A stretch of 64,000 nucleotides of DNA from Bacteroidales bacterium (GTDB lineage Bacteria; Bacteroidota; Bacteroidia; Bacteroidales; F082), in NCBI GenBank assembly GCA_017439405.1, contig JAFSJF010000069.1, positions 62,001-126,000 on the forward strand. The letters are read 5' to 3'. Under the pieces are notes generated by a model, which saw only the letters and a program-made list of their open reading frames with translations, was not told the origin of the DNA and made no database searches. Both the position numbers and the translations under genes were made by a program. Below are positions 1 through 64,000 of the stretch, piece by piece; positions within the stretch are counted from its first letter, which is position 1; every line of letters begins with the position of its first letter.

Positions 1-1864
1 GCACCCACGCAGTAACACCTTGGTCCTGCAGGCCAATACCAGCAGCCACATTATACGGGTCGTCGGCAGTTCCACTGCCCTCGCCTTCTCCCGGAGTGGG
101 CGGGGTCGGAGGCGTCACACCTGCCCCTTCTTGAACCGTGATGCTCTGGATTTCAATCGTTCTCGATTGTGAAGCGGTTGAAGTGTATTTAATGGCCACC
201 GTCACATTCTGACCAATAAATTCATTTAAACTCGTTTCAACGGTTTGGAAATCATTGAAATTCGCAGTGTTCGGATAAGTCGTCTGCATATTTATCCAAT
301 TGGCCGTAGTCGGGTCGTTGCCATAGACATAGTCCGTTGAGACTTGCAAACTCACATCGCTATTGTCGGCATTCTGATATTGAGCCGAATAAGTCACGGA
401 GACCTTCGCCTCGTTCACCCCAGTAACCGCCACAGGAGAAGAGATGAGCCAGTCTTCGTTGGCATTCGAGCCTCCGGCGTAGCCCGTCATCTTGGCCGTA
501 TGGTAATCAATCACCCACGACTGGGGACCTGCAACGTCGTAAGTCATATAAGTGCCAAATTCATCGGTGAACGACTGCGTGTAAGGCATCGTTTGCAGCT
601 CGCCACCGCCAGGAGTCGGGGTGGGAGGCGTCGGGCCATCGCCCGGCGTGCCTTCCTGCACGAGGATGTATTTCACCTCGAAGGTGCGCGAGGTCGACTC
701 CGAAGAGGTGAACTTGACGGCCACCGTCACAGTTTCGCCAAGGAACTCGTCGAGGCTCGTTTCGACAGTTTGGAAATCTGACCAATTGGCCGTGTTCGGA
801 TAGGTGACGTTCATCTGGATCCAGTTGGCGGTCAGCGGGTCGGTGCCGGCCACATAGTCCTTGGAGATTTGCAACGTGACATCCTCGGTATTAGGATTCT
901 GATATTGGGCTGCATAGTTCACGCACACCTTTACATGGTCAACGCCCGTTAACGCGACAGGGGCCGAAATCAGCCAGTCCTCGTTGGCGAAATTGCTACT
1001 ACCAACATGGCCCGTCATTTTTGCGGTATTGTAATCAATCACCCATTCCTCGTCGCCAGCCACACTATAGGTCGTGTAGGTGCCAAACGAGGAGCTGAAA
1101 TCCTGGAAATAAGGCAAACCCGAATCGCCACCAGGAACATAGCCTTCAAATTCCAGTTCTCGCGCGGAACGAATGACAAGTTGCCAAGTGCTGTTGTAGA
1201 CTGTGGCAATGGCCACTAAGCTACCCGTGCCTTGCGGCAGCGAGTCGTTGGCGAAATTGGCATAGTTGGAAGTACGCACAATCACGTTGGCGGACGGATC
1301 CAAAGCATCAATCAAGGTGCGATTGCCGTAGGTGGTCGGATCGGCGAAGGTGTTCTGCTCCGTGAACTTCACGTTCTCCAGCTTCACCAAGCCAGCCAAA
1401 TGCTGACCTGCATTGATGTTGGCGATGGTGGTCACCTGAGGCTGGATAGGCTTGTTGTTGGCCAAGATGACGATATGTCCGTCGGCCTCGAAGTTGCTCA
1501 GCTGCGGCAGGTTGTTGTACATCGCATAGGTGACGTCTTTCAGATAGACGCGAATGGAGTCGCCGATGCGCAGACCGCTGACGGCGTTGAGGTAAAGCTC
1601 AATGGCGGCACCCGTGGCGCGGTCTTGCATGAAGGCGGCCTTGTAGAGGTTGCCCGACTGCTCGTCGGCGGTGACAATGCCATACACCGAAGCGTCTTCC
1701 GTGAACACGGTGCCCGGCTCCATGGCGAGGATGTCGCTAATCGTGTAAACCGTTCCTATCGGCAGGTCCTGGATAGGCGGCTCGGGATACTCTTTCTTGC
1801 AGGCGGTGAACAATGTGCCCACAAAGGCAAGAAGCAGAAATGCGTTGAATACTCTGTTTTTCAT
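1..1864 (-). CDS. DUF5689 / choice-of-anchor J surface lipoprotein (3' end beyond window)
   Basis: The reading frame is open from the ATG at 1864 to the window edge (621 residues seen, C-terminus missing). It begins with a signal peptide and lipobox (LFTAC, Cys22), so it should be a surface or periplasmic lipoprotein. Residues about 35-225 match the DUF5689 pattern (YGIVTADEQSGNLYKAAF). Two similar beta-sandwich modules of the choice-of-anchor J type follow, at about 250-410 and 425-590, both containing NEDWLIS; they look like an internal duplication. A GTADDPYNVA motif at about 598 starts a third domain of the DUF6359 kind. It lies directly downstream of the TonB-dependent receptor on the same strand, so the two probably form an import or surface complex. 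The ligand is unknown. Confidence 0.8.
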   Translation of the reverse strand, partial: MKNRVFNAFLLLAFVGTLFTACKKEYPEPPIQDLPIGTVYTISDILAMEPGTVFTEDASVYGIVTADEQSGNLYKAAFMQDRATGAAIELYLNAVSGLRIGDSIRVYLKDVTYAMYNNLPQLSNFEADGHIVILANNKPIQPQVTTIANINAGQHLAGLVKLENVKFTEQNTFADPTTYGNRTLIDALDPSANVIVRTSNYANFANDSLPQGTGSLVAIATVYNSTWQLVIRSARELEFEGYVPGGDSGLPYFQDFSSSFGTYTTYSVAGDEEWVIDYNTAKMTGHVGSSNFANEDWLISAPVALTGVDHVKVCVNYAAQYQNPNTEDVTLQISKDYVAGTDPLTANWIQMNVTYPNTANWSDFQTVETSLDEFLGETVTVAVKFTSSESTSRTFEVKYILVQEGTPGDGPTPPTPTPGGGELQTMPYTQSFTDEFGTYMTYDVAGPQSWVIDYHTAKMTGYAGGSNANEDWLISSPVAVTGVNEAKVSVTYSAQYQNADNSDVSLQVSTDYVYGNDPTTANWINMQTTYPNTANFNDFQTVETSLNEFIGQNVTVAIKYTSTASQSRTIEIQSITVQEGAGVTPPTPPTPGEGEGSGTADDPYNVAAGIGLQDQGVTAWV

Positions 1865-1901
1865 ATCGTTGTGTGTTTAATTGTTAATCGTTGAATTGTT
1901 T

Positions 1902-1977
1902 GGCTGTAAGCTATAAGCCGTAAGCTGTAAGCAAATGCAGCAACTGGCTTATGGCTTAAAGCTTATTGCTTAAAGCT
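1902..1977. repeat. Inverted 7-mer tandem repeat (TAAGCYR units)
   Basis: The left arm (1903-1933) consists of 7-base units of the form TAAGCTG/TAAGCTA/TAAGCCG. The right arm (1946-1977) consists of the complementary units (GGCTTAT, AAGCTTA). The arms are about 30 bases with a loop of about 12 and fold into one long imperfect hairpin. The element starts at the stop codon of the TonB receptor and fills most of the gap before the next gene. Elements of the same design occur at 52908-52985 and 57975-58053. Confidence 0.85.
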
Positions 1978-4544
1978 CATTTCCTAACTGTCAAGCTGAT
2001 GAAATAATTGATGCCGTACATATACGAATACTTGTCGGGGAACATGTCGGGGTTGTTGGCGTTGAAGCGCAGTTGCTCGTAGCCATAGAGGATGGTGCTC
2101 TTGTTGTTAAGGATATTGTTGACGCTCACGTTGACGAGGAAGTAATACCCTTTGTAACGCTTGGAGAAACCGCCGTAGAAGTCGAGCGTGAAGGCGGGCT
2201 TCATCGGAGTTTGGTTGAGCACATCGTCGATGCGGATATCACCTTGGGCATAGTGCAACATACCTTCCTCGGTGTGGTTGTAAGGGTTCACGTCGAAGTA
2301 CATGTTGGCCATGTAGTTGGCGTTGAGGCTCACCCACCAGTATTTCGGCGAGTTGTACTTGACGCCCAACGAGGCCACCGTCTCGGGCCCCGACGAAACG
2401 TGGTAGCCCTTCAGATACGCTGTGCTGTTCTGGATGTAGGCCGTAGCGTTGTTGTCGTCATAAACCGAGAAGATGGGATTGTTGTTATAGACATGGATGC
2501 CGTTGGCGGCAGCGGCTTGCAAGGTGATGGTCGGCGTCACGTTCCATTCCGCTCCCATTTCCACGCCAAGGCTCTTCTGGTTGATGTCGGTCATGATGAA
2601 GTTGACGAACTCGCTGGTGTAGGAGTTGGCACTGGTCGTGGTGTTGAGGTAGACGTTCTCGCAATAGAAGCTACGGTTCCAGATGAGGTTCTTATAGGCG
2701 GTGTAATAACCCGTCAGGCGGAACTTGAACGTGGGCGAGCGGTACAAGTAGCTCAAATCCACGGCATTGATGCGCTCGCTCTTGAGGTCACCTTCCACAA
2801 GGGTGTGGCGGGTGCGGGGCGATACATAGATGTCGCGGAACTGCGGAGCCTGCGACATCATGGCGCCATTGAGCACGAGGTGATTACGTCCGTTGATGGC
2901 GTAGGTCACACCTGCTTTCACGCTCGGGTCGAAGAAGTTGTGCATCTGGTCCTTGCCAAAGGAGTTGTCGGCAAAGGAGCCGCTCTTCCAAAGGCCTTCA
3001 CGCCAAATCTGGGTGAACGAGCCTTGAACGCCCAAATACAAGTCGAAGTTGCCGACAAGCCAATCGATCTGGTCCCAAATGCGGCCATAGTTGCGGTTGG
3101 CGTAATAGTTGTAGCCAATGATGTCGCCCACCTTGGCCACATGGTTCGGGTTGTTGAGGTCGGTCTGACATTCGTCGCTTTCGAGGTTTTCGGCATACTT
3201 ATTAATATCGTAGTAATAATCGCCACCCAGCAAGTCGTTGACGCTTTCGTAATAATGCGTGCGCGAAGCGCTGATGGAGAAACCGCCCGTCATGATGAGG
3301 TTAGGCCTGAACTCGTGCTTGAAGTAGGTGGCATTGCCCATTTGCATCTTGTCGTAATGGCGCTCGGCAAGGATGTATTTGGAAAACTTGCCCGTCACTG
3401 TGCCGTCGGTGCCATTATTGGCGTTCTGCACCGTGAAAAGGTGGTTGCGGTTGGCGTTGTATAGCACATCCCAGTCGATTTGGGTGACCTTCGGGTCGCG
3501 ATTTCTCCAAGCCTCAAGTTGTGCCTCATACTCAGCCGTGCTGTGGGCATTGGTCAAGAAGTAGCTCGGCAGGTTCTTGTAGTAGTCGGGACGCGGGTCG
3601 GCGGCTTCGCCCCATTCGAGGACAGTTTGTCCGGCCTTGCCGCCAAAATAATAGAACGAGGTGTTGAACTCGGTGCGTTTGCTGGGTGTCCAATACCAAG
3701 TGAGTTGCGCCATTGGCTGGTGATAGGTGCTCACGCGCGAGTTGCGGATGACCTGTTTGCCGTTCTCGTCGATGGTCTGATAGCCCCAGTTGGGGTTATA
3801 GAAGTTGGAGCCGACAAGGTCGTAAGCCTCTTGCACCACGGGAGCCGAGCCGCCGCGCTGCGAAGGTGCGCCAAACACGGTAAGGTCGATGCTGTGCTTG
3901 TCGTTGATCTTCTTCTCGACGGAGAGGAAGTAACTGTAGGCCTGATAGAAGGTGCCTTCGGTGTAGCCTTTGCCCGCATAGCGACCGCTGGCGTGGGCCA
4001 TCAGGTACCAGCCGTTGCCCAAGTCGCCCGTGCCGATGGAGGCCATGGCGCGGTGGTTGTAGGAGCGGTTGCTGAAGGCATAGCTCAGCGAGATTTGCTT
4101 GCGGTACTCTGAGGCGCGTGTCGAATAAGCCGTGAGGCCGCCGAGACCGCCGAATCCGGCGTAGGTCTTGCCCAAGCCTTCGACGAGTACCGAGTTACGG
4201 AAGGCATCGTTCAGTCCGCCCCAGTTGGAGAAGACCGGGCGACCCGTCTCGGGGTCGTTCATCAGGATGCCGTTGATCATCACGTCGCTGTACTTCGAGT
4301 CGTTGCCGCGCACGCGGTAGCGCAACGAGCCGAAGTTGTAGGCCGCAATGCTGTTGAACACGTCGCGCGACGAGTTGAGCAGCGTGGAGGCATCGTTGAC
4401 CGAGGTCGACGACTCCTCAAAGTCGGAATCCAGTAGGATGACCGTCGGCACTTCGTTCTGATTGAGGTCGGTAGTGTCGATGGTTTGAGCCGTCATTCGC
4501 CCAACCAACAACACCGCGACCGTTAAAAATAGAAATTTCTTCAT
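1977..4544 (-). CDS. TonB-dependent outer-membrane receptor
   Basis: An 855-residue protein with a signal peptide (cleavage near MTAQT). The plug domain is at about residues 45-150 (SLRYRVRGNDSKYSDVMING, GLGKTYAGFGGLGGL), followed by a long region of aromatic-rich, alternating beta-strand segments typical of a 22-strand barrel. It has no clear N-terminal carboxypeptidase-like extension, which makes it shorter than SusC-type receptors. It lies upstream of the DUF5689 lipoprotein on the same strand, with only a hairpin repeat between them. The family takes up scarce ligands across the outer membrane using TonB energy. The substrate cannot be told from sequence; a secreted endonuclease/phosphatase protein at 9260 may belong to the same function. 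Confidence 0.9.
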   Translation of the reverse strand: MKKFLFLTVAVLLVGRMTAQTIDTTDLNQNEVPTVILLDSDFEESSTSVNDASTLLNSSRDVFNSIAAYNFGSLRYRVRGNDSKYSDVMINGILMNDPETGRPVFSNWGGLNDAFRNSVLVEGLGKTYAGFGGLGGLTAYSTRASEYRKQISLSYAFSNRSYNHRAMASIGTGDLGNGWYLMAHASGRYAGKGYTEGTFYQAYSYFLSVEKKINDKHSIDLTVFGAPSQRGGSAPVVQEAYDLVGSNFYNPNWGYQTIDENGKQVIRNSRVSTYHQPMAQLTWYWTPSKRTEFNTSFYYFGGKAGQTVLEWGEAADPRPDYYKNLPSYFLTNAHSTAEYEAQLEAWRNRDPKVTQIDWDVLYNANRNHLFTVQNANNGTDGTVTGKFSKYILAERHYDKMQMGNATYFKHEFRPNLIMTGGFSISASRTHYYESVNDLLGGDYYYDINKYAENLESDECQTDLNNPNHVAKVGDIIGYNYYANRNYGRIWDQIDWLVGNFDLYLGVQGSFTQIWREGLWKSGSFADNSFGKDQMHNFFDPSVKAGVTYAINGRNHLVLNGAMMSQAPQFRDIYVSPRTRHTLVEGDLKSERINAVDLSYLYRSPTFKFRLTGYYTAYKNLIWNRSFYCENVYLNTTTSANSYTSEFVNFIMTDINQKSLGVEMGAEWNVTPTITLQAAAANGIHVYNNNPIFSVYDDNNATAYIQNSTAYLKGYHVSSGPETVASLGVKYNSPKYWWVSLNANYMANMYFDVNPYNHTEEGMLHYAQGDIRIDDVLNQTPMKPAFTLDFYGGFSKRYKGYYFLVNVSVNNILNNKSTILYGYEQLRFNANNPDMFPDKYSYMYGINYFISLTVRK

Positions 4545-4591
4545 ATTGAACTTGTTATGATTTTCGTTGGATTTATGGTGAATTAAACGGA

Positions 4592-4599
4592 CAAAAATA
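4592..4599 (-). promoter_or_regulatory. Promoter -7 box for the TonB receptor
   Basis: TATTTTTG on the minus strand matches the Bacteroidetes TAnnTTTG box, about 48 bases upstream of the receptor start at 4544. Confidence 0.6.
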
Positions 4600-4758
4600 G
4601 GAAAAAGATTGATGGGTTGGGAATTTTTTGTTGGGATTTTTGGGAAAAGCCGAAAGAAATCTTCTTTTCAAACCAAAGACACGCCCAAACAATGATTTAA
4701 CAAGTTGAAGATTTAGTCCAAAAATGTTGGAATGTTGGCGACAAAACGAAAATCTTTG

Positions 4759-4766
4759 TATTTTTG
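4759..4766 (+). promoter_or_regulatory. Promoter -7 box that decides the rpn start
   Basis: TATTTTTG matches TAnnTTTG, with a TTGG in the -33 region at 4733. It lies inside a possible longer reading frame beginning at 4732, so translation more likely starts at the ATG at 4795, downstream of the transcription start. Confidence 0.65.
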
Positions 4767-4794
4767 CCGTATCAATCCTAAAACAACCCCCAAG

Positions 4795-5736
4795 ATGGAC
4801 GACAACAGACTCATCAGATTCGACTGGGCTGCGAAGCGTATGTTGCGCGACAAGGCTAACTTCGGCGTGCTCGAAGGCTTGGTTACCGTGCTCCTCAACG
4901 AGCCTATCCACATCGTGGAACTGCTGGAAAGCGAGAGCAACCAAGACGACCCGCAGGACAAGTTCAACCGCGTTGACATCAAAGCCAAGAACAGCAAGGG
5001 TGAAATCATCATCGTCGAGATACAGCAGACGCGCGAGTTGTACTACCTTGAGCGCATCCTCTATGGCGTGGCGCGCACCATCACCGAGCACATCGAATTA
5101 GGCAAGGAATACGACCACGTGAAGAAAGTCTATTCCATCAACATCCTCTATTTCGACCTCGGCAAAGGCAAGGATTACCTCTACCACGGCACCACGACGT
5201 TCCGAGGAGTACACACCAACGATATCTTGGAAATCACGACCAAAGACGAGAACGCCTTGCGAATGAGGACCCCCGAAGAGATTTTCCCCGAATATTTCCT
5301 TATCCGAGTGAACGAGTTCAACGCCGTTGCCAAGACCCCACTTGAGGAGTGGCTCGACTACCTGAAAAACGCCCACATCAAGGAAGACACCACGGCACCA
5401 GGATTGCAGGAAGCTCGGAAGAAGTTGCAGTATCTGAAAATGGACAGCGAAGAGCGGAAAGCCTATCAGCGTCAGATGGAGAATTACATGTACCAAGACA
5501 GCGTCTTTGCTGCTGCACATTTGGATGGCTGGACAGAAGGCAAAGCGCAAGGCGTGGCGGCAGGATTAGAGGAAGGGATGGCCAAAGGAAGAGCAGAAGG
5601 TAGAGCAGAAGGTAGAGCAGAAGGCAGAGCCGAAGCCAACCTCGAAACCGCCCGCAAACTGAAAGCCATAGGCGTGGATTTGGAGGTTATCGCAAAAGGG
5701 ACTGGATTAACTGTTGAAGAAATCAGCAAACTTTGA
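4795..5736 (+). CDS. Rpn / PD-(D/E)XK nuclease family transposase-like protein
   Basis: A 313-residue protein of the Rpn family (recombination-promoting nuclease, PD-(D/E)XK fold). The N-terminus has the typical opening RFDWAAKRMLRDKANFGVLEGL. The core has D-I-K-A-K...IIIVEIQQ, where the Asp and the Glu-x-Gln take the usual catalytic positions, and then YYLERILYG. Near the C-terminus is a run of GRAE repeats (5587-5634, 12-base units), often seen in this family, followed by a short helix. I start it at 4795 because a promoter box lies within the longer frame from 4732. Such proteins are widespread in Bacteroidetes, often in many copies. It stands between the TonB receptor and the FISUMP gene, so it is probably an accessory insertion. 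Confidence 0.85.
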   Translation: MDDNRLIRFDWAAKRMLRDKANFGVLEGLVTVLLNEPIHIVELLESESNQDDPQDKFNRVDIKAKNSKGEIIIVEIQQTRELYYLERILYGVARTITEHIELGKEYDHVKKVYSINILYFDLGKGKDYLYHGTTTFRGVHTNDILEITTKDENALRMRTPEEIFPEYFLIRVNEFNAVAKTPLEEWLDYLKNAHIKEDTTAPGLQEARKKLQYLKMDSEERKAYQRQMENYMYQDSVFAAAHLDGWTEGKAQGVAAGLEEGMAKGRAEGRAEGRAEGRAEANLETARKLKAIGVDLEVIAKGTGLTVEEISKL

Positions 5737-5739
5737 GGT

Positions 5740-6028
5740 TATGTTTTGATAAAAAGAAAGCATTTCTTTTCCCATATCCATCGCCGTATTCGACCTTCAG
5801 TCTATCGGCCAACAAATGGATTAATCTCGTGCCGTATGCAGCCCGACTCTTTCCTTTCCGCTCTTCCTCAACAATACGCCGCCCCTCATTCCAAAATGTT
5901 GCAATAGCGGCTTGTCAATCTGCTGCGCATGCCTACTACCGTCCTTATTCGATGATGGAGCGAATGTCGGCAACAAAAACGTCTGGCAACGCATTTTCTC
6001 AATTCCTTATCTCTATGTCTTTCGCCAT
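5740..6028 (-). pseudogene. Decayed YhcG-type (DUF1016 N-terminal) nuclease fragment
   Basis: Reading the minus strand from the ATG at 6028 in a single frame gives MAKDIEIRN, stop, then ENALPDVFVADIRSIIE, stop, then IATFWNEGRRIVEEE and AAYGTRLIHLLADRLK followed by VEYGDGYGKRN. This is the N-terminal DUF1016 region of YhcG-like proteins. Five in-frame stop codons (TGA, TAA, TAG, TAG, TGA) interrupt it, and it ends just beyond KRN against the tail of the Rpn gene, so the C-terminal PD-(D/E)XK half is missing. Because the frame is kept while stops accumulate, point mutation rather than indels damaged this part. It is non-functional as it stands. Confidence 0.8.
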
Positions 6029-6113
6029 ATTCAAATCGTTTGCAAAAACACACAAATTCTGAAACAAAGTCACGTTTTTCCGAAAACACCGCATCCGTCA
6101 GATTTATCTTTGA

Positions 6114-6159
6114 AGGATTGCAAATCCTAATACTCGTCTAAGGTCGGATTGCAAATCCG
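6114..6159. repeat. Two GGATTGCAAATCC palindromic repeats
   Basis: AGGATTGCAAATCCT at 6114-6128 and CGGATTGCAAATCCG at 6145-6159 are two copies of one small hairpin (arms GGATT/AATCC, loop GCA). They lie in the gap downstream of the FISUMP gene. Confidence 0.8.
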
Positions 6160-6174
6160 CCCTAACGGGGGCAT

Positions 6175-6243
6175 GATGTCGGCAACGCAGTGTGCCGCCG
6201 GCGCGCTTCGGTGCGCGCCCCGGCCCACTGCGCCACCGACATC
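6175..6243. repeat. Long GC-rich imperfect hairpin
   Basis: GATGTCGG...CGCAGTG...CGCGC at 6175-6206 pairs with its inverted copy ending CCGACATC at 6243, around a TTCG loop. It lies about 30 bases past the stop of the FISUMP gene and could end its transcript, although no T-run follows. A REP-like element is equally possible. Confidence 0.7.
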
Positions 6244-6273
6244 ACGTTGCCTCGACTCTGCCGACACATGAAA

Positions 6274-8820
6274 CTAATTCCCGGCAGGGGCAACGAGGCG
6301 CACAGAATGACCATAACAACGGTCACTATGTTGCGATGGGTCTAGCATGTAATACGGGTCGTTTTCATGGAAGGTCACAGAATGTGCGCCATAAGCACTG
6401 GAGTATGAAGCAGTCCAGTATCCACCAAATTCTTCGGAAGCAATGAAAAAAGTTCCACGGCGCCCACTTGCGGCAGGAAGAAATACCGCACCAGCATTTT
6501 GCATGGTATTCCATTGGTCTAGACTTATTACATTACTGCTAAAGCTTACTTCACTTTGATTGGGGCAATTTGGATCATAGGTACTCGTACTCCAATTATC
6601 AGGAAACAGAATCACACCATAAACAATTCCATTGCCAGCACCTGTTATCTGTGCCTTCGCATAACGTTTGCCCGAGATTGTGCTACGAATATTGAGTACC
6701 CAATTCCATTCCTCTCGAGTCAAAATGCGCCATAGGTTAGGCTGGTTGCCACCGTTGCTGATGGGGTTGTAAATGCCCCAGTCATAATTCGCGGAACCGT
6801 CAGTTAGGTTAGGCGACGACATGTTCGTTGAAGGACCATAGCCATAATAATTGTAATCTGGGTTTATACCAGATCCTGAACCTGCACCTGGATCAGAAGT
6901 CGACCATGGCTGATAGTTCACGTTATAAGGGTCACTTGAATCATGCCATCCACTCGTACCCCAACCGAAGAGATCGCGGTCAACAGTTTGGCTTGGGCTG
7001 ATTTGGTTTGTAGAGGCGCCAAAAAACTCCCACTGGTTCTCGGCAAATTTCCAGTAAGGTGTACTGGCACTGCCTATGTATTGCAGGTTACCCTGCGAGA
7101 AATACACTTGGTTACCAGCAGAATCAACGGTAAACAATCCGTCTATGGCACCCACTGGTATTTGGGGAGTCTCTGCAAAGTGGGCCACTAAAACTCGGCT
7201 ATTAGTCACCTGAAAAGGATAGTTCGCATCGGTAGAGACCACATTTCCATTCTCTGTCCAATTGGTGAAGTTGTAGCCATTATTTGCGTTGGCGTGCACC
7301 GTACACCACTGGCCATAGGTGTAGGTCCCACCGCCGCTCACCGTCCCGCCATTGCTCGGGTTGGCCGAAACGCTTATGGTATAAGTCGGGGTGAAGTGCG
7401 CCTCCAAACTGCGGTTGCCGGTCACAGTGAAAGTGTAGTTCGCATTGGTGGAGACCACATTTCCATTCTCTGTCCAATTGGTGAAGTTGTAGCCATTATT
7501 TGCGTTGGCGTGCACCGTACACCACTGGCCATAGGTGTAGGTCCCACCGCCGCTCACCGTGCCGCCATTGCTCGGGTTGGCCGAAACGCTTATGGTGTAG
7601 GTCTGCTGCGTGAAGTGCGCCTCCAAATCACGGTTGCCTGTCACGGTGAAAGTATAGTTCGCATCTGTAGAAACCACACTCCCTTTTTCCATCCAGTAGG
7701 CGAACTCAAACCCTGCATTTGCATTGGCCGACACCATACACGTATCGCCTTCCTGGTAGACACCGCCACCGCCAACCGTCCCGCCATTGCTCGGAATGGC
7801 CGTAACCGTAATGTTATAGTCGGGAATCGGCAAGGTGGTAAAATCAACCTCATCGCCATAGCTTGTGCAAAGGAGGTTTGTGGCGTAGGCCCTCACATAA
7901 TAGGTCGTTTCAACTGACAGGTCCAAGAGTTGACTGAGGAACTCACCCGTACCCATTCCGTTGGTGGTGTGGCTGTCGCTCATCGTTGGGTTTGGTGTAG
8001 TGCTCCAGCACACGCCACGCGCCGTCACCATAAGTCCACCCGCATCGATCACGTTGCCGCCACAGATGGCGGAGATATGGGTAATGACGGTCGCTTCACT
8101 GGTTGTCACCGTCGGACAGTCCAGAGCGAAACGAAGCGTGATGACTTCGTCACCGTTTTGGGGTTGAGTCACCGCAATGCTATACGCCGTCACGCCACCA
8201 TCCACAAGTTGAGCCTCATAACGCATCACATCGCCCAGCTCAAACTCGCCCGTGGCATCCAATCGTGCAGGTTCGTCCTTGCCAAAACTTTTGGTCTCGC
8301 TTGACACATAGTCGACCTCTATGGCATCCGCTGCACCATCTCCAGCGTGAACCAGCTTGGTCACTTGGCGTCCATAGCCTGTCGTCACCGAAAGGAAGGC
8401 AAGCTGGGGAACGGATAGGCTTACCCTCAGCCGATAGGTGCCTGCATCCAGACAATGCGTCTGAGAGGCGACCTCGGAACCGTCGAGACGAACAACTTGC
8501 AGCAGTACATCGCACTTCTCAGACAATTCCAGTAAAGCTTGCGTCTCTCCCATGAAGGGATTGGGATAGGCATCACCCAGGCAAAAAGCCCTGCCGATGT
8601 GTTCTGCGACGTTTACCGTATTGGTCAGCACCAACACGGTGTCGGGGTAGACAAGGTTTTCGGTCCAACCTCGCGTCACATTGGTCACGCTTACCGAAGT
8701 GAAGGGGCAATATAGCCCACTTTCTGTACTTGCAGTGAAAGCCACATTCACGGTCTCTTGTGCTGATAACGGCAAAAAAGATGTCAGCAACAATAACAAT
8801 AGTAATCTTGGTTTTTTCAT
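6274..8820 (-). CDS. Secreted FISUMP-domain protein with three InlB-type repeats
   Basis: An 848-residue protein with a signal peptide (MKKPRLLLLLLLTSFLPLSAQ). I start it at 8820 because an upstream extension would lie before the signal peptide. Domain order: an N-terminal sandwich with a PNPFMGETQALLEL stretch that looks like a type IX sorting module placed near the N-terminus instead of at the end; a fibronectin-like module (VTTSEATVITHISAICGG...ARGVCWSTTPNPT); three InlB B-repeats of about 72 residues (NPSNGGTVSGGGTY, NGYNFTNWTENG); and a C-terminal FISUMP domain (VYFSQGNLQY, DLFGWGTSGW, RILTREEWNWVLN, ending CYGHSVRLV). The C-terminal domain is shared with the protein at 49083-50648. Probably a surface protein; the ligand is unknown. 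Confidence 0.85.
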   Translation of the reverse strand: MKKPRLLLLLLLTSFLPLSAQETVNVAFTASTESGLYCPFTSVSVTNVTRGWTENLVYPDTVLVLTNTVNVAEHIGRAFCLGDAYPNPFMGETQALLELSEKCDVLLQVVRLDGSEVASQTHCLDAGTYRLRVSLSVPQLAFLSVTTGYGRQVTKLVHAGDGAADAIEVDYVSSETKSFGKDEPARLDATGEFELGDVMRYEAQLVDGGVTAYSIAVTQPQNGDEVITLRFALDCPTVTTSEATVITHISAICGGNVIDAGGLMVTARGVCWSTTPNPTMSDSHTTNGMGTGEFLSQLLDLSVETTYYVRAYATNLLCTSYGDEVDFTTLPIPDYNITVTAIPSNGGTVGGGGVYQEGDTCMVSANANAGFEFAYWMEKGSVVSTDANYTFTVTGNRDLEAHFTQQTYTISVSANPSNGGTVSGGGTYTYGQWCTVHANANNGYNFTNWTENGNVVSTNANYTFTVTGNRSLEAHFTPTYTISVSANPSNGGTVSGGGTYTYGQWCTVHANANNGYNFTNWTENGNVVSTDANYPFQVTNSRVLVAHFAETPQIPVGAIDGLFTVDSAGNQVYFSQGNLQYIGSASTPYWKFAENQWEFFGASTNQISPSQTVDRDLFGWGTSGWHDSSDPYNVNYQPWSTSDPGAGSGSGINPDYNYYGYGPSTNMSSPNLTDGSANYDWGIYNPISNGGNQPNLWRILTREEWNWVLNIRSTISGKRYAKAQITGAGNGIVYGVILFPDNWSTSTYDPNCPNQSEVSFSSNVISLDQWNTMQNAGAVFLPAASGRRGTFFIASEEFGGYWTASYSSAYGAHSVTFHENDPYYMLDPSQHSDRCYGHSVRLVAPAGN
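7246..7680 (-). repeat. Tandem 216-bp repeat encoding InlB modules
   Basis: The block beginning TCTCTGTCCA at 7251 recurs at 7467, a period of 216 bases (72 codons). The two copies are nearly identical over about 130 bases; a third, more diverged copy follows. Such near-identity makes copy-number change by recombination likely. Confidence 0.85.
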
Positions 8821-8894
8821 AAAGTTTGTACTTTTTTCATTTGTAAGCTGGACTCCTTCACCTACCAAATTAACCTCTATTAAAACACAAAAGA

Positions 8895-9016
8895 AAAAGC
8901 GCGGGAGTCAAAACTATTGCTCATCCCGCATACTGAGGCTCTCGCATTGCCCATCGTCCGAGGATAAGCAATGCCGAAGCCCCCGCTATTCGATATACAT
9001 AAAAAGGTGTATACGA
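8895..9016 (-). promoter_or_regulatory. Structured leader upstream of the FISUMP gene
   Basis: The gap upstream of the FISUMP gene has no reading frame of note but holds three hairpins: GCGGGA/TCCCGC at 8901-8929, GGCT..GCATTGC/GCAATGC..AGCC at 8937-8981, and a TATAC/GTATA pair at about 8994-9014. A structured 5' leader or small RNA is possible; no clear promoter box was found. Confidence 0.4.
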
Positions 9017-9218
9017 ACAAAGGGACGTCAAGCCTTGCTTTACCAAGCGGACGATTAGAATTTGCGAGATTCAGTATGCCGCAGATAAAACGTCAGTTCA
9101 ACGTCTTTCCATTATGTTTGCCGCTTCCTTTCATGGATACAGCGTTGCAAAATTAGGAATAATTTGGTTGTTACAGCCGAAAAATCATCCAAAGGAAGAA
9201 AAAAGCCCAATTTTTTGC

Positions 9219-9226
9219 TACCTTTG
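9219..9226 (+). promoter_or_regulatory. Promoter -7 box for the endonuclease/phosphatase gene
   Basis: TACCTTTG matches TAnnTTTG and lies 33 bases before the ATG at 9260. This supports that start over the in-frame upstream start at 9164. Confidence 0.65.
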
Positions 9227-9259
9227 CCGCCTAATCATTATGTAAACAACACTCAAATC

Positions 9260-10306
9260 ATGAATAAGCATCTCATCTTTGCACTCATCATTTTGGTTTT
9301 TGGCCTTCAAATGAACCGCGCCTCCGCCCAAGAGCAGCAAGCCTACAAGGTGGGCCTTGTCGGGTTCTACAACCTCGAAAACCTCTTCGACACCATCAAC
9401 GACCCCAACAAGAACGATGAAGAGTTCCTGCCCCAAGGCGCCAACCAATGGGACAGCGAGAAATACATGTCCAAGCTCCACAACATGGCCTACGCCATCT
9501 CCACCATCGGCACCGACTGGTCGCCCGACGGCGTGGCGGTTTTGGGCATGAGCGAGATGGAAAACCGCACCGTGCTCGAAGACCTCGTTGCCCAGCCGGA
9601 ACTGAAGGACCGCAACTACCAGGTGGTGCACTACGACTCGCCCGACCGCCGTGGCGTGGACGTGGCACTCATCTATAACCCCAAATATTTCAAGATGACG
9701 AGCAGCAAGTCCTATCGTACCGTCGTCCCCAGCGACCCTGAGTTCATCACCCGCGACCAATTGGTCGTCAGTGGCCTCTTCGATGGCGAGCCGATGCACT
9801 TCATCGTCATGCACTGGCCGTCGCGCGCCGGCGGCGAGAAACGCTCGATGCCTGGCCGCGTGGCCGCCGCCGAGCTGTGCCGCCACATCGCCGACAGCAT
9901 CATGCGCGACGACCCGAATGCCAAGATCATCATGATGGGCGACTTCAACGACTATCCCGACAACAGGACCGTCACCGAGCACCTGCGTGCCTCCGGCGAC
10001 ATGAAAGACCTGCGCGACGGCGAGTTCTACAACCCCATGTACGACCTCCACAAAAAAGGCATCGGCACCAACTACTACCGCGACGTGCCCGGCGTGCTCG
10101 ACCAAATGATCCTCACCCCTGCCCTATTGCCTAATGGCTACGACAGCTACCAATTCAAGAACGCGAAGGTGCACAACAAGGAGTTCCTGAAACAGCATGG
10201 CGGAAAGTACAACGGCTACCCCTTCCGCACCTTCGGCAGCGGCGTGTGGATGGGCGGCTACAGCGACCATTTCCCTGTTTACGTCATTCTCCTTAAAAAG
10301 GCTTAA
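9260..10306 (+). CDS. Secreted endonuclease/exonuclease/phosphatase family protein
   Basis: A 348-residue protein with a signal peptide (MNKHLIFALIILVFGLQMNRASAQ). The fold's metal and catalytic motifs are visible: FYNLENLFD near the mature N-terminus, SEMENRTVLEDL (the metal-binding Glu), HYDSPDRRGVDVALIY, FIVMHWPSRAGG, MMGDFNDYPD (Asp and Asn of the active site) and the C-terminal GYSDHFPVYV (Asp-His pair). It is therefore likely an active metal-dependent phosphodiesterase of the DNase I / inositol phosphatase type, exported to the periplasm or cell surface. Similar secreted enzymes occur near TonB-receptor/DUF5689 pairs, such as the one at 1-4544, from which this gene is separated by the Rpn and FISUMP genes. 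Its stop overlaps that of maf by four bases. Confidence 0.87.
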   Translation: MNKHLIFALIILVFGLQMNRASAQEQQAYKVGLVGFYNLENLFDTINDPNKNDEEFLPQGANQWDSEKYMSKLHNMAYAISTIGTDWSPDGVAVLGMSEMENRTVLEDLVAQPELKDRNYQVVHYDSPDRRGVDVALIYNPKYFKMTSSKSYRTVVPSDPEFITRDQLVVSGLFDGEPMHFIVMHWPSRAGGEKRSMPGRVAAAELCRHIADSIMRDDPNAKIIMMGDFNDYPDNRTVTEHLRASGDMKDLRDGEFYNPMYDLHKKGIGTNYYRDVPGVLDQMILTPALLPNGYDSYQFKNAKVHNKEFLKQHGGKYNGYPFRTFGSGVWMGGYSDHFPVYVILLKKA

Positions 10307-10884
10307 AAACCTTTCAAAACCTGATAGAGCCGTTGTGTAGGCAGGCCCATCACGTTATAGAACGAGCCTTCCAAGCCGCTGATGCCCACATAGCCAATCC
10401 ATTCCTGGATGCCGTAGGCACCTGCTTTGTCGAAAGGCTGGCAATGCACTATGTAATAGTCGATTTCGTCTTTTTCCAAAGGTGCAAACGTCACTTGCGA
10501 AATGGCCGAAAACGACTCGGTTTTTTCCACTGTTCGCACAGTGACACCCGTCACCACATGATGCACCCTGTCCGAAAGCTGTTCCAACATCCTGAAGGCA
10601 TCGGCAGCGTCTTTCGGCTTGCCGAGAATCTCGCCTTCGGAAATCACCACCGTGTCCGCCGTAACCAGAAGATAGCCTGTGGGAAGCTCGTCATCGCTGA
10701 AAGCCAGCGATTTTTGCAGACTCAGATGTTTCGGAACCTCATCCAAAGGCATGTCGGGAGGAAAGGTTTCTGGTGTTTCCTTGGTCAAGACCGTGAAATC
10801 CACACCCATGCCGTGCAAAAGTTCTTGTCGGCGCGGCGACTTGGACGCGAGGACGATTTGGTATTGTTTTAGGTTTTCAAGCAT
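10303..10884 (-). CDS. maf: Maf family nucleotide pyrophosphatase
   Basis: A 193-residue protein of the Maf/YhdE family, which hydrolyses non-canonical or modified nucleoside triphosphates (dTTP/UTP type) in the cytoplasm. The opening LASKSPRRQELL carries the conserved S-x-S-x-R-R phosphate-binding motif. TADTVV has the catalytic Asp, LGKPKDAADAFRML the Lys that follows, and DKAGAYGIQ the typical late motif. Length is normal. It lies 12 bases downstream of kdsC on the same strand and is probably co-transcribed with it. It converges with the endonuclease/phosphatase gene and overlaps its end by four bases. Confidence 0.93.
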   Translation of the reverse strand: MLENLKQYQIVLASKSPRRQELLHGMGVDFTVLTKETPETFPPDMPLDEVPKHLSLQKSLAFSDDELPTGYLLVTADTVVISEGEILGKPKDAADAFRMLEQLSDRVHHVVTGVTVRTVEKTESFSAISQVTFAPLEKDEIDYYIVHCQPFDKAGAYGIQEWIGYVGISGLEGSFYNVMGLPTQRLYQVLKGF

Positions 10885-10896
10885 CGGTTTGTTGTT

Positions 10897-11409
10897 TTAC
10901 CACGAATATGCCTCCGCCGACATCCACTTGCCGTGGGCGGTCAACACCTGTTTGATTAAGTCGCGCACGCAGCCCTTGCCGCCTTCTTTCGGGCTGACGT
11001 AGCCGCTGATTTCGCGCACCTCGTCGGCGGCATCGGCGGGACAGGCTGCCAAGCCCACCGACTGCATCACACGAATGTCGGGGATGTCGTCGCCCATGAA
11101 GACGATTTCCTCCTTTTTCAGGCCTTTTTGCTCCATGTATTCGTTGAGTTTCAGCACTTTGTGTGGAACACCAGTAAACACGTCGGTCACGCCGAGGCTG
11201 TTCATCCGCACCTCCATCGAGGGACAGACGGCACCCGAAATGACCGCCACGTTATAGCCGAGTTTGGTGGCCAGTTGCAGCGCATAGCCGTCTTTCACGT
11301 TGGTGGCGCGCCACGGGTGGCCTTCGTGGTCGGAATAGACCTTGCCGTCGGTCATCACGCCGTCATAGTCGAAAACAAAAGTGGTGATAGGTTGGAACAA
11401 GTTGCTCAT
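10897..11409 (-). CDS. kdsC: KdsC-type HAD phosphatase (Kdo-8-phosphate phosphatase)
   Basis: A 170-residue HAD hydrolase of the small, cap-less C0 type that acts as a tetramer. FVFDYDGVMTDG carries the nucleophile Asp14 and the acid/base Asp16. VISGA carries motif II, and VFMGDDIPD the metal-binding aspartates. The family removes the phosphate of 3-deoxy-D-manno-octulosonate 8-phosphate in lipopolysaccharide core synthesis. It is followed by maf. A promoter box lies 18 bases upstream, divergent from that of rsfS. Confidence 0.9.
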   Translation of the reverse strand: MSNLFQPITTFVFDYDGVMTDGKVYSDHEGHPWRATNVKDGYALQLATKLGYNVAVISGAVCPSMEVRMNSLGVTDVFTGVPHKVLKLNEYMEQKGLKKEEIVFMGDDIPDIRVMQSVGLAACPADAADEVREISGYVSPKEGGKGCVRDLIKQVLTAHGKWMSAEAYSW

Positions 11410-11426
11410 TACATCGAAATTTTGGC

Positions 11427-11434
11427 CAAAGATA
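11427..11434 (-). promoter_or_regulatory. Promoter -7 box for kdsC-maf
   Basis: TATCTTTG on the minus strand, 18 bases upstream of the kdsC start, gives a very short leader. Confidence 0.65.
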
Positions 11435-11475
11435 GGTATTTTTTGAGAAAAGAGGCTTGATAAAGTAAAAATGCT

Positions 11476-11483
11476 TAATTTTG
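11476..11483 (+). promoter_or_regulatory. Promoter -7 box for rsfS-ftsH
   Basis: TAATTTTG matches TAnnTTTG, with a TTG 19 bases upstream (11457) as the -33 box. It is 20 bases before the rsfS ATG. Confidence 0.7.
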
Positions 11484-11502
11484 CACTTCATTTTTTTGCA
11501 TT

Positions 11503-11880
11503 ATGAGAGTCAGACATCAGACAGATAACGTAGAAGAGATTGTGGCCGCAACGATTGAGGCCATGGAAGCCGTTAAAGGAAAAGACATCGTCACCTTGGA
11601 CCTGAGGGAAATCACCACCGCCGTGACAGACTATTTCGTCATCTGCCACGCGCCGTCGAAGACGCAGGTGGACGCCATCGCCGACAAGGTGGAGGATCTG
11701 GTCTTTGAGAAAACCAACACCAAGCCTTACCATGTGGAAGGCCGCGAAAATACGGAATGGATTTTGATAGACTTCGTGGACGTTGTCGTCCATGTGTTCC
11801 TCGAATCGGCGAGAGGCTACTACAAATTGGAGGAACTTTGGGCCGATGCCGAAAGGATTGTCAAGCAAAACGAAGACTAA
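11503..11880 (+). CDS. rsfS: Ribosome silencing factor RsfS
   Basis: A 125-residue protein of the RsfS/Iojap family, which binds ribosomal protein L14 and blocks joining of the subunits when nutrients are low. The signature DIVTLDLREITTAVTDYFVI is followed by SKTQVDAIADKVED, WILIDFVDVVVHVF and the C-terminal YYKLEELWADA, all standard for the family. Length is normal. It has its own promoter and is followed 23 bases later by ftsH on the same strand, an order common in Bacteroidetes. Confidence 0.95.
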   Translation: MRVRHQTDNVEEIVAATIEAMEAVKGKDIVTLDLREITTAVTDYFVICHAPSKTQVDAIADKVEDLVFEKTNTKPYHVEGRENTEWILIDFVDVVVHVFLESARGYYKLEELWADAERIVKQNED

Positions 11881-11903
11881 CAAAATCAAAACCAACATTT
11901 TAG

Positions 11904-13934
11904 ATGAAGAAAAAAGAGACTAACGACGCTGGCAACCAACCTAACCAGCCGCCTCAGCCCAACCAACCCAACAAGCGCCCAAATGACAAAAGGCGCTTCA
12001 GTTTCTATTGGATTTATGTCATTTTGTTCGCCATCCTGATTGGATTGCAGTTTTTTGGCAGAGACGCTGCCACGCCTCAGGAAAAAATCGACCAAGGCAA
12101 GCTCATCGAACTGCTGAAAAACGGGGAGGTGGAACGCATCGACTTGGTGAACAAGCAAGATGCCGAAGTTTACCTGAACCGAAAAGGCCTCTCAAGGCAA
12201 TTCCCCGACGTGAAAGCCACCGCCGACGGCACCACCGAAACACCGAGCTACACCTACAAAATCGGCGACTTGGCACGCTTTGAGGAAACCGTTTCGGAAG
12301 CCCAGGCCGATTTGGACAAGCCCGTGTATATCACCAATGTAAGCCGCAACAACTGGGTGGCTGGCATCTTGGAGTGGATTATCCCGCTTGCCCTGCTCCT
12401 CGTGTTCTACATCATCCTGATGCGCGGCATGGGACGCAGCATGGGCGGCGCCGGCTCCATCTTCAACATCGGCAAGTCGAGGGCGCAGCTTTACGACAAG
12501 GAAAACGGCAACGTCAATGTCACCTTCAAGGATGTCGCCGGACTCGAAGAGGCCAAAGTGGAAATCATGGAAGTCGTTGATTTCCTAAAGAATCCGGAGA
12601 AATACACCAAACTCGGCGGCAAGATTCCAAAGGGCGTTTTGCTCGTCGGCCCTCCCGGAACGGGTAAGACCCTGTTGGCCAAGAGTGTGGCGGGCGAAGC
12701 CAACGTGCCGTTCTTCAGCCTGTCGGGGTCCGACTTCGTGGAGATGTTCGTTGGCGTGGGTGCTTCGCGCGTGCGCGACCTTTTTAATAATGCCAAGTCG
12801 AAGTCGCCGTGCATCATCTTCATCGACGAAATCGATGCCATCGGTCGCGCCCGTGGCCGCAACGCCATCACGGGCGGCAACGACGAGCGCGAAAGCACGC
12901 TGAACCAACTGCTTACGGAGATGGACGGCTTTGGCACCAACTCAGGCGTCATCGTGTTGGCCGCCACCAACCGCGCCGACATCCTCGACAAGGCCCTACT
13001 CCGTGCCGGCCGCTTCGACCGCCAAATCTACGTCGAGCTTCCCGACATCGTTGGCCGCAAGGAAATCTTCGAGGTTCACATGCGCAACTTGAAGCTCAAC
13101 GCCGACGTGGACAAGGAGTTTCTGGCCAAGCAAACGCCAGGCTTCTCAGGCGCCGACATCGCCAACGTGTGCAACGAGGCCGCGCTGATGGCCGCCCGCA
13201 AAGGAAAAGAGGAAATCAGCAAGCAAGACTTCCTCGATGCCGTGGACCGCATCATCGGCGGCTTGGAGAAGAAGAACAAGATCATCACCGCCGAGGAGAA
13301 GAAGGTCATCGCCTTCCACGAGGCGGGACACGCCACCACAAGCTGGCTGCTGCAATACGCCCACCCGTTGGTGAAAGTCACCATCGTGCCACGCGGCAAG
13401 TCGCTCGGCGCGGCATGGTATCTGCCCGAAGAACGCCAGATCACGACCAAGGAGCAGATGTACCACGAGATGATCGCCACCCTTGGCGGACGCGCCGCCG
13501 AGCAGGTGGTGTTCGGCCAGATCTCGACCGGAGCCTTGTCTGACCTCGAAAAGGTGACCAAACAAGCCTTCGCCATGGTGACCTATTACGGTTTGGACGA
13601 GGAAATCGGCAACCTAAGCTATTATGACTCAACAGGTCAGCAAGACTACAGCCTCACCAAGCCCTACAGCGAGAAGACCGCCGAGACCATCGACAAGCGC
13701 GTGAGCGTCATCGTCGAGAAAGCCTATCAGGAAGCCATCGCCATCCTCACCGAGCACCGCGACGGCCTTGGCCAATTGGCCCAAAAGCTCATCGAAGAAG
13801 AGGTCATCTTCGGCGAAGACCTGGAACGCATTTTCGGCAAACGGCCGTGGGGCAACTCGGAAGACGAGAAGCTGAAGAACGCCACCGTCAAAGCCGCTGA
13901 AAACCAACCCGAACAAGAACCTGAAAAAGCATAA
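11904..13934 (+). CDS. ftsH: ATP-dependent zinc metalloprotease FtsH
   Basis: A 676-residue membrane-anchored AAA+ protease that degrades misfolded membrane and regulatory proteins. The N-terminus has a proline/asparagine-rich cytoplasmic lead (residues 1-30), then transmembrane helix 1 (about 33-50), a periplasmic domain, and transmembrane helix 2 (about 155-172). The AAA domain shows Walker A GPPGTGKT at about 248, Walker [12 protein letters not shown] and the second-region [20 protein letters not shown]. The protease domain has the zinc site HEAGH at about 472 and the later [15 protein letters not shown] region. Length and order are normal. It is transcribed with rsfS upstream and the LUD gene four bases downstream. 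Confidence 0.97.
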
Positions 13935-13937
13935 GCC

Positions 13938-14609
13938 ATGGCATGGGGTTACAAAGCCGACAACCGCGACACTACCTATAAGGAACAAATCCTGGCCAAA
14001 GTGCGCAACGCCCTCCTTGAAAAACAAGAGGCATTGTTCAAGGACATCGACCAGCACACCGAGACATGGGTTCCCATCAAGGAAGAAGACGGCACCGCAG
14101 TCACCTTCGCGCAGAACTTCACGGAAAACAGGGGCATCTTCATTTATCTGGAAAGCGAGCGTGAGTTCGCCGACTGCCTTAAGCAACTCGCCCCCGAAAA
14201 TGGATGGGAGCCGCTGTGGTGCACCAGTCCCGCCATGCAAGCGTTGTTCGACAAATACGGCATTTCCTACACAACCTCGCCTGAGCGCGAACCCAAGCAA
14301 AAATTGGTCAGCCTGACGGACTGCGAATGCCTGTTGGCGCAAACCGGCAGCATCCTCATCTCCGATGCGCTGACGCTAACCCGCGAGGCCTACGCCATGC
14401 CCGACATCCTCTTGGTGTTTGCCACTACGGAACAAATCGTAGGCGGACTGAAAGACGCCTTACTGTCCGTGGAGAAGAAATACAAGGGAAACAAGCCCTC
14501 GCAACTGAGCATCATCACCGGCCCGAGCCGCTGCTCCGACATCGAGCAGACCTTGGTCATCGGGGCCAGTGGCCTCAGGCAGGTGGCCGTATTCCTTGTG
14601 GAAGATTGA
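13938..14609 (+). CDS. LUD domain protein (LutC-like)
   Basis: A 223-residue protein with a LUD domain like that of LutC/YkgG. Conserved features are the central CECLLAQTGSILISD and the C-terminal LSIITGPSRCSDIEQTLVIG, which in this family contribute to a nucleotide- or CoA-like pocket. LutC works in lactate oxidation with LutA and LutB, but those genes are absent here, so the role is uncertain. It begins four bases after the ftsH stop and is probably in the same transcript. In related genomes this gene is often followed by cdsA; here degenerate sequence follows instead. Confidence 0.85.
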   Translation: MAWGYKADNRDTTYKEQILAKVRNALLEKQEALFKDIDQHTETWVPIKEEDGTAVTFAQNFTENRGIFIYLESEREFADCLKQLAPENGWEPLWCTSPAMQALFDKYGISYTTSPEREPKQKLVSLTDCECLLAQTGSILISDALTLTREAYAMPDILLVFATTEQIVGGLKDALLSVEKKYKGNKPSQLSIITGPSRCSDIEQTLVIGASGLRQVAVFLVED

Positions 14610-14616
14610 TTCCAAA

Positions 14617-14822
14617 TGCGGAAGGAATGGAATACCATAGGATTATTACTGGTATTGGTGGTTTTGGCGACAGCCTGCCACAGCCCTCGGCGCGAGGCGA
14701 TGGCCCTTTGAACCGATTCTTGAACCTGCCAAAGAGGCTGAAACGCAAGATTCAGCCCTGGCCACCATCGACAGCCTGATGAGGCAGCGGCCCGACAGCG
14801 CGTTGGCCCTGCTGCTACCCTA
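14617..14822 (+). pseudogene. Remnant of a TPR-type lipoprotein
   Basis: From the ATG at 14617 the sequence reads as a lipoprotein signal (LLLVLVVLATACHS, PRREAMAL) and then meets a stop. A shifted frame continues EPILEPAKEAETQDSALATI and DSLMRQRPDSALALLLP before another stop at 14821. The ADSL/IDSLMRQRPDSALALL pattern is typical of the first repeat in Bacteroidales TPR lipoproteins. At least one frameshift and a stop are present and the body of the gene is gone. It lies directly behind the LUD gene. Confidence 0.6.
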
Positions 14823-14832
14823 GTTCGACACC

Positions 14833-14907
14833 TGTAGAGACGCGATGCTTGCGTCTCCCACAAACAAGACAGGCGACACGGCATTGGAGACGCATTCAAT
14901 GCGTCTC
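14833..14907. repeat. Two GAGACGC palindromes
   Basis: GAGACGC/GCGTCTC hairpins lie at 14837-14857 and 14887-14907, within the decayed gene region. They share the GTAGAGACG core of the palindromes at 25387-25821. Confidence 0.7.
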
Positions 14908-14909
14908 TG

Positions 14910-15614
14910 GAAAAATTCATATTTTTGCAGACCCATCTCCGTGCGCAAGTGGCCCGCCACGGACACTTTCCAAAACATACACTTACCGACGGAAACGGCA
15001 CACTTACGGCCAAAACCGACACACTTACAAGATAAACCGACACACTTACAAGATAAACCGACACACCCGCATACCGAGAAGACTGAAAACTGTTTTTTTG
15101 CAGCGTCGTTAACAATACAAACCAACAAGTCATGAACAACAAACACCCATCGCCGACGACTACGTCATCACCTTCACCCTTCCTAAGGGGGACGAGTACT
15201 ACAGCGAGTTCATGGTGACGGATTGAGCCTTAATTCCATGAACGCACTTTCGCTCATATCAGCCTTGCTGTTGGCCCTCGCCGCGCTGCTCCGTGGCAGT
15301 GCAGGGCGCGGGGCGGCTCGGCGCCTTATGGGGAAGCGCCATGCCGAACAGTACGATCATGCCGCCAACGAACTATGCCTTTTCGGGCGGAGGCTCGGGC
15401 AGAAGGCCGCCGTCCACCACCTTGCAAACGTTGGGGAAGAACCGCTTCACCTGTTGCCGCCCTCGCCGTCGTTCCTGTGCGCCGTCGGCGGGGCAAGGCC
15501 AAAGGCAGGCTGCGGGACATTGCCCCGCAAGGCACGACGATGGTTAGGTGGCTCGTTGTGCCGCATGGGAAAATCCACCATAAACTATAAAACAACATTT
15601 TAAATTGAACAACA
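14910..15614. other. Degenerate gap with a short tandem repeat and gene scraps
   Basis: No intact gene is recognised. At 15019-15066 there is a 21-base tandem repeat (ACACTTACAAGATAAACCGA unit, about two copies plus partial). At 15140-15226 the plus strand reads as the tail of a protein (PIADDYVITFTLPKGDEYY, then a stop) with no beginning. The 15241-15603 stretch is open in more than one frame but very GC-rich with no convincing family match. Together with the pseudogene upstream, the stretch looks like decayed accessory DNA. Confidence 0.5.
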
Positions 15615-16633
15615 ATGAAAACCAACAACAGATTCATCGTGGCCATCGTTTTGGTGGTCGTGGCGACATTGGTCGCCGTGGTCTCATGCAAGAAGGACAA
15701 CGCTAAACAAACCTCAAACAACACCGAACAGGGCCTACAGAATTCGGATAACATGGACGAATACCTTCTGGCATTCAAAGAAAAGATGCTTTCGGCCGAG
15801 AAGGGCGGCGTGACCATCACCCTCGAACAGGCCGAACGCGACCTTGGCAACCTGCTCAACTTCGACTTCGGAGACGCAAACTATGCAACTAATGTGTTAC
15901 ATTATGACACGGTTTATTCCAAGTTATCATCAACCAATGGCCAAGTAGATTATTCACACTTGGCTTGTACATATCAAGACTTGTTCAGTCAAGTCATAGA
16001 CGCCTATCATCAAGTAAACCTTCCTGAAAAAAGCGTTTACGCAATATCATGTGACTTCGATGCTAATAAAAAAACGAAGCAATTAGTGTTATTGCTGTTT
16101 TGACGACAAGAGCCCATGATGAAACAACAAGTTACACTGACGATGATTGGCGTGCTGGGAACCTGGCGGGAAGGTGTGACGGTTCTATGGTTGGCTTTTG
16201 TGGTGCTCCAGAAAAAATTGTTAACATGCTCCATGCCAATATGGGTACTTGGGCTTGTGAAAACGGAGGCCGTGTTTACTTTTCGGATGAAGGACAAGTT
16301 TGGATAGAATCAATTGACCTTGGAATGCAAGATCCAAGCAGTCCAAGTACCCATAGACTGTTTTACAAACAAGACCCAAATGGTATTTTATATTTACCAA
16401 ACACTTGTTTGTCGCACAGCGAAATCCAATACTACTATGATCAGGCTCGGAATCTTTACAACACCTGCCAAAACTATTTTTACCCTAATCATTTTCCAAA
16501 TCACCATGTTGTTACAGATTGCTACATCCAATACAAAGAAGGTACTTGGGGAATCAAAAAAAACGCATGGTGGAAAATCTACCTTTGGCACGCAAAACTA
16601 AATTGCTCTGGAACACAGCCTAACATAGATTGA
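15615..16633 (+). pseudogene. Lipoprotein split by a frameshift
   Basis: Two frames make up one protein of about 339 residues. The first (15615-16103) has a lipoprotein signal (VVVATLVAVVSCKKD) and ends abruptly at KQLVLLLF. The second frame, shifted by one base near 16085, continues VIAVLTTRAHDETTSYTDDDW to the stop at 16633. The composition runs smoothly across the junction, and each part lacks what the other supplies, so a single-base indel is the simplest reading; it could be a real mutation or a sequencing error. The join is not a classic slippery site. The protein is acid- and Asn-rich with several Cys residues in the second half (GRCDG, GFCGA, ACENG, LNCSG). I recognise no function. 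A strong terminator follows. Confidence 0.6.
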
Positions 16634-16645
16634 TTCATCGGAAAG

Positions 16646-16692
16646 GATGCTCGCCGTATCCAGTTGATTACAGCGAGCATCTTTTCTTTTTG
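16646..16692 (+). terminator. Rho-independent terminator
   Basis: GATGCTCGC (16646-16654) pairs with GCGAGCATC (16673-16681) and is followed by TTTTCTTTTT. It ends the frameshifted lipoprotein transcript. Confidence 0.8.
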
Positions 16693-16710
16693 TCTATACA
16701 ATTTGTTTTT

Positions 16711-16718
16711 TATTTTTG
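16711..16718 (+). promoter_or_regulatory. Promoter -7 box for the 16885 gene
   Basis: TATTTTTG, with a TTG 21 bases upstream. The resulting leader of about 160 bases contains the inverted repeat at 16763-16838. Confidence 0.6.
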
Positions 16719-16762
16719 CAGGACAAACTTGTAAGTAGATGAGCAAATTTAGTTTACATATT

Positions 16763-16838
16763 GGACGCGAGACTGCAAGAAACGAGACGCGAGACAATAG
16801 TGGCTCGTCCCGTGTCCCGCAGTCCCGTGTCCCACGTC
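16763..16838. repeat. Inverted 7-mer repeat (GACGCGA type) in a leader
   Basis: The left arm (16763-16795) is built of 7-base units such as GACGCGA and GACTGCA. The right arm (16803-16838) is built of the complementary type (GTCCCGT, GTCCCGC). The design is the same as the TAAGC elements but with a different unit. It lies in the 5' leader of the 16885 gene. Confidence 0.7.
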
Positions 16839-16884
16839 AAAAAACATGTAGTTTAGTTTTGAACAGTTACTTAAAAACAAAATC

Positions 16885-17877
16885 ATGCAGAAACTGATTC
16901 TTTTTATCACGGCGTTTTCACTCCAAATCTCAATGTTCGCCCAACAAAAAGGGTTCTTTTTCACGGAAAGGGATCCTGAACATTGTTCAACCAATGGGAA
17001 GTTCTCGGTGGAGACTGCCGATGGATGTTACATCGTGTCCGAGGTGAGCGTTTTGTCTTCTCTCGATGAAACGCAACTTGACATTTTGAAGTTCTCATCC
17101 GAAGGAGAGCTGCTTAACAGGGCTGTGGTTGGGAAAAACCTCGAGGTTGCTGGGCTTTTCCGAATTCCAGACGAAGAAAACCATTATTGCCTCATCCTTG
17201 ACAATGAAAACGTAGTATCAATTCCTCGAATCACACGTTTTGACGATGAATTTAACATCCTAAGCACTATTGATGTGGAATTGCCCCAAAACATCCCAAA
17301 CGACTACGTTATTTCGGCAAGGGCATTGATCAACAAAGATAGCAAGGTGTATTACACCTTCTCCAATCTTGGAGAAGAAACATGTCGCATACATTTACTT
17401 TTCACTCTTGATGGAATGCTTGAGACTTTTACCATTGAGCAACAGTTTCATAATGCTGGCTCCTCTTTCTTACTTCCTGATGAAAGCTGCTGCTCCTACA
17501 TTGATGGAAGCCTTTCACGCCTTGACGACAGCTTGTTTCTCGACCAAATCCTCTTGTTTGACAAAATCCTCGACGAGCCAGTGCCTGGTAATGTTTCGCG
17601 CCAAGTTTGGGTCAACGGTGCGTCGTATCCGACGGCAATTGCCCTTCCCGATACTTCTATCCTTATAGCGGAAGAATGCCACGAAGTTTGGTACCAAACA
17701 GATCAAGGCATAATCATAAATCAGGATTGGGAACAGATGGCGTTTTTCAAGAGCAGTCTCGAAAATGATGTGGGAAAGGTCATCACAGTGGGTAGCCATG
17801 ACACATTGGAAAGACCGGCTTATTTTCAGGCTATAGATTATGGCAAGGTGTTCGCGGACAAAATAATAAAAGAATGA
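16885..17877 (+). CDS. Secreted protein of unknown function
   Basis: A 330-residue protein with a signal peptide (MQKLILFITAFSLQISMFAQ). The body has repeating beta-type segments (DILKFSSEGELLNRAVV, ITRFDDEFNILSTIDVEL, SYPTAIALPDTSILIAEE) that recall the blades of a beta-propeller or the WD-like N-terminal part of type IX-secreted proteins, but it ends without a C-terminal sorting domain. It may be a shortened relative of such proteins. I do not recognise the family. It has its own promoter with a long structured leader, and ends at a bidirectional terminator shared with moxR. Confidence 0.7.
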   Translation: MQKLILFITAFSLQISMFAQQKGFFFTERDPEHCSTNGKFSVETADGCYIVSEVSVLSSLDETQLDILKFSSEGELLNRAVVGKNLEVAGLFRIPDEENHYCLILDNENVVSIPRITRFDDEFNILSTIDVELPQNIPNDYVISARALINKDSKVYYTFSNLGEETCRIHLLFTLDGMLETFTIEQQFHNAGSSFLLPDESCCSYIDGSLSRLDDSLFLDQILLFDKILDEPVPGNVSRQVWVNGASYPTAIALPDTSILIAEECHEVWYQTDQGIIINQDWEQMAFFKSSLENDVGKVITVGSHDTLERPAYFQAIDYGKVFADKIIKE

Positions 17878-17891
17878 TTTTCAGATGGAAT

Positions 17892-17920
17892 GCGGGATGG
17901 CGTCGGTGATGCCATCCCGT
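17892..17920. terminator. Bidirectional terminator between convergent genes
   Basis: GCGGGATGGC (17892-17901) pairs with GCCATCCCGT (17911-17920) between the ends of the plus-strand 16885 gene and the minus-strand moxR. Confidence 0.75.
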
Positions 17921-17928
17921 ATTTCGTA

Positions 17929-18894
17929 TTATTTCAGCGCATCTATTATCGTCTCAATGCTGACTCCTTCCGCCTCGGCAGTATAGTTGCGGATGATGCG
18001 ATGGCGCAAAATCGGGACGGCCACGCGCTGCACATCCTCGATGTCGGGCGAGTATTTCCCTGTCAGCAAGGCGTTGGCCTTGGCGCCGATGATGAGGTAT
18101 TGCGAGGCTCGGGGCCCTGCACCCCAACTGAGGTAACGGTTGGCCCAGTCATGTGCCTTTGCACTGTTCGGGCGGGTCTTGGCCACTAAGTTGACTGCGT
18201 ACTCATACACATTGTCGGACACGGGCACACGGCGCACAAGTTGTTGGAAATAAAGGATTTCATCTGGCGAGAGTACGGCCTTCACCGTGGCTTCCTTCCC
18301 TGCCGTGGTGTTCTTCACGATGTCGATTTCCTCCTCGTAAGTAGGGTAATCGAGCATGAGGTTGAACATGAAGCGATCCAATTGTGCCTCAGGCAGCGGA
18401 TAGGTGCCTTCCTGCTCGATGGGGTTTTGCGTGGCGAGGACGAAGAAAGGTTCTTGAAGCTTGTAGGTCTTTCCCGAAACGGTGATGCACTTTTCCTGCA
18501 TGGCTTCCAGCAGGGCGGCTTGCGTCTTGGGTGGAGTGCGGTTGATTTCGTCGGCGAGGACGATGTTGGCGAAAACCGGCCCCTTGATGAACTTGAACTG
18601 CCGCTGCTCGTCGAGAATCTCTGTTCCGACGATGTCGGAAGGCATCAGGTCGGGGGTGAACTGGATGCGGCTGAAGCTCAGGCCCAATGCCTTTCCTATC
18701 GTGTTCACCAACAAGGTTTTGGCCAAGCCAGGAACGCCAACAAGCAACACATGGCCTTGGCAGAAAACCGACAAAATGGTGTCGTGAATGATATCCTGCT
18801 GTCCGACGATGACCTTTCCGATTTCCTTGCGGAGGGCTTCGTACTTCTCGACCAAAGCCTTGGCACCGTCAATGTCTGAATTGTAGTTTGTCAT
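17929..18894 (-). CDS. MoxR family AAA+ ATPase
   Basis: A 321-residue MoxR-type AAA+ ATPase. Walker A is GVPGLAKT, Walker B ADEINRTPPKTQAALLEAMQ, with sensor 1 ATQNPIEQEGTYPLPEAQLD and the C-terminal lid (DWANRYLSWGAGPRASQ). MoxR proteins act as chaperones, often with von Willebrand A and DUF58 proteins, for assembly of complexes or envelope stress responses. I start it at the ATG at 18894; an upstream TTG at 18906 is also in frame. The ATG overlaps the surA stop (ATGA), which implies coupled translation as the last gene of the surA group. The DUF58 partner is not seen. Confidence 0.93.
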   Translation of the reverse strand: MTNYNSDIDGAKALVEKYEALRKEIGKVIVGQQDIIHDTILSVFCQGHVLLVGVPGLAKTLLVNTIGKALGLSFSRIQFTPDLMPSDIVGTEILDEQRQFKFIKGPVFANIVLADEINRTPPKTQAALLEAMQEKCITVSGKTYKLQEPFFVLATQNPIEQEGTYPLPEAQLDRFMFNLMLDYPTYEEEIDIVKNTTAGKEATVKAVLSPDEILYFQQLVRRVPVSDNVYEYAVNLVAKTRPNSAKAHDWANRYLSWGAGPRASQYLIIGAKANALLTGKYSPDIEDVQRVAVPILRHRIIRNYTAEAEGVSIETIIDALK

Positions 18895-20264
18895 TTGATG
18901 TTCCAATTGTAATAAAAGTCACAGCCTGCGAAGTTTTCATCGAGTCGGATGAAAGCCTTTGAGGCCTTGTCAGCCACCCATTTGCCGATGGCTTTCTGTT
19001 GTTTTGCGTTCAAGGCCCAGCCCTGAATCAGGTTGTAGTCGTCCTTGAGGTTGGCCCTATGTGGGGCTATTTTCTTCTTCACCATCACGAGCCGGAAAGC
19101 GTCCTTGTTTTCACTGGTCGTCATGGGAACCGGATCGCTGACCTCGCCAACTTCCAAACGGCTGATGACGAAGGAAAGGTTCTTGAACTCAGGGAAATAC
19201 GATTCCAGTTCCTGCAAGTCTGACTGGCTGATGCGATTGCTGCCCGAGGTGGGGTTGGTGATGTAGCCGCCGTTGCTCTTCGAGTCTTCGTCGCTGAATT
19301 TCTTGCAGGCTTCCTCGAAGGCCATGTCGCCGTTGCGCACAAGGCCTGCTATCGAATCCAACTCGTTGCGCGCCTTTTCCAACGACTCGACAGGCACTTT
19401 GACTTGGAGGAGGATGTGGCGGCAATTGACCATGTTGTCGCGCCGCTCGATGAGCTGGATGATGTGGAAGCCGAACTCGGTCTCGATGACATCGGAGATT
19501 TCGCCGTCGCGGAGGTTGAAGGCGGCAGCCTCAAACTCGGAAGCCCACTCGCCTCGGCCTGTCAAGCCGAGCTCACCGCCCCTCGAGGCCGTGGGGTCTT
19601 CAGAATACAGGACTGCCATGGTGGAGAAGCTCTCGCCTTCGAGGATGCGCTTGCGGATTTGGTATAGCCGGTCTTTCACCTGCAGCTTTTCGTCGAGGCT
19701 GATGGGCGGACGCTTCACAATCTGGCAGATCTCATACTCGACGCCCACCATAGGCAAGCTGTCCTGAGGCAATTTGTTGTAAAAAGCCTTGACCTCGCTC
19801 GGGGTCACGACGACATGATCCATGATTTGGTTTTGCACCTGTTGCTGCAACAGGTTCTCCTTTGCGGCGCGACGAACTTCGTCCTTGATTTCTGAAATCG
19901 ACTTGTTGAAATACTCCTCCAACTTTTCCTGAGACCCCATCCGGCTGACGAAATACTGTATCCTACGGTTCAACTCGACCTCCACTTGGTCATCGGTGAC
20001 GCTGATACTGTCCATTTCCGCCTGGTTGAGCATCAGCTTCTGGAGCAGCAGGCTCTCAAGAATCTCACACCGCAAAGCGAGGGCCGTTCCCGAGGCGTCG
20101 CCAGCAAGGCGCTGCTGCAAGTATTGGGACTCTATGTCGGATTGCAGAATGATGTTCTTTCCCACCACGGCCACGATTTTGTCAACTACTTGGGGCTGAC
20201 GGCTTTGCGAAAACGCTGGGGCAACCATCATCATCAAGGCAAATACTATCGATGTTCTTTTCAT
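18891..20264 (-). CDS. surA: Periplasmic peptidyl-prolyl isomerase SurA
   Basis: A 457-residue periplasmic chaperone with a signal peptide (MKRTSIVFALMMMVAPAFSQ). The SurA N-terminal domain opens VVDKIVAVVGKNIILQSDIE. Two parvulin-type rotamase domains follow, at about residues 175-275 (YSEDPTASRGGELGLTGRGE, GFHIIQLIERR) and about 280-385 (CRHILLQVKV, KFSDEDSKSNGGYITNP). In this family they help fold outer-membrane proteins delivered to the Bam complex; bamA is present at 60615. It follows the lipoprotein gene by 19 bases and overlaps moxR by four. Confidence 0.92.
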   Translation of the reverse strand: MKRTSIVFALMMMVAPAFSQSRQPQVVDKIVAVVGKNIILQSDIESQYLQQRLAGDASGTALALRCEILESLLLQKLMLNQAEMDSISVTDDQVEVELNRRIQYFVSRMGSQEKLEEYFNKSISEIKDEVRRAAKENLLQQQVQNQIMDHVVVTPSEVKAFYNKLPQDSLPMVGVEYEICQIVKRPPISLDEKLQVKDRLYQIRKRILEGESFSTMAVLYSEDPTASRGGELGLTGRGEWASEFEAAAFNLRDGEISDVIETEFGFHIIQLIERRDNMVNCRHILLQVKVPVESLEKARNELDSIAGLVRNGDMAFEEACKKFSDEDSKSNGGYITNPTSGSNRISQSDLQELESYFPEFKNLSFVISRLEVGEVSDPVPMTTSENKDAFRLVMVKKKIAPHRANLKDDYNLIQGWALNAKQQKAIGKWVADKASKAFIRLDENFAGCDFYYNWNIK

Positions 20265-20283
20265 TGCATTCTGGTTTTATTCA

Positions 20284-21168
20284 TTATGGGTTTGGATTGC
20301 CGAAGGAGGGGTTTCCCACATACACCTCGAAATCCCTGTTTTTCAATGCGGTGTTATAGACCGAGGCTTTCATCCTGTCCAACAGCTCCATTTTCCTGCG
20401 GGTGAGGATGACCTCGCAGATGTCATCGCGCACCATGTCAAGGGGCGAAAGGCTTTCCTCCAACAAGTAGTCTTCGAATCGCACCATGCAGATGTAGTCG
20501 TTCCAGTCGAAGCAGACGAACTTGTTCTTTTTCAGGAAACTCTCCACGTTGTATATCTCAATCGGAACGGCCTTGGTCAGCTCGTCAAGGCGAATCCAGT
20601 TGTCGATGTCGAGATAGCTTGTCACAGCGTAATAGTTGGCCATAACGTCGAGGTTTTGGATTAGAAGCGTGTCGCGGTCGCTCATCAGCTTTTGGAACAT
20701 GTCCCTCTGCCTGCAGTCTGCGTCAAGGATGACATAAGCCGCCTTCACCATGGTGGTGTGAAGCTGGAAGTTGTCCTTGTTCTCCTCGTAATAGGCTTCA
20801 ATTTCCGCATCGCTGACGAAAGTGTCGAGCTTCTGGTCGATCAGTTGGGTCTCGTACTTGTAGATAATCAACGAGTTGCGGTATTCCTCCAGTTCTTTCC
20901 CAAGGTCAAGATCCTCCTTGCTCAAGTTGATTTCCGCCTGATGGAGCAGCACCTGACGTCGAATCCAAGAGTCAATGAAGGCATTGACGCGATGGATGCT
21001 GTCCATGATGCTCGTGTTTTCAGGGACAATGCCTTGAAGGTCAGACTCAAAGATGTAGTTGCCGTAGCATTCAGCCACGACTGCCTCTTTGGGATGCCGA
21101 TGGAAAAAGTCGCAGCCCTGAAGCAAGAAGATGCACAAAAGACCTATGACAACGCCTAACCTCTTCAT
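20284..21168 (-). CDS. SurA/PpiD-associated lipoprotein
   Basis: A 294-residue protein beginning with a lipobox signal (MKRLGVVIGLLCIFLLQGC). The ATG at 21168 overlaps the stop of the upstream PPIase by four bases (ATGA), which fixes this start over longer in-frame starts. The rest is mostly helical (DSIHRVNAFIDSWIRRQVLL, DLGKELEEYRNSLIIYKYET) and resembles the SurA-type N-terminal chaperone domain without a recognisable rotamase motif. It sits between two PPIase genes, so a role in outer-membrane protein folding is likely. The exact function is unknown. Confidence 0.75.
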   Translation of the reverse strand: MKRLGVVIGLLCIFLLQGCDFFHRHPKEAVVAECYGNYIFESDLQGIVPENTSIMDSIHRVNAFIDSWIRRQVLLHQAEINLSKEDLDLGKELEEYRNSLIIYKYETQLIDQKLDTFVSDAEIEAYYEENKDNFQLHTTMVKAAYVILDADCRQRDMFQKLMSDRDTLLIQNLDVMANYYAVTSYLDIDNWIRLDELTKAVPIEIYNVESFLKKNKFVCFDWNDYICMVRFEDYLLEESLSPLDMVRDDICEVILTRRKMELLDRMKASVYNTALKNRDFEVYVGNPSFGNPNP

Positions 21169-23183
21169 TGATAGAGTTTCCTGACTTTGTCCAAGACTTT
21201 TCCGTCGATGGAGACGGGATATTTCTTGTGAAGGGATTCCATCCACTTCTGCTCCAATTCCACCTGATAGTCGGAGGTGACGAGGCCTTTGGCTTCCTTC
21301 AGGGTCTTCTGTTCGGGTTTGCGCACCTCGCGGATGCAGACGATGGTGGTGGTTTGGTCAACAGTGGAGGGTATTTCTTTCATCACGCCTTCCTTCCACT
21401 CGGTTTGGTCAACGTATTGGTTGTCGCCTTTTTGGTAGAATCCCTTGCGGACAAAGGCGTAGCTGATGGAGTCGCGCTGCATCACGCTGCGGAGGCTGTC
21501 CAACGGGGTTCCGCTTTCGATAAGGGCCTTCACCTTGGGCAGCGACTCGGGGCGCGTCACGGTGACGACGGTGGCCAGCACGCGGTCGTCCCACATATAC
21601 TTGGAGGCGTTGCGGGCATGGAATTCCTGCAGACCGAGTGTGTCTTTCACAGCCTTGTCCCACACCTCGCGATCCATCAGGTCGAAGAGGAGGATGCCGT
21701 CGCGGTATTCCTGCACCATCGCCTTGAACTCGGGGTACTTGTCCTCAAGATGTGCGTCGGCGTAATCCATCATTTTCTCGTTGGAGAAGGTCTCATAAAG
21801 CTGGTAGGCGTAGGTGGCAGGGGTGACGTATTTTTGGCGGGTCTGCTTTTGCCTGATGTAGTCCACAAGCTCCTTCACTTTGGTGGGTTGTCCGTCGATG
21901 GTGAACAGGGCGGCTTCCATGTCAACGTTGGCAGCAGGCTCGTAGGCAGCATTCAAGATGGTGCTGTCGATGGTGGCCATGAACGTTTCAAGGTTCTTGT
22001 CGTTGGTCTTGAAGCCATACTCTTTCTTAACCTGATGGAGCACCACTTCCTCCGACTTCTTCGAGCGCATGTCCTTCTCGATGCGTTCGGTCAGGTTCTT
22101 GCTTTCTTTCTCAATCGACCCGACACCCGTCTTGCTGATCAGCTTGATGATATGGTAGCCGTACATGGTGCGAACGGGTTTCGCTATCTCATTCGGCTCA
22201 ATCGACTTGCAGGCTTCGATAAACTCAGGCACGATGCGGCTCACGGTGAAGTTGCTCAAGGCGCCCCCGCGCGAAACGGTGCCACGGTCGTCGGAATACT
22301 GGTTGACTGCCTCGTTCCAGTTCTTGCCGTTTTGCTCCATCAGTTCCTTGTAGATGTTGTCGGCTTTCTGCTTCATGGCGGCCTCGTCTTCGGCCGAGGC
22401 ATCGAAAGGCAGTTGCAGGAAGACGTGCGCAGCCTGGATGGTGCCCATGGCGTCGGTCACACTGTTCACCTTAATTATATGGTAGCCAAAATCGGTGCGC
22501 ACGGGCATCGAGATGTCGCCCTCCTTGGTGTTGTAGGCTCCTGTCTCGAAAGGATACACCATGTCGAAGACGGTGAAATAGCCCAAGTCGCCGCGGTTGC
22601 CGGGGCGGGCGGGCGTTTGTTCGGTGGCTGCCATGTCTTTTGCAGAAGGGTCGTCGGAATAGCGTACTGCAAGGTCGCCGAAGTCCTCGCCCTTGAGGGC
22701 TTTCTTGCGGATCTCCATGGCCTTGTTATAGGCTTTCAGGGTGTCCGACGGCAGGGCGTGCTTGTCGCAACGGATGAGGATGTGCGAGGCACGGATATCC
22801 TTAAGCTTGCGTTGGTAAGCCTCTTGCAACAACTCGTCGCTGATGTCGTCGCTACTCATGAAAGGCTTGGCCAACTGCTTGCGATAGCCGGCCAGCTCGC
22901 GCTGGAACTTCTTGGAAGTGTCGAGCTGTTGGGCTTCGGCCTCCATCACCTTCATACGGAAGTTGACGAAAAGGTCTAGGTAGTCATCGACAGACTTCTT
23001 CTCGATGACCTCGCTCTTGAGGTTGTTCTTGTAATACACGTCCGTAAACTCCTTCACGGTCACTTTCTCGTTGCCGATGGTCATCAGGACTTCCTTGTCG
23101 AGTTTCGACTGGGCATTCATGCACAAGGTTGGCATCAACACTGATACCAACACAAAGGTTTTCAAAAAGTTAGGTTTTCTCAT
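21165..23183 (-). CDS. Periplasmic parvulin-type PPIase (PpiD/SurA-like)
   Basis: A 672-residue protein with a signal peptide (MRKPNFLKTFVLVSVLMPTLCMNAQ). I start it at 23183, the methionine of the signal peptide. The N-terminal SurA/PpiD-like chaperone region (TIGNEKVTVKEFTDVYYKNN) is followed by two parvulin domains: about residues 130-235 (RASHILIRCDKHALPSDTLK, YSDDPSAKDMA, GDLGYFTVFDMVYPFE) and about 240-345 (AAHVFLQLPFDASAED, YSDDRGTVSRGGALSNF). A long helical C-terminal part follows. The protein is predicted to be soluble in the periplasm. It starts a tightly packed group with the lipoprotein, surA and moxR. Confidence 0.9.
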   Translation of the reverse strand: MRKPNFLKTFVLVSVLMPTLCMNAQSKLDKEVLMTIGNEKVTVKEFTDVYYKNNLKSEVIEKKSVDDYLDLFVNFRMKVMEAEAQQLDTSKKFQRELAGYRKQLAKPFMSSDDISDELLQEAYQRKLKDIRASHILIRCDKHALPSDTLKAYNKAMEIRKKALKGEDFGDLAVRYSDDPSAKDMAATEQTPARPGNRGDLGYFTVFDMVYPFETGAYNTKEGDISMPVRTDFGYHIIKVNSVTDAMGTIQAAHVFLQLPFDASAEDEAAMKQKADNIYKELMEQNGKNWNEAVNQYSDDRGTVSRGGALSNFTVSRIVPEFIEACKSIEPNEIAKPVRTMYGYHIIKLISKTGVGSIEKESKNLTERIEKDMRSKKSEEVVLHQVKKEYGFKTNDKNLETFMATIDSTILNAAYEPAANVDMEAALFTIDGQPTKVKELVDYIRQKQTRQKYVTPATYAYQLYETFSNEKMMDYADAHLEDKYPEFKAMVQEYRDGILLFDLMDREVWDKAVKDTLGLQEFHARNASKYMWDDRVLATVVTVTRPESLPKVKALIESGTPLDSLRSVMQRDSISYAFVRKGFYQKGDNQYVDQTEWKEGVMKEIPSTVDQTTTIVCIREVRKPEQKTLKEAKGLVTSDYQVELEQKWMESLHKKYPVSIDGKVLDKVRKLYQ

Positions 23184-23249
23184 TTTAATTATTGTTACTT
23201 TTGTTATTCTCCAAAACCGTGCGAAACGGGCGGTAAAATTACACAAAAA

Positions 23250-23295
23250 CCGCCAAATGACACGTTATAAATTGCATAACGTTGAAATTTGGCGG
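23250..23295. promoter_or_regulatory. Nested hairpin between 23320 gene and the PPIase gene
   Basis: CCGCCAAAT (23250-23258) pairs with ATTTGGCGG (23287-23295), enclosing a second stem CGTTAT/ATAACG. It sits after the stop of the small gene and before the PPIase start, so it may end one transcript or shape the leader of the next. Confidence 0.5.
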
Positions 23296-23319
23296 ATATT
23301 GTTCGCGGAAGGCTGCCGC

Positions 23320-23730
23320 TCAAGGCTTCAGTGCGCCTTCCACTTCGAGGCCGTCGGCAAGGACGTGGAGGTCGCGCACATCGACCTTGTCGAACACCGA
23401 CTTCACTTGCTCGATTTGCCCAAGATGCAGCAGCAGGTGGCTGTCGGGACGTTGTTCGAGCAGCCCTTCCGGAATTTTGCCTTTCAGGAGGTTGAAGACG
23501 GTGGTGAGGAGTGTCTCAGTGCCCATGCCCGCCGAGAGTTGAACAAGCAAGTCGCTTCCAATCAAATCCTTGATAATCAAGTTGGCGGAGATGTCCTTCT
23601 TGATGAAACCGAGGTTGAGCGGGTAGCTCACCCTGACCGTCCGCTCATCGACGAAGGCGAATGACAAGGCTTGGTTGGTTTTCTCCAAGAGGAGGTTTTG
23701 CAGTTCGGGGAATGATATGGATGCTTTCAT
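23320..23730 (-). CDS. Conserved protein of unknown function
   Basis: A 136-residue protein with no signal peptide. Segments such as TVRVSYPLNLGFIKKDISAN and HVLADGLEVEG suggest an alpha/beta domain rich in small beta strands, similar in feel to lipid-binding BPI-like or DUF4403-like folds, but no catalytic motif is visible. It begins three bases after the guaB stop and is probably co-transcribed with it. No function can be assigned. Confidence 0.7.
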   Translation of the reverse strand: MKASISFPELQNLLLEKTNQALSFAFVDERTVRVSYPLNLGFIKKDISANLIIKDLIGSDLLVQLSAGMGTETLLTTVFNLLKGKIPEGLLEQRPDSHLLLHLGQIEQVKSVFDKVDVRDLHVLADGLEVEGALKP

Positions 23731-23733
23731 TGT

Positions 23734-25218
<1,485 letters not shown>

Positions 25219-25229
25219 TTATTAATCGG

Positions 25230-25237
25230 CAAAGGTA
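25230..25237 (-). promoter_or_regulatory. Promoter -7 box for guaB
   Basis: TACCTTTG on the minus strand, 24 bases upstream of the guaB ATG. Confidence 0.65.
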
Positions 25238-25260
25238 GTGATTTTTCCGATTCCCCGTGT

Positions 25261-25307
25261 GAAAAATGTTTTGGGGCGCAAAAAAACTTGCGCCCCAAAA
25301 CATTTTC
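25261..25307. terminator. Strong bidirectional terminator
   Basis: A nearly perfect 20-base stem (GAAAATGTTTTGGGGCGCAA and its inverse) around an A/T loop lies just past the stop of the adhesin gene, and ends in TTTTTC on the minus strand. Confidence 0.9.
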
Positions 25308-25309
25308 GG

Positions 25310-28123
25310 TCATGGAATGACAATTTTCTGCGTCCTCACGTTCTCGCCGTCCATGAGGCGCAGGACGTAAACGCCATGTGCCATTCCGTTTGTAGAGACG
25401 GTGTGCACACCGTCTCTACAAACGATGACCCGGCCCATCATGTCGACGATTTGTAGAGACGCAAAATTTTGCGTCTCCGCCCCATCAATGATGATTTCGC
25501 CATTGCTAATGAACGCAAACGTTTGGCGCGCAGACGGGCCGTCTGCGGGCCGGGAGAATACCAAGCGGAACCGCGAGGCGTAGTCGGTGGTGCGGGCGGT
25601 GAAGGTGTAACTCACACCCTCGGTCGTCATCGCGGGCGCAGACCCGCGATCTCCTGCGCTCAGAAGGTCAACATCCGCGCCAGTCATATTATCAATCAAA
25701 TGTAGATAATCCAAATCAAGGTTTTGCGTGTCGAAGGTCAAGGTGTAGGTGCCGTTTTTGGCGGCCTTGAAATTGACGGGGATTTCGTCTGTTGTAGAGA
25801 CGTGCCATGGCGCGTCTCTACCAACGGTGGCCACGGCATAATCCTTCCCGCCGTGCGGGATATAGATTTTGCTTGTGCGGTCGCTGAGGCTGAATTTCTC
25901 CAAGGTGTTGCCCTCGCCGAAGCGGATGATGGCGCGGTCGGTGGCAGCGGGCGTTGAGCCGTCCCTGTTTGTGTTTGCGTTGCCTTCCACCAAGTCGATG
26001 CTGAGGAGGTTGCTTTGTGCGACTATGGGGTTTCTTGAAATTCTTATCTTTTCCCCGGTCGTGGTGGCTTGCGTGAAGAAGCCTTCCATCGGGTGGACGA
26101 CCCCCGTAGCGGGAATGAGACCGTCGCCGTCGGTGTTCATCCTGTAGAAGCTGCGGTATGCGCCCGTGGCGTTGTCATAGACGTAGGCATCGCAAGGGAA
26201 CGGATTGCCATGCAAATGCCAGCCCTTAAAGTCGTAGTTTCCAGTGTAAATAAGACTTATGACAACGTCGGCGGCGGAGGCGTTGAGGCTGTTGCTCAAA
26301 ACGATGTCCATATCGGAGGCATTGGCGTAGAGATAGCCGTACCTAAGCATAGCCTGTATCGTAGTGATAGCCCCCGCCTTGTAGTTGCGCCATTCGAGGC
26401 CGTCGGGGAAATTATTTGCGAAAAAGTAAAAGTCGAAGTCGCTCTCGGTGGTGATGAGGCCCAAGGCCGTGGGTTCAGGACCGGGGAAGACACTCGTCGG
26501 GAAGCCTACCAGATACCAACCGCCGTCGGTGCTTTCGCCATAGCCCGTGATGTGCTTCTTGATGGTCGCATTGACATCGCTGTTGCTTTTCAGTTGCCCG
26601 CCGTCCTCGATGGTGAGGGTGTTGCCGCCTACGATGGTGATGCTGTTGGCTTCGGCCACGCAGCCCTGGGGCACGGTGGCGTTGGCAAAGAGGTAAATGT
26701 CGTCTTCCAAGGTGGGCACGCCGTTTGGCATCCAATTTGCGGCTTCGCACCAGTTGCCTTCGGCAGCGAATGACTTGACCTTGACCAAGTTGGCCGTAAT
26801 GCTGACATCCTCCCCGGGCATCACGAGCGTATAGGCGCTTCCGCTTGGAGTGAGGGTGCCCGCCGACGCGGAATAGCCATCAGACGGAATGTAGCCAACC
26901 GGGGCACTGATGTTTAGGGCAACGCTTTGTTCGTTGCCAGCATAAACGATGCCCTCGTAGGCCAAGCCGATGCTGCCCACTAAACTGACAGTGATGCCTT
27001 CCTCGCCGCTGACCGCATAGCCATACATCGCCTGCCCGGGCACATTGGTGCCTTCGATGCCGCCGTAATAGGATTCACGGTGATAGTTGTTGGCGTAAGT
27101 GTTTTCGGTCCCGTCATTCCAGCCTACAATCCCACCAGCCTTGACATATCCTGATCCTGATCGTATACTACTCAAATTCAAGCAGTTGCTTACCGAGCTT
27201 GTTCTGGCATGTCCTACAATGCCGCCAACTCTTTCATACGCTGTTTCGACATAACCTAAGTTGAAGCAATGGCTGACGGTACATCCAACGGCGTATCCTA
27301 TGATGCCGCCGCCAGTATAATATCCATGGATGCGACCAGTATTTTTGCAATGGCTGATGCTGCTGTTCTCGGCATCTCCAACAATGCCTCCAATGTCTTC
27401 AGACAGATACCCTCCTGAGCGGTTAACATACCCATGGTTTTGGCAACCGGAGATGAGGGTGTTGCTGCCGGCACCTCCCACAATGCCTCCAACAGAATAG
27501 CATCCGTCAACGTTTCCATAGTTTTGGCAATCAATGATGCTACTGCTGATGGCTACTCCGGCGACGCCGCCGATGTATTTTCCATCATATTGATAATCAT
27601 TCGCTGTGATGCTGGCCTTATTGATGCAGTTTCTGAGGGTGGCACCTTCCACCACTCCGGCAATGCCGCCAAGATTATAGCCGCGATATCCGATGCTACT
27701 TTGGTCGAGCGTAAGGTTTTCCACGATGCCGCCCCAGCTCACAATGCCGAAAATGCCTGTGTCACTCACACCACTGAGGATTACATTGGTGATGGTGTGG
27801 CCTCCGCCGTCGTAGGAGCCTCGGAAAGGCATGGCGACGGGCGTGTAGCTTTTCCCCGAATAGTCGAGGTCGGCGGTCATCAGGAAGTAGGTGCCGCTGA
27901 AACTGTTGCCGCCGTTCACTTGCGAGGCCAACGCATCCATGTGGTCTGTGGTGGCGATAAGATAAGGGTCGGTTTCCGTTCCGCTGCCGCCGCCGAATTG
28001 CGCCTGCGCCACAGCAGGCGCGAGCAGGGCGAACATCAAGAGCGCGAGGGCGCGTTTCGTTTTGGTTTTCAGGTTTTTGTTGGCAGTGGCTGCCAGGCTT
28101 GGGTTGTTAAGTTTGGTAGTCAT
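25310..28123 (-). CDS. Secreted GLUG-repeat adhesin-like protein with type IX sorting tail
   Basis: A 937-residue secreted protein. I start it at the ATG at 28123; the frame extends to a TTG at 28165 inside the PIN gene's end. A long lysine-rich lead precedes the signal peptide core (ALALLMFALLAPAVAQAQ). Residues about 40-370 form a beta-helix of GLUG-type repeats (GGIAGVVEGATLRNCINKA, VGGIVGGAGSNTLISGCQNH, VGGIVGHARTSSVSNCLNL). Beta-sandwich modules follow (GNWCEAANWMPNGVPT, YLVGFPTSVFPG). The end (GMAHGVYVLRLMDGENVRTQ, KIVIP) is a type A sorting domain for the type IX secretion system. Odd feature: five palindromes lie in frame within the last 500 bases. Likely a surface adhesin. Confidence 0.82.
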   Translation of the reverse strand: MTTKLNNPSLAATANKNLKTKTKRALALLMFALLAPAVAQAQFGGGSGTETDPYLIATTDHMDALASQVNGGNSFSGTYFLMTADLDYSGKSYTPVAMPFRGSYDGGGHTITNVILSGVSDTGIFGIVSWGGIVENLTLDQSSIGYRGYNLGGIAGVVEGATLRNCINKASITANDYQYDGKYIGGVAGVAISSSIIDCQNYGNVDGCYSVGGIVGGAGSNTLISGCQNHGYVNRSGGYLSEDIGGIVGDAENSSISHCKNTGRIHGYYTGGGIIGYAVGCTVSHCFNLGYVETAYERVGGIVGHARTSSVSNCLNLSSIRSGSGYVKAGGIVGWNDGTENTYANNYHRESYYGGIEGTNVPGQAMYGYAVSGEEGITVSLVGSIGLAYEGIVYAGNEQSVALNISAPVGYIPSDGYSASAGTLTPSGSAYTLVMPGEDVSITANLVKVKSFAAEGNWCEAANWMPNGVPTLEDDIYLFANATVPQGCVAEANSITIVGGNTLTIEDGGQLKSNSDVNATIKKHITGYGESTDGGWYLVGFPTSVFPGPEPTALGLITTESDFDFYFFANNFPDGLEWRNYKAGAITTIQAMLRYGYLYANASDMDIVLSNSLNASAADVVISLIYTGNYDFKGWHLHGNPFPCDAYVYDNATGAYRSFYRMNTDGDGLIPATGVVHPMEGFFTQATTTGEKIRISRNPIVAQSNLLSIDLVEGNANTNRDGSTPAATDRAIIRFGEGNTLEKFSLSDRTSKIYIPHGGKDYAVATVGRDAPWHVSTTDEIPVNFKAAKNGTYTLTFDTQNLDLDYLHLIDNMTGADVDLLSAGDRGSAPAMTTEGVSYTFTARTTDYASRFRLVFSRPADGPSARQTFAFISNGEIIIDGAETQNFASLQIVDMMGRVIVCRDGVHTVSTNGMAHGVYVLRLMDGENVRTQKIVIP
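25387..25424. repeat. 38-bp perfect palindrome inside the adhesin gene
   Basis: The half-site CGTTTGTAGAGACGGTGTG is followed directly by its exact inverse. It is read as VCRDGVHTVSTNG in the protein, between MMGRVI and MAHGVYVLRL of the sorting domain. Confidence 0.95.
25456..25477. repeat. 22-bp perfect palindrome inside the adhesin gene
   Basis: GAGACGCAAAA followed by its exact inverse TTTTGCGTCTC. It is preceded by TGTA, so it shares the GTAGAGACG core, and is read as AETQNFASL. Confidence 0.92.
25529..25547. repeat. CGCAGACGG palindrome inside the adhesin gene
   Basis: CGCAGACGG and CCGTCTGCG around a single G. The protein reads ADGPSARQ here. Confidence 0.8.
25629..25650. repeat. ATCGCGGG hairpin inside the adhesin gene
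   Basis: ATCGCGGG and CCCGCGAT around a CGCAGA loop. The protein reads AGDRGSAPAM here. Confidence 0.8.
25794..25821. repeat. 28-bp near-perfect GTAGAGACG palindrome inside the adhesin gene
   Basis: GTAGAGACGTGCCA is followed by TGGCGCGTCTCTAC, with one mismatch pair. The protein reads VGRDAPWHVSTT here, very like the VCRDGVHTVSTN of the 25387 element. Confidence 0.9.
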
Positions 28124-28151
28124 CTGTTCTGAGTTTTTTAATACGTTTATT

Positions 28152-28580
28152 TTATTCAATTTCAATGTTTTGTTCTTCGAAAAACTCTCGCGGGGTCATC
28201 ACGGCACCATCACCGAAATCAAAGTCTTTCGTGTTTCGTGTCAAGATATAATCGGCATTGGCATCGACGGCTGAATGGTACTGCATTTCGTCTTCGAAAT
28301 CGTCACTACGATGTTGCAGGCAACGGTCGACGACAGATGCTCCCATCGAAGTTATGGTTAGCAGCGGTCGAATCGCGTCAAGTGAATCATAAATATCGGA
28401 CAAACCATAGTGCATTCGCCTCAAAATGTTGATGGTGTTGACGATGGAGAGGTCGGACACCATCAAATCTATCTCGTTGTTGTCTGCCAACTGGAACAAT
28501 GCAATGGCATCCTCGGCAAAAGGCTGGCGTGCGGCCAAAAAATCAATCAAGATGTTTGTATCAATGAAAACTTTCATCAT
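28152..28580 (-). CDS. PIN-domain toxin (VapC-like)
   Basis: A 142-residue PIN-domain protein. The acidic metal-binding residues of the fold are visible: FIDTNILIDFL at the start (first Asp), a mid-sequence Glu in the FEDEMQYHSA motif, and DYILTRNTKDFDF (late Asp). In this family they cut RNA. It starts at ATGATG overlapping the stop of the small gene upstream, a usual antitoxin-toxin arrangement. It is a plausible ribonuclease toxin of a VapBC-type pair, with the partner lacking a standard VapB fold. Confidence 0.87.
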   Translation of the reverse strand: MMKVFIDTNILIDFLAARQPFAEDAIALFQLADNNEIDLMVSDLSIVNTINILRRMHYGLSDIYDSLDAIRPLLTITSMGASVVDRCLQHRSDDFEDEMQYHSAVDANADYILTRNTKDFDFGDGAVMTPREFFEEQNIEIE

Positions 28581-28834
28581 TGGTTGTATTCTTCCTCTAA
28601 CATATCCGCTTTCAGAGCCTTGATATCAAGATCAGAAGGCACGGAGAACCGACCCGACATACGGCGAATGCGGCTCGAGATCTTCACTTTGCGTGGCGTG
28701 GCATAAAGTGCCTTTTGACGGCTTCGGGTACGCGAGGCCAAACGCCGCACATACCTTGATATGTATTCTAACGTTTCAACTCCCAGCAAGTCCAAATCCT
28801 CGTTGATGGATGTCCTCAATTCAATGGCTGTCAT
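28577..28834 (-). CDS. Probable antitoxin of the PIN toxin
   Basis: An 85-residue, strongly basic and helical protein (LEYISRYVRRLASRTRSRQK) with a C-terminal acidic helix (LDIKALKADMLEEEYNQ). It overlaps the PIN gene by four bases and has its own promoter box at 28860. Gene order, size and the N-terminal basic / C-terminal acidic split match an antitoxin that binds DNA at one end and toxin at the other. It is not a clear member of a named VapB family. Confidence 0.75.
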   Translation of the reverse strand: MTAIELRTSINEDLDLLGVETLEYISRYVRRLASRTRSRQKALYATPRKVKISSRIRRMSGRFSVPSDLDIKALKADMLEEEYNQ

Positions 28835-28859
28835 AGTGCTATGTATTATGATTCGGCTG

Positions 28860-28867
28860 CAAAGTTA
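28860..28867 (-). promoter_or_regulatory. Promoter -7 box for the PIN toxin-antitoxin pair
   Basis: TAACTTTG on the minus strand, 26 bases before the antitoxin start, in the gap after pbpC. Confidence 0.65.
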
Positions 28868-28931
28868 CACATTTTTTGCAAAACTCCAAACACATTGGCA
28901 GAAAAACCGCAACAGCAGTGGCTACCGCCGC

Positions 28932-31247
28932 TCATTGCACCACGAGCCTTCGCCGAAGCTCCACGCCGTCTTCGTCGACGCAACGGAGCGTGTAGGTGCC
29001 GCGCTCCACGTCGATGGGCATCTGGTGGTTGAGGCGCGTTTGGCCCATGAACGTGTCGTTCAAGCTCCAGAAGATGGTCTTTTGCGGGTTGCGATGCGCG
29101 ACTTCGAACACCACCTGCTGGCGGTCGCCACGGATGCCGATGGGAATGGTCACCTTGGCGTCGGCCTTGGGGTAGACGAAGTCCATCACGTCGTCGGGAT
29201 GGGCCGCGCCGCAGCCCGGATAGAACGCCGGCATGGGGCGGAACAGCGGCGAGTGCTTCTTGTAGAACCACTCCATGACGGGCGGCAGGACGTAGAACAC
29301 GTCGTAGCACTTCTGGTCAACGGGATAGCAGTCGGGCAGCACGCGATATTGCCGCGACGCGTCCAAGAACACCTTTTTATGATAGGGACACACGCCCGTG
29401 TGGTTCTCCACGTTGCAGACGCGGATTCTCTTCGTGTTTTGGCAATACTCCGACTTGGGGTAGCCCGACTCGGCACAGACCTCAATCTCAACGCTTTCCG
29501 ACGTGTTGGCGGGATAGCTGTAGCTGCTGTTGAGTTTCCCCATGACATCGAACAGCAGCGGTGCCGCTGCGCCCACGCCCGTCAGGCCCGGGCGGCCTTC
29601 GCCGTCGGCATTGCCCACCCAAACGCCCACCACATAGCGGTCGGTGAGGCCCACCGCCCAAGCGTCCTTGAAGCCAAAGCTGGTGCCCGTCTTCCAAGCC
29701 ACCTGCCGCGACGAGGCGAAACCGCCCCACCCTACCTGGCTCACGGGGCGTGTCAGGCCGAGCATCACATGGAAGGTCTCGGCAATGGCCTCCGCCGAAA
29801 AGGGCGACTCGGATTCGTCAATCTTAACGTCGTAATCCTCATTGACATACGAAGCCAACTTGCGACCCATCTTGGCGTAGGCGTTGGTGATGTCGAACAG
29901 CGAGGCCTCCGCGCCACCCACGATGAGCGACAGGCCGTAATGCTCGGCACTGAACACAATGCCGCGCAGCTGCAAACGCTTCAGCAAGGCATGGAACTTG
30001 GGCTGGCCAAATTCGCGCAGCAGGTGCACAAACGGCGCGTTGAGCGAGTTCTGCAAGGCCTTGTCGGCAGGCACCGCGCCCCAATACTCGCCGCTGTAGT
30101 TCTTCGGCGTGAACCCCGAAAGGCTCATAGGCACGTCGGGCAACATCATTTGCGGGAGCAACGTCCCTTCGTCGAGCATGGCCGCGAAGAGAAAAGGCTT
30201 GAGGATGCTGCCCGTGGAGCGTTGCGCCCGCACCATATCGACCATGCGGGCATCGTCGGCATCCCAGTTGTTGCCGACGTAAGCGACCACTTCATCGTTC
30301 AGGAAGTCAACCACATACACGGCAGCGTTGTCGATGCTGTTCAGCACGCTCAGCTCGTGGTGGTGCTTCATGATGTCGATGACCGCCTGCTGCAAGTTGA
30401 TGTCGATCGTCGAGGCGATTTGCTTCCCATGGTGGCGTTTTTCCTCCTCGGCGAGGTAGTGATAGGCCAACATCGGCATCTCGAAAGGCCGCGCGGGGAT
30501 GTCCTCCATCATGGCCAATTCCGCGTCTTCTTCCGAAAGTTTAGGCATGCGGAAGCGTTTGGGAATGAAGGTCTTGGAGTTTGGCAAACGCTGTAGCAAC
30601 TCATTTCTTTTTTGTTCCAGGCGGTCGCGCGAGCGTCCAGGGTGAATCAGCGCAGGCGAATTGGGCAGCACCGCGAGGGTGGCCGCCTCAGCCCAAGAGA
30701 GTTCTTCGGGAGTGGTGTGGAAATAGCGCCACGCCGCCGCGTCGATGCCCACCACATTGCCCCCGAAAGGCGCATTGGCGGCATACATGTTGAGGATGGA
30801 CTTCTTGGAATAGCGCAGTTCGAGCCGCATGGCCAAGATGACCTCCCACAGTTTCTCGGCATAGGTTCGTGGTGGGTTGTCGCGCGACATGCGCACCACC
30901 TGCATCGAGAGCGTGCTGCCGCCGCGCACCACCTCCCCTGCCTTCACGTTGTCGACAAACGCCTTGACGAACGACACGGGGTTGAAGCCCGGATGAAAGA
31001 AGAACCAACGGTCCTCGTATTCAAGGAGGCAGGCGATGTACTTCGGGGAATAGCGGTCCGAGGCGGGGAAACGCCACTGCCCGTCGTCGGCGATCTTCGC
31101 GCCGAGCAGTTCGCCGTTCCTCGCTGTCAAGACGGTGGAATAAGGCTTGTCGAAACGTGGCGTGGGGATGCAGAGGAAGGCGAGGAAAAGGGCTATTACA
31201 GCCAGCAATACTATTTTGAGCTTTTTATGTTTTTTGGAAAATTGCAT
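28932..31247 (-). CDS. pbpC: Penicillin-binding protein 1C
   Basis: A 771-residue bifunctional peptidoglycan synthase. A transmembrane anchor is at about residues 11-28. The glycosyltransferase (GT51) domain has YEDRWFFFHPG at 77-87 and GGSTLSMQ at 109-116. The transpeptidase domain has STGSILKP, with the active-site Ser-x-x-Lys at 347-350. Later motifs include WKTGTSFGFKD (the KTG box). A C-terminal BiPBP_C-type domain follows. Its usual genomic partner is the alpha-2-macroglobulin lipoprotein, which here lies 11 kb upstream on the same strand. The six-gene island lies between them, and its last gene ends about 80 bases before pbpC, so pbpC may now depend on the island's transcript. Confidence 0.95.
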   Translation of the reverse strand: MQFSKKHKKLKIVLLAVIALFLAFLCIPTPRFDKPYSTVLTARNGELLGAKIADDGQWRFPASDRYSPKYIACLLEYEDRWFFFHPGFNPVSFVKAFVDNVKAGEVVRGGSTLSMQVVRMSRDNPPRTYAEKLWEVILAMRLELRYSKKSILNMYAANAPFGGNVVGIDAAAWRYFHTTPEELSWAEAATLAVLPNSPALIHPGRSRDRLEQKRNELLQRLPNSKTFIPKRFRMPKLSEEDAELAMMEDIPARPFEMPMLAYHYLAEEEKRHHGKQIASTIDINLQQAVIDIMKHHHELSVLNSIDNAAVYVVDFLNDEVVAYVGNNWDADDARMVDMVRAQRSTGSILKPFLFAAMLDEGTLLPQMMLPDVPMSLSGFTPKNYSGEYWGAVPADKALQNSLNAPFVHLLREFGQPKFHALLKRLQLRGIVFSAEHYGLSLIVGGAEASLFDITNAYAKMGRKLASYVNEDYDVKIDESESPFSAEAIAETFHVMLGLTRPVSQVGWGGFASSRQVAWKTGTSFGFKDAWAVGLTDRYVVGVWVGNADGEGRPGLTGVGAAAPLLFDVMGKLNSSYSYPANTSESVEIEVCAESGYPKSEYCQNTKRIRVCNVENHTGVCPYHKKVFLDASRQYRVLPDCYPVDQKCYDVFYVLPPVMEWFYKKHSPLFRPMPAFYPGCGAAHPDDVMDFVYPKADAKVTIPIGIRGDRQQVVFEVAHRNPQKTIFWSLNDTFMGQTRLNHQMPIDVERGTYTLRCVDEDGVELRRRLVVQ

Positions 31248-31259
31248 TGGAAAGGTTGG

Positions 31260-31319
31260 TTTACTCCCTCATTTACTCATTTATTTACCCACTTATTTAC
31301 TCATTTATTTACTCAAAAT
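31260..31319. repeat. 12-bp tandem repeat at the island end
   Basis: Five copies of a 12-base unit (TTTACTCATTTA) between the stop of the AlbA_2 gene and the pbpC start, marking the pbpC-side boundary of the island. Confidence 0.85.
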
Positions 31320-31327
31320 GAGAACAG

Positions 31328-32737
31328 CTACTTCATAATTTGCTCATCAATATATAATCCACCTGATTTTCTGGATCCTTTATAACTAATAACACCAACC
31401 CGCTTCAACTCAGCCAAATAACGGTCAATACTTTTCTTGGGCATTCCTGTTGCATTACCAATCTCATTTGACTTAATCCCTGGTTGAGTTTCAATTTCCT
31501 TGAGAACGGACAACATTTTTTGTTTGACATTTAAAGAAATATCAGGGAAATAAGTATTCAGCAGCTTTTGGAGACGGGCACTATCATCATTCTTGCGCTG
31601 TAATTGAACTTGAAGGAATGATACTTTCACAATCTGACCGGTTATCGTAAACGAAGGTATCGCAAAACCATTAGATTTGCAATCAGCCAACATACGGGGA
31701 ATACCTGTTCCTCTCATTTCTATCAGTCGGCGATAATAACAATGGAAGGCGATGTCGGGATTCCTTAGCAATGAATAGGGTGAATTACCAAACTCAATGA
31801 ACGTAAGAATTGGCTCCGTTACGCCATAATTGGCAATATCCAGATGGTTGGGATATACAGAAATCTGCAAAAAACCTTGATAGGAATTATAATCCCGATG
31901 AACAATGGCATTCATAATGCCTTCCCTAACCGCTATTCTCGGATAATTCCAACGTTCCGTGCGCAGGAGACCGTCGATCTTGACAACTTTCGAATAGCAA
32001 TTGTCAATGAATTGGAATATCGCGTCCACATTCTTGAACACGTTGCCTTCGTAATTCTGTGAATCAATCAAATCTGAGGCGGATTCAGAAGAAAAAACAG
32101 ATAGTTTTATACCAGATTGAACAACAAACCGCATGGGGTTTTTGGCGTAAAGGACAATGCAGGCGTTGGTCAGATTGCCATTCTGAATAAGTCCTGTTTC
32201 TGTCAAGAAAGATTCTTCATCAGCACTGATTCTCGAAGTCGATTGCCGATACAATTCCATCGTCTTGCGCACCTCTTCCAAGTCCAAGTCGTCTATGCTG
32301 GCACTTAACACAGGCATTCTCTCCCAATTGGCATCAGCGGTTTTTCGGTCGGCAATCAATTGATTCATTCCCGAAGCCGAGCCCTGGCCTTCTCTTTGGT
32401 AAATTATGCCCTTATAGGAGTATGGTTTTTGGGTGCCTTCCCACACTCGTATCAATAACAGGTTTTTCTCTTGATACACAATACTCTGTATATCTATAGG
32501 AGCAGCAGGTTGGATGTCGAATGTCAAATCGTTCAGCAACCGATCTACATTTACTTGAGATTTCAATCCGACAACATTCTTGTTCGCATCAACACCAACC
32601 AAAATGTCTCCGCCATGGGTGTTCAACATGATGGTGACTGCCTTTGCAATGCTGTCTTTAGTCATGGATTTTCTGAACTCAAGGCTATCGCTCTTGTTTT
32701 GTCTCAGCAGATTATCTATGATGAAAGTATTATCCAT
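31328..32737 (-). CDS. AlbA_2 / HATPase_c_4 protein (last gene of the island)
   Basis: A 469-residue protein. The N-terminal AlbA_2 (Schlafen-like) domain has SDSLEFRKS and NTHGGDILVGVD at 39-50. A GHKL ATPase domain follows with VREGIMNAIVHRDY at 270-283 (N box) and RGTGIPRM at about 342-349 (G box). The C-terminal winged helix (KSNEIGNATGMPKKSIDRYL, AELKRVGVI) is typical for DNA binding. Such proteins act as regulators or as parts of defence loci. It overlaps the DUF4062 gene upstream by eight bases and is the last gene of the operon. Whether it controls the operon or works in the system is not known. Confidence 0.85.
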   Translation of the reverse strand: MDNTFIIDNLLRQNKSDSLEFRKSMTKDSIAKAVTIMLNTHGGDILVGVDANKNVVGLKSQVNVDRLLNDLTFDIQPAAPIDIQSIVYQEKNLLLIRVWEGTQKPYSYKGIIYQREGQGSASGMNQLIADRKTADANWERMPVLSASIDDLDLEEVRKTMELYRQSTSRISADEESFLTETGLIQNGNLTNACIVLYAKNPMRFVVQSGIKLSVFSSESASDLIDSQNYEGNVFKNVDAIFQFIDNCYSKVVKIDGLLRTERWNYPRIAVREGIMNAIVHRDYNSYQGFLQISVYPNHLDIANYGVTEPILTFIEFGNSPYSLLRNPDIAFHCYYRRLIEMRGTGIPRMLADCKSNGFAIPSFTITGQIVKVSFLQVQLQRKNDDSARLQKLLNTYFPDISLNVKQKMLSVLKEIETQPGIKSNEIGNATGMPKKSIDRYLAELKRVGVISYKGSRKSGGLYIDEQIMK

Positions 32738-33299
32738 TGTTTTCCTCCTTGTTCATTAAGTGATTGATAAAATCCTTGTCGCTGAATTGCGTATTCAGAT
32801 AAATGGCTATATCCTCAAAAGTAAAGTATGGCTGAACCCAATTGCCGGTTCTCGCCTCAACGGGTGTACCCGATTGGATGACGAAGTCGTACATTTCCAA
32901 ACATAACGGATCAAAGAACTTCTTATCCTTGAACCTAACATTTTCAGGATATTCCATTTTCTTGAACAATTCTCGGGAAAAAGTGACGTCCCTGTGCACC
33001 AAAAACCAATAGGGCTTTTTGAGTTCAATGGCTTTCTTCATCTCCTCGAAGGTGATGTTTTTGTTACCAATATATCCTGTTCCGCATTGTGTACGAATGA
33101 TGCCCAAAAACAGGTCGCAATCTTCCACTGCCTTTAAGCAGTTTTCCAAATTCGAAAGTTTTGGGTTCACTTTGATGGTCCCCAAATGCGAGTTCCATAC
33201 ATTATAGCCCAACTCTTTCAACAGCGCGCAGATTTGAACAATGTCCCGCTCAAATCCGTACACTGAGGTGCTGAGCATTATGGTTGGCGTTAAAATCAT
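32730..33299 (-). CDS. DUF4062 protein
   Basis: A 189-residue protein with a DUF4062 domain. The pattern MLSTSVYGFERDIVQICALL at the start, CDLFLGIIRTQCGTGYIG and ITFEEMKKAIELKKPYWFLV fit this TIR-like or deoxyribosyltransferase-like Rossmann fold, often seen at the N-terminus of defence NTPases. Here it stands alone with no ATPase fused. It begins nine bases after the HD-ATPase stop and overlaps the AlbA_2 gene. It could be a sensor or nucleotide-binding partner for its neighbours. Confidence 0.8.
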   Translation of the reverse strand: MILTPTIMLSTSVYGFERDIVQICALLKELGYNVWNSHLGTIKVNPKLSNLENCLKAVEDCDLFLGIIRTQCGTGYIGNKNITFEEMKKAIELKKPYWFLVHRDVTFSRELFKKMEYPENVRFKDKKFFDPLCLEMYDFVIQSGTPVEARTGNWVQPYFTFEDIAIYLNTQFSDKDFINHLMNKEENNG

Positions 33300-33308
33300 A
33301 TTATTTTT

Positions 33309-36300
33309 CTACTTAATGTCTTCTAAAATAGTACCATTGGGAAAAACGTGAACATGATCTTTATACTGTTCCCAAAAAGAAATAGGGATTAACTTAACTA
33401 ATTCATTTCTAGTACATTTTCCAGCTTTTATAAAAGTATTAGCTTTGTTGTCATGCTCACCAGTCACGATTATGCTCCAACCTTCAGTTACTCCTTTATA
33501 ATAAGAAGGATTTGTTTCTTTATATACCTCAAGTTCTTTAATCCTTTCGTCAGAGAGTTCTCTTGGCGCAATATATGCAGTTAATACTAATTTACATTGC
33601 TTATTGTCCATGTTATTTAACGCTTTTATGTCTGAGAAATAAAAGCCAGGGCGTTTATTATATAAAGAACGAATATGTTTCTGCCCTTTATATAAATCTT
33701 TTTCTTCATGATAAAGTCCAAGTTCTTCATCGACTTCAAAAGGGTTTTGATCATAAAAAGCAGCAATACCATTAGAGTAATTGTCGATTTTCTTGATCTG
33801 ATTACTTATCACCCAGTTACGAGGATGTGGTTCAACTAAGTCAAAAAGAAAATCAGGAATGATAGGGTACAAATTAGAAATAATATCATAATTATCAAAG
33901 GTGTGACCATAATTATTCGTTCGCACAAGGAACTTTGTACCAACGAATTCATCTTCTAAGCTAAGACTTATAATAGAATCATTATGAGTGCAAACGCAGC
34001 AAACATCAACTTTGTTTTCTCTCACTTGTATATCTGTTGCGGTGAACAATTTGTTTAATACAATGTTTTTAGAAACACTATTGAGCTTGCAAAAATCATA
34101 ATTCGGGAATTCTACCTTTTCTTTTTGGATAAACTCACCGACAGTTAGCTCGTCTCCAATAAACGAAGACAAATTATTCCAGCTAATGTCATTATAAATG
34201 CTTTTAGAAAGGGTTTCGATAAAAACGCTGGAGGAATAGCAAAAGTTATCGAAAATGCTTTTCCAAACCATATTATATAACGTGGTCCCTTGACATATTT
34301 TGTATTTGTCGATATGTTCGTGTGTTTTTTCAATAGCTTGTTCTATAACCATCCTTATAATCTCTTTCGAGATATCCTCATATTTTCCATCCTCTTCATT
34401 AATAATAGTTGTTCTGTCAAGGCTTAGCCGAGGACGATTCTCTCCACAGAAGTTGACAAGCCCATGGTGTGCAAGAATCTCTGAAAAAGAAAACACTCCA
34501 AGCCCACTTTGACTTAAGGAAATCCCATCTACGCAAACCCCACTAGAGTATTTAATCGGGATGTTGTTCATTACATTGTATCCGTATGATTCAATTCCAG
34601 GCTTAGGTAATTTCATTATTGTCTTGTATTGAATCCCTTTATGATGGATTTCAAAAACACTACAATCGACGAGATCAATATAATCTTGCAATTTGAAGTC
34701 ACAAACATCCCCAAACATATTGATTCGTGCGTCTATTGCATTTAAATCAGCGATTTGTAGTGTTTTCGAGCTGTAAACAAAAGGTTTGCTTATAACTTTT
34801 TGCAAGTTTTTGCTGTCCCATTTGACATACAACTCAATTTGTTCAGGTATGATAGTTACATATTCATCTAAAATCTTGTACAAGCTGTTTTCCCAATTGT
34901 TGTAATCTTCTTTTAAATCTGGACGTAATCGTTGTATAAAGCCATGGTTATCATATGAAATAAAACCAATATTACTAATTTCCTTAGTGTTTATCTTTTC
35001 CCTATACTCCTCCTTCAAATAAACTTTTACCAATGTGCCAGAGCTACGAATAGAGTCTGTGTCATTTTTTGACGGGTTTTTATAATAAAAAAACTCGCGA
35101 GGACCATCTAGTGAACAAGCAAGGTAATCTCCACTTTCTTCTTTAGTGATGATTTCTATTTTATTGCCGATGATAAAGCATGATAGAATCCCAATTCCGA
35201 ACTGTGATGTAGGAGTGAATTTAAACCCAGTCTCAGCCTGATTCTGATAAAAATCTGGCGATTGATAGTAAGAACTTCCTATTTTTAAAAGATAGTTTTC
35301 TATTATTGTCTTTGACATCCCTTTGCCGTTGTCCAAACAATACAGATATTTTTCCCCATTCTCCGTTTCTATTCCAAATTCAATAAACCCTTTAAAAAGT
35401 TTTCCTACAGCATCATCTTTTGCAATCTGGCATCTACACGCATCCAATGAATTTTGATACAATTCTCTTATGCAAGCAAAACTATTCTTATATAAGCCGA
35501 CACCCATTAATAATTCTAGAATCTTTGTCTGATTCAAAGTGAATTTAAGTCCTGGAACAGGAGTAAATATCGAACTGTCGAATGTTATATTTGATCTGTC
35601 AACTTTATCTGTTATGGGAATATGATACTTATTGTCCCATGAGGTTTTTAATCGTTGGAACAATCTTAATTCATTATCAATCCAATTAATGTAATTGTTC
35701 AAATCATAATAATCCGCCGGAATAGTAAAAAAGGCTCTATACGCAATGGCTCCGTTTTTAATATTATAGTTTACACCATTAGACTTTATCTTCCATTGGC
35801 CAAAACTATAATCCGAATCAAACTGCTTTAAAGATCGTAGTTCTAACGGCGCTCGCTCATTGCTAAAATGGACAATATCGCCTATCCTCATTAACATGGC
35901 AATAAATTGCAAATTATTGGAATCACATCCATAATACTCAATGTGTGTTCCCAGATTGCCAAGAAACTTTGGAGCCTCTCCGTGTGCTTTACAAATAGAG
36001 GCTAAATCTGTCGCTATTCGTTGTCCCAATCCAGAAACAGGAAAGTCCGAAAACTTTGTATTTCCCCAATTCTTAATGTATTCGTAGATTCTCTTATGAT
36101 GTGTTTGTCTAATATATTCAATACGTAACGACTGATTAGTCTTTGTAAAGTTATCGCATGATTTAATAACAGAAAAATTGCCGTTCCTGAACTCTTGGTA
36201 TTCAATTAAAAGACCTGATAAATATTCAATAAGATCGTTTTCCGAATGCGGCACAAACAGCCAATTTTGTATTTCCTTATTAAAATCTTGGTAAATTGCA

Positions 36301-36719
36301 TCTTTGTTCTTTGTTATAAATGCCTTTGCTTCCTTTTGGGTAAAGCATTTCTTCCCATCATTTTTGAGAGAATCCTTGTTAATAAACTTATCTTGTGTTC
36401 CCTCCGTTAGTTCCATCACTTTCATCTCATAATCTGAGATCGCCATACCACAATCATGAAGGTATGCAGACACTATTATGAAAAACAATTCAAATGAAGA
36501 CAAGCTGTTTGCATTATCACCTAATAGATTTTCAATAATTCCTAATACGGCTTCGCTATGGGTTGAATCATGCAAATCAAATTCTGGCATAGTACTTGAC
36601 ACATGCTTAAGATGATTTGTAGCTCGTTTCATAATAGATTGAGCCTCTGTAAACAACCAAGAAGCAATGCCATCTGTTGCGTCAATTCGATTTTTGAGAA
36701 TATCTATCAGTTTAGCCAT
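33309..36719 (-). CDS. HD-domain plus Hsp90-type ATPase
   Basis: An 1136-residue protein. Residues about 45-285 form an HD-type region with HDSTHSEAV (50-58) and YLHDCGMA (86-93, the His-Asp pair). Residues about 405-600 form a GHKL ATPase of the Hsp90 kind: IRELYQNSLDACR (N box, 417-429), DNGKGM (463-468) and SQFGIGILSCF (505-515, the lid glycines). The last 500 residues match nothing I recognise. The HD part may be a phosphohydrolase and the Hsp90 part a conformational ATPase that senses a ligand. Very AT-rich compared with the flanks, which suggests transfer. It lies 17 bases after hsdS and nine before DUF4062. Confidence 0.85.
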   Translation of the reverse strand: MAKLIDILKNRIDATDGIASWLFTEAQSIMKRATNHLKHVSSTMPEFDLHDSTHSEAVLGIIENLLGDNANSLSSFELFFIIVSAYLHDCGMAISDYEMKVMELTEGTQDKFINKDSLKNDGKKCFTQKEAKAFITKNKDAIYQDFNKEIQNWLFVPHSENDLIEYLSGLLIEYQEFRNGNFSVIKSCDNFTKTNQSLRIEYIRQTHHKRIYEYIKNWGNTKFSDFPVSGLGQRIATDLASICKAHGEAPKFLGNLGTHIEYYGCDSNNLQFIAMLMRIGDIVHFSNERAPLELRSLKQFDSDYSFGQWKIKSNGVNYNIKNGAIAYRAFFTIPADYYDLNNYINWIDNELRLFQRLKTSWDNKYHIPITDKVDRSNITFDSSIFTPVPGLKFTLNQTKILELLMGVGLYKNSFACIRELYQNSLDACRCQIAKDDAVGKLFKGFIEFGIETENGEKYLYCLDNGKGMSKTIIENYLLKIGSSYYQSPDFYQNQAETGFKFTPTSQFGIGILSCFIIGNKIEIITKEESGDYLACSLDGPREFFYYKNPSKNDTDSIRSSGTLVKVYLKEEYREKINTKEISNIGFISYDNHGFIQRLRPDLKEDYNNWENSLYKILDEYVTIIPEQIELYVKWDSKNLQKVISKPFVYSSKTLQIADLNAIDARINMFGDVCDFKLQDYIDLVDCSVFEIHHKGIQYKTIMKLPKPGIESYGYNVMNNIPIKYSSGVCVDGISLSQSGLGVFSFSEILAHHGLVNFCGENRPRLSLDRTTIINEEDGKYEDISKEIIRMVIEQAIEKTHEHIDKYKICQGTTLYNMVWKSIFDNFCYSSSVFIETLSKSIYNDISWNNLSSFIGDELTVGEFIQKEKVEFPNYDFCKLNSVSKNIVLNKLFTATDIQVRENKVDVCCVCTHNDSIISLSLEDEFVGTKFLVRTNNYGHTFDNYDIISNLYPIIPDFLFDLVEPHPRNWVISNQIKKIDNYSNGIAAFYDQNPFEVDEELGLYHEEKDLYKGQKHIRSLYNKRPGFYFSDIKALNNMDNKQCKLVLTAYIAPRELSDERIKELEVYKETNPSYYKGVTEGWSIIVTGEHDNKANTFIKAGKCTRNELVKLIPISFWEQYKDHVHVFPNGTILEDIK

Positions 36720-36736
36720 CTATTTTTCAGTAGTTT

Positions 36737-38089
36737 TTATGTAAGTGATGTTCCTAAAATTATTCCTTCAACCTCTCTCTTTGCCTGCTCCAATATCGCC
36801 TTTCCTTCTTCTTGCAGTGCTTTTGCTTGTTGACGCATTTCTGTGATATGGAAAACTATTTCTTGCTGCTTAGACAAAGAAACTACAGGTATCCATAATT
36901 GTCCTAAATCATCCGGATAAACATGAGGTTGTCCTGCACCTTGTTGAAGTAAATAAATAAGTGATTGTTGTGCTTTTAAAACCTCAAACACATATTTCGT
37001 CAAGAATTGACCATTCTTTGAATGTATTACGCTACAATCTGACGCAAAAATAGGATTGTCATGATACCACACATAACCAGAATATGCACCAGATGCACTT
37101 ACGGTAATCACATCGCCCTTGAAATTGTATTTATCATGATTATATGGGCTTGTTTGACCACCAGCAATAACAGGATATTGTCCGTTTTTGTTTACCTTGT
37201 CACTTGTAATAGAATCGCCTTTTTCTATTGTGGTAATTTGTTTCAATTGAACATTTTCGTATGTCTCACTTTTTGCATATTCTCCCAAAAACAGAACACT
37301 TTTAGGATCCATTCTGCCATCGCGAATCTCACTTATGTTTACAGTAAAAATTCTGTCCTGCAACGTTTGTAAATTTATTTCCGGAAGTTTAATGCCTAAC
37401 TCGCCAAGCAAATAATCATCAACACTATTTAAAATATCTTCGGCTTGTTGCTCTTTTTGTTGTTTTTTTCGATATGCATCACTTAAAAAAACGACAATCT
37501 CTTTTTGCTTGGATAAATCAGGAAGAGGTATTTCTAGAGATTGATACTCTTCGGCATTGATGTTCGGCTGAGCGCTAGGACGTTGGATCGCATTTACCCA
37601 TTCTTTATATGAGTTTAATTGGGTATAAGAAAAAAGATAGCCTGGTAGTATTTTTTTGGAATCGACGAGAAAGCGAATTAAATAACCTGCATACAGACAG
37701 GTGTATGGTAATTCCTTATGTAAATATGTCTTTCCTACTGTCGCTCCACTTCTTGCAATCAGGATGTCATTGTTATTAAGAATGTACTTTTCTTCAACAT
37801 TAGCAACGGTCGCTCCGAGTTCATTTATAGAAATCAAACCATTTTCATCAATATCTGTAATCCTAATGTATCTTGGTTGTGTGTTGTTCAAACGATCAAG
37901 ACCAGCTTCATTTGCTCCATATTGAGGTTTACTCAAAAGCAAGTTTTTGAGTTTCACCATAGGGAATAAAGCATTTTGCACTTTTTTATTGTAAAGCGTC
38001 ATCTTAGGATCAAATCTTCCCTTTATCTCTGAGCGATTGACAAGGAAAATCTTGTTTGGGTCAATATTTTGTGGAACTTGATAATTCAT
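36737..38089 (-). CDS. hsdS: Type I restriction-modification specificity subunit (HsdS)
   Basis: A 450-residue specificity subunit with two target-recognition domains, about residues 40-200 (ITDIDENGLISINEL, NNDILIARSGATVGKTYL, LEIPLPDLSKQKEIV) and about 270-430 (GDVITVSASGAYSGYVWYH, LWIPVVSLSKQQEIV). Each is followed by a helical spacer (QKEIVVFLSDAYRKKQQKEQ; QQEIVFHITEMRQQAKALQE), the part that measures the gap between half-sites. It decides the DNA sequence recognised by the methyltransferase. It begins two bases after the DGQHR-TIR gene and is followed by the HD-ATPase gene. Complete as seen. Confidence 0.92.
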   Translation of the reverse strand: MNYQVPQNIDPNKIFLVNRSEIKGRFDPKMTLYNKKVQNALFPMVKLKNLLLSKPQYGANEAGLDRLNNTQPRYIRITDIDENGLISINELGATVANVEEKYILNNNDILIARSGATVGKTYLHKELPYTCLYAGYLIRFLVDSKKILPGYLFSYTQLNSYKEWVNAIQRPSAQPNINAEEYQSLEIPLPDLSKQKEIVVFLSDAYRKKQQKEQQAEDILNSVDDYLLGELGIKLPEINLQTLQDRIFTVNISEIRDGRMDPKSVLFLGEYAKSETYENVQLKQITTIEKGDSITSDKVNKNGQYPVIAGGQTSPYNHDKYNFKGDVITVSASGAYSGYVWYHDNPIFASDCSVIHSKNGQFLTKYVFEVLKAQQSLIYLLQQGAGQPHVYPDDLGQLWIPVVSLSKQQEIVFHITEMRQQAKALQEEGKAILEQAKREVEGIILGTSLT

Positions 38090-38091
38090 AA

Positions 38092-39591
38092 CTAATCTGA
38101 AACTAGACCATAATTATTCTTCAAAATCTCAATAATATTGTCCTTTGCTATTCTCCCAAGCGAAATACTACGGCAACTATCGTCGTATTCATGCCAAGTG
38201 TCATTCTGAATGTCTGATTTTGTTGGCTTACTATTCTTTCTTTTGACAATAACAACTTTCTTTTCCAAAGCCCTTGCCCACCCCAGTTCATAGAGAACAT
38301 TGGCATTGTTATCTGTTATGTCTGCAAAGACTATTTTTGCTTCTTTTATCTTATTGATAATGTCTTGTATTTGATCCCCCGTTGCTCCTTTATTACACAT
38401 AATTGGAAACAAAGAGATATTGAATCTCTTTTCTTCCGCAATACCAGTGATAACATCTGAGTATATCTTGTTGTATTCTTCTATTATTTCTGCGTTCCCT
38501 TCAAAATAGGGCATTGCCACAAATACTTTGATTTCTTGTGATATAAGTTTATCAAAGATTCTGATAATAGAACTTGCTTTTACTTCTTTAATTTCAAAGA
38601 TATGATTATTAAAGATCCAATTCTTGAATGCATTGTATTTGTCAATACCATTAATATGATACCATAGGAAAGCGGTTAAGAGCCCAAAACTGTCATTTGC
38701 TTTTAGATTGGCATTGTCATTATATAACTGACTTACGGCCTGCAACGAATTTGATACTTTCTCAACCGCCGCATCTTCATCGATTCCTGCAATGAGTAGT
38801 CTGTGAAAAATATCATTAAAATATGTGCGGTAATTATTATTCAGGATATGGCTTATCCCAATAAATATATCTGGATTGACTCTGTTTATAAGTCTTCTCG
38901 TGAGTATCGAGTGCCTCCCTGCAAAAATGTCCTCTAATTCTTCATCTGGGAAATTATCTGTATCATCGATCATTACTTTCAAATTCTCTTCTGAAGTAAG
39001 GGGGATTGTTTTGGTGTTAATATTATGGAAGAAGACTTTGACTGCTTTATCAAAATTCTTAGACACGTCATTATTAATGCAACAATCTTTCGCATCATAA
39101 TATTCAGTACCCAATAATAAACAAAAAGGAATAACCATTCTTCCAACTTTATCGCTGCTGGATTGTTCGGCAGCGTTGAGTCTGTGATTACCATCAATTC
39201 TGTGAAAGGGCTTTTCTATACCCTCATCTAATTTCAGCTCAGCAACTTTAACAGGAAGAGCATTATTGTCTTTTGGATTGACAACTTTTATAGATATTTC
39301 AGTATTATCACCTCTGACATTTGACTTATAACTTCTTCCTTCCTGGATGAGTTTTAGAGGTTCTCCTTTTTTCTCGTCAAATTTATACCTGAATTTGTAA
39401 CTCAAGATAACTTCGGGAAAAAACAAATAGGTTTGAGTTTCCAAAAAATCACTTATATCGGACCTGTCAAGCAACCCCCTTTGATATGAGTAATCTGCTT
39501 CAGATAAACGAGCCAACTCTTTTATATTTGCAAAACCACGAATACAAAGTTGTCCATTAAGAGAATTATCTAAAATACCTTGAATAATCAT
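38092..39591 (-). CDS. DGQHR-like / TIR-like fusion protein of unknown function
   Basis: A 499-residue protein. The N-terminal half has HRIDGNHRLNAAEQ at 130-143, the signature of the DGQHR/ParB-like group that includes DndB of phosphorothioate systems. A mostly helical linker follows (about 240-345). The C-terminal domain at about 354-455 opens KVFVAMPYFEG and has IVFADITDNNANVLYELGWA, a Rossmann-like fold of the TIR / nucleoside-2-deoxyribosyltransferase kind, with a candidate catalytic Glu435. It overlaps the methylase gene by four bases and stops two bases before hsdS, so it is built into the RM operon. A plausible reading is a DNA-state sensor joined to an NAD- or nucleotide-acting effector; this is inference. 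Confidence 0.8.
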   Translation of the reverse strand: MIIQGILDNSLNGQLCIRGFANIKELARLSEADYSYQRGLLDRSDISDFLETQTYLFFPEVILSYKFRYKFDEKKGEPLKLIQEGRSYKSNVRGDNTEISIKVVNPKDNNALPVKVAELKLDEGIEKPFHRIDGNHRLNAAEQSSSDKVGRMVIPFCLLLGTEYYDAKDCCINNDVSKNFDKAVKVFFHNINTKTIPLTSEENLKVMIDDTDNFPDEELEDIFAGRHSILTRRLINRVNPDIFIGISHILNNNYRTYFNDIFHRLLIAGIDEDAAVEKVSNSLQAVSQLYNDNANLKANDSFGLLTAFLWYHINGIDKYNAFKNWIFNNHIFEIKEVKASSIIRIFDKLISQEIKVFVAMPYFEGNAEIIEEYNKIYSDVITGIAEEKRFNISLFPIMCNKGATGDQIQDIINKIKEAKIVFADITDNNANVLYELGWARALEKKVVIVKRKNSKPTKSDIQNDTWHEYDDSCRSISLGRIAKDNIIEILKNNYGLVSD

Positions 39592-41765
39592 AACTTATCG
39601 GATTCTATAGTTTTTATAAACTTCTTTAATTCTTCACCAATAACATCCAACTCATTATTAGCCGTTTTCTTTCCAGTGGCATCATAACCTATTTCATCAG
39701 CAATAGCCATGAAAATAGGATAATCAGGAAGTTTTCTCTGTTTGGTTTGTTGGTATTCCTCTATCAATTGAGTTTTAAGCTCCTCTACTTTGCTGGCATA
39801 TTCGGCAAGCAGTTCCGAATTCCAAGTTTTATACTCCTCGGTTTGCTTTGCAGCCGTAGTTGTTATTCTTTGCCTTGTCTTTATGTCATTTGCTTTGTCT
39901 CTCTGCTTTTCCCTAATTTCCAAATCCCAAGTCTGACGATGCAAAAGATAATTGCTGTTTTTCAACAATTTGGATTCAATGTCCTTCTTTGCATCAACAA
40001 GTTCCTTGGTCTGTTCTTTTTTCCACTTCTTAAGGAATAATACTGAACTCTTCACGCCAGCACCATTAGCCGTGAATGCGGTTTGAGGCATACTAACCAC
40101 TGCAACGATGCGGAACCAGTCTTCGATTTGGGTCCTCACATATTGCATACTGCTATTGGTCAAAATGCCGTCGGGCAGGACTATCGCCAAGTATCCTCCT
40201 TCTCTCAAGTACCTGTAGTTTTGCTCAATGAAAAGCACTTCGGTGTTTTGCCCATCACGAGTGTTTTCTGGCAGTGCTTTCACAGCCAGCCAATCTTCTT
40301 CTTTCTTGCCCAATTGATAGGTTTTCAGATAAGCCTGCTCGCTCTGGCGGATTGAACTGCCAAAAGGCGGATTGGTTATGATGAAATCAAAAGTGCCATA
40401 CTTGAAACCGTGATTATTCGTCTTTGCCTGCAATGCTTCGTCCGAAACCAAACCATCGGAAGTGATGACATTGGTGTGGCCATCGTCATGGATGATCATA
40501 TTCATCTTGGCGGATCGTGAAATTTGTTCGCTTATTTCTATCCCATATAGATTGTTTTGTGCAAAATCATGCCAATATGGGAACCACTTGGCATATTGCT
40601 TGGTATCATTCTTCCAGTTCGGATAATATTCCGTAGCTTGATTGCGTACTTTGTTGAGCGCATACAACAAGAAACCACCACTTCCACAAGATGTGTCTAG
40701 CACTTTTGAATCATGTTTGATCGGAAGCACATCAACAATAAAATCCACTATCTCGCGAGGTGTAAAATACTGTCCAAAATTGCCTCTGAAGAACGAACCC
40801 ATGAAAGTTTCAAAAGCACGGCCCTTGCTATCAAGGTCTGTATCACCCAAATTTACGCTTTCAAGATAACTCACGACCGTTCTAATCTTCTCGGGTGTTA
40901 ATCTGATATTGTCACGGAAAACCTCGGCATCACGTTTCCTACCCTCCTCATAAAGTGCTTTCACACGATTATATAGATTATCATTCTCAATCAATCGGCG
41001 TTTGCGCTCATCCTTTTCCTCTGTCTTGGGCACTGTGATGATTTGGAAATCATACGGATCGCCAACATTTCTCGCTTTTCTTTCGTCCCATATCTTACAG
41101 AAAATCAGTTTATCCAATTCGTCAAATGCTTCCGAAGGGTTCAGTTGTCCACCTGCCCACAGTGCTTCATGCGCCTGCTTGAATCTACGAGTCAATTCTG
41201 ATTGGTCTATGACAGAAAGATCAAAGAACTTTTGTTTGCCTTTTTCTTCAGGAAGGTACTGTGCACCATAAACATATTTATATGTTGCAATGCTATCCAC
41301 TCCAAACTGAGGAATATCAGGCAATTGATTCCTTGTGTTTTGGCTTTTATCGACTTCAAAATAATCAGATTTGATGCCAGATGTTACCCAAACATATTTC
41401 ACATCGGAAGGCAAAGCAAAGGCATAACTATAGGCTTGCTCTATCGCTTGCTGGTATTCTGCCTCACTGACTTCTTGCCGCTTACATTCAACCAAAATGT
41501 GCGGACTTAAACACATTTCATCGGCATAAACAACAATATCAGCCTCTTTGACTTCTCGACCCATTGTTACTGGAACAAATTGCCTAATTCTACTGACAGG
41601 ATAATTGTAATCCAAAATCAACTTGAGGAAGGTCTCAGCCTGTACCTTTTCTTCTGGATTATTATAATTCCGTTCCTTGTTTTGGAACAAATATGTAATT
41701 CTGGACTTGTCTTCATTGAAAGAAATCAGTCCTTTTTCTATTCCTAATTGTATGTAATCCTTCAT
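39588..41765 (-). CDS. Type I-like methyltransferase fused to an HsdR-N nuclease domain
   Basis: A 725-residue fusion. Residues about 35-130 form an HsdR N-terminal-type PD-(D/E)XK nuclease (ADIVVY with Asp76; LVECKRQ with Glu93 and Lys95). A helical region follows, then an N6-adenine methylase: FTPREIVDFI, DTSCGSGGF at 357-365 (AdoMet motif I) and ITNPPFGS with NPPF at 465-468 (motif IV). The end is helical, for contact with HsdS. It has the modification and cutting activities but no helicase or translocase, so it may act as a type IIG-like enzyme together with HsdS. It is the first gene of the six-gene operon, with a promoter box at 41802. Confidence 0.88.
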   Translation of the reverse strand: MKDYIQLGIEKGLISFNEDKSRITYLFQNKERNYNNPEEKVQAETFLKLILDYNYPVSRIRQFVPVTMGREVKEADIVVYADEMCLSPHILVECKRQEVSEAEYQQAIEQAYSYAFALPSDVKYVWVTSGIKSDYFEVDKSQNTRNQLPDIPQFGVDSIATYKYVYGAQYLPEEKGKQKFFDLSVIDQSELTRRFKQAHEALWAGGQLNPSEAFDELDKLIFCKIWDERKARNVGDPYDFQIITVPKTEEKDERKRRLIENDNLYNRVKALYEEGRKRDAEVFRDNIRLTPEKIRTVVSYLESVNLGDTDLDSKGRAFETFMGSFFRGNFGQYFTPREIVDFIVDVLPIKHDSKVLDTSCGSGGFLLYALNKVRNQATEYYPNWKNDTKQYAKWFPYWHDFAQNNLYGIEISEQISRSAKMNMIIHDDGHTNVITSDGLVSDEALQAKTNNHGFKYGTFDFIITNPPFGSSIRQSEQAYLKTYQLGKKEEDWLAVKALPENTRDGQNTEVLFIEQNYRYLREGGYLAIVLPDGILTNSSMQYVRTQIEDWFRIVAVVSMPQTAFTANGAGVKSSVLFLKKWKKEQTKELVDAKKDIESKLLKNSNYLLHRQTWDLEIREKQRDKANDIKTRQRITTTAAKQTEEYKTWNSELLAEYASKVEELKTQLIEEYQQTKQRKLPDYPIFMAIADEIGYDATGKKTANNELDVIGEELKKFIKTIESDKL

Positions 41766-41801
41766 GTCGTATGTTGTTCAAAGAATCAAATAATAAGCCT
41801 G

Positions 41802-41809
41802 CAATATTA
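41802..41809 (-). promoter_or_regulatory. Promoter -7 box of the island operon
   Basis: TAATATTG on the minus strand matches TAnnTTTG with one mismatch, 37 bases upstream of the methylase start. It is the only likely promoter for the six genes. Confidence 0.5.
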
Positions 41810-41823
41810 AGCATTTTTCCCTT

Positions 41824-41903
41824 TCACTCTACCACTTCCCCCAATTTCTCCTCAATCTCCCTGATGGTCGGTATGGTGCCTTCCACTTTCTCTGGATAAA
41901 ATT
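41824..41903 (-). pseudogene. C-terminal tail of a lost gene
   Basis: The minus strand reads FYPEKVEGTIPTIREIEEKL then GEVVE and a stop at 41824, with no start. It looks like a leftover end of a gene at the edge of the island. The family is not certain. Confidence 0.4.
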
Positions 41904-41926
41904 TCTAACCTTTCGCCAATTCCAAC

Positions 41927-42301
41927 TCACATTTTCTGCAACAGCGCGTCAGTTCCAAGCTCCATCCGCCCAAAAGCGAACCACTTTTTCCCCAAGTCCT
42001 TCAGCGATGCGCCAATATGATAAACCGTATCGTCTATGCAAAGAAAACGGTCGTGGACTTCTTGAACTTGTAAGAAATCCTTACAAGCTGCCTCTTTTTC
42101 AAGTTCGCGTTCCTTGTAAACATTATTGATGTGAATCGTAATGTTTTGTGATGTCGTATCAAACAGCCACGACATTTGCCTTTGGGTAAGCCAAACCGTT
42201 TCTTCCGACAGCTGGACTTCCAATTGCACGGCATCGTCATCGCTGTGATAAACAACAACAGAACTACTTTCAGGTTGATATATTGCCAATTCTTTGTCCA
42301 T
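41927..42301 (-). CDS. RhuM-like protein with phospholipase D-like end, probably shortened
   Basis: A 124-residue protein. Residues about 24-75 match the start of RhuM-family proteins (VQLSEETVWLTQRQMSWLFD, ITIHINNVYKERELEKEA). Then, after VQ, the sequence jumps to EVHDRFLCIDDTVYHIGASL plus KDLGKKWFAF, an HxRxxxxD pattern like the phospholipase D active site. Proteins with each part are normally 250-350 residues, so this may be an internal-deletion remnant, although the frame is kept. It lies between the alpha-2-macroglobulin terminator and the island operon. Confidence 0.6.
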   Translation of the reverse strand: MDKELAIYQPESSSVVVYHSDDDAVQLEVQLSEETVWLTQRQMSWLFDTTSQNITIHINNVYKERELEKEAACKDFLQVQEVHDRFLCIDDTVYHIGASLKDLGKKWFAFGRMELGTDALLQKM

Positions 42302-42393
42302 AAATGAGTTAATTCAACCCTGCAAAAATAACGAATAAAACCAAACCTTCCTTCATCACCCATGAAATTCCCCCAACCTTTTCCCGCCAACAC

Positions 42394-42425
42394 AAAAAAT
42401 AGTGGCAAGCACAAGGCCTGCCACT
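42394..42425 (-). terminator. Rho-independent terminator of the alpha-2-macroglobulin gene
   Basis: On the minus strand AGTGGCAGG...GCTTGCCACT is followed by ATTTTTT, 26 bases past the stop. It separates this gene from the island. Confidence 0.88.
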
Positions 42426-42450
42426 ACTTTCCAAATCAGAGTCACGACGC

Positions 42451-45400
42451 TTACTTCACCACACACCCACGGGCCGGAATCTGGTAATAGATCTCGGCGT
42501 TGTACATGTCCTCGCAGCGCACGGCGGGAATCATGTAGTTGCCCTCGTAGGTGGCGTTGGCCTTCAGGGTGAAGGTCTTCTTCGCGCCCGGCATCAGGTC
42601 GAAGTAGAAGTAGGCTCGGTCGTCGCGGAGGTCGATGTGCTTGGCGCCGGTGTTGGTCTCGCCACCGGTCATGCGATCGTTCACCAACTCCCAGCCCGAA
42701 GGCAGGTAATACGACAGGGCCAACTCCGTCACCCGATACTCGCTCGGGTTCTGCACCGTCATCTGGATACGGAGGTCGGTGCCAACGTTCAAGTTGGTCA
42801 AATTCACGGGATTGCCGTTCTTGTCGGTGTAGTTCACCGCCATGCGAATGGTGTTGCCACCTTCTTCCATATCGTATTCGGCCACTGCGGTCTTGGTGAA
42901 CACGTTTGCGACCAACTTCTGGCTGCCGTTGTTCTTGATTTCCACGGTGTTGCTGCCCACCTTCGGCACAAAGCCGAAGCCTGCTGCACTCATGTTGGTG
43001 TTCAGCGTGTGTTCCTCTCCATTGGCTTTCACCACGGCGGAGAGGTTTTCGCCCGAAACGCCTTGCTGCTCGGCGTATTTGCCCAGTACAAAGAGCGCGA
43101 AGGCCGTCGACTGGGTGTCCAACCAGCGACCGCTGTTCAAGATTCCGCACAGCGCGTTGATGTTGCTCCTGACGGTTTGCGCGTCGGTGCCGCACAGCAT
43201 CTGGGCGTAGGTCAGGAAGGCGAGGTCGCGGGTGGTGGAGCCAAACGAAGTGTAGTAGTCCGACATCTGCTCACCCTCGCTAACGTAAGGCATCAGGTTT
43301 TGCGCCACGGTGGTCTTGCCGGTCTGCGCGAAGGCCGCTGCGGTGATGGCTTGCGTGAGCGTGTAGTTCATCTCCATTTCCTTGAAGCGGTTCATCGCGC
43401 CCATCTCAGGAGCGCCAGCCAAGGCCAACACGAAGAGGCGGTAGGCCTGGATGGTCTCGCCCTGCTTGTAGTCGGGGTTGTTCTTCCACTGCTTGGCCTT
43501 GCTTGACTGATAGCTCTTGAGGCCGTCGATGAAGTATTGCGGCACGTCGAAGCCTTGTTTTTGGGCCTCAACGAGGAAATGCAAGGCGTAGATTTCGGTC
43601 CACGGGTCACTATAGGTGCCTCCGGCCCAGTTGGTCAAGGAGTTGTCCGACTTCTGGTAGGAGCGCAGGTTGGCGATGGCGGCCTCGATGTTGCTCCGCG
43701 TGTTGGCTTGGCCGTTTTCGTCCTGCTGCATGAAATAGCCGAGATACAGTTGCGGGAAGGCCTTCGAGGTAGTTTGCTCAAGGCAGCCGTGCGGATAGAA
43801 GGTCAGGAAGTCGAGACGGCTGAACAGGTCGACAGGCAGCAGCGACGACACCGTCACCTTGCCTTGTTGCGTGCCGGCCATGCCCGCGAGGTTGAACGGG
43901 ATGCTCAGCGACTGTCCGCCCTCGATTTCCTTCATGATGGTGTTGCGACGCTCGGCGTAAGGCATTCGGATGGGCATCGTCGTCGACGACTCGGCGGTGT
44001 AGCTGCCGTCGCTCACGCTCACCTTCATCACGGCGTTGCCGGAGGTTTGCGGGACGTTGGTCTGCACGGCTATCAAGCCCTCGCCGTTCTGGTCGATGCT
44101 GACCGAGGTGGGCAGCGTGCCCACGGCGTTGAGGTTCTGGTTGTCGAACTTCACCGACAGCGTCTTGCCCTTGAGCGTGGGCGACAGCACCTGCACCTTC
44201 ATCGTCAGTCCGTCGCCAGGGGCCACCACACGCGGCGCAGAAGCGTAGAGCGTGATTGGATCGACGACGGTCATCTTCTTCTCCGCGCTGCCGAAGGCTT
44301 TCTTGTCGCCTTTGGCAATCACCATGAAGCGCAGCGCGCCTGAGCATTGCGGCACCTCAAACTCGTGCGTGTTGCTCGCGCCGGCCTTCAGCTCGAAGGG
44401 GCCGAGGGTGACGGCGTAGGCCTTGAAGCGGTTGTCCAAAGTGATTTCCTGGTTGAGGATGCCGTCGCCACCGATGGCATAGACGGAACCCAACTCGCCG
44501 CTGAAGGCATCGATGACGTTGCTGTAGTTGTCCCAAGTGCGCACCTTCAGCGACTGCTTGCTGTTGAAGTAGCCGTAAGGATTCGGCGTGCTGAAGTTGG
44601 TCAGGCCAAGGATGCCCTCGTCGACCACAGCCAAGGTGTAGGTCATGGCTTGCTTGTTGGCCTCGCTCACCTTCACTTCGATTTTCTTCTTCGTGTTGGC
44701 CGTTTCGGGCATGGTGAGGGCGGGTTGCAGTTGCATCTTCTTGTCTTCCACCTTCACGGGCACCACGCCGTAGAGCCTGATGGGCAGGTCGTTGGCGGCA
44801 TCATGGGGCTGAATCAGGGCGACATAGACATACACATTCGGGACCATGTCGGCGGTGGCGGTGAGTTCCACCCTACCCTCTTCGCCGAGGTTTTCGAGGA
44901 ACAGGGTCTGCATCACCTTGTCGTTGGCCTCGACGGTGACGAGGGCCTTGGCCTTGTCGTTGGCGGGGAAGGTCACCACAATCTTGTCGCCCACTTGGTA
45001 GCCGTCGGCGGTGGTCTTCATCGAGAGCTGTGCCGGTGCACCCGAGGCCGACGCGCTGTGGCCATAGCCCCAGTCGAAACTGATGACCTTGGCGAAGGTG
45101 TGGCCTCCCTGCGTGTCGTTGACGACGAGAAGATAGCTGCCCCAGTTCTCGTTGCTGATGTTGAACGTCACGGAGGTGGTGCCGTTGCAGGTCAGCTTGC
45201 CGTTCTTGACGGGTTTCTTGTAAGTGCCTGAGGCATAGCGTTGCAGACTGTATTCATCCTCACTCGACCACCACCAGTAGGAATCCAACTTGTAGAGCGC
45301 GTAGTCAAGCGAAACCACCGAATTGTTGAGCTTCCCGTCCTCGTTGACGACGGCCACGTTGAACTTCCAGTCCTTGCCGGTGTCGTAGTAGCTGCCGTAT

Positions 45401-47964
45401 TTGGCGGTGCTTTCGGGCAGTTCGACGCCGACATAGCGCGAATAGGGCGACAGCATGGCCTTGAATGACGCAATGCTGAAGTCGCCGCCTTGCTCAAAGA
45501 CCTTGGTGGTGAACACGGCGTTCATCATCTGCTGCGAGGAGATTTCGGCCAAAGGCCCGAAGCCCACGTTGGCCATGCCCTCGCTGCCCAAGGCGCCGCT
45601 GAACACCGAAAGCTCGGTCGGCTCGAAACGCTCGGTTTCGTTCTCAAAGCTGTATTTCTCGAAGCCCTTGAAGCTGGTCTTTCCGCTACGCACCTTCACA
45701 TCCACTTCAGCTTTCAATCCATTGGCTTTCAATCCATTGAGCCACTTCGACACCAAGGCCACGCGCTCTGGCTTGCTCAAGCTGATGACTTCGGGAAGCT
45801 CAAACCTGATTTCCAGTCGGTTGGGCTTCACGGTTTCCACGCGGAGGCTCTTGGTGATGGTGGTGGTGCCCACCTTAAAGCGTGCCGTCCACAGGCCGGT
45901 TTCGTCGCTCACGTTGGTCGGCACGGTGTAGCAATAGATGCCGTTCACGGGCTTGGTGTTCACCTGCTTGGCGTAGAGGCGGCCTGAAGCGTCCACCACT
46001 TCGAGGACGACGGGGTAGTTTTCGGGCAATTGGTTGTCGGCGTCGGCGAGCATGAGGTTGAGTTGGAGCTCGTCGCCGGGACGCCACACGCCACGGTTGG
46101 TGTAGGCGAAACCAATCACGCCTTTCTCGACGGGTTCGCCGTCCACATTGAAGCGGCTGTACGACAGCGCATTGCCGTCGCTCAGTTTGATTACCGACTT
46201 GCTGCCTTTGCGGTCGGTGGCCACGATGAAGGCGGGCTTGTTGGCGCACTGCATCTGCACATGGCCCTTGCCGTCGGTGCTGCCCTTGCCGATTTGCTGT
46301 TTCTGGAAGTTGTAGGCCGTCACCTCGGCACCCGATGCGGGCGTGGCGTCGGAGATTTGATAGACGTAAACGTCCACCACGTCGCTGCGGCCCATCTTGG
46401 CGGTCACGGCCAAGTCGCTGACGATGATGTTCTTCTTCTGCTCCACATAGTTATAATAGTAGTAGCCGTTGGGGTCGCCCCACTCGCCTTCGTAGCGGTA
46501 TTCCTTGTAGTCGTAGCCGTCGCCGTCCCAGTATTCGGCCTCGCGCTGGGCGTTGTCGGCCACGTCTTTCCGCATTTCTTCGGAGGCAAAGATGTAGTCG
46601 GCTGGACCGAAGTTGAGGCTCAGCTGGTACATCGCGCCGGGTTCCACGTTGATATAGTCGGAAAGCACGATGGGGAAGGTTTTCCATTGCGTGGGGAACG
46701 GGTTGTCCAATTGCAGGCGCACCTTCTTCTCGAGACGGCCGGCCTTATGCACGCCGTTGGTCTCGCTCAGGTCGTTCTCCTGAATGAAGGAGAGGATGTT
46801 GTCGTCGAAAATGCGGACGATCCTCAACGTCACCCCGTCTAAGCAAACGGCGTCGAAATACACTGTCGTTTCCTTGATGTCGGGCACGATGTTGCCTTCG
46901 TCGGTCCAGCGCACTTGCGGCTCATAGTCGGTGAGCGAGAAGGGGAACTCGGCCTCGTCTTGCAGCACTTGGTTGTCGGCGCTGCGGATGCCGCTCACGG
47001 TCATGGTGATGTCTTCCATCTGGTAGCGATAGAGGCTCGACTTGTCGAAATAGAACTTAATGCTATTTCCTTGTATGTCAGACTTGTAGCCAAGTTTACT
47101 CTCGTCGAATGCGACCAAGCCGTTCAGGTTCTGTCCGGCCTTCAGCGGCTGGCTGAAAAACAGGGTGGCTTGCCCCGAAGCATTCTCGACCTCGAAACTG
47201 ACAGGCACGAACTTGTCTTTGGCATACACAGTCAGGCTGCGCTTGATTTGCGATTCGGAACCGACATTCTTGCCGTTGAGCAACACTTCAACCTGATAGT
47301 CAGCGTCTTTGCGGGGCATCGACTGCAACATGAAATCGTACATGTTGTTGCCCAAATAGTTGGTCTCGATTTGATACTGGCTGCGGGTGGTCTCGTCGAA
47401 GATCTTTACGGCATCCTCAGCCTCGATGGGCGTGGCGAAGGCCACAAACAGTTGGTAGCCCATCACGTCATTGGCTTCGCACACCGGATCGACGACGGCT
47501 AAGCTGAAGGTCTGACGGCGCACGCCGAAGCCGAACTCCAAGCTCTCGGACGTAGCGACATCAAGCATTTCGGCCACCTTGAAATGGCAGACGTACTGCT
47601 TCGTGTTGTCGATCTTGTCGTACTCAAAGGCCACCGTGTTCTCGTCGACCCACACGGCCTTGCCCTTCAGTTCGGGCGTAAAGTTGAAGAGTTTGGAGGG
47701 CAGTGCCTCGCCCTGGTGCACTTTCATTGCCTGCGGGTCCTTGAAGCGCACCACGATGGGTTCGCCCTCGGTGATGACCCCCGAAGTGTAGCTGTCCAAC
47801 AAGGGTAGCAATGCCTCGCTCATGGGCTTGATTTGTTCCACGATCACCTTTGGGGAGGTGGTAGTGGTTCCCTTCTTGCCGCAAGAGGGCATGAAGGACA
47901 GCAGCAACACGCCGACAATCAGGCTGATGCCGCCGATTCTTCTGAAATGATGGATCGTTTTCAT
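42451..47964 (-). CDS. Bacterial alpha-2-macroglobulin lipoprotein
   Basis: An 1837-residue lipoprotein (LLLSFMPSCGKKG, lipobox Cys). I start it at 47964 because the promoter box TATCTTTG at 48000-48007 lies inside the longer frame. It has MG1/MG2-type repeats through about residue 850, a bait region, then the thioester domain with GCLEQTTSK at about 1393 and a helical toroid around SYQKSDNSLTNWAGGTYSDP, then the receptor-binding-like end. It traps attacking proteases at the cell surface or periplasm and works with PBP1C (pbpC). The pair is normally adjacent; here pbpC is 11 kb downstream, beyond the island. It ends at a strong terminator. Confidence 0.95.
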   Translation of the reverse strand: MKTIHHFRRIGGISLIVGVLLLSFMPSCGKKGTTTTSPKVIVEQIKPMSEALLPLLDSYTSGVITEGEPIVVRFKDPQAMKVHQGEALPSKLFNFTPELKGKAVWVDENTVAFEYDKIDNTKQYVCHFKVAEMLDVATSESLEFGFGVRRQTFSLAVVDPVCEANDVMGYQLFVAFATPIEAEDAVKIFDETTRSQYQIETNYLGNNMYDFMLQSMPRKDADYQVEVLLNGKNVGSESQIKRSLTVYAKDKFVPVSFEVENASGQATLFFSQPLKAGQNLNGLVAFDESKLGYKSDIQGNSIKFYFDKSSLYRYQMEDITMTVSGIRSADNQVLQDEAEFPFSLTDYEPQVRWTDEGNIVPDIKETTVYFDAVCLDGVTLRIVRIFDDNILSFIQENDLSETNGVHKAGRLEKKVRLQLDNPFPTQWKTFPIVLSDYINVEPGAMYQLSLNFGPADYIFASEEMRKDVADNAQREAEYWDGDGYDYKEYRYEGEWGDPNGYYYYNYVEQKKNIIVSDLAVTAKMGRSDVVDVYVYQISDATPASGAEVTAYNFQKQQIGKGSTDGKGHVQMQCANKPAFIVATDRKGSKSVIKLSDGNALSYSRFNVDGEPVEKGVIGFAYTNRGVWRPGDELQLNLMLADADNQLPENYPVVLEVVDASGRLYAKQVNTKPVNGIYCYTVPTNVSDETGLWTARFKVGTTTITKSLRVETVKPNRLEIRFELPEVISLSKPERVALVSKWLNGLKANGLKAEVDVKVRSGKTSFKGFEKYSFENETERFEPTELSVFSGALGSEGMANVGFGPLAEISSQQMMNAVFTTKVFEQGGDFSIASFKAMLSPYSRYVGVELPESTAKYGSYYDTGKDWKFNVAVVNEDGKLNNSVVSLDYALYKLDSYWWWSSEDEYSLQRYASGTYKKPVKNGKLTCNGTTSVTFNISNENWGSYLLVVNDTQGGHTFAKVISFDWGYGHSASASGAPAQLSMKTTADGYQVGDKIVVTFPANDKAKALVTVEANDKVMQTLFLENLGEEGRVELTATADMVPNVYVYVALIQPHDAANDLPIRLYGVVPVKVEDKKMQLQPALTMPETANTKKKIEVKVSEANKQAMTYTLAVVDEGILGLTNFSTPNPYGYFNSKQSLKVRTWDNYSNVIDAFSGELGSVYAIGGDGILNQEITLDNRFKAYAVTLGPFELKAGASNTHEFEVPQCSGALRFMVIAKGDKKAFGSAEKKMTVVDPITLYASAPRVVAPGDGLTMKVQVLSPTLKGKTLSVKFDNQNLNAVGTLPTSVSIDQNGEGLIAVQTNVPQTSGNAVMKVSVSDGSYTAESSTTMPIRMPYAERRNTIMKEIEGGQSLSIPFNLAGMAGTQQGKVTVSSLLPVDLFSRLDFLTFYPHGCLEQTTSKAFPQLYLGYFMQQDENGQANTRSNIEAAIANLRSYQKSDNSLTNWAGGTYSDPWTEIYALHFLVEAQKQGFDVPQYFIDGLKSYQSSKAKQWKNNPDYKQGETIQAYRLFVLALAGAPEMGAMNRFKEMEMNYTLTQAITAAAFAQTGKTTVAQNLMPYVSEGEQMSDYYTSFGSTTRDLAFLTYAQMLCGTDAQTVRSNINALCGILNSGRWLDTQSTAFALFVLGKYAEQQGVSGENLSAVVKANGEEHTLNTNMSAAGFGFVPKVGSNTVEIKNNGSQKLVANVFTKTAVAEYDMEEGGNTIRMAVNYTDKNGNPVNLTNLNVGTDLRIQMTVQNPSEYRVTELALSYYLPSGWELVNDRMTGGETNTGAKHIDLRDDRAYFYFDLMPGAKKTFTLKANATYEGNYMIPAVRCEDMYNAEIYYQIPARGCVVK

Positions 47965-47999
47965 ATTGAAAAAATTTGATTGTTTCGCAATAACGCCCA

Positions 48000-48007
48000 C
48001 AAAGATA
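48000..48007 (-). promoter_or_regulatory. Promoter -7 box for alpha-2-macroglobulin
   Basis: TATCTTTG on the minus strand, 36 bases upstream of the start at 47964. Confidence 0.7.
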
Positions 48008-48050
48008 GGAAACCTAAATGGAAAAAATGGCGTATTTGGGAAATTTTTCT

Positions 48051-48058
48051 TATTTTTG
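48051..48058 (+). promoter_or_regulatory. Promoter -7 box very close to the AbiEi-like start
   Basis: TATTTTTG ends four bases before the ATG at 48063, so the transcript would have almost no leader. A TTTG lies at 48035. Confidence 0.5.
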
Positions 48059-48062
48059 CGCC

Positions 48063-48356
48063 ATGACAACGAGAGAAAAATATATAGCCGACCATGCCGC
48101 CTTGTTTTGGTACACGCCAGAAGCCAAGAAAAAAGACATCAGCGACAGCCTCTTGGTGGAGACGATACTGAACTATGGCACAATGGATGACGTTAAGGCT
48201 TTGTTCAACATGATGGGTATGGACAAGGTGGCCGAAGTCTTCTTTGCGGCCAAAGGCAGGCAAAAACTGAATTATTTCCCGCAAATCTACAACTATTTTA
48301 CATTGGTCTTCAACCGTTATGTTCCACAAAGAAATCCTAGACAGCAAGCAAATTGA
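48063..48356 (+). CDS. Probable AbiEi-like antitoxin
   Basis: A 97-residue, mostly helical protein (MTTREKYIADHAALFWYTPE; LLVETILNYGTMDDVKALFN). It is encoded directly upstream of a nucleotidyltransferase toxin and overlaps it by 38 bases. Small partner proteins in this position serve as antitoxins in AbiE type IV systems. No clear winged helix is seen, so the assignment rests on position. The start at 48063 follows the promoter box; an in-frame ATG at 48018 would precede it. Confidence 0.7.
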   Translation: MTTREKYIADHAALFWYTPEAKKKDISDSLLVETILNYGTMDDVKALFNMMGMDKVAEVFFAAKGRQKLNYFPQIYNYFTLVFNRYVPQRNPRQQAN

Positions 48357-48939
48357 GCTCTTGCCTCTCGTTGGCGAATTCAGTCGCGAGTATTACCTTG
48401 TAGGCGGCACTGCCATTGCCTTATATCTTGGTCATCGGCGTTCCATCGATTTCGATTTGTTCAAGTTCGCTTCGCTCAATCGGAAAAAGATCGTCGAAAA
48501 AGTGCAATCCACGGGCTTTCCTTTCGTTGTGACTTGGAACGTTGCCGACCAGATGAACTTGGTGGTCAATGAGGTGAAAGTCACATTTTTCCAATACCCG
48601 TTCCATATCAAGGCTACCAATGATTTCGATGGTGTCTTGAAATTGCCTGAATTGTTGGACCTTGCGGCCATGAAAGCCTACGCTTTGGGAAGAAGGTCGA
48701 AATGGAAGGATTATGTTGACTTGTATTTCTTGTTGAAGGAAAAGTATTCGCTCGTCGAAATCAGCCTAAGGGCAATGGAGATTTTCGGCGACCTGTTCTC
48801 GGACAAGCTGTTTCGGTCGCAATTGTCCTATTTTGTGGATGTCGATTACTCGGAGGAAGTGGATTATATCATTCCCAATCCTCCGTCAGAAGGAGAAATC
48901 AAAAGCTATTTGGTTGAAGTCTCAACAACAATCAGATGA
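48319..48939 (+). CDS. AbiEii-type nucleotidyltransferase toxin
   Basis: A 206-residue protein of the AbiEii/AbiGii family. EYYLVGGTAIALYLGHRRSI then DFDLFKF has the nucleotidyltransferase G-G-T, H-R-x-S and D-x-D-x-F motifs. LPELLDLAAMKAYALGRRSK and WKDYVDLYFLL carry the later conserved Lys-Trp-Lys-Asp region. These toxins transfer nucleotides to RNA or proteins and stop growth during phage infection. It overlaps the upstream partner by 38 bases, as expected for a coupled pair, and its stop runs into a hairpin repeat. Confidence 0.88.
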   Translation: MFHKEILDSKQIELLPLVGEFSREYYLVGGTAIALYLGHRRSIDFDLFKFASLNRKKIVEKVQSTGFPFVVTWNVADQMNLVVNEVKVTFFQYPFHIKATNDFDGVLKLPELLDLAAMKAYALGRRSKWKDYVDLYFLLKEKYSLVEISLRAMEIFGDLFSDKLFRSQLSYFVDVDYSEEVDYIIPNPPSEGEIKSYLVEVSTTIR

Positions 48940-48974
48940 CTGTCACACCGTGGCAGCCGCACACCGTGGCAGTC
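48938..48974. repeat. GGCTGTCAC-type hairpin at the toxin stop
   Basis: GACTGTCACAC and GTGGCAGTC flank an internal GTGGCAGCC copy. The same family occurs twice at 56938-56992. The stop codon of the toxin is part of the element. The rest of the gap to 49082 shows nothing recognisable. Confidence 0.7.
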
Positions 48975-49082
48975 GCCCCACGCCCCAAAACCCACCAAAA
49001 AAAGGCGGCCCTCAAATAATGAAGGCGCCTTCCATATCATCTTTCCTCCCCGAAAATCCCAGAGGATTAGGTTTTATTCGGG

Positions 49083-50648
49083 TTAGTTCACGTCGTGCAC
49101 CAGGCGGACGGAGTATCCGTAATAGCGGCTCATGTCCGAAACTGAGAGGTTGTTTTGGTTGAAGTAGAGGTAGTAGGCTGCTCTGCCAAGGTCACCGGAG
49201 GCTGTAGAAGACCAGTATCCATGAGCTGAAGACATGAATGTGCTGCCGCCATATCGGGAGCCGGCAGCGGGCAGGAACACTGCACCGGCAGCTTCCATCT
49301 TGGCCCATTGCTCAGCAGTGTATTGATTGTTGTCATAACTGGTATTGTCCGTAGCATTGATACCCGTGGGCGCAGTCACGTCGGAGGGATGGGTATAATT
49401 GTCGGGGAAGAGGATAATGCCGTGGATGTTTTCAAAGAGATAGGCTTTGGCAAAGCGGGCATCGGAGGTCCCGTTGACGGTTGATGCTGTACGGGTGTTG
49501 AACAGATAATTCCACTCGTCTTGGGTCAGCGTGCGCCACTGGTTGGCTGTGTTGCCACCGTTGGAGATGGCATTGGTGCCCCAGTCAACGAAATCACCAG
49601 AATAGTCATCAAGACCCGTGTTGCTGTGGATGCCGAAATATGTTGCGGAGGTACTCCAGCCGAAGAGGTCCACTGTGCCGTTGTCGGAAACTGTTCCGTT
49701 GCCGTTGATGCGGGTATTGGCTGTGGCATTGCCGATTTTGTCGTACTGGTTTGTTGCAAAGGCCCAACTCCAGCTGCTGCCATTGTCGGTCGTGGTGGCC
49801 TGCAGGTTGCCCTGCGAGAACCACACTTTGTCGCCACTGGAATTGATGGTGAACTGGCCGTTGATGGCACCGGTAGGGACGGAAGGTGTAGCGGTCAATG
49901 AGATACTGACACCCGTGGTGTAGAACATGTTGTTCGTTATCGCAGGGACATCGCATGTGCCGTCTTCATAACCAGTGGCTGTAACGGCTGCATCATCCAC
50001 TGCATTTTGTTCGAGGAGGATAGTCCATCCTTCGCCGCTGCCGTCAGTGGCGAAACTTACGGTGCCGATGGTGCCAGGGGTGATTTCATTTGTCCCAAAA
50101 TTAACAGTAGCCACTGTGTTCATGCCCCCGACGCTAACCGTGCCAGATATGACGTTCGTCGCGAACTTCACCAAGGCGCAATAGTTGAGCAGCGTGGTGG
50201 TGTAGGCTCCAGCCCCGGTATAGTTGGCGGTGGAAGTGCCACTGGAAATCACGGGATAGTTCGAGGTTTGGTCGCTGATGTCAACCGTGTAATGCGTGGC
50301 ATCAACCTCAGTCGCTGTCAGGCCACCCATGTAGTAGAAATACAAGGGTTTGTCGTCGCCGTCTTGGGCGATGGTGAGGTCGCCGCTGAAGCTGCTGGCG
50401 GAAGTGCTGTAAGTCAGCTCTCCACCCACTTTTGCGCCGTTGTAGCCGACATAAAGTATGTCGCCATCCTTGAAAGTGATGTGTCCCGTTGAGGGATCGA
50501 CATCGGCCCTTGAACCGTTGTTGCCCACCTTCACGCTGATGTGAACCTTTTCGCCTTCAGGGGTTTGGGCATTGGGTTGTTCCTTCTTGCATTGCGCAAG
50601 ACCGAGGGTCAGCACGAAGGCCGCCACGAAAATGGCCAACTTTTTCAT
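49083..50648 (-). CDS. FISUMP-domain lipoprotein
   Basis: A 521-residue lipoprotein (LTLGLAQCKKE, lipobox Cys20). Residues about 35-280 form an N-terminal beta-sandwich region (VHISVKVGNNGSRADVD; FKDGDILYVGYNG) of the Bacteroidetes fimbrillin-like type. The C-terminal part is a FISUMP domain (VWFSQGNLQATTTDNG, VDLFGWSTSATYFG, RTLTQDEWNYLFNTR, YGYSVRLVHDVN), clearly homologous to the end of the 6274-8820 protein. It is probably on the surface. Its start overlaps the stop of the small gene upstream by four bases, so the two are translated together. Confidence 0.85.
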   Translation of the reverse strand: MKKLAIFVAAFVLTLGLAQCKKEQPNAQTPEGEKVHISVKVGNNGSRADVDPSTGHITFKDGDILYVGYNGAKVGGELTYSTSASSFSGDLTIAQDGDDKPLYFYYMGGLTATEVDATHYTVDISDQTSNYPVISSGTSTANYTGAGAYTTTLLNYCALVKFATNVISGTVSVGGMNTVATVNFGTNEITPGTIGTVSFATDGSGEGWTILLEQNAVDDAAVTATGYEDGTCDVPAITNNMFYTTGVSISLTATPSVPTGAINGQFTINSSGDKVWFSQGNLQATTTDNGSSWSWAFATNQYDKIGNATANTRINGNGTVSDNGTVDLFGWSTSATYFGIHSNTGLDDYSGDFVDWGTNAISNGGNTANQWRTLTQDEWNYLFNTRTASTVNGTSDARFAKAYLFENIHGIILFPDNYTHPSDVTAPTGINATDNTSYDNNQYTAEQWAKMEAAGAVFLPAAGSRYGGSTFMSSAHGYWSSTASGDLGRAAYYLYFNQNNLSVSDMSRYYGYSVRLVHDVN

Positions 50649-50923
50649 TGCTGTTCCTCCTTTCTCTTGAGGACTGCATAGCCTGCGCCGGCAGCCAAAA
50701 GGATGACGATGCCACTGCCCAAGGGAGCGTCTTGCCCGAAGTCTTGGGTGTTCACGGTGAAAGAGGTCTCGCCGTCGCGGTTGCCGTTAGCGATTTCTCC
50801 CTCCCGTCCGAACAGACTGCGATTGGCGTAGTCCTGTGCATTGAGGTTGTTGGCTGTCAGCGTCATGGCTACCAGCCCGAGCGAAAACACGATGGTTTTC
50901 AGTTTGTTGTTGGTATTGGACAT
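50645..50923 (-). CDS. Small secreted protein with a PLGSG-TM-RK tail
   Basis: A 92-residue protein with a signal peptide (MSNTNNKLKTIVFSLGLVAM, TLTANNLNA) and a C-terminal hydrophobic stretch bounded by PLGSG and a basic end (PLGSGIVILLAAGAGYAVLK, RKEE). This two-ended design (signal, short core, Pro-Leu-Gly, transmembrane, Arg/Lys) resembles C-terminal sorting or anchoring signals. It is coupled to the FISUMP lipoprotein gene downstream. The core (FTVNTQDFGQDA) holds no motif I know. Function unknown. Confidence 0.75.
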   Translation of the reverse strand: MSNTNNKLKTIVFSLGLVAMTLTANNLNAQDYANRSLFGREGEIANGNRDGETSFTVNTQDFGQDAPLGSGIVILLAAGAGYAVLKRKEEQQ

Positions 50924-50971
50924 TTGTTTGAAGATTTAGTTAGGTTTGATTTAAAAGGTTATTAATTTAAA

Positions 50972-50999
50972 GATTTCAGATTTCAAATTTCAGATTTCA
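50972..50999. repeat. 7-mer tandem repeat (GATTTCA)
   Basis: Four 7-base units (GATTTCA, GATTTCA, AATTTCA, GATTTCA) in the leader of the small secreted protein gene. Confidence 0.85.
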
Positions 51000-51040
51000 A
51001 TGATTGGGGGCGTTTTTTACCCCCCTGTGCCCCGCTATGC

Positions 51041-51079
51041 AAAAAAAATCCAAGACAAAGCCCATGCCTTGCCTTGGAT
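51041..51079 (-). terminator. Rho-independent terminator downstream of the DUF2490 gene
   Basis: On the minus strand ATCCAAGGCAA pairs with TTGTCTTGGAT and is followed by eight T. It is about 160 bases past the DUF2490 stop; the stretch 51080-51240 between them contains no gene and nothing else recognisable. Confidence 0.75.
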
Positions 51080-51240
51080 AAGGTGTAAACAAATGTAAGG
51101 ATTAGAGTTTTACCCCCCCCCACCCTCGTTAATCTTATTGATTATCAATGACTTACAATGGTTTATCATATTTCGTTTGTCTTTTTGAGCGTGCAAAGGT
51201 ACTGATAATTAGGACATAAAAACAAAAAAATGTGTTTTTT

Positions 51241-51921
51241 TCAATATTTCCCCTCAAACGTCAGCCCGAGCCAGAACCGGTCCACAGGTTCCTTCACCTG
51301 CAAATCGTTGTCCATGCGGGCAAAAAGGGAAAGATAGTGCCTTCGTGTGAGGCGATATTCCACTGAGGCCACCGTGCGCAGGTTGTCGACGATGCGGCCT
51401 TTCGGGTCGTTGGTGAGCCAGAAAAGCTCGGCGCTGAGGCTGTACTTGAAGCGGCTGTTGGGCTGTTGGTAGCTCGCTTGCAGGCGGTTGCGCCAATACA
51501 GCTTGGGGTTCACGCGGTGCTCGCCCGTACGCTCGTCGTAGAAGGTGAAAAGCAATTTGCTGCGGATGCCGAACTTGAAGTGGCGGAACGTTTCGGAATA
51601 AGTCACATACAGACCTGTGCGCCAACGGTTTTCGTAATAGCCCTCGTCGTTGTGACGGCGGATGTAGTCGGCGTTGAGGCCCACCTTCATCCGATTGGCC
51701 ATGAGGCTGTGCTCGACGCCTACCGAAGTGAGCCAGCGGTTGAATTGCGTGCAGTTTTGGTAGAACCGCAGTTCCTCTTCCACCGTCAGGGCGAACCGTG
51801 AGGGCAAGCCCACCTCAAGCTCGGCCGAGGCAATGCCGCCGAAGTCGGTCGTGCGCCCGCTCTGCGCGAAACCTGTGGCCGCAACGAGCAGCAGTATCGC
51901 TATGGTTAATGACCTTTTCAT
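51241..51921 (-). CDS. DUF2490 outer-membrane-type protein
   Basis: A 226-residue protein with a signal peptide (MKRSLTIAILLLVAATGFAQ). Alternating beta-strand stretches (ASAELEVGLPSRFALTVEEE, FKYSLSAELFWLTNDPKGRI) and a terminal aromatic-ended strand (RFWLGLTFEGKY) fit DUF2490, a small outer-membrane barrel family. It is the last gene of a five-gene group with a VTC-type polymerase and DUF4956, a group seen in other Bacteroidetes. It may help the cluster's products reach or cross the outer membrane. Role unproven. Confidence 0.85.
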   Translation of the reverse strand: MKRSLTIAILLLVAATGFAQSGRTTDFGGIASAELEVGLPSRFALTVEEELRFYQNCTQFNRWLTSVGVEHSLMANRMKVGLNADYIRRHNDEGYYENRWRTGLYVTYSETFRHFKFGIRSKLLFTFYDERTGEHRVNPKLYWRNRLQASYQQPNSRFKYSLSAELFWLTNDPKGRIVDNLRTVASVEYRLTRRHYLSLFARMDNDLQVKEPVDRFWLGLTFEGKY

Positions 51922-51930
51922 TGTTTCTTT

Positions 51931-52142
51931 TGTGACTATGACTTGTGACTATGACTATGACCGCTTTAACGAGACTTCGGGTGAACAGCTTTTCCTTTGG
52001 CTCTGATTCGTTTGACGAAAAGTTGCCAACCTCAAGCATCGGTAAAACCAGTCATAGTCATGGTTAGTGTTAGTGGTCATGGTCATGGTCATGGTTAGTG
52101 GTCATGGTTAGTGGTCATGGTCATGGTTAGTGGTCATGGTCA
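51931..52142. repeat. Inverted tandem repeat (TGACTATGAC / GGTCATGGTTAG)
   Basis: The left arm (51931-51962) has TGTGACTATGACTTG-type units. The right arm (52051-52142) has many GGTCATGGTTAGT-type units in tandem. The middle (51963-52050) is unique sequence. The element starts at the DUF4956 stop and fills the gap to the DUF2490 gene. Confidence 0.85.
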
Positions 52143-52877
52143 TCATTCAGTGAAATCCTTCAGCTTCGTAATTGTGTCGATGGTGTTCACCTCGCCGTCG
52201 ATGGGCTTGTAATACACCTTGACGTAGGCCACGTCGCGGAGGTAGTCGATATGTCCCACCTCTACCTTGCTGATATCCAATCCCGTGCGCTCGATGAGGT
52301 CGGCCTTCAGGTCGGCTTCCTTGCCGTGCTTGGTGTTCTCGATGCGGTCGTAAAGCACGATCTTCATGCCCGTGTGGTTGAGGATCTTGGTGCCGTCGAG
52401 AACCCAGATGATCAGCACGATAAGCAAGTTGACGAGAATCAGTTCGAGGTAGCTCGTCGAGAGTGCCATGCCGTTGACGATGCTGAGGCCCATCACCACG
52501 AAGAGGTACGTCATCTCGCGAATCTTGATGGTCTCCGTCCGATACCTGATCATGCCGAAGATGGCAAACAGGCCGAGGGCGTAGGCGATGTTCATCTTCA
52601 TGTTCTCCATGAGCGAAATGATAAGGAAGATGACCACGGCGAACATGATGAAGGTGAAGTAATAGTCCTTGCGGTTGGCCTTCTTGTAGTAGAAGCAATG
52701 GATGATGACCCAGCACACCAAGAAGTTGAAAACGAAGCGGATGAGCGTCGTCCAAAGGCTTTGCGGGTCGATGAAGGGCACGCCGAGGAAGTCCATCCCC
52801 GTGGCGCCACCGCCAAATTCGCGGGCAATCTCGTCGTCGTATTCCTGCCCTGCGAGCAATGCTTGTAGTAATTTCAT
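52143..52877 (-). CDS. DUF4956 membrane protein
   Basis: A 244-residue protein. After a soluble lead of about 30 residues there are four hydrophobic helices (about 40-62, 70-90, 96-110, 125-165: FVFNFLVCWVIIHCFYY, YYFTFIMFAVVIFLIISL, AYALGLFAIFGMIRY, ELILVNLLIVLIIWVL). A cytoplasmic tail of about 75 residues follows (DLIERTGLDISKVEVGHIDY). DUF4956 genes usually neighbour VTC-type polyphosphate polymerases, as here. It may form the channel or scaffold for that enzyme. The repeat after the stop is described separately. Confidence 0.87.
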   Translation of the reverse strand: MKLLQALLAGQEYDDEIAREFGGGATGMDFLGVPFIDPQSLWTTLIRFVFNFLVCWVIIHCFYYKKANRKDYYFTFIMFAVVIFLIISLMENMKMNIAYALGLFAIFGMIRYRTETIKIREMTYLFVVMGLSIVNGMALSTSYLELILVNLLIVLIIWVLDGTKILNHTGMKIVLYDRIENTKHGKEADLKADLIERTGLDISKVEVGHIDYLRDVAYVKVYYKPIDGEVNTIDTITKLKDFTE

Positions 52878-52881
52878 ATTA

Positions 52882-52985
52882 TTCAGTTGTTTAGTTGTTC
52901 AGTTGTTTGGCTATTAGCTCTTGGCCGTTGGCTATTAGCATCGTCAGACCAAGCTTACGGCTTATAGCTTATAGCTTAAAGCTCT
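52882..52985. repeat. 8-mer tandem repeat plus inverted 7-mer element
   Basis: TTCAGTTG-type 8-mers (52882-52908) are followed by an inverted element (TTGGCTATTAGC arm, then AAGCTTACGGCTTATAGC arm). The last codons of the VTC gene (ALSYKL) are encoded by the right arm itself, so the element has extended or replaced that gene's end. Confidence 0.8.
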
Positions 52986-53735
52986 CATTTTCTCTATCAT
53001 ACGCAGTTTCTTCTTAAAGCGGTTCTGTTTCACGTCGGGGCGGGTCAGGCAGGTGCCGATGCAGTATTTGCTGACCTTGAAGGGCCTGATTCTCAAGTCG
53101 AAAAGCACGTCCTTGAGCAGCGAGTGGGCGCGACCGTCCTGCTTGAGTTCCATCACCACCAAGGGCGACATCGAGGCCGTCGCGCCGTTGCGCAGGTTCT
53201 CGAAACGCAGGTTGCAGTCGATGGTGAGGCGCTCGGTCTTGCCGTAGTTCACTAAGGTGATTCGGTCGAAGATGGTCGTGAGGTGCGGGCTGAGCGAACC
53301 GACCTCGTAAGGCTGCTTCTCGGCCAAGAACGCCGCCGCTTCGGGGTTGTCGATGATGTTGGGGATGGGTTCCACGGCGATGCGTTTCTTCTTCGTGCGG
53401 CCCTTGTTGCTCTTGTGCTTCACCTCGCAGAAGGTCAGGCGCGAATCGACGTAGGTGCGCACGCGCACCTTGTCGCGCACCAAGTGGCGGTTGTGGTGGA
53501 TGAGGTACATCGTCAGGTCGGGCGTGTCGTAATACACGGTGCTGTAGGGCGACAGGCGTTTGCCTTCCACCTCTTGGGCATAGTAGCCCTCGCGGATGCG
53601 CAGCAAGATGTCCACCAACTGCGCCTCCGTGACGAGATACTTCGTGTCGATGCGGTTCATCAGCTTCACGCCGCTCATCTCGTCCAAAGTAATCGGCTTC
53701 ATGCCGCGCACTATGTCGAGGATCGCGTCCATCAT
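52962..53735 (-). CDS. VTC-domain polyphosphate polymerase-like protein
   Basis: A 257-residue protein with a VTC (CYTH-like tunnel) domain. The conserved basic and acidic tunnel residues are visible: KLMNRIDTKYLV, DKVRVRTYVDS, FCEVKHKSNKGRTKKKRIAV, VVMELKQDG and RIRPFKVSKYCIG. In eukaryotic Vtc4 this fold makes polyphosphate; bacterial relatives next to DUF4956 are probably similar. It overlaps the YD-type gene upstream by four bases. Its C-terminus runs into a repeat element. Confidence 0.87.
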   Translation of the reverse strand: MMDAILDIVRGMKPITLDEMSGVKLMNRIDTKYLVTEAQLVDILLRIREGYYAQEVEGKRLSPYSTVYYDTPDLTMYLIHHNRHLVRDKVRVRTYVDSRLTFCEVKHKSNKGRTKKKRIAVEPIPNIIDNPEAAAFLAEKQPYEVGSLSPHLTTIFDRITLVNYGKTERLTIDCNLRFENLRNGATASMSPLVVMELKQDGRAHSLLKDVLFDLRIRPFKVSKYCIGTCLTRPDVKQNRFKKKLRMIEKMRALSYKL

Positions 53736-54163
53736 TCCTTGAACACGACCTCGAAGGTCTTCACCGACTCCAATTTGCCGTTGGGATAGTAGTTCAGCTG
53801 GCGTTTCTTCGAGCCGTCTTCGTTGTACTCGAACTTGCGGATGCGCACCACCTTGTCGCGGTCATTGTACTCGATTTCGCGCACCACCTTGGCTTCCACG
53901 CCGCTGCCTTCGGGGTATTCGCTCACCACGCGCGACTTCTGCCCGTAGCTGGCGTATTCGATTTCCTCAATCTTGCGGCCCAGCTCGTCGTAAGTCGTCA
54001 CATGGTCGAGGAAGGCGCGTTTGCTGCCCGCCTGCGTGTTCCATTCCTTGACAGTCATGCCCTTGCGGTTCTCGCGCTTGATGACCGTGGCCTCGCTCAC
54101 CGTTTGGGCCGTAGCCCAACCACCGATGGCAAGCAAAAACATCACCATTGCTAAACGTTTCAT
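53732..54163 (-). CDS. Secreted YD-repeat-like small protein
   Basis: A 143-residue protein with a signal peptide (MKRLAMVMFLLAIGGWATAQ). I start it at the ATG at 54163; the frame can extend only to a TTG at 54169. The body has short repeats of the YD/MORN type (TTYDELGRKIEEIEYASYG, REIEYNDRDKVVRIRKFEYN, LNYYPNGKLESVKTFEV). It overlaps the VTC gene by four bases and is probably part of the same envelope process. Function unknown. Confidence 0.75.
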   Translation of the reverse strand: MKRLAMVMFLLAIGGWATAQTVSEATVIKRENRKGMTVKEWNTQAGSKRAFLDHVTTYDELGRKIEEIEYASYGQKSRVVSEYPEGSGVEAKVVREIEYNDRDKVVRIRKFEYNEDGSKKRQLNYYPNGKLESVKTFEVVFKE

Positions 54164-54182
54164 AATCAATTGTATATTTAAG

Positions 54183-54252
54183 ATTCAAAATTCAAAATTC
54201 CGCATTCTTAATTCTGCATTCTGCATTCTGCATTCTTAATTCCGCATTTCCT
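54183..54252. repeat. 7-mer tandem repeat (ATTCNNN)
   Basis: Ten 7-base units in perfect register (ATTCAAA, ATTCAAA, ATTCCGC, ATTCTTA, ATTCTGC three times, ATTCTTA, ATTCCGC, ATTTCCT) between the lipoprotein stop and the YD gene. Confidence 0.9.
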
Positions 54253-54261
54253 ACCTCCTAC

Positions 54262-54978
54262 CTATACATTAATGACAACCTCAAACTGTTCGTCGAGTTC
54301 AAGGATTTGTCCGGCTTCGCCGACGGTGATGGACTGGAACAGCAGTTCGGGCATTTCGGTCGTGATGTCTTCCGTAACGGTAAACACCTCGTATTCACCT
54401 GGTTGCAGTTTTTGGAAGGCGAACCAGCCGTCAGCGCCTACACGCACGTCGTCGAAGTGCATCTCCTCGCCCACTCGGCGGATGTAGACGCGATGTTCGT
54501 AGGCCCAGCCTTCGCCTTGCCAGCTGCCGTTGTGGTAGAACGAGGCATGCACGCGCCCTTTCACGATGGATGTACCGTAGGCCTTGCCGTCGTGGATGTA
54601 GAGGGTGGGCACTTGCGCCACCGCGCCACGAGCCAGTTCAACGTCTTCACTCACAGCGATTTTCTCGCCCGAAGGCAAGGTGGAATAGGCATACACGGTG
54701 TAACACCCCGGCGTGAGGTACTCGAACTGGTACATTCCGTCTTGCCCGGTCTCCACATCGTCGCCGAAGTAGCCGTTGTCGCCATACACGAGGAACACGT
54801 CGGTCTTGGCGGCGGCCATCGTGTCGGGGGTCAGTGTGTAGTCGTCGTCGGGATGGTGGACGAGTTTCACGAAGCCTTGAATGGTGGCCGTGCCGCCCTT
54901 GCCTTCGCCTTTGTTGCACGAACTCATCATCACGGCCAATACCAATACCGACATCAAAAATTTCATATTTCTATTCAT
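54262..54978 (-). CDS. Lipoprotein with carboxypeptidase-regulatory-like domains
   Basis: A 238-residue lipoprotein (VLVLAVMMSSCNKGE). Two beta-sandwich modules of the carboxypeptidase-regulatory/SpaA type follow: GTATIQGFVKLVHHPDDDYT with DGMYQFEYLTPGCYTVYAYS, and KGRVHASFYHNG with DGWFAFQKLQPGEYEVFTV. Such folds are structural or carbohydrate-binding. It heads the group that continues with the YD, VTC, DUF4956 and DUF2490 genes. The ATG at 54978 is used; an in-frame ATG at 54966 is also possible. Ligand unknown. Confidence 0.78.
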   Translation of the reverse strand: MNRNMKFLMSVLVLAVMMSSCNKGEGKGGTATIQGFVKLVHHPDDDYTLTPDTMAAAKTDVFLVYGDNGYFGDDVETGQDGMYQFEYLTPGCYTVYAYSTLPSGEKIAVSEDVELARGAVAQVPTLYIHDGKAYGTSIVKGRVHASFYHNGSWQGEGWAYEHRVYIRRVGEEMHFDDVRVGADGWFAFQKLQPGEYEVFTVTEDITTEMPELLFQSITVGEAGQILELDEQFEVVINV

Positions 54979-55077
54979 TTCACTGAAAATTGTGTTGCAA
55001 AAATATACATTTATAAACTATATTCGAAGTGTCAAATCCAATTATCATACCAAATGCCATAAAAAACAAGAAAAGCG

Positions 55078-55500
55078 TCATATATTGCTGCAAATCTTCT
55101 TCAAAACGTCCACGAATACCAAAACATCCTCTTCAGGAATACCTGCCAACGCCTTGTTCATCGTGTCGATGGCCAACTGTTTGGTGGAATCTTTGAGCGC
55201 CATTCCCTCGGCGGTCACAACGATGTTGTTCACACGACGGTCTTCCTTGGCTACGGAACGCGTCACCAAGCCCTTTTTCTCCAGATTGTCAATGAATTGC
55301 GTCACCGAATTCTTGTCCTTCTGGATGATGAAGGCGATGGCCTGCTGGGTGAGCGTGCCTTCGTTCCAAAGGGTGTCCATCACCAAATACTGCTCCGCCG
55401 TCAGGTTGACGCCGTTTTTCTTGAAGACCTCGGCCAAGTACTTCTTGAGCCTGCAATTCAGGATGTTGACGTAAACGCCAACTTGTTTTACGAGTATCAT
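55078..55500 (-). CDS. MarR family transcription regulator
   Basis: A 140-residue winged-helix regulator of the MarR family. The DNA-binding part has LTAEQYLVMDTLWNEGTLTQ, QAIAFIIQKDKNSVTQFIDN (recognition helix) and LEKKGLVTRSVAKEDRRVNN (wing with D-x-R). Dimer helices lie at both ends. The ligand is unknown. A promoter box lies 40 bases upstream. It is next to the AOS-SDR-VOC genes and may control one of them. Confidence 0.9.
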   Translation of the reverse strand: MILVKQVGVYVNILNCRLKKYLAEVFKKNGVNLTAEQYLVMDTLWNEGTLTQQAIAFIIQKDKNSVTQFIDNLEKKGLVTRSVAKEDRRVNNIVVTAEGMALKDSTKQLAIDTMNKALAGIPEEDVLVFVDVLKKICSNI

Positions 55501-55539
55501 ATTATCATATCTTTGGGATTATCTCATTTATTGAAAGTG

Positions 55540-55547
55540 CAAAGATA
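55540..55547 (-). promoter_or_regulatory. Promoter -7 box for marR
   Basis: TATCTTTG on the minus strand. A second TATCTTTGGG lies on the plus strand at about 55507, so the gap has a near-symmetric pair that could also be an operator. Confidence 0.6.
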
Positions 55548-55567
55548 TGACAATATTTCAAAGGCGC

Positions 55568-55596
55568 AAAAAAGAGAGCGATTTTTTTCGCTCTCT
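55568..55596 (-). terminator. Rho-independent terminator of the AOS gene
   Basis: On the minus strand GAGAGCGA pairs with TCGCTCTC around an A-run and is followed by TTTTTT, 20 bases past the stop. Confidence 0.88.
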
Positions 55597-55616
55597 AATC
55601 CGTACACTTGAAGATC

Positions 55617-56876
55617 TCACTCGATACGCATATTCGGCACCTCAGTGCCGTCATAATAGCCCGTGGCGAGCTTTTCCTTCACCTCCTTGAAGGCGTTCAA
55701 GGTGTAGTTGACGTCGTCCATCGTGTGCGCCGCCGTCGGGATGATGCGGAAGATAATCATGCCCTTGGGGATGACGGGATAGGTGACCACCGAGCAGAAG
55801 ATCTTGTAGTTCTCGCGCAAGTCCATGGCGATATTGGTGGCCTGCACCACGTCGCCCTGCACATGCACGGGCGTCACGCAAGCCTCGGCCGGACCGATGT
55901 CGAAGCCCAAGTCGCGGAAGCCGCTCTGCAAGGCGCGGGTCACCGTCCACAGCTGCTTGCGGAGTGCGTCGCCCTCGGCGCTGCGGATGATTTCGAGGCG
56001 CTTCTCGCAGCCTTCCACGATGGCCAACGGCAACGACTTGGCGTACATCTGCGATCGCATGTTATAACGCAGATACTCAATGACATACTTCGGCCCGGCC
56101 ACGAAGCCACCGATGATGGCCATGGCCTTGGCGTAGGCCCCGATGTAGATGTCGATGTCGTCCATCACGCCGAAGTGCTCCGAGGTGCCGCGCCCGTTGG
56201 GCCCCATCACGCCGAAGCCATGAGCGTCGTCGATGAGGATGCGGAAGCTGTATTTCTTCTTCAGGGCCACGATGCCGGCAAGGTCGCCAAGCGCGCCCGT
56301 CATGCCATACACGCCCTCGGTGATGACGAGGATGCCGCCACCCGTCTTGGCCACGACCTCGGTAGCCACTTTCAGCTTCTTCTCGAGGTCTTCCATGTTG
56401 TTGTGGCGGTATTTGTACTTGTTGCCAATGTGCAGGCGGATGCCGTCCAAGAGGCAGGCGTGGGCTTCGTTGTCATAGACGATCACGTCGTGCGGCGAAG
56501 TCAGCGTGTCGATGGTGGACACGATGCCTTGGTAGCCGAAGTTGAAGAGGTAGGCGGCTTCCTTTTTCTCGAAGTCGGCAAGCTCGTGCTCGAAATGCTC
56601 GTGCATTCGCGTGTGGCCCGTCATCATGCGTGCGCCCATCGGGGCGGCGAGGCCGTATTTGGCGGCGGCTTCGGCGTCCACGCGGCGGATTTCAGGGTGG
56701 TTGGCCAAGCCCAAATAGTTGTTCAAGCTCCAGCAGAGCACTTCCCTGCCGTTGAAGGTCATGCGCGGACCCATCTCGCCTTCCAAGCGGGGAAAAGCGA
56801 AATAGCCGTCGGCACGCTCGCGGTACTGCCCAATCGGGCCGCCGGAATCCTTTGATATTCTTTCGAAAATGTCCAT
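55617..56876 (-). CDS. Alpha-oxoamine synthase family PLP enzyme
   Basis: A 419-residue fold-type I PLP enzyme of the alpha-oxoamine synthase group (serine palmitoyltransferase / KBL / BioF). Key sites: NNYLGLANHPEIR, His139 in DNEAHACLLDG (ring stacking), DDAHGFGVMG at 216-225 (Asp and His that hold PLP), and the PLP lysine in YAKAMA at about 250. That motif is unusual, having YAKAMA where most members have (T/F)SKA. It joins an acyl-CoA and an amino acid; which ones cannot be told. The likely roles are sphingolipid synthesis or a related lipid. It is divergent from the SDR gene. Confidence 0.85.
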   Translation of the reverse strand: MDIFERISKDSGGPIGQYRERADGYFAFPRLEGEMGPRMTFNGREVLCWSLNNYLGLANHPEIRRVDAEAAAKYGLAAPMGARMMTGHTRMHEHFEHELADFEKKEAAYLFNFGYQGIVSTIDTLTSPHDVIVYDNEAHACLLDGIRLHIGNKYKYRHNNMEDLEKKLKVATEVVAKTGGGILVITEGVYGMTGALGDLAGIVALKKKYSFRILIDDAHGFGVMGPNGRGTSEHFGVMDDIDIYIGAYAKAMAIIGGFVAGPKYVIEYLRYNMRSQMYAKSLPLAIVEGCEKRLEIIRSAEGDALRKQLWTVTRALQSGFRDLGFDIGPAEACVTPVHVQGDVVQATNIAMDLRENYKIFCSVVTYPVIPKGMIIFRIIPTAAHTMDDVNYTLNAFKEVKEKLATGYYDGTEVPNMRIE

Positions 56877-56886
56877 CTTTATTAGT

Positions 56887-56992
56887 TTGTAGTTTGCAGT
56901 TGTCCAGTTGTTCAGTTATTCAGTTGTTCGGTTGTAGGGCTGTCACACTGTGGCAGCCGAACCAATTGTAGGGCTGTCACACCGTGGCAGCC
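56887..56992. repeat. 7/8-mer repeats and two GGCTGTCAC hairpins
   Basis: AGTTTGT/AGTTGTTC-type units (56887-56935) are followed by two copies of GTAGGGCTGTCACACYGTGG-CAGCC (hairpins 56938-56958 and 56972-56992), all in the gap between the AOS and SDR genes. Confidence 0.8.
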
Positions 56993-57054
56993 GCATTTTG
57001 GGGCAACAAAATTAGTAAATATATTGATTATCCCAACCGTGAAGGATTTATTTT

Positions 57055-57062
57055 TAATTTTG
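57055..57062 (+). promoter_or_regulatory. Promoter -7 box for the SDR gene
   Basis: TAATTTTG matches TAnnTTTG. It gives a leader of about 115 bases holding the hairpins at 57102-57156. Confidence 0.55.
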
Positions 57063-57101
57063 CAGGCGGAAAGCTGGGCTTCTTGACTGCCCGGCAGGCC
57101 A

Positions 57102-57156
57102 CGTCCCGAAGGGACGACACCTTATTAACCCCACACAAGCCCAGCGCAGTGTGGGG
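57102..57156. repeat. Two hairpins in the SDR leader
   Basis: CGTCCC/GGGACG around GAA (57102-57116) and CCCCACAC/GTGTGGGG (57129-57156). The CGTCCCGAAGGGACG form looks like an interspersed repeat; a related ATCGTCCCTACGGGACT lies at about 60547. Confidence 0.65.
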
Positions 57157-57182
57157 CAGCAACCCAACAGAAAAAGTACAAA

Positions 57183-57974
57183 ATGCTAAACCTCAAAGAC
57201 AAAACGGCACTCGTCACCGGCGCAGGCACAGGCATCGGACGCAGCATCGCCCTGCACTTAGCCAAGGAAGGCTGCCACCTCGTGCTGACCGGACTCGGCA
57301 TCGACGACCTCAACGCCGTGAAATCCGAATGCGAGCAACTCGGCGTGAACGCCTACGCCACCGAGACCCAACTCGACGACTACACCTCCATCGACCGCCT
57401 CCACGACTTCGTGATTTCCAACCACTTGACCATCGACCTCTTCGTCCTCAACGCGGGCATCTCGCAACGCGAAAAGGCACTCGACACCGACATCAGCGTC
57501 GATGAGAAAATCCTGAAAATAGACTTCCTCAGCGGGGTGTATCTCGTCAAGAAGTTCAAGGAGATGATTCTCGCCAAGGAGCATGTCCAGTTCAGTGTCA
57601 CCACTTCCCTATCGGGACTCTTCGGCTTCCCGCTGCGCTCGGCGTATTGCGCGGCCAAACACGCCTTGTTCGGCTTCTATGAGTCTTTGGAATTGGAATA
57701 CGACAACATCAGCGTGACCTTCCTCATCCCGGGACGCATCAACACGCAAATCAGCAAGAGCGCCCTCCACGGCGACGGCACAGCCCACTCCAAGATGGAC
57801 GCCGGCCAAGCCAACGGCCTCGATGTAGACAAATGCGGCCAAATCGCCGTGTGTGCCATCAAGCGGCAGCGGCACCGCAAACTCATCGGAAAAACTGAAT
57901 TACTGATGGCGCATATCCATAAGTATTGCTTACCTTTGTATTACAAACTATCAAGAAAAATATCAGCAACATGA
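57183..57974 (+). CDS. SDR-family NAD(P)-dependent oxidoreductase
   Basis: A 263-residue short-chain dehydrogenase. The cofactor motif GAGTGIG is at 13-19, NAG at 90-92, catalytic Ser at 142-144 and the YxxxK pair in SAYCAAKH (Tyr155, Lys159). The sequence resembles the DHRS7 group of lipid- or steroid-type reductases, with a basic tail. It lies divergent from the alpha-oxoamine synthase gene and upstream of the VOC gene, so a role in reducing the ketone product of the synthase is possible but not shown. The stop is followed at once by a hairpin repeat. Confidence 0.9.
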   Translation: MLNLKDKTALVTGAGTGIGRSIALHLAKEGCHLVLTGLGIDDLNAVKSECEQLGVNAYATETQLDDYTSIDRLHDFVISNHLTIDLFVLNAGISQREKALDTDISVDEKILKIDFLSGVYLVKKFKEMILAKEHVQFSVTTSLSGLFGFPLRSAYCAAKHALFGFYESLELEYDNISVTFLIPGRINTQISKSALHGDGTAHSKMDAGQANGLDVDKCGQIAVCAIKRQRHRKLIGKTELLMAHIHKYCLPLYYKLSRKISAT

Positions 57975-58053
57975 TTAGCTTTAAGCCGTAAGCAGTAAGC
58001 CATAAGCAACGCAATCTCTTGGCTTACAGCTTACTACTTATAGCTTACAGCTA
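57975..58053. repeat. Inverted 7-mer tandem repeat (TAAGCYR units)
   Basis: The left arm (57975-58008) has TTTAAGC, CGTAAGC, AGTAAGC and CATAAGC-type units. The right arm (58020-58053) has the complement (GGCTTAC, AGCTTAC). The loop is about 11 bases. It starts directly after the SDR stop and ends just before the VOC start. The design and unit match 1902-1977. Confidence 0.9.
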
Positions 58054-58066
58054 AAATACACACACC

Positions 58067-59134
58067 ATGAACGAAAAAATCATCTGCGGCATACAGCAAG
58101 TGGGCATCGGCGTGAGCGACTTCGTCGAAGCCTGGAAATGGTACTACGACAACTTCGGTTTCGAAATCAAAATCGTTGACGACGAAGGCGTGGCCGAGCG
58201 AATGCTGCCCTACACGGGCGGCAAGCCCCAGCCACGTCGTTCTGGCATCGCGGTAAACATTCGCGGCGGTGGCGGCTTCGAAATCTGGCAACCCAAAGGC
58301 CGCCCGCTGAACTACTTGAAAGAGCCTGTCAGACTCGGCGACTTGGGTATCTTCGTCGCCAAAGTCAAGACGGCGGACATCGAAGCAGCTTACAACACCT
58401 TTATTAATAAGGACCTCGACGTCGTCAGCGAAATCCTCACCGCGCCAACAGGCCAGAAGCATTTCTTCTTGAAAGACCCCTACGACAACCTGTTCCAGCT
58501 CGAACAGGACGACTACGTCTTCATCGACGAGAAAAAACTGACGGGCGGTGCCAACGGCGCCGTCATCGGCGTGAGCGACATCGACCGTTCACTGCCCTTC
58601 TATATGCAACTGCTCGAATACGATAAGATCGTCTTCGACCAGACTGGCGTTTTTGAGGATTTGCAAGCCCTTGAAGGCGGCAAAAGCACCCTGCGCCGCG
58701 TCGTTTTGGAACGCTCCAAGCCCATCGAAGGGCCTTTGAGCCGCATCATGGGCACCTCACATTTAGAGCTCATCCAAGCCGTTGATGTGCCAGGCAAGAA
58801 GCTCTACGAAAACCGCTTCTGGGGCGACCCGGGCTTCATCCACCTCTGCTTTGACGTGCGCCACATGGAGGCCGTCAAAATGCAGGCCGAAGCGATGGGG
58901 CATCCCTTCGTGTGCGACAGCGGCGCCGACTTCGGCATGGGCGATGCCAACGGCCACTTCACCTACGTCGAAGACCCCGACGGTACTTTGATCGAGTTTG
59001 TGGAAACATTCAAAATCCCAATTGCCAAGAAATTCGGGCTTTACCTCAACCTCGCCAACAAAGACGACCGCAAGCCGTTGGGCATTTTAAAGTTGCTTCG
59101 ATTCGCAAAGGTCAAGCGGGAGAGCATCAAATAA
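58067..59134 (+). CDS. Two-domain VOC family protein
   Basis: A 355-residue protein with tandem vicinal-oxygen-chelate modules. The first (residues about 5-150) opens GIQQVGIGVSDFVEAWKWYY and includes KHFFLKDPYDNLFQLEQDDY. The second (about 165-320) opens NGAVIGVSDIDRSLPFYMQL and has the metal-type His/Glu sites in THLELIQAVD, FIHLCFDVRH and YVEDPDGTLIEFVE. Family members are dioxygenases, lyases or isomerases; which one here is unclear. It follows the SDR gene through a hairpin repeat. Confidence 0.85.
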   Translation: MNEKIICGIQQVGIGVSDFVEAWKWYYDNFGFEIKIVDDEGVAERMLPYTGGKPQPRRSGIAVNIRGGGGFEIWQPKGRPLNYLKEPVRLGDLGIFVAKVKTADIEAAYNTFINKDLDVVSEILTAPTGQKHFFLKDPYDNLFQLEQDDYVFIDEKKLTGGANGAVIGVSDIDRSLPFYMQLLEYDKIVFDQTGVFEDLQALEGGKSTLRRVVLERSKPIEGPLSRIMGTSHLELIQAVDVPGKKLYENRFWGDPGFIHLCFDVRHMEAVKMQAEAMGHPFVCDSGADFGMGDANGHFTYVEDPDGTLIEFVETFKIPIAKKFGLYLNLANKDDRKPLGILKLLRFAKVKRESIK

Positions 59135-59137
59135 TAG

Positions 59138-59165
59138 AACAGCCGACCCCATAGGGTCGGCTGTT
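59138..59165. terminator. Bidirectional terminator between VOC and skp genes
   Basis: AACAGCCGACCC pairs perfectly with GGGTCGGCTGTT around CATA, between the convergent VOC and skp genes. Confidence 0.85.
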
Positions 59166-59209
59166 CCGCTACATTGTAGCTATCCTTGATACAAATTCCA
59201 CTTTGTCAA

Positions 59210-59725
59210 TCACTTTACGCCCAACTTGGCCTTGACGTCATTGGTGGCATCGATGGCATCGGTACCCACATAGACGGCGGCTCCCGTGGCAAGATCGAGG
59301 ACATAGGTGTAACCCTTTTCCTTACCCACCGTGTTGATGGCGTTCTGGATCTTGTCGAGGATGGGTTTCAGCAGTTCGGCGCGCTTGGCCTCGAATTCCT
59401 GCTCGGCGTTGGCTTGGAACTGCTGGATACGGTTCTGGATGTCTATGATTTCCTTCTCCTTAGACTGCTTGACCAGATTCGACATCGTGGCTTGGTTGGC
59501 TTCGTAGTCCTGCATCTTGGTCTGATACTCGTTGGCCATGGTCTGAAGCTGCGACTGAAGCTCATTGTAATACTTTTCCATTGCCTTCTCTGCCGTAGTC
59601 TTGTCAGGCATGGCATCCAAAATCTCAGCCGTGTTAACATGGGCAATCTTAACTTGGGCATGAGCCATCCCGCTCATCACAAAAAGGGCGACACCCAAAA
59701 ACAATACTTTGAATAACTTGTTCAT
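59210..59725 (-). CDS. OmpH/Skp family periplasmic chaperone (second copy)
   Basis: A 171-residue periplasmic chaperone with a signal peptide (MNKLFKVLFLGVALFVMSGM, AHAQ). The start of the mature part (KIAHVNTAEILDAMPD) and the long coiled-coil arms (AMEKYYNELQSQLQTMANEY; EKEIIDIQNRIQQFQANAEQ) followed by YTYVLDLATGAAVYV are typical of Skp. It carries unfolded outer-membrane proteins to BamA. It follows the first skp and bamA on the same strand but has its own promoter box at 59775. Confidence 0.93.
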   Translation of the reverse strand: MNKLFKVLFLGVALFVMSGMAHAQVKIAHVNTAEILDAMPDKTTAEKAMEKYYNELQSQLQTMANEYQTKMQDYEANQATMSNLVKQSKEKEIIDIQNRIQQFQANAEQEFEAKRAELLKPILDKIQNAINTVGKEKGYTYVLDLATGAAVYVGTDAIDATNDVKAKLGVK

Positions 59726-59774
59726 TTTATTGACTTTTAATAAATTAACTCTCTAATTTCAGATTTTCAGGCTG

Positions 59775-59782
59775 CAAAGATA
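59775..59782 (-). promoter_or_regulatory. Promoter -7 box for the second skp
   Basis: TATCTTTG on the minus strand, 50 bases upstream of the start. Confidence 0.65.
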
Positions 59783-59815
59783 CAGAATTATTCCATTTCC
59801 TCCCCAAAAACGGCA

Positions 59816-60439
59816 TTATTTCTTCGGTTTCACGCTGCCACCCGCCGAACCAGCACCCGCATTGCCTGCCTTACGACGGTCTTCGCGGCGAACGGTCTGC
59901 ATGACGTTGCCAAGCTGGTCGAGAACGTCATCGCTGATGTCGTTCTTGTCACTCGCGTAAAGAATTGAGGTACCCGAAGCGAGGTCAAGGACGAAGGCAT
60001 AGTTTTTCTGTTGTGCGATTTCCTGCATGGCGGTGTAGATCTTCTCTTGGATGGGTTGCACCAATTCGGTACGTTTCTGGAAAAGTTGGCCGTCGGAGCC
60101 GAAATACCGCATCTGCAAGTTTTTGGCTTCCTGCTCCTTTGCAATGATGGCTTGCTCTCGGGCCTGTTTTTGGTCTTCCGAGAGAAGCAGTTTCTCCGTT
60201 TGATACTTGGAATACATCTCTTCCACCTTATCGAAGGCTGCCTTCACTTCCTTTTGCCATTTGGTTGACAAGGATTCCAATTCCGATTGTGCGTCACCAT
60301 ACTCGGGAATGTTGCTCATAATGTACTCGGAATCAACGTAAACGATTTTCTGGCCTCCGCCAACTATTTGGGCGTGAGCGCACATGACACCGCCCCAAAC
60401 CAAGGCGGCTGTCAAAACTAAGTTTCCAATTGCTTTCAT
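59816..60439 (-). CDS. skp: OmpH/Skp family periplasmic chaperone (first copy)
   Basis: A 207-residue protein with a signal peptide (MKAIGNLVLTAALVWGGVMC, AHAQ). I start it at 60439, the signal-peptide methionine. The mature part opens KIVYVDSEYIMSNIPEYGD, followed by coiled coil (SELESLSTKWQKEVKAAFDK; AREQAIIAKEQEAKNLQMRY) and FVLDLASGTSILY. A Gly/Ala/Lys tail (AGNAGAGSAGGSVKPKK) is longer than in the second copy. Located after bamA, in the usual uppS-bamA-skp-skp order. Confidence 0.93.
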   Translation of the reverse strand: MKAIGNLVLTAALVWGGVMCAHAQIVGGGQKIVYVDSEYIMSNIPEYGDAQSELESLSTKWQKEVKAAFDKVEEMYSKYQTEKLLLSEDQKQAREQAIIAKEQEAKNLQMRYFGSDGQLFQKRTELVQPIQEKIYTAMQEIAQQKNYAFVLDLASGTSILYASDKNDISDDVLDQLGNVMQTVRREDRRKAGNAGAGSAGGSVKPKK

Positions 60440-60592
60440 TTTTCTGTTATTTGTTTGCTTTGTTTTCTCTATCAATAATCGTTCCAAAAACTCTTTCCGT
60501 CATTACTTGAGGGGTTTCGCTGCGCTTCACCACCTGCCTATTATCCATCGTCCCTACGGGACTATCCTCCTTCTGACAATTCCCAACCCAAA

Positions 60593-60613
60593 ACTATCAA
60601 CTGTCAACTATCA
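60593..60613. repeat. 7-mer tandem repeat (ACTATCA) at the bamA stop
   Basis: ACTATCA, ACTGTCA, ACTATCA in register, ending one base before the bamA stop codon (60615-60617). The rest of the gap to 60440 shows a CGTCCCTACGGGAC hairpin at about 60549 and nothing more. Confidence 0.75.
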
Positions 60614-60614
60614 A

Positions 60615-63260
60615 CTAATCAATCGATCCTCCGATGGAGAAGTGGAATTGGCTGTGGTTGTTGCCCGTGGTACCTGGAATATCGTCGAAGCCATAGCCCC
60701 AGTCGAGGCCGAGCAAGCCGAACATGGGCAGATAGATACGCACACCCACACCCGCTGAGCGCTTCACGTCGAAGGGGTTGAAGTTCTCGAAACCGAACCA
60801 GCAGTTGCCCGCCTCGAGGAAAGTCAGCGCATAGATGGTGGCCTGCGGGTTGAGCGACAGCGGATAGCGCATTTCCAAAGTATATCTCGTCAAGATGTCG
60901 CCTCCCCTGCCTCCTGTACTGTTGGTGTTGTAGCCTGGCGTTAGCGTGTTGTCGGCATAGCCACGCATACCGACAAACTCACGGCTATCCAAGGCATAGT
61001 TGTTCAAGCCTGAACCGCCGAGATAATATCTGTGGAATGGGGTGGCACCGATTTGCTTGTTGAAATGGCCCAAATAACCGAAGCGCACTCTCGACATCAA
61101 CACGAGTTTATCATAAAGCTCTGTGTACCAAGTGGCTTTGAATGTCCAACGATGCATCTCCACCCACTTGTATTTCTCGTTTTCATTCATGGAAGCATAG
61201 TCCTTGTCGGGCGAGAACAGCGAATAGGGCGGCGTGATTTCAAGTCCCAACTGGAACTCAGACCCGCTGCGCGGATAGAGCGGCTGGCTCACCGAGTTTC
61301 GGCTCAAGACGATGTTGTAGCTAATCAGGTTGAATACGCCGTTGCCGTCACCTACGTTCAAATATTGGGTCGAGTAGTTGTCTAATTTGTAGCGCATCAG
61401 GTTAAGGCCTTGATACAAGGAAAAATAGTCGTCGGGCCACGTCAGGCGACGCCCCAATCCTGCCGTCACACCCGTGCGCATGAACCAACCATAGTTATCG
61501 GAAGTCTTGTCGCGCAAGTTGGCCTGGAACGACTGGAACACCGACACTGTCAGGGAGTTGGGCTTGCGGCCGCCCAACCAAGGTTCGGTGAACGAGAAGC
61601 CGTAATAGATGTATTGGGTGCCGATGGTGCTTATGTTCAGCGAAAGCTTCTGCCCGTCGCCGGCGGGAATCGGGCGCCATGCGTCTTTCTTGAACATGTT
61701 GCGAAATGAGAAGTTGGAGAACGAGAGCCCGGCCTGAAGCATCAGATAGCCACCGGCATAGCCTCCTGAAAAGCTGATTTGGTCGGCGGCGGCTTCCTCG
61801 ACGGAATACTCGATGTCAACGGTGTTGTCCGAAAAGTTGGGCTTGATGTCGGGGGTGATGCTCTCCTGGTTGAAGAAGCCCAAGGTGGCTAGTTCGCGGA
61901 CGGAGCGCACCACGTCACTGCGGCTGTAGAGCTGCCCGGGACGCGAATAGAGTTCACGCAGGACCACATGGTCATAGGTCTTCGTGTTGCCCTTGAGCGT
62001 CACATTGCTGATGCGAGCTTGCTTGCCTTCGGTGAGGCGTATTTCAAGGTCGATGGAGTCGTTGTCGACCGCCACCTCCACGGGGTCGGCACGAAAGAAA
62101 AGGTAGCCGTCGTCCATATACAGCGAGCTGATGTCAAGCGAGGTCTCGCTGTAGGTCAGGTTCTTGTCGAGCAACTCCTTGTTATAAACATCACCAGGCT
62201 TGATGCCGAGCACGTTGCTGAGCGTTTCGCTGCTGTATTTCGTGTTACCCGTCCAGTTGATGCTGCGGTAGTAGTATTTGTCGCCTTCCTCGACAACAAG
62301 GTCTATGCCCAAGTTGCGGTCGTCGATGCGATAAACGGAATCGCGGACGATGATGGCGTCTCTATATCCTTTGGAGTTGTATTTCTCGATTACTTTCTGC
62401 TTGTCGTCCTTGAAGTCGCTTTCCTTGTAGCGCGAAGCCTTGAAGATACGCGGGCGGTAGTTCTCATAGAAGTATTCCTCGATGCCCGTGATGGCTTTCA
62501 AAGGTTTCAGTGTCACGAGGTCGGCCACGGTGTTCACCACGAGCGGTCCCAACGGGTCGAGTGGGTCGAAATGGCCGCGTTGCTTTGTCTCTTTCATGGC
62601 GGCAAGTATCTGGCCGTCAGAGAGGTTATCGTTTCCAATGACGTTGATTTTCCCGATTTTCACCTTCGGTCCCTTGTCGATGTTGATGATCATGTCAACA
62701 TAATTCTCGCGGGCGGTGTCGGCCACCTGCTCGATGTCGATGGCCACGTTGAGGAAGCCCTTGTCGTAATAATAGTTTTCGATGATGCGCTGCGTCTTGG
62801 TCAGAAGGTGGTCGGTGGCAATGTCGCCGCGCGACAGGTTGATCTTGTTGCGTATTTCGTCGGCTTCGCTTTTCTTGATGCCCGTGAAGGAGAACCTCGA
62901 CACCCTTGCGCGTTCCTTGATGACGATTTGGAGAAACACCTTGCCGCCCACGAAGTCGGTGGCGTTGATGGCCACGTCCTCAAACATGCCTTGTTCCCAG
63001 ATCTTCCGGATGGCCGAAGCGATGTCGTCGCTCGGAATGGTCACCGTTTCACCCACGCGCAGGCCCGAAAGCAGGCTCAGCATGGAAGCGTCCACATACT
63101 TGGCTCCCTCCACGACGATGCCGCCGATTTCGTACTCCTTGGGCCGCGAATAGTCCACCTCCGAAAGGTCGTCGCCAATCTGGATTTGGGCTATCAGGCC
63201 ATGGCTCGAAGAAAGAAAGGCCAAAAAAAGCAAAAATAATCGTATATATTTGGTTTTCAT
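60615..63260 (-). CDS. bamA: Outer-membrane assembly factor BamA
   Basis: An 881-residue outer-membrane protein with a signal peptide (MKTKYIRLFLLFLAFLSSSH, GLIAQ). Five POTRA domains fill residues about 40-430 (VEGAKYVDASMLSLLSGLRV; KVKIGKINVIGNDNLSDGQI; EGKQARISNVTLKGNTKTYD), followed by a 16-strand Omp85 barrel with the conserved loop-6 type motif near SREFVGMRGYADNTLTPGY. It inserts outer-membrane proteins. It lies between uppS and skp, the usual Bacteroidetes order. Confidence 0.96.
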   Translation of the reverse strand: MKTKYIRLFLLFLAFLSSSHGLIAQIQIGDDLSEVDYSRPKEYEIGGIVVEGAKYVDASMLSLLSGLRVGETVTIPSDDIASAIRKIWEQGMFEDVAINATDFVGGKVFLQIVIKERARVSRFSFTGIKKSEADEIRNKINLSRGDIATDHLLTKTQRIIENYYYDKGFLNVAIDIEQVADTARENYVDMIINIDKGPKVKIGKINVIGNDNLSDGQILAAMKETKQRGHFDPLDPLGPLVVNTVADLVTLKPLKAITGIEEYFYENYRPRIFKASRYKESDFKDDKQKVIEKYNSKGYRDAIIVRDSVYRIDDRNLGIDLVVEEGDKYYYRSINWTGNTKYSSETLSNVLGIKPGDVYNKELLDKNLTYSETSLDISSLYMDDGYLFFRADPVEVAVDNDSIDLEIRLTEGKQARISNVTLKGNTKTYDHVVLRELYSRPGQLYSRSDVVRSVRELATLGFFNQESITPDIKPNFSDNTVDIEYSVEEAAADQISFSGGYAGGYLMLQAGLSFSNFSFRNMFKKDAWRPIPAGDGQKLSLNISTIGTQYIYYGFSFTEPWLGGRKPNSLTVSVFQSFQANLRDKTSDNYGWFMRTGVTAGLGRRLTWPDDYFSLYQGLNLMRYKLDNYSTQYLNVGDGNGVFNLISYNIVLSRNSVSQPLYPRSGSEFQLGLEITPPYSLFSPDKDYASMNENEKYKWVEMHRWTFKATWYTELYDKLVLMSRVRFGYLGHFNKQIGATPFHRYYLGGSGLNNYALDSREFVGMRGYADNTLTPGYNTNSTGGRGGDILTRYTLEMRYPLSLNPQATIYALTFLEAGNCWFGFENFNPFDVKRSAGVGVRIYLPMFGLLGLDWGYGFDDIPGTTGNNHSQFHFSIGGSID

Positions 63261-63280
63261 ACTATTATGTTATTCTGTCA

Positions 63281-64000
63281 TTATTTTGCGACTTGTTCGC
63301 TGGTCTTGCCAAATCGGCGTTCGCGGTGCTGGTAGTTCAAGATGGCTTCGTAAAGGTCGGCCTTGCGGAAATCGGGCCAATACTTGGGCGTGAAATACAG
63401 TTCCGAATAGGCCAACTGCCATAGCAGGAAGTTGCTGATGCGCTCTTCGCCGCTGGTGCGGACAAGCAGCTCGGGGTCGGGTATTCCAGCGGTGGAGAGA
63501 TAACCTGAGATGGTGCTGTCGTTGATTTCCTCCGGACTCAACCTGCCCTCAGCGACGTCCTTTGCCATGCGGCGCGAGGCCTGGGTCAGGTCCCAGCGGC
63601 CAGAATAGCTCAGGGCGAGGGTGAGCGTCATACGCGTGTTGTGGCTCGTGTCTTCGATGGCCCGCATCAGTTGGTCGTAGTTCGCCTTGGGCAAGCTCTT
63701 AAGGTCGCCGATGGCATTCAGCTTGATGCTGTTCTTGTTCATCGTAGAAACCTCATTCTTAATGGTTTGCGCCAATAACGACATTAGCCCGCTAACCTCA
63801 GCGAGAGGTCGGTTCCAGTTTTCGGTGGAGAAGGCATAGAGCGTCAGGTATTCCACGCCAATTTCCGCCGAGGCTTCGCTCACCTCACGCACCGACTGGA
63901 TGGCGCTCTGATGCCCGAAGAGGCGTTGCTTGCCACGTTCCTTGGCCCAGCGTCCGTTGCCGTCCATGATGATGGCAATATGCCTCGGAAGCCGTTCTAT
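63281..64000 (-). CDS. uppS: Undecaprenyl diphosphate synthase (5' end beyond window)
   Basis: The reading frame is open to the window edge, so the N-terminus is missing by a few residues: the visible part begins IERLPRHIAIIMDGNGRWAK, with the catalytic Asp in MDGNGRWA. GHQSAI, YLTLYAFSTENWNRP, LALSYSGRWDLTQA and the late ELLVRTSGEERISNFLLWQ are the family's substrate-binding motifs. It makes the lipid carrier for peptidoglycan and lipopolysaccharide. It lies 20 bases upstream of bamA on the same strand. Confidence 0.96.
   Translation of the reverse strand: MERLPRHIAIIMDGNGRWAKERGKQRLFGHQSAIQSVREVSEASAEIGVEYLTLYAFSTENWNRPLAEVSGLMSLLAQTIKNEVSTMNKNSIKLNAIGDLKSLPKANYDQLMRAIEDTSHNTRMTLTLALSYSGRWDLTQASRRMAKDVAEGRLSPEEINDSTISGYLSTAGIPDPELLVRTSGEERISNFLLWQLAYSELYFTPKYWPDFRKADLYEAILNYQHRERRFGKTSEQVAK

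What the first reader, a model, noticed from the sequence alone, without database searches (positions are those of the whole stretch)
31328..41765. Six-gene operon joining a nuclease-methyltransferase RM core to HD-Hsp90, DUF4062, DGQHR-TIR and AlbA_2 proteins
Six minus-strand genes overlap or are separated by at most 17 bases, with one likely promoter upstream. They encode a PD-(D/E)XK-methylase fusion, a DGQHR-like/TIR-like fusion, HsdS, an 1136-residue HD plus Hsp90-type ATPase, a lone DUF4062 protein and an AlbA_2/HATPase protein. I know of no named system with this set. The close packing suggests the extra genes work with the RM core, perhaps as a back-up response when methylation or self-marking fails. 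The region is visibly more AT-rich than its flanks.
Basis: partly seen in the sequence, partly recalled or inferred. Interest (0 to 1): 0.85.

Follow-up and report, generated by a model that had tools for sequence, protein, structure and literature searches.

The report
Restriction-modification core with swappable TIR partner
An AT-rich, acquired-looking island in a bacterial genome stacks three separate sets of likely anti-phage genes, the main one being a DNA-cutting-and-marking enzyme that comes with a partner protein built from a DNA-related domain and an interchangeable TIR-like, probably cell-suicide, domain.

Summary
The six genes are real, tightly packed and AT-rich (36.8% GC against 53.5%), and they sit between two genes that are neighbours in relatives. 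But they are three modules, not one system.

(1) Genes A-B-C. A (PD-(D/E)XK plus N6-methylase) and C (HsdS) look like a type IIB (BsaXI/BcgI) enzyme. B joins a DGQHR (DndB/GmrS-type) domain to a TIR/nucleoside-deoxyribosyltransferase-like domain. A scan for B alone in one genome each of 84,980 species gave 49 loci; all 49 carry A and C close by. A often occurs without B. The two halves of B have conflicting trees, so the effector half seems to have been swapped.

(2) Gene D (HD plus Hsp90-type ATPase). Relatives lie beside RM genes of several types, or without any. None lies in the 49 loci.

(3) Genes E-F (DUF4062 plus AlbA_2/GHKL). A two-gene pair in 13 of 13 assessable close matches besides the window and in both plasmid matches, mostly away from RM genes. 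A 2026 preprint reports DUF4062 as a TIR-like NADase.

Best reading: a type IIB-like RM enzyme with a TIR/NDT back-up that fires when restriction or marking fails, next to two independent modules. The mechanism of B is inferred; no structure could be predicted.

The parts
39588..41765 (-). Gene A, 725 aa: N-terminal PD-(D/E)XK nuclease (D76, E93-x-K95) fused to N6-adenine methylase (NPPF at 465-468); RM subunit of a type IIB-like enzyme
   Evidence: nearest solved structure RM.BsaXI 8w0p, E 8.1e-46 with a four-sequence profile; catalytic residues conserved in relatives
38092..39591 (-). Gene B, 499 aa: DGQHR (DndB/GmrS-type) domain with the motifs QR37-38, DGNHR133-137, F188xxxN192, then a TIR/NDT-like domain (about 352-499) with N431-V-x-x-E435
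   Evidence: 4-base overlap with A
36737..38089 (-). Gene C, 450 aa: HsdS specificity subunit with two target-recognition domains
   Evidence: Methylase_S 1e-32, two stretches
33309..36719 (-). Gene D, 1136 aa: HD-CE domain (44-352), GHKL/Hsp90-type ATPase (about 392-584), long C-terminal part of unknown fold
32730..33299 (-). Gene E, 189 aa: lone DUF4062 (TIR-like) domain, invariant Glu86 in the ITxxE motif
   Evidence: DUF4062 NADase preprint PMC13174449
31328..32737 (-). Gene F, 469 aa: Schlafen/AlbA_2 domain, GHKL (HATPase_c_4) domain, C-terminal winged-helix-like stretch (weak matches); partner of E, 8-base overlap
41927..42301 (-). Remnant of a RhuM-like gene at the upstream edge of the island (not part of the working modules)
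   Evidence: PADLOC PDC-S05, two stretches in a 124-aa ORF; no Pfam match

Best explanation
The island is a stack of three transferable defence modules. Module 1 (A, C, B) is a type IIB-like restriction-modification enzyme with a third, partner protein. A and C are expected to assemble like BsaXI, two A with one C, methylating or cutting a bipartite site. B carries a DGQHR domain, the family of DndB, DpdB and the NTP-using GmrS, joined to a TIR/NDT-like domain whose catalytic-type glutamate is kept. I think B senses the state of A-C on DNA: unmodified or differently modified foreign DNA, or an RM enzyme blocked by the phage. It then switches on its TIR/NDT domain, which destroys NAD+ or nucleotides and stops the infected cell, as PrrC backs up its RM system PrrI. 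Module 2 (D) is an ATP-driven HD-Hsp90-type protein that attaches to several kinds of RM cassettes. Module 3 (E-F) is a DUF4062 protein, a probable NADase, with an AlbA_2/GHKL partner that probably senses or gates it. Shown: gene content, conservation, close pairing of B with A-C in genomes, conflicting histories of B's two halves, D and E-F found apart from A-C-B. Inferred: enzyme assembly, the trigger, the substrate, cell suicide.
For: B was searched alone in 84,980 genomes: 49 loci, all 49 with A and C nearby, in two orders (12 A-B-C, 37 with B last), 39 of the 48 tabulated loci with a 4-base overlap at a junction; in three loci (L045-L047) 343 to 1301 bases separate C and B. Motifs QR/DGNHR/FxxxN are kept, and the effector Glu is kept in 47 of 48 rows with letters there. 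In A: nuclease D in 45 of 45, E and K in 46 of 47 each, NPPF in 50 of 50. Family scans of 46 B proteins: DGQHR 40, DpdB 17, DndB 15, NDT 17 (E <= 0.1), PADLOC TIR effector model 39 (E <= 0.01). The halves of B have conflicting trees (AU p 0.0005 and 1.6e-82; groups named after seeing the trees), the pattern of a sensor with a swappable effector. B is exchanged or absent over a nearly constant A: L074 A 81%, B 24/32%; G221 A 87%, B 32%; G273 A 78%, no B. E-F pair. D with RM genes of several types. NADase activity and abortive defence by a DUF4062 protein are reported in a preprint (PMC13174449, abstract and passages).
Against: No activity, trigger or toxicity was measured and no structure was obtained. 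B is absent beside 10 of 12 close A homologs in a 393-genome sample, so it is probably not needed for restriction. DGQHR relatives DndB (regulation of modification, PMC4507180, abstract start and one passage) and DpdB (recalled) serve modification, not killing, so B could be a helper. The window's own B scores below the curated cut-offs (DGQHR 20.4 of 58.85 bits; Nuc_deoxyrib_tr 21.1 of 28.8). One viral contig (L083) has B with an ORF whose end resembles HsdS but no recognisable A. B is rare: full-length in 3 of 395 sampled genomes of the phylum, the window's included.
Confidence: 0.5

Rival explanations
1. B is a helper or regulator of the RM enzyme, like DndB or DpdB: it tunes or extends DNA modification, and the TIR/NDT-like domain is a nucleotide-binding or base-handling part, not a killer.
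For: The N-terminal half belongs with DGQHR, DpdB and DndB (40, 17 and 15 of 46); in all 49 genome loci B sits with a methylase gene.
Against: Close A homologs occur without B in 10 of 12 cases. The C-terminal half matches a PADLOC TIR effector model in 39 of 46, keeps its glutamate, and has a history that conflicts with that of the N-terminal half, which suits an effector better than a shared helper step.
Confidence: 0.25
2. The six genes form one dedicated system in which HD-Hsp90, DUF4062 and AlbA_2 proteins act with the RM core.
For: Spacings of at most 17 bases and two overlaps; one AT-rich island in one insertion site. In one of 13 other E-F loci (L200) a D-like ATPase lies next to E on the other strand.
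Against: 0 of 49 B loci show D or E; E-F occurs as a pair in 13 of 13 assessable other loci, 10 of these 13 without a gene resembling A or C in the stretch fetched; D occurs with other RM types or without RM genes.
Confidence: 0.07
3. Pure stacking: all modules, including A-C and B, are independent genes gathered by chance in a defence island.
For: Defence genes cluster (general knowledge); the downstream slot of the core holds very varied genes such as GmrSD, Mrr, McrB-like, RhuM and TIR_2.
Against: 49 of 49 co-occurrence of B with A and C, in about eight phyla by record title and in two gene orders with overlaps, is far from chance for B. For D and E-F, stacking is my own reading.
Confidence: 0.06
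4. B's NDT-like domain acts on DNA itself: with the DGQHR part it removes or exchanges bases at sites chosen by A-C, as DpdB is thought to assist DpdA in 7-deazaguanine insertion (recalled).
For: DpdB is among the family matches (17 of 46); NDT enzymes exchange bases on deoxyribose (general knowledge).
Against: No base-synthesis or transglycosylase gene is among the window's six genes; known NDT/TIR-like immune effectors act on free nucleotides (general knowledge).
Confidence: 0.05

Closest known systems
Type IIB RM enzymes BsaXI/BcgI (PMC11997821: abstract and passages seen)
   Same: One polypeptide holds nuclease and N6-methylase, with a separate two-domain S subunit; best solved match is RM.BsaXI; a D and an ExK motif of the nuclease site are kept, as BsaXI's D90 and E105-x-K107 (matched by motif, not by a residue alignment).
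   Different: A third gene, B, is present; A is shorter (725 against 916 aa); cutting pattern unknown.
PrrI-PrrC (described in PMC3710099, passages seen)
   Same: An RM enzyme with a linked suicide protein as second line of defence.
   Different: B is a DGQHR-TIR/NDT protein, not an ABC-ATPase/HEPN anticodon nuclease; the RM is IIB-like, not type Ic.
MADS (methylation-associated defense system), seen only as NCBIfam/PADLOC models and in a search listing
   Same: A resembles MAD2 and C resembles MAD5.
   Different: A scores 300.6 bits against a cut-off of 720 and C 73.8 against 400; B, D, E and F match no mad model.
DndB / DpdB / GmrS DGQHR superfamily (PMC4619093, passages seen)
   Same: All three signature motifs (QR, DGxHR, FxxxN) are invariant in 46 aligned B proteins and nearly so in a wider set.
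   Different: Fused to a TIR/NDT-like domain and tied to a type IIB-like RM.
Swarozyc, DUF4062 TIR-like NADases (PMC13174449, preprint; abstract and passages seen)
   Same: E is a DUF4062 protein with a conserved Glu, likely the counterpart of the catalytic Glu of that family (not aligned to it here).
   Different: E has no room for the C-terminal auxiliary domain needed by KpSwz and is instead paired with F.

Membership tests
Type IIB RM (BsaXI/BcgI) | Nuclease and N6-methylase in one subunit | tested here: met
Type IIB RM (BsaXI/BcgI) | Separate S subunit with two target-recognition domains | tested here: met
   two Methylase_S stretches in C
Type IIB RM (BsaXI/BcgI) | Cuts DNA on both sides of a bipartite site; (RM)2S assembly | not testable with these tools
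   Needs protein
DGQHR/DndB superfamily (B, N-terminal half) | QR pair, DGQHR-type pentapeptide, FxxxN | tested here: met
   variant DGNHR. TIGR03187 matched in 40 of 46 at E 0.1, window member below its curated cut-off
TIR/NDT-like effector (B, C-terminal half) | Fold and catalytic glutamate | tested here: inconclusive
   Glu in 47 of 48 rows with letters there; 39 of 46 match a TIR effector model; solved NDT matches only at E 0.08 and 0.14; fold not predicted; activity untested
MADS | MAD2 and MAD5 at their curated cut-offs | tested here: not met
   300.6 of 720 and 73.8 of 400 bits
MADS | Further mad genes beside MAD2/MAD5 | tested here: not met
   B, D, E and F match no mad model at E 0.1
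Dnd or Dpd system | DndCDE or DpdA and partner genes in the locus | tested here: not met
   None among the island's proteins
DUF4062 TIR-like NADase (E) | DUF4062 domain above the gathering score with conserved Glu | tested here: met
   36.6 against 24.7 bits; Glu86 kept in all 16 rows; activity untested
Swarozyc (E) | C-terminal auxiliary domain required for defence | tested here: not met
   E is 189 aa with DUF4062 at 7-90; F is a separate gene
Hsp90/GHKL ATPase (D) | Bergerat-fold motifs N, G1, G2 | tested here: met
   ELYQN-LDAC, DNG-GM and QFGIG invariant in six aligned proteins, window included; PDB matches to Hsp90 N-domains

The most novel reading that the evidence does not exclude
A-C-B is an undescribed class of restriction-modification system in which the readout of DNA modification directly gates a TIR/NDT toxin. 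The DGQHR half of B reads the methylation or engagement state of the A-C enzyme and licenses or holds back a swappable NAD+/nucleotide-destroying half, so that one locus both cuts foreign DNA and kills the cell if cutting fails.
Probability: 0.35. Interest if true: 0.8.

Novelty: new variant of a known kind. Interest (0 to 1): 0.62.

Why it matters
It would make the PrrC-like idea, an RM enzyme with a suicide back-up, a more general, sequence-defined and testable system found in about eight bacterial phyla (by record title), and give the DGQHR domain a direct assay. The apparently swapped effector half gives natural variants for testing which part senses and which part kills. It also shows that E-F and D are separate modules worth testing by themselves.

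Tried and rejected
Six genes as one system: rejected as main reading because D and E are absent from all 49 B loci. MADS: rejected on scores and missing genes. The Leisingera A-B fusion as a 'Rosetta stone': rejected as a functional fusion, because the ORF starts at A residue 127 and its match to A ends at 496, before the match to B begins, so it looks like a deletion remnant. Single strong promoter: not supported. Homology between B's C-terminal half and E by hhalign: not significant (probability 1.7%). Single-sequence scans of genome contigs with D, and of viral contigs with D and B, gave no relative. Phage records: no B, only partial D matches in 4 records. Plasmids: of 12 records with a partial D match, 7 were opened; a type I RM lies about 2.4 kb away in one (Priestia), a lone S gene about 8 kb away in another (Aliarcobacter), none directly beside D. 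The tree-test groups were named after seeing the trees.
Full report
WHAT IS THERE. Six minus-strand ORFs (A-F, in transcription order) lie at 41765-31328 with spacings -4, +2, +17, +9 and -8. GC is 0.368 against 0.535 in the flanks, where no stretch of equal length (steps of 500, flanks joined for the count) falls below 0.514. The island separates the alpha-2-macroglobulin gene (42451-48069) from pbpC (28932-31247). In a search of 21 genomes (the window's own and 20 relatives), 14 others had a pbpC match: in 12 the end of the first gene lies within 150 bases of pbpC, in one (L165) about 0.8 kb away, and one match begins at a contig end. So this looks like an insertion at an intergenic site. 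A RhuM-like remnant lies at the upstream edge (41927-42301), and a 12-base tandem repeat (31260-31307) at the downstream edge. The claimed promoter is not better than chance.

GENES A AND C. A has a HSDR_N_2 nuclease domain and an N6 methylase. With a four-sequence profile (one row the truncated Leisingera chimera), the best solved structure is RM.BsaXI (8w0p, E 8.1e-46), a type IIB enzyme that assembles as (RM)2S (PMC11997821, abstract and passages). Among 52 aligned A rows, the nuclease Asp is kept in 45 of 45 with a letter, Glu and Lys in 46 of 47 each, and NPPF in 50 of 50. In BsaXI D90, E105 and K107 (and E73) are required for cutting; I match them to D76, E93 and K95 by motif only. C has two Methylase_S stretches. 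In architecture A-C is therefore type IIB-like. Cutting and assembly are untested.

GENE B. The N-terminal half belongs to the DGQHR (DndB/DpdB/GmrS) superfamily. PMC4619093 (passages) gives its marks as a QR pair, DGQHR and FxxxN. In 46 B proteins Q37, R38, D133, G134, N135, H136, R137, F188 and N192 are invariant; in the wider set of 52 rows there are single departures at G134, N135 and H136. At E 0.1, TIGR03187 is matched by 40 of 46, DpdB by 17, DndB by 15. The C-terminal half matches nucleoside deoxyribosyltransferase in 17 of 46 and CAP12-type TIR in 4, and PADLOC's TIR effector model in 39 of 46 at E 0.01; solved NDT structures match only weakly (E 0.08 and 0.14). The motif NVxxE, which by my reading carries the NDT/TIR-type glutamate, keeps that Glu in 47 of 48 rows with letters there. 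Retron-Eco1 uses an NDT-like effector (PMC12887533, passages; its reference list names a paper on NAD+-hydrolysing filaments). The window's B itself scores below the curated cut-offs.

B IS TIED TO A AND C. A profile of B alone (A2) was scanned against 84,980 genomes: 176 stretches matched a pattern and 49 loci encode a relative; the exact peptide patterns make this a lower bound. All 49 hold an A and a C near B (L068 is, by its nearly equal length and the same place, the same genome as L030 and was read only). Twelve have the order A-B-C; in 37 B comes last, including two with A in two pieces and one decayed locus, L082. In 39 of the 48 tabulated loci at least one junction is a 4-base overlap; in L045, L046 and L047 there are 1301, 673 and 343 bases between C and B. 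By record titles these span Bacteroidota, Pseudomonadota, Spirochaetota, Bacillota, Desulfobacterota, Nitrospinota, Campylobacterota and Lentisphaeria; several are represented by MAGs only, but isolates are included (for example Chryseobacterium, Flavobacterium, Acinetobacter sp., Sphingomonas, Novosphingobium). Exceptions: a viral contig, L083, with an ORF whose end resembles HsdS and no recognisable A, and a Leisingera plasmid with a truncated A-B chimera. In a 395-genome sample of the phylum, B is full-length in 3, the window's included. The reverse does not hold: of 12 close A homologs (E <= 1e-200) in a 393-genome sample of the order, only 2 have B; of the 10 others 8 have a separate C, one has A and C fused, and in one (L121, near a contig end) no C is seen. 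So B seems to need A-C, but A-C does not need B.

B BEHAVES LIKE A CASSETTE WITH A SWAPPABLE EFFECTOR. Over a nearly constant A, B changes or is absent: L074 has A 81% identical to the window's but B only 24% (N half) and 32% (C half); G221 has A 87%, B 32%; G273 has A 78% and no B but a TIR_2 gene after C. Inside B the two halves conflict. The N-terminal tree joins Flavobacterium-type B (L029, L045, L046) and L050 to the window's clade, while the C-terminal tree joins them to proteobacterial B and puts L047 and L074 with the window. AU tests reject each half's grouping with the other half's data (p 0.0005 and 1.6e-82; groups chosen after seeing the trees). Seven of the 49 loci (L044, L068, L069, L072, L080, L081, L082) were left out of the 46-row profile A4 as duplicates, truncated or broken; the tree set held 48 rows, without the broken or truncated L072, L080, L081 and L082. 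Exchange of the enzymatic half on a kept sensor half is what one expects of a defence sensor-effector protein.

THE DOWNSTREAM SLOT. I scanned 20 chosen ORFs that follow the core (not all that one search lists). They include GmrSD (L046, L051), a McrB-like AAA_5 protein (L055), Mrr (L059, L075), a FokI/Mrr-like nuclease (L041), a CoiA-type nuclease (L050), a DUF5655 protein (L043), RhuM (L061), T5orf172 (L067), TIR_2, GIY-YIG/DUF4357 and Ymh (L035), and an AlbA_2/GHKL protein (L048); 6 of the 20 have no match. D-E-F in the window occupy this slot.

GENE D. HD-CE plus a Hsp90-type ATPase, with all GHKL motifs kept in six aligned proteins. Of these six (window, G388, G993, G849, G856, G1030), three lie directly after an RM gene: HsdS 17 bases (window), the methylase of a type III-like pair 5 bases (G388), an N6_N4 methylase 1 base (G993). 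G849 and G856 lie in an AAA_21-RloB-D-DUF2971 cluster (Pfam-checked in G856), and G1030 is broken into two ORFs without an RM neighbour seen. Among ten distant places looked at, RM genes are close in five: G341 (HsdR, HsdM and an HsdS-like gene), G1026, G993 contig 46 and G882 (Pfam-checked), and G896 (by likeness to G882). Four show none (G133, G093, G373, G808) and one contig is too short. In seven opened plasmid regions (of 12 matches) no RM gene adjoins D. D is thus a repeated but not exclusive companion of RM cassettes, and was not seen in the 49 A-C-B loci.

GENES E AND F. A profile of E found 24 places in 393 genomes. Fifteen are strong (E <= 1e-36); in all 14 of these whose downstream side is on the contig, window included, F follows directly. 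Of the nine weaker places, longer DUF4062 proteins or fragments, one shows an F-like match (L181). Both plasmid matches of E (Hymenobacter, Acinetobacter) are also followed by an F homolog. In the 13 fetched E-F loci, 3 have a gene with weak similarity to A nearby (L192, L193, L197), and one (L200) has a D-like ATPase beside E on the other strand. E-F is therefore its own module. A 2026 preprint (PMC13174449; abstract and passages) reports that DUF4062 is a TIR-like NADase family and that one member gives abortive phage defence ('Swarozyc') that needs a conserved Glu and an auxiliary domain. E keeps an invariant Glu (Glu86, 16 of 16 rows) but has no such auxiliary domain, so F is the likely sensor or gate (inference).

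HOW IT PROBABLY WORKS. A-C marks and cuts DNA. B, through its DGQHR half, reads the state of the DNA or of A-C and unleashes its TIR/NDT half when restriction fails. The precedent is PrrC kept inactive by its RM system PrrI (PMC3710099, passages), a paper that also proposes RM-linked toxins as multi-layer defence. The helper reading (DndB/DpdB-like) is the main rival. D and E-F add further, separate layers.

NOVELTY. The literature searches 'DGQHR' (6 papers), 'DGQHR' with 'TIR' (1, unrelated by title), 'nucleoside deoxyribosyltransferase' with 'restriction-modification' and 'anti-phage' (2), and 'restriction-modification' with 'TIR domain', 'specificity subunit' and 'DndB' (0) showed no description of A-C-B in the listings. 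Searches for the E-F pair ('DUF4062' with 'Schlafen', 0; with 'phage defense', 1) and for D ('Hsp90-like ATPase' with 'HD domain' and 'restriction-modification', 1; 'HD-CE' with 'Hsp90' and 'conflict systems', 0) led only to the papers cited above. The library lacks most subscription journals, and DefenseFinder was not available. I rate it a new variant of a known kind (RM plus linked effector), with a mechanism that could prove new.

Noticed in passing
window 41927-42301: Short ORF holding two separated stretches of a RhuM-like protein, apparently an internally deleted remnant at the island's upstream edge.
   Followed up: partly
window 31260-31307: Imperfect 12-base tandem repeat (TTTACTCATTTA type) between F and pbpC, at the island's downstream edge.
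   Followed up: no
window 16001-18000: A second GC dip (0.426) in an otherwise 50-57% GC stretch; possibly another acquired segment.
   Followed up: no
window 28152-28580: 142-aa ORF that looks like a PIN-domain (VapC-like) protein, by eye only.
   Followed up: no
L120 3383-7003 (-): A and C homologs fused in one 1207-aa ORF, a single-chain version of the same RM type.
   Followed up: no
L118 10450-12474 (+): In a genome of the same genus, A-C without B is followed by a 674-aa GHKL/Hsp90-type ATPase and a YhcG nuclease, echoing the place of D.
   Followed up: partly
L121 574-1419 (-), L123 10639-11499 (+): A Bro-N gene directly follows A in the place where B sits in the window (in L123 it lies between A and C), a possible alternative cargo.
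   Followed up: partly
L140 6496-19201, L141: Cluster AAA_21-RloB-D homolog-DUF2971-752 aa-1256 aa in two genomes of the window's genus, the last two proteins without Pfam match; looks like another defence cassette.
   Followed up: partly
L051, L046, L055, L059, L075: Modification-dependent (type IV) restriction genes (GmrSD, McrB-like, Mrr) lie right after the A-C-B core in several loci.
   Followed up: partly
L200 3-1796 (-): A D-like ATPase lies next to an E-F pair on the other strand in one genome.
   Followed up: no
L083: Viral contig with B next to an ORF that carries an HsdS-like C-terminal end on a foreign N-terminal part, and no A.
   Followed up: partly
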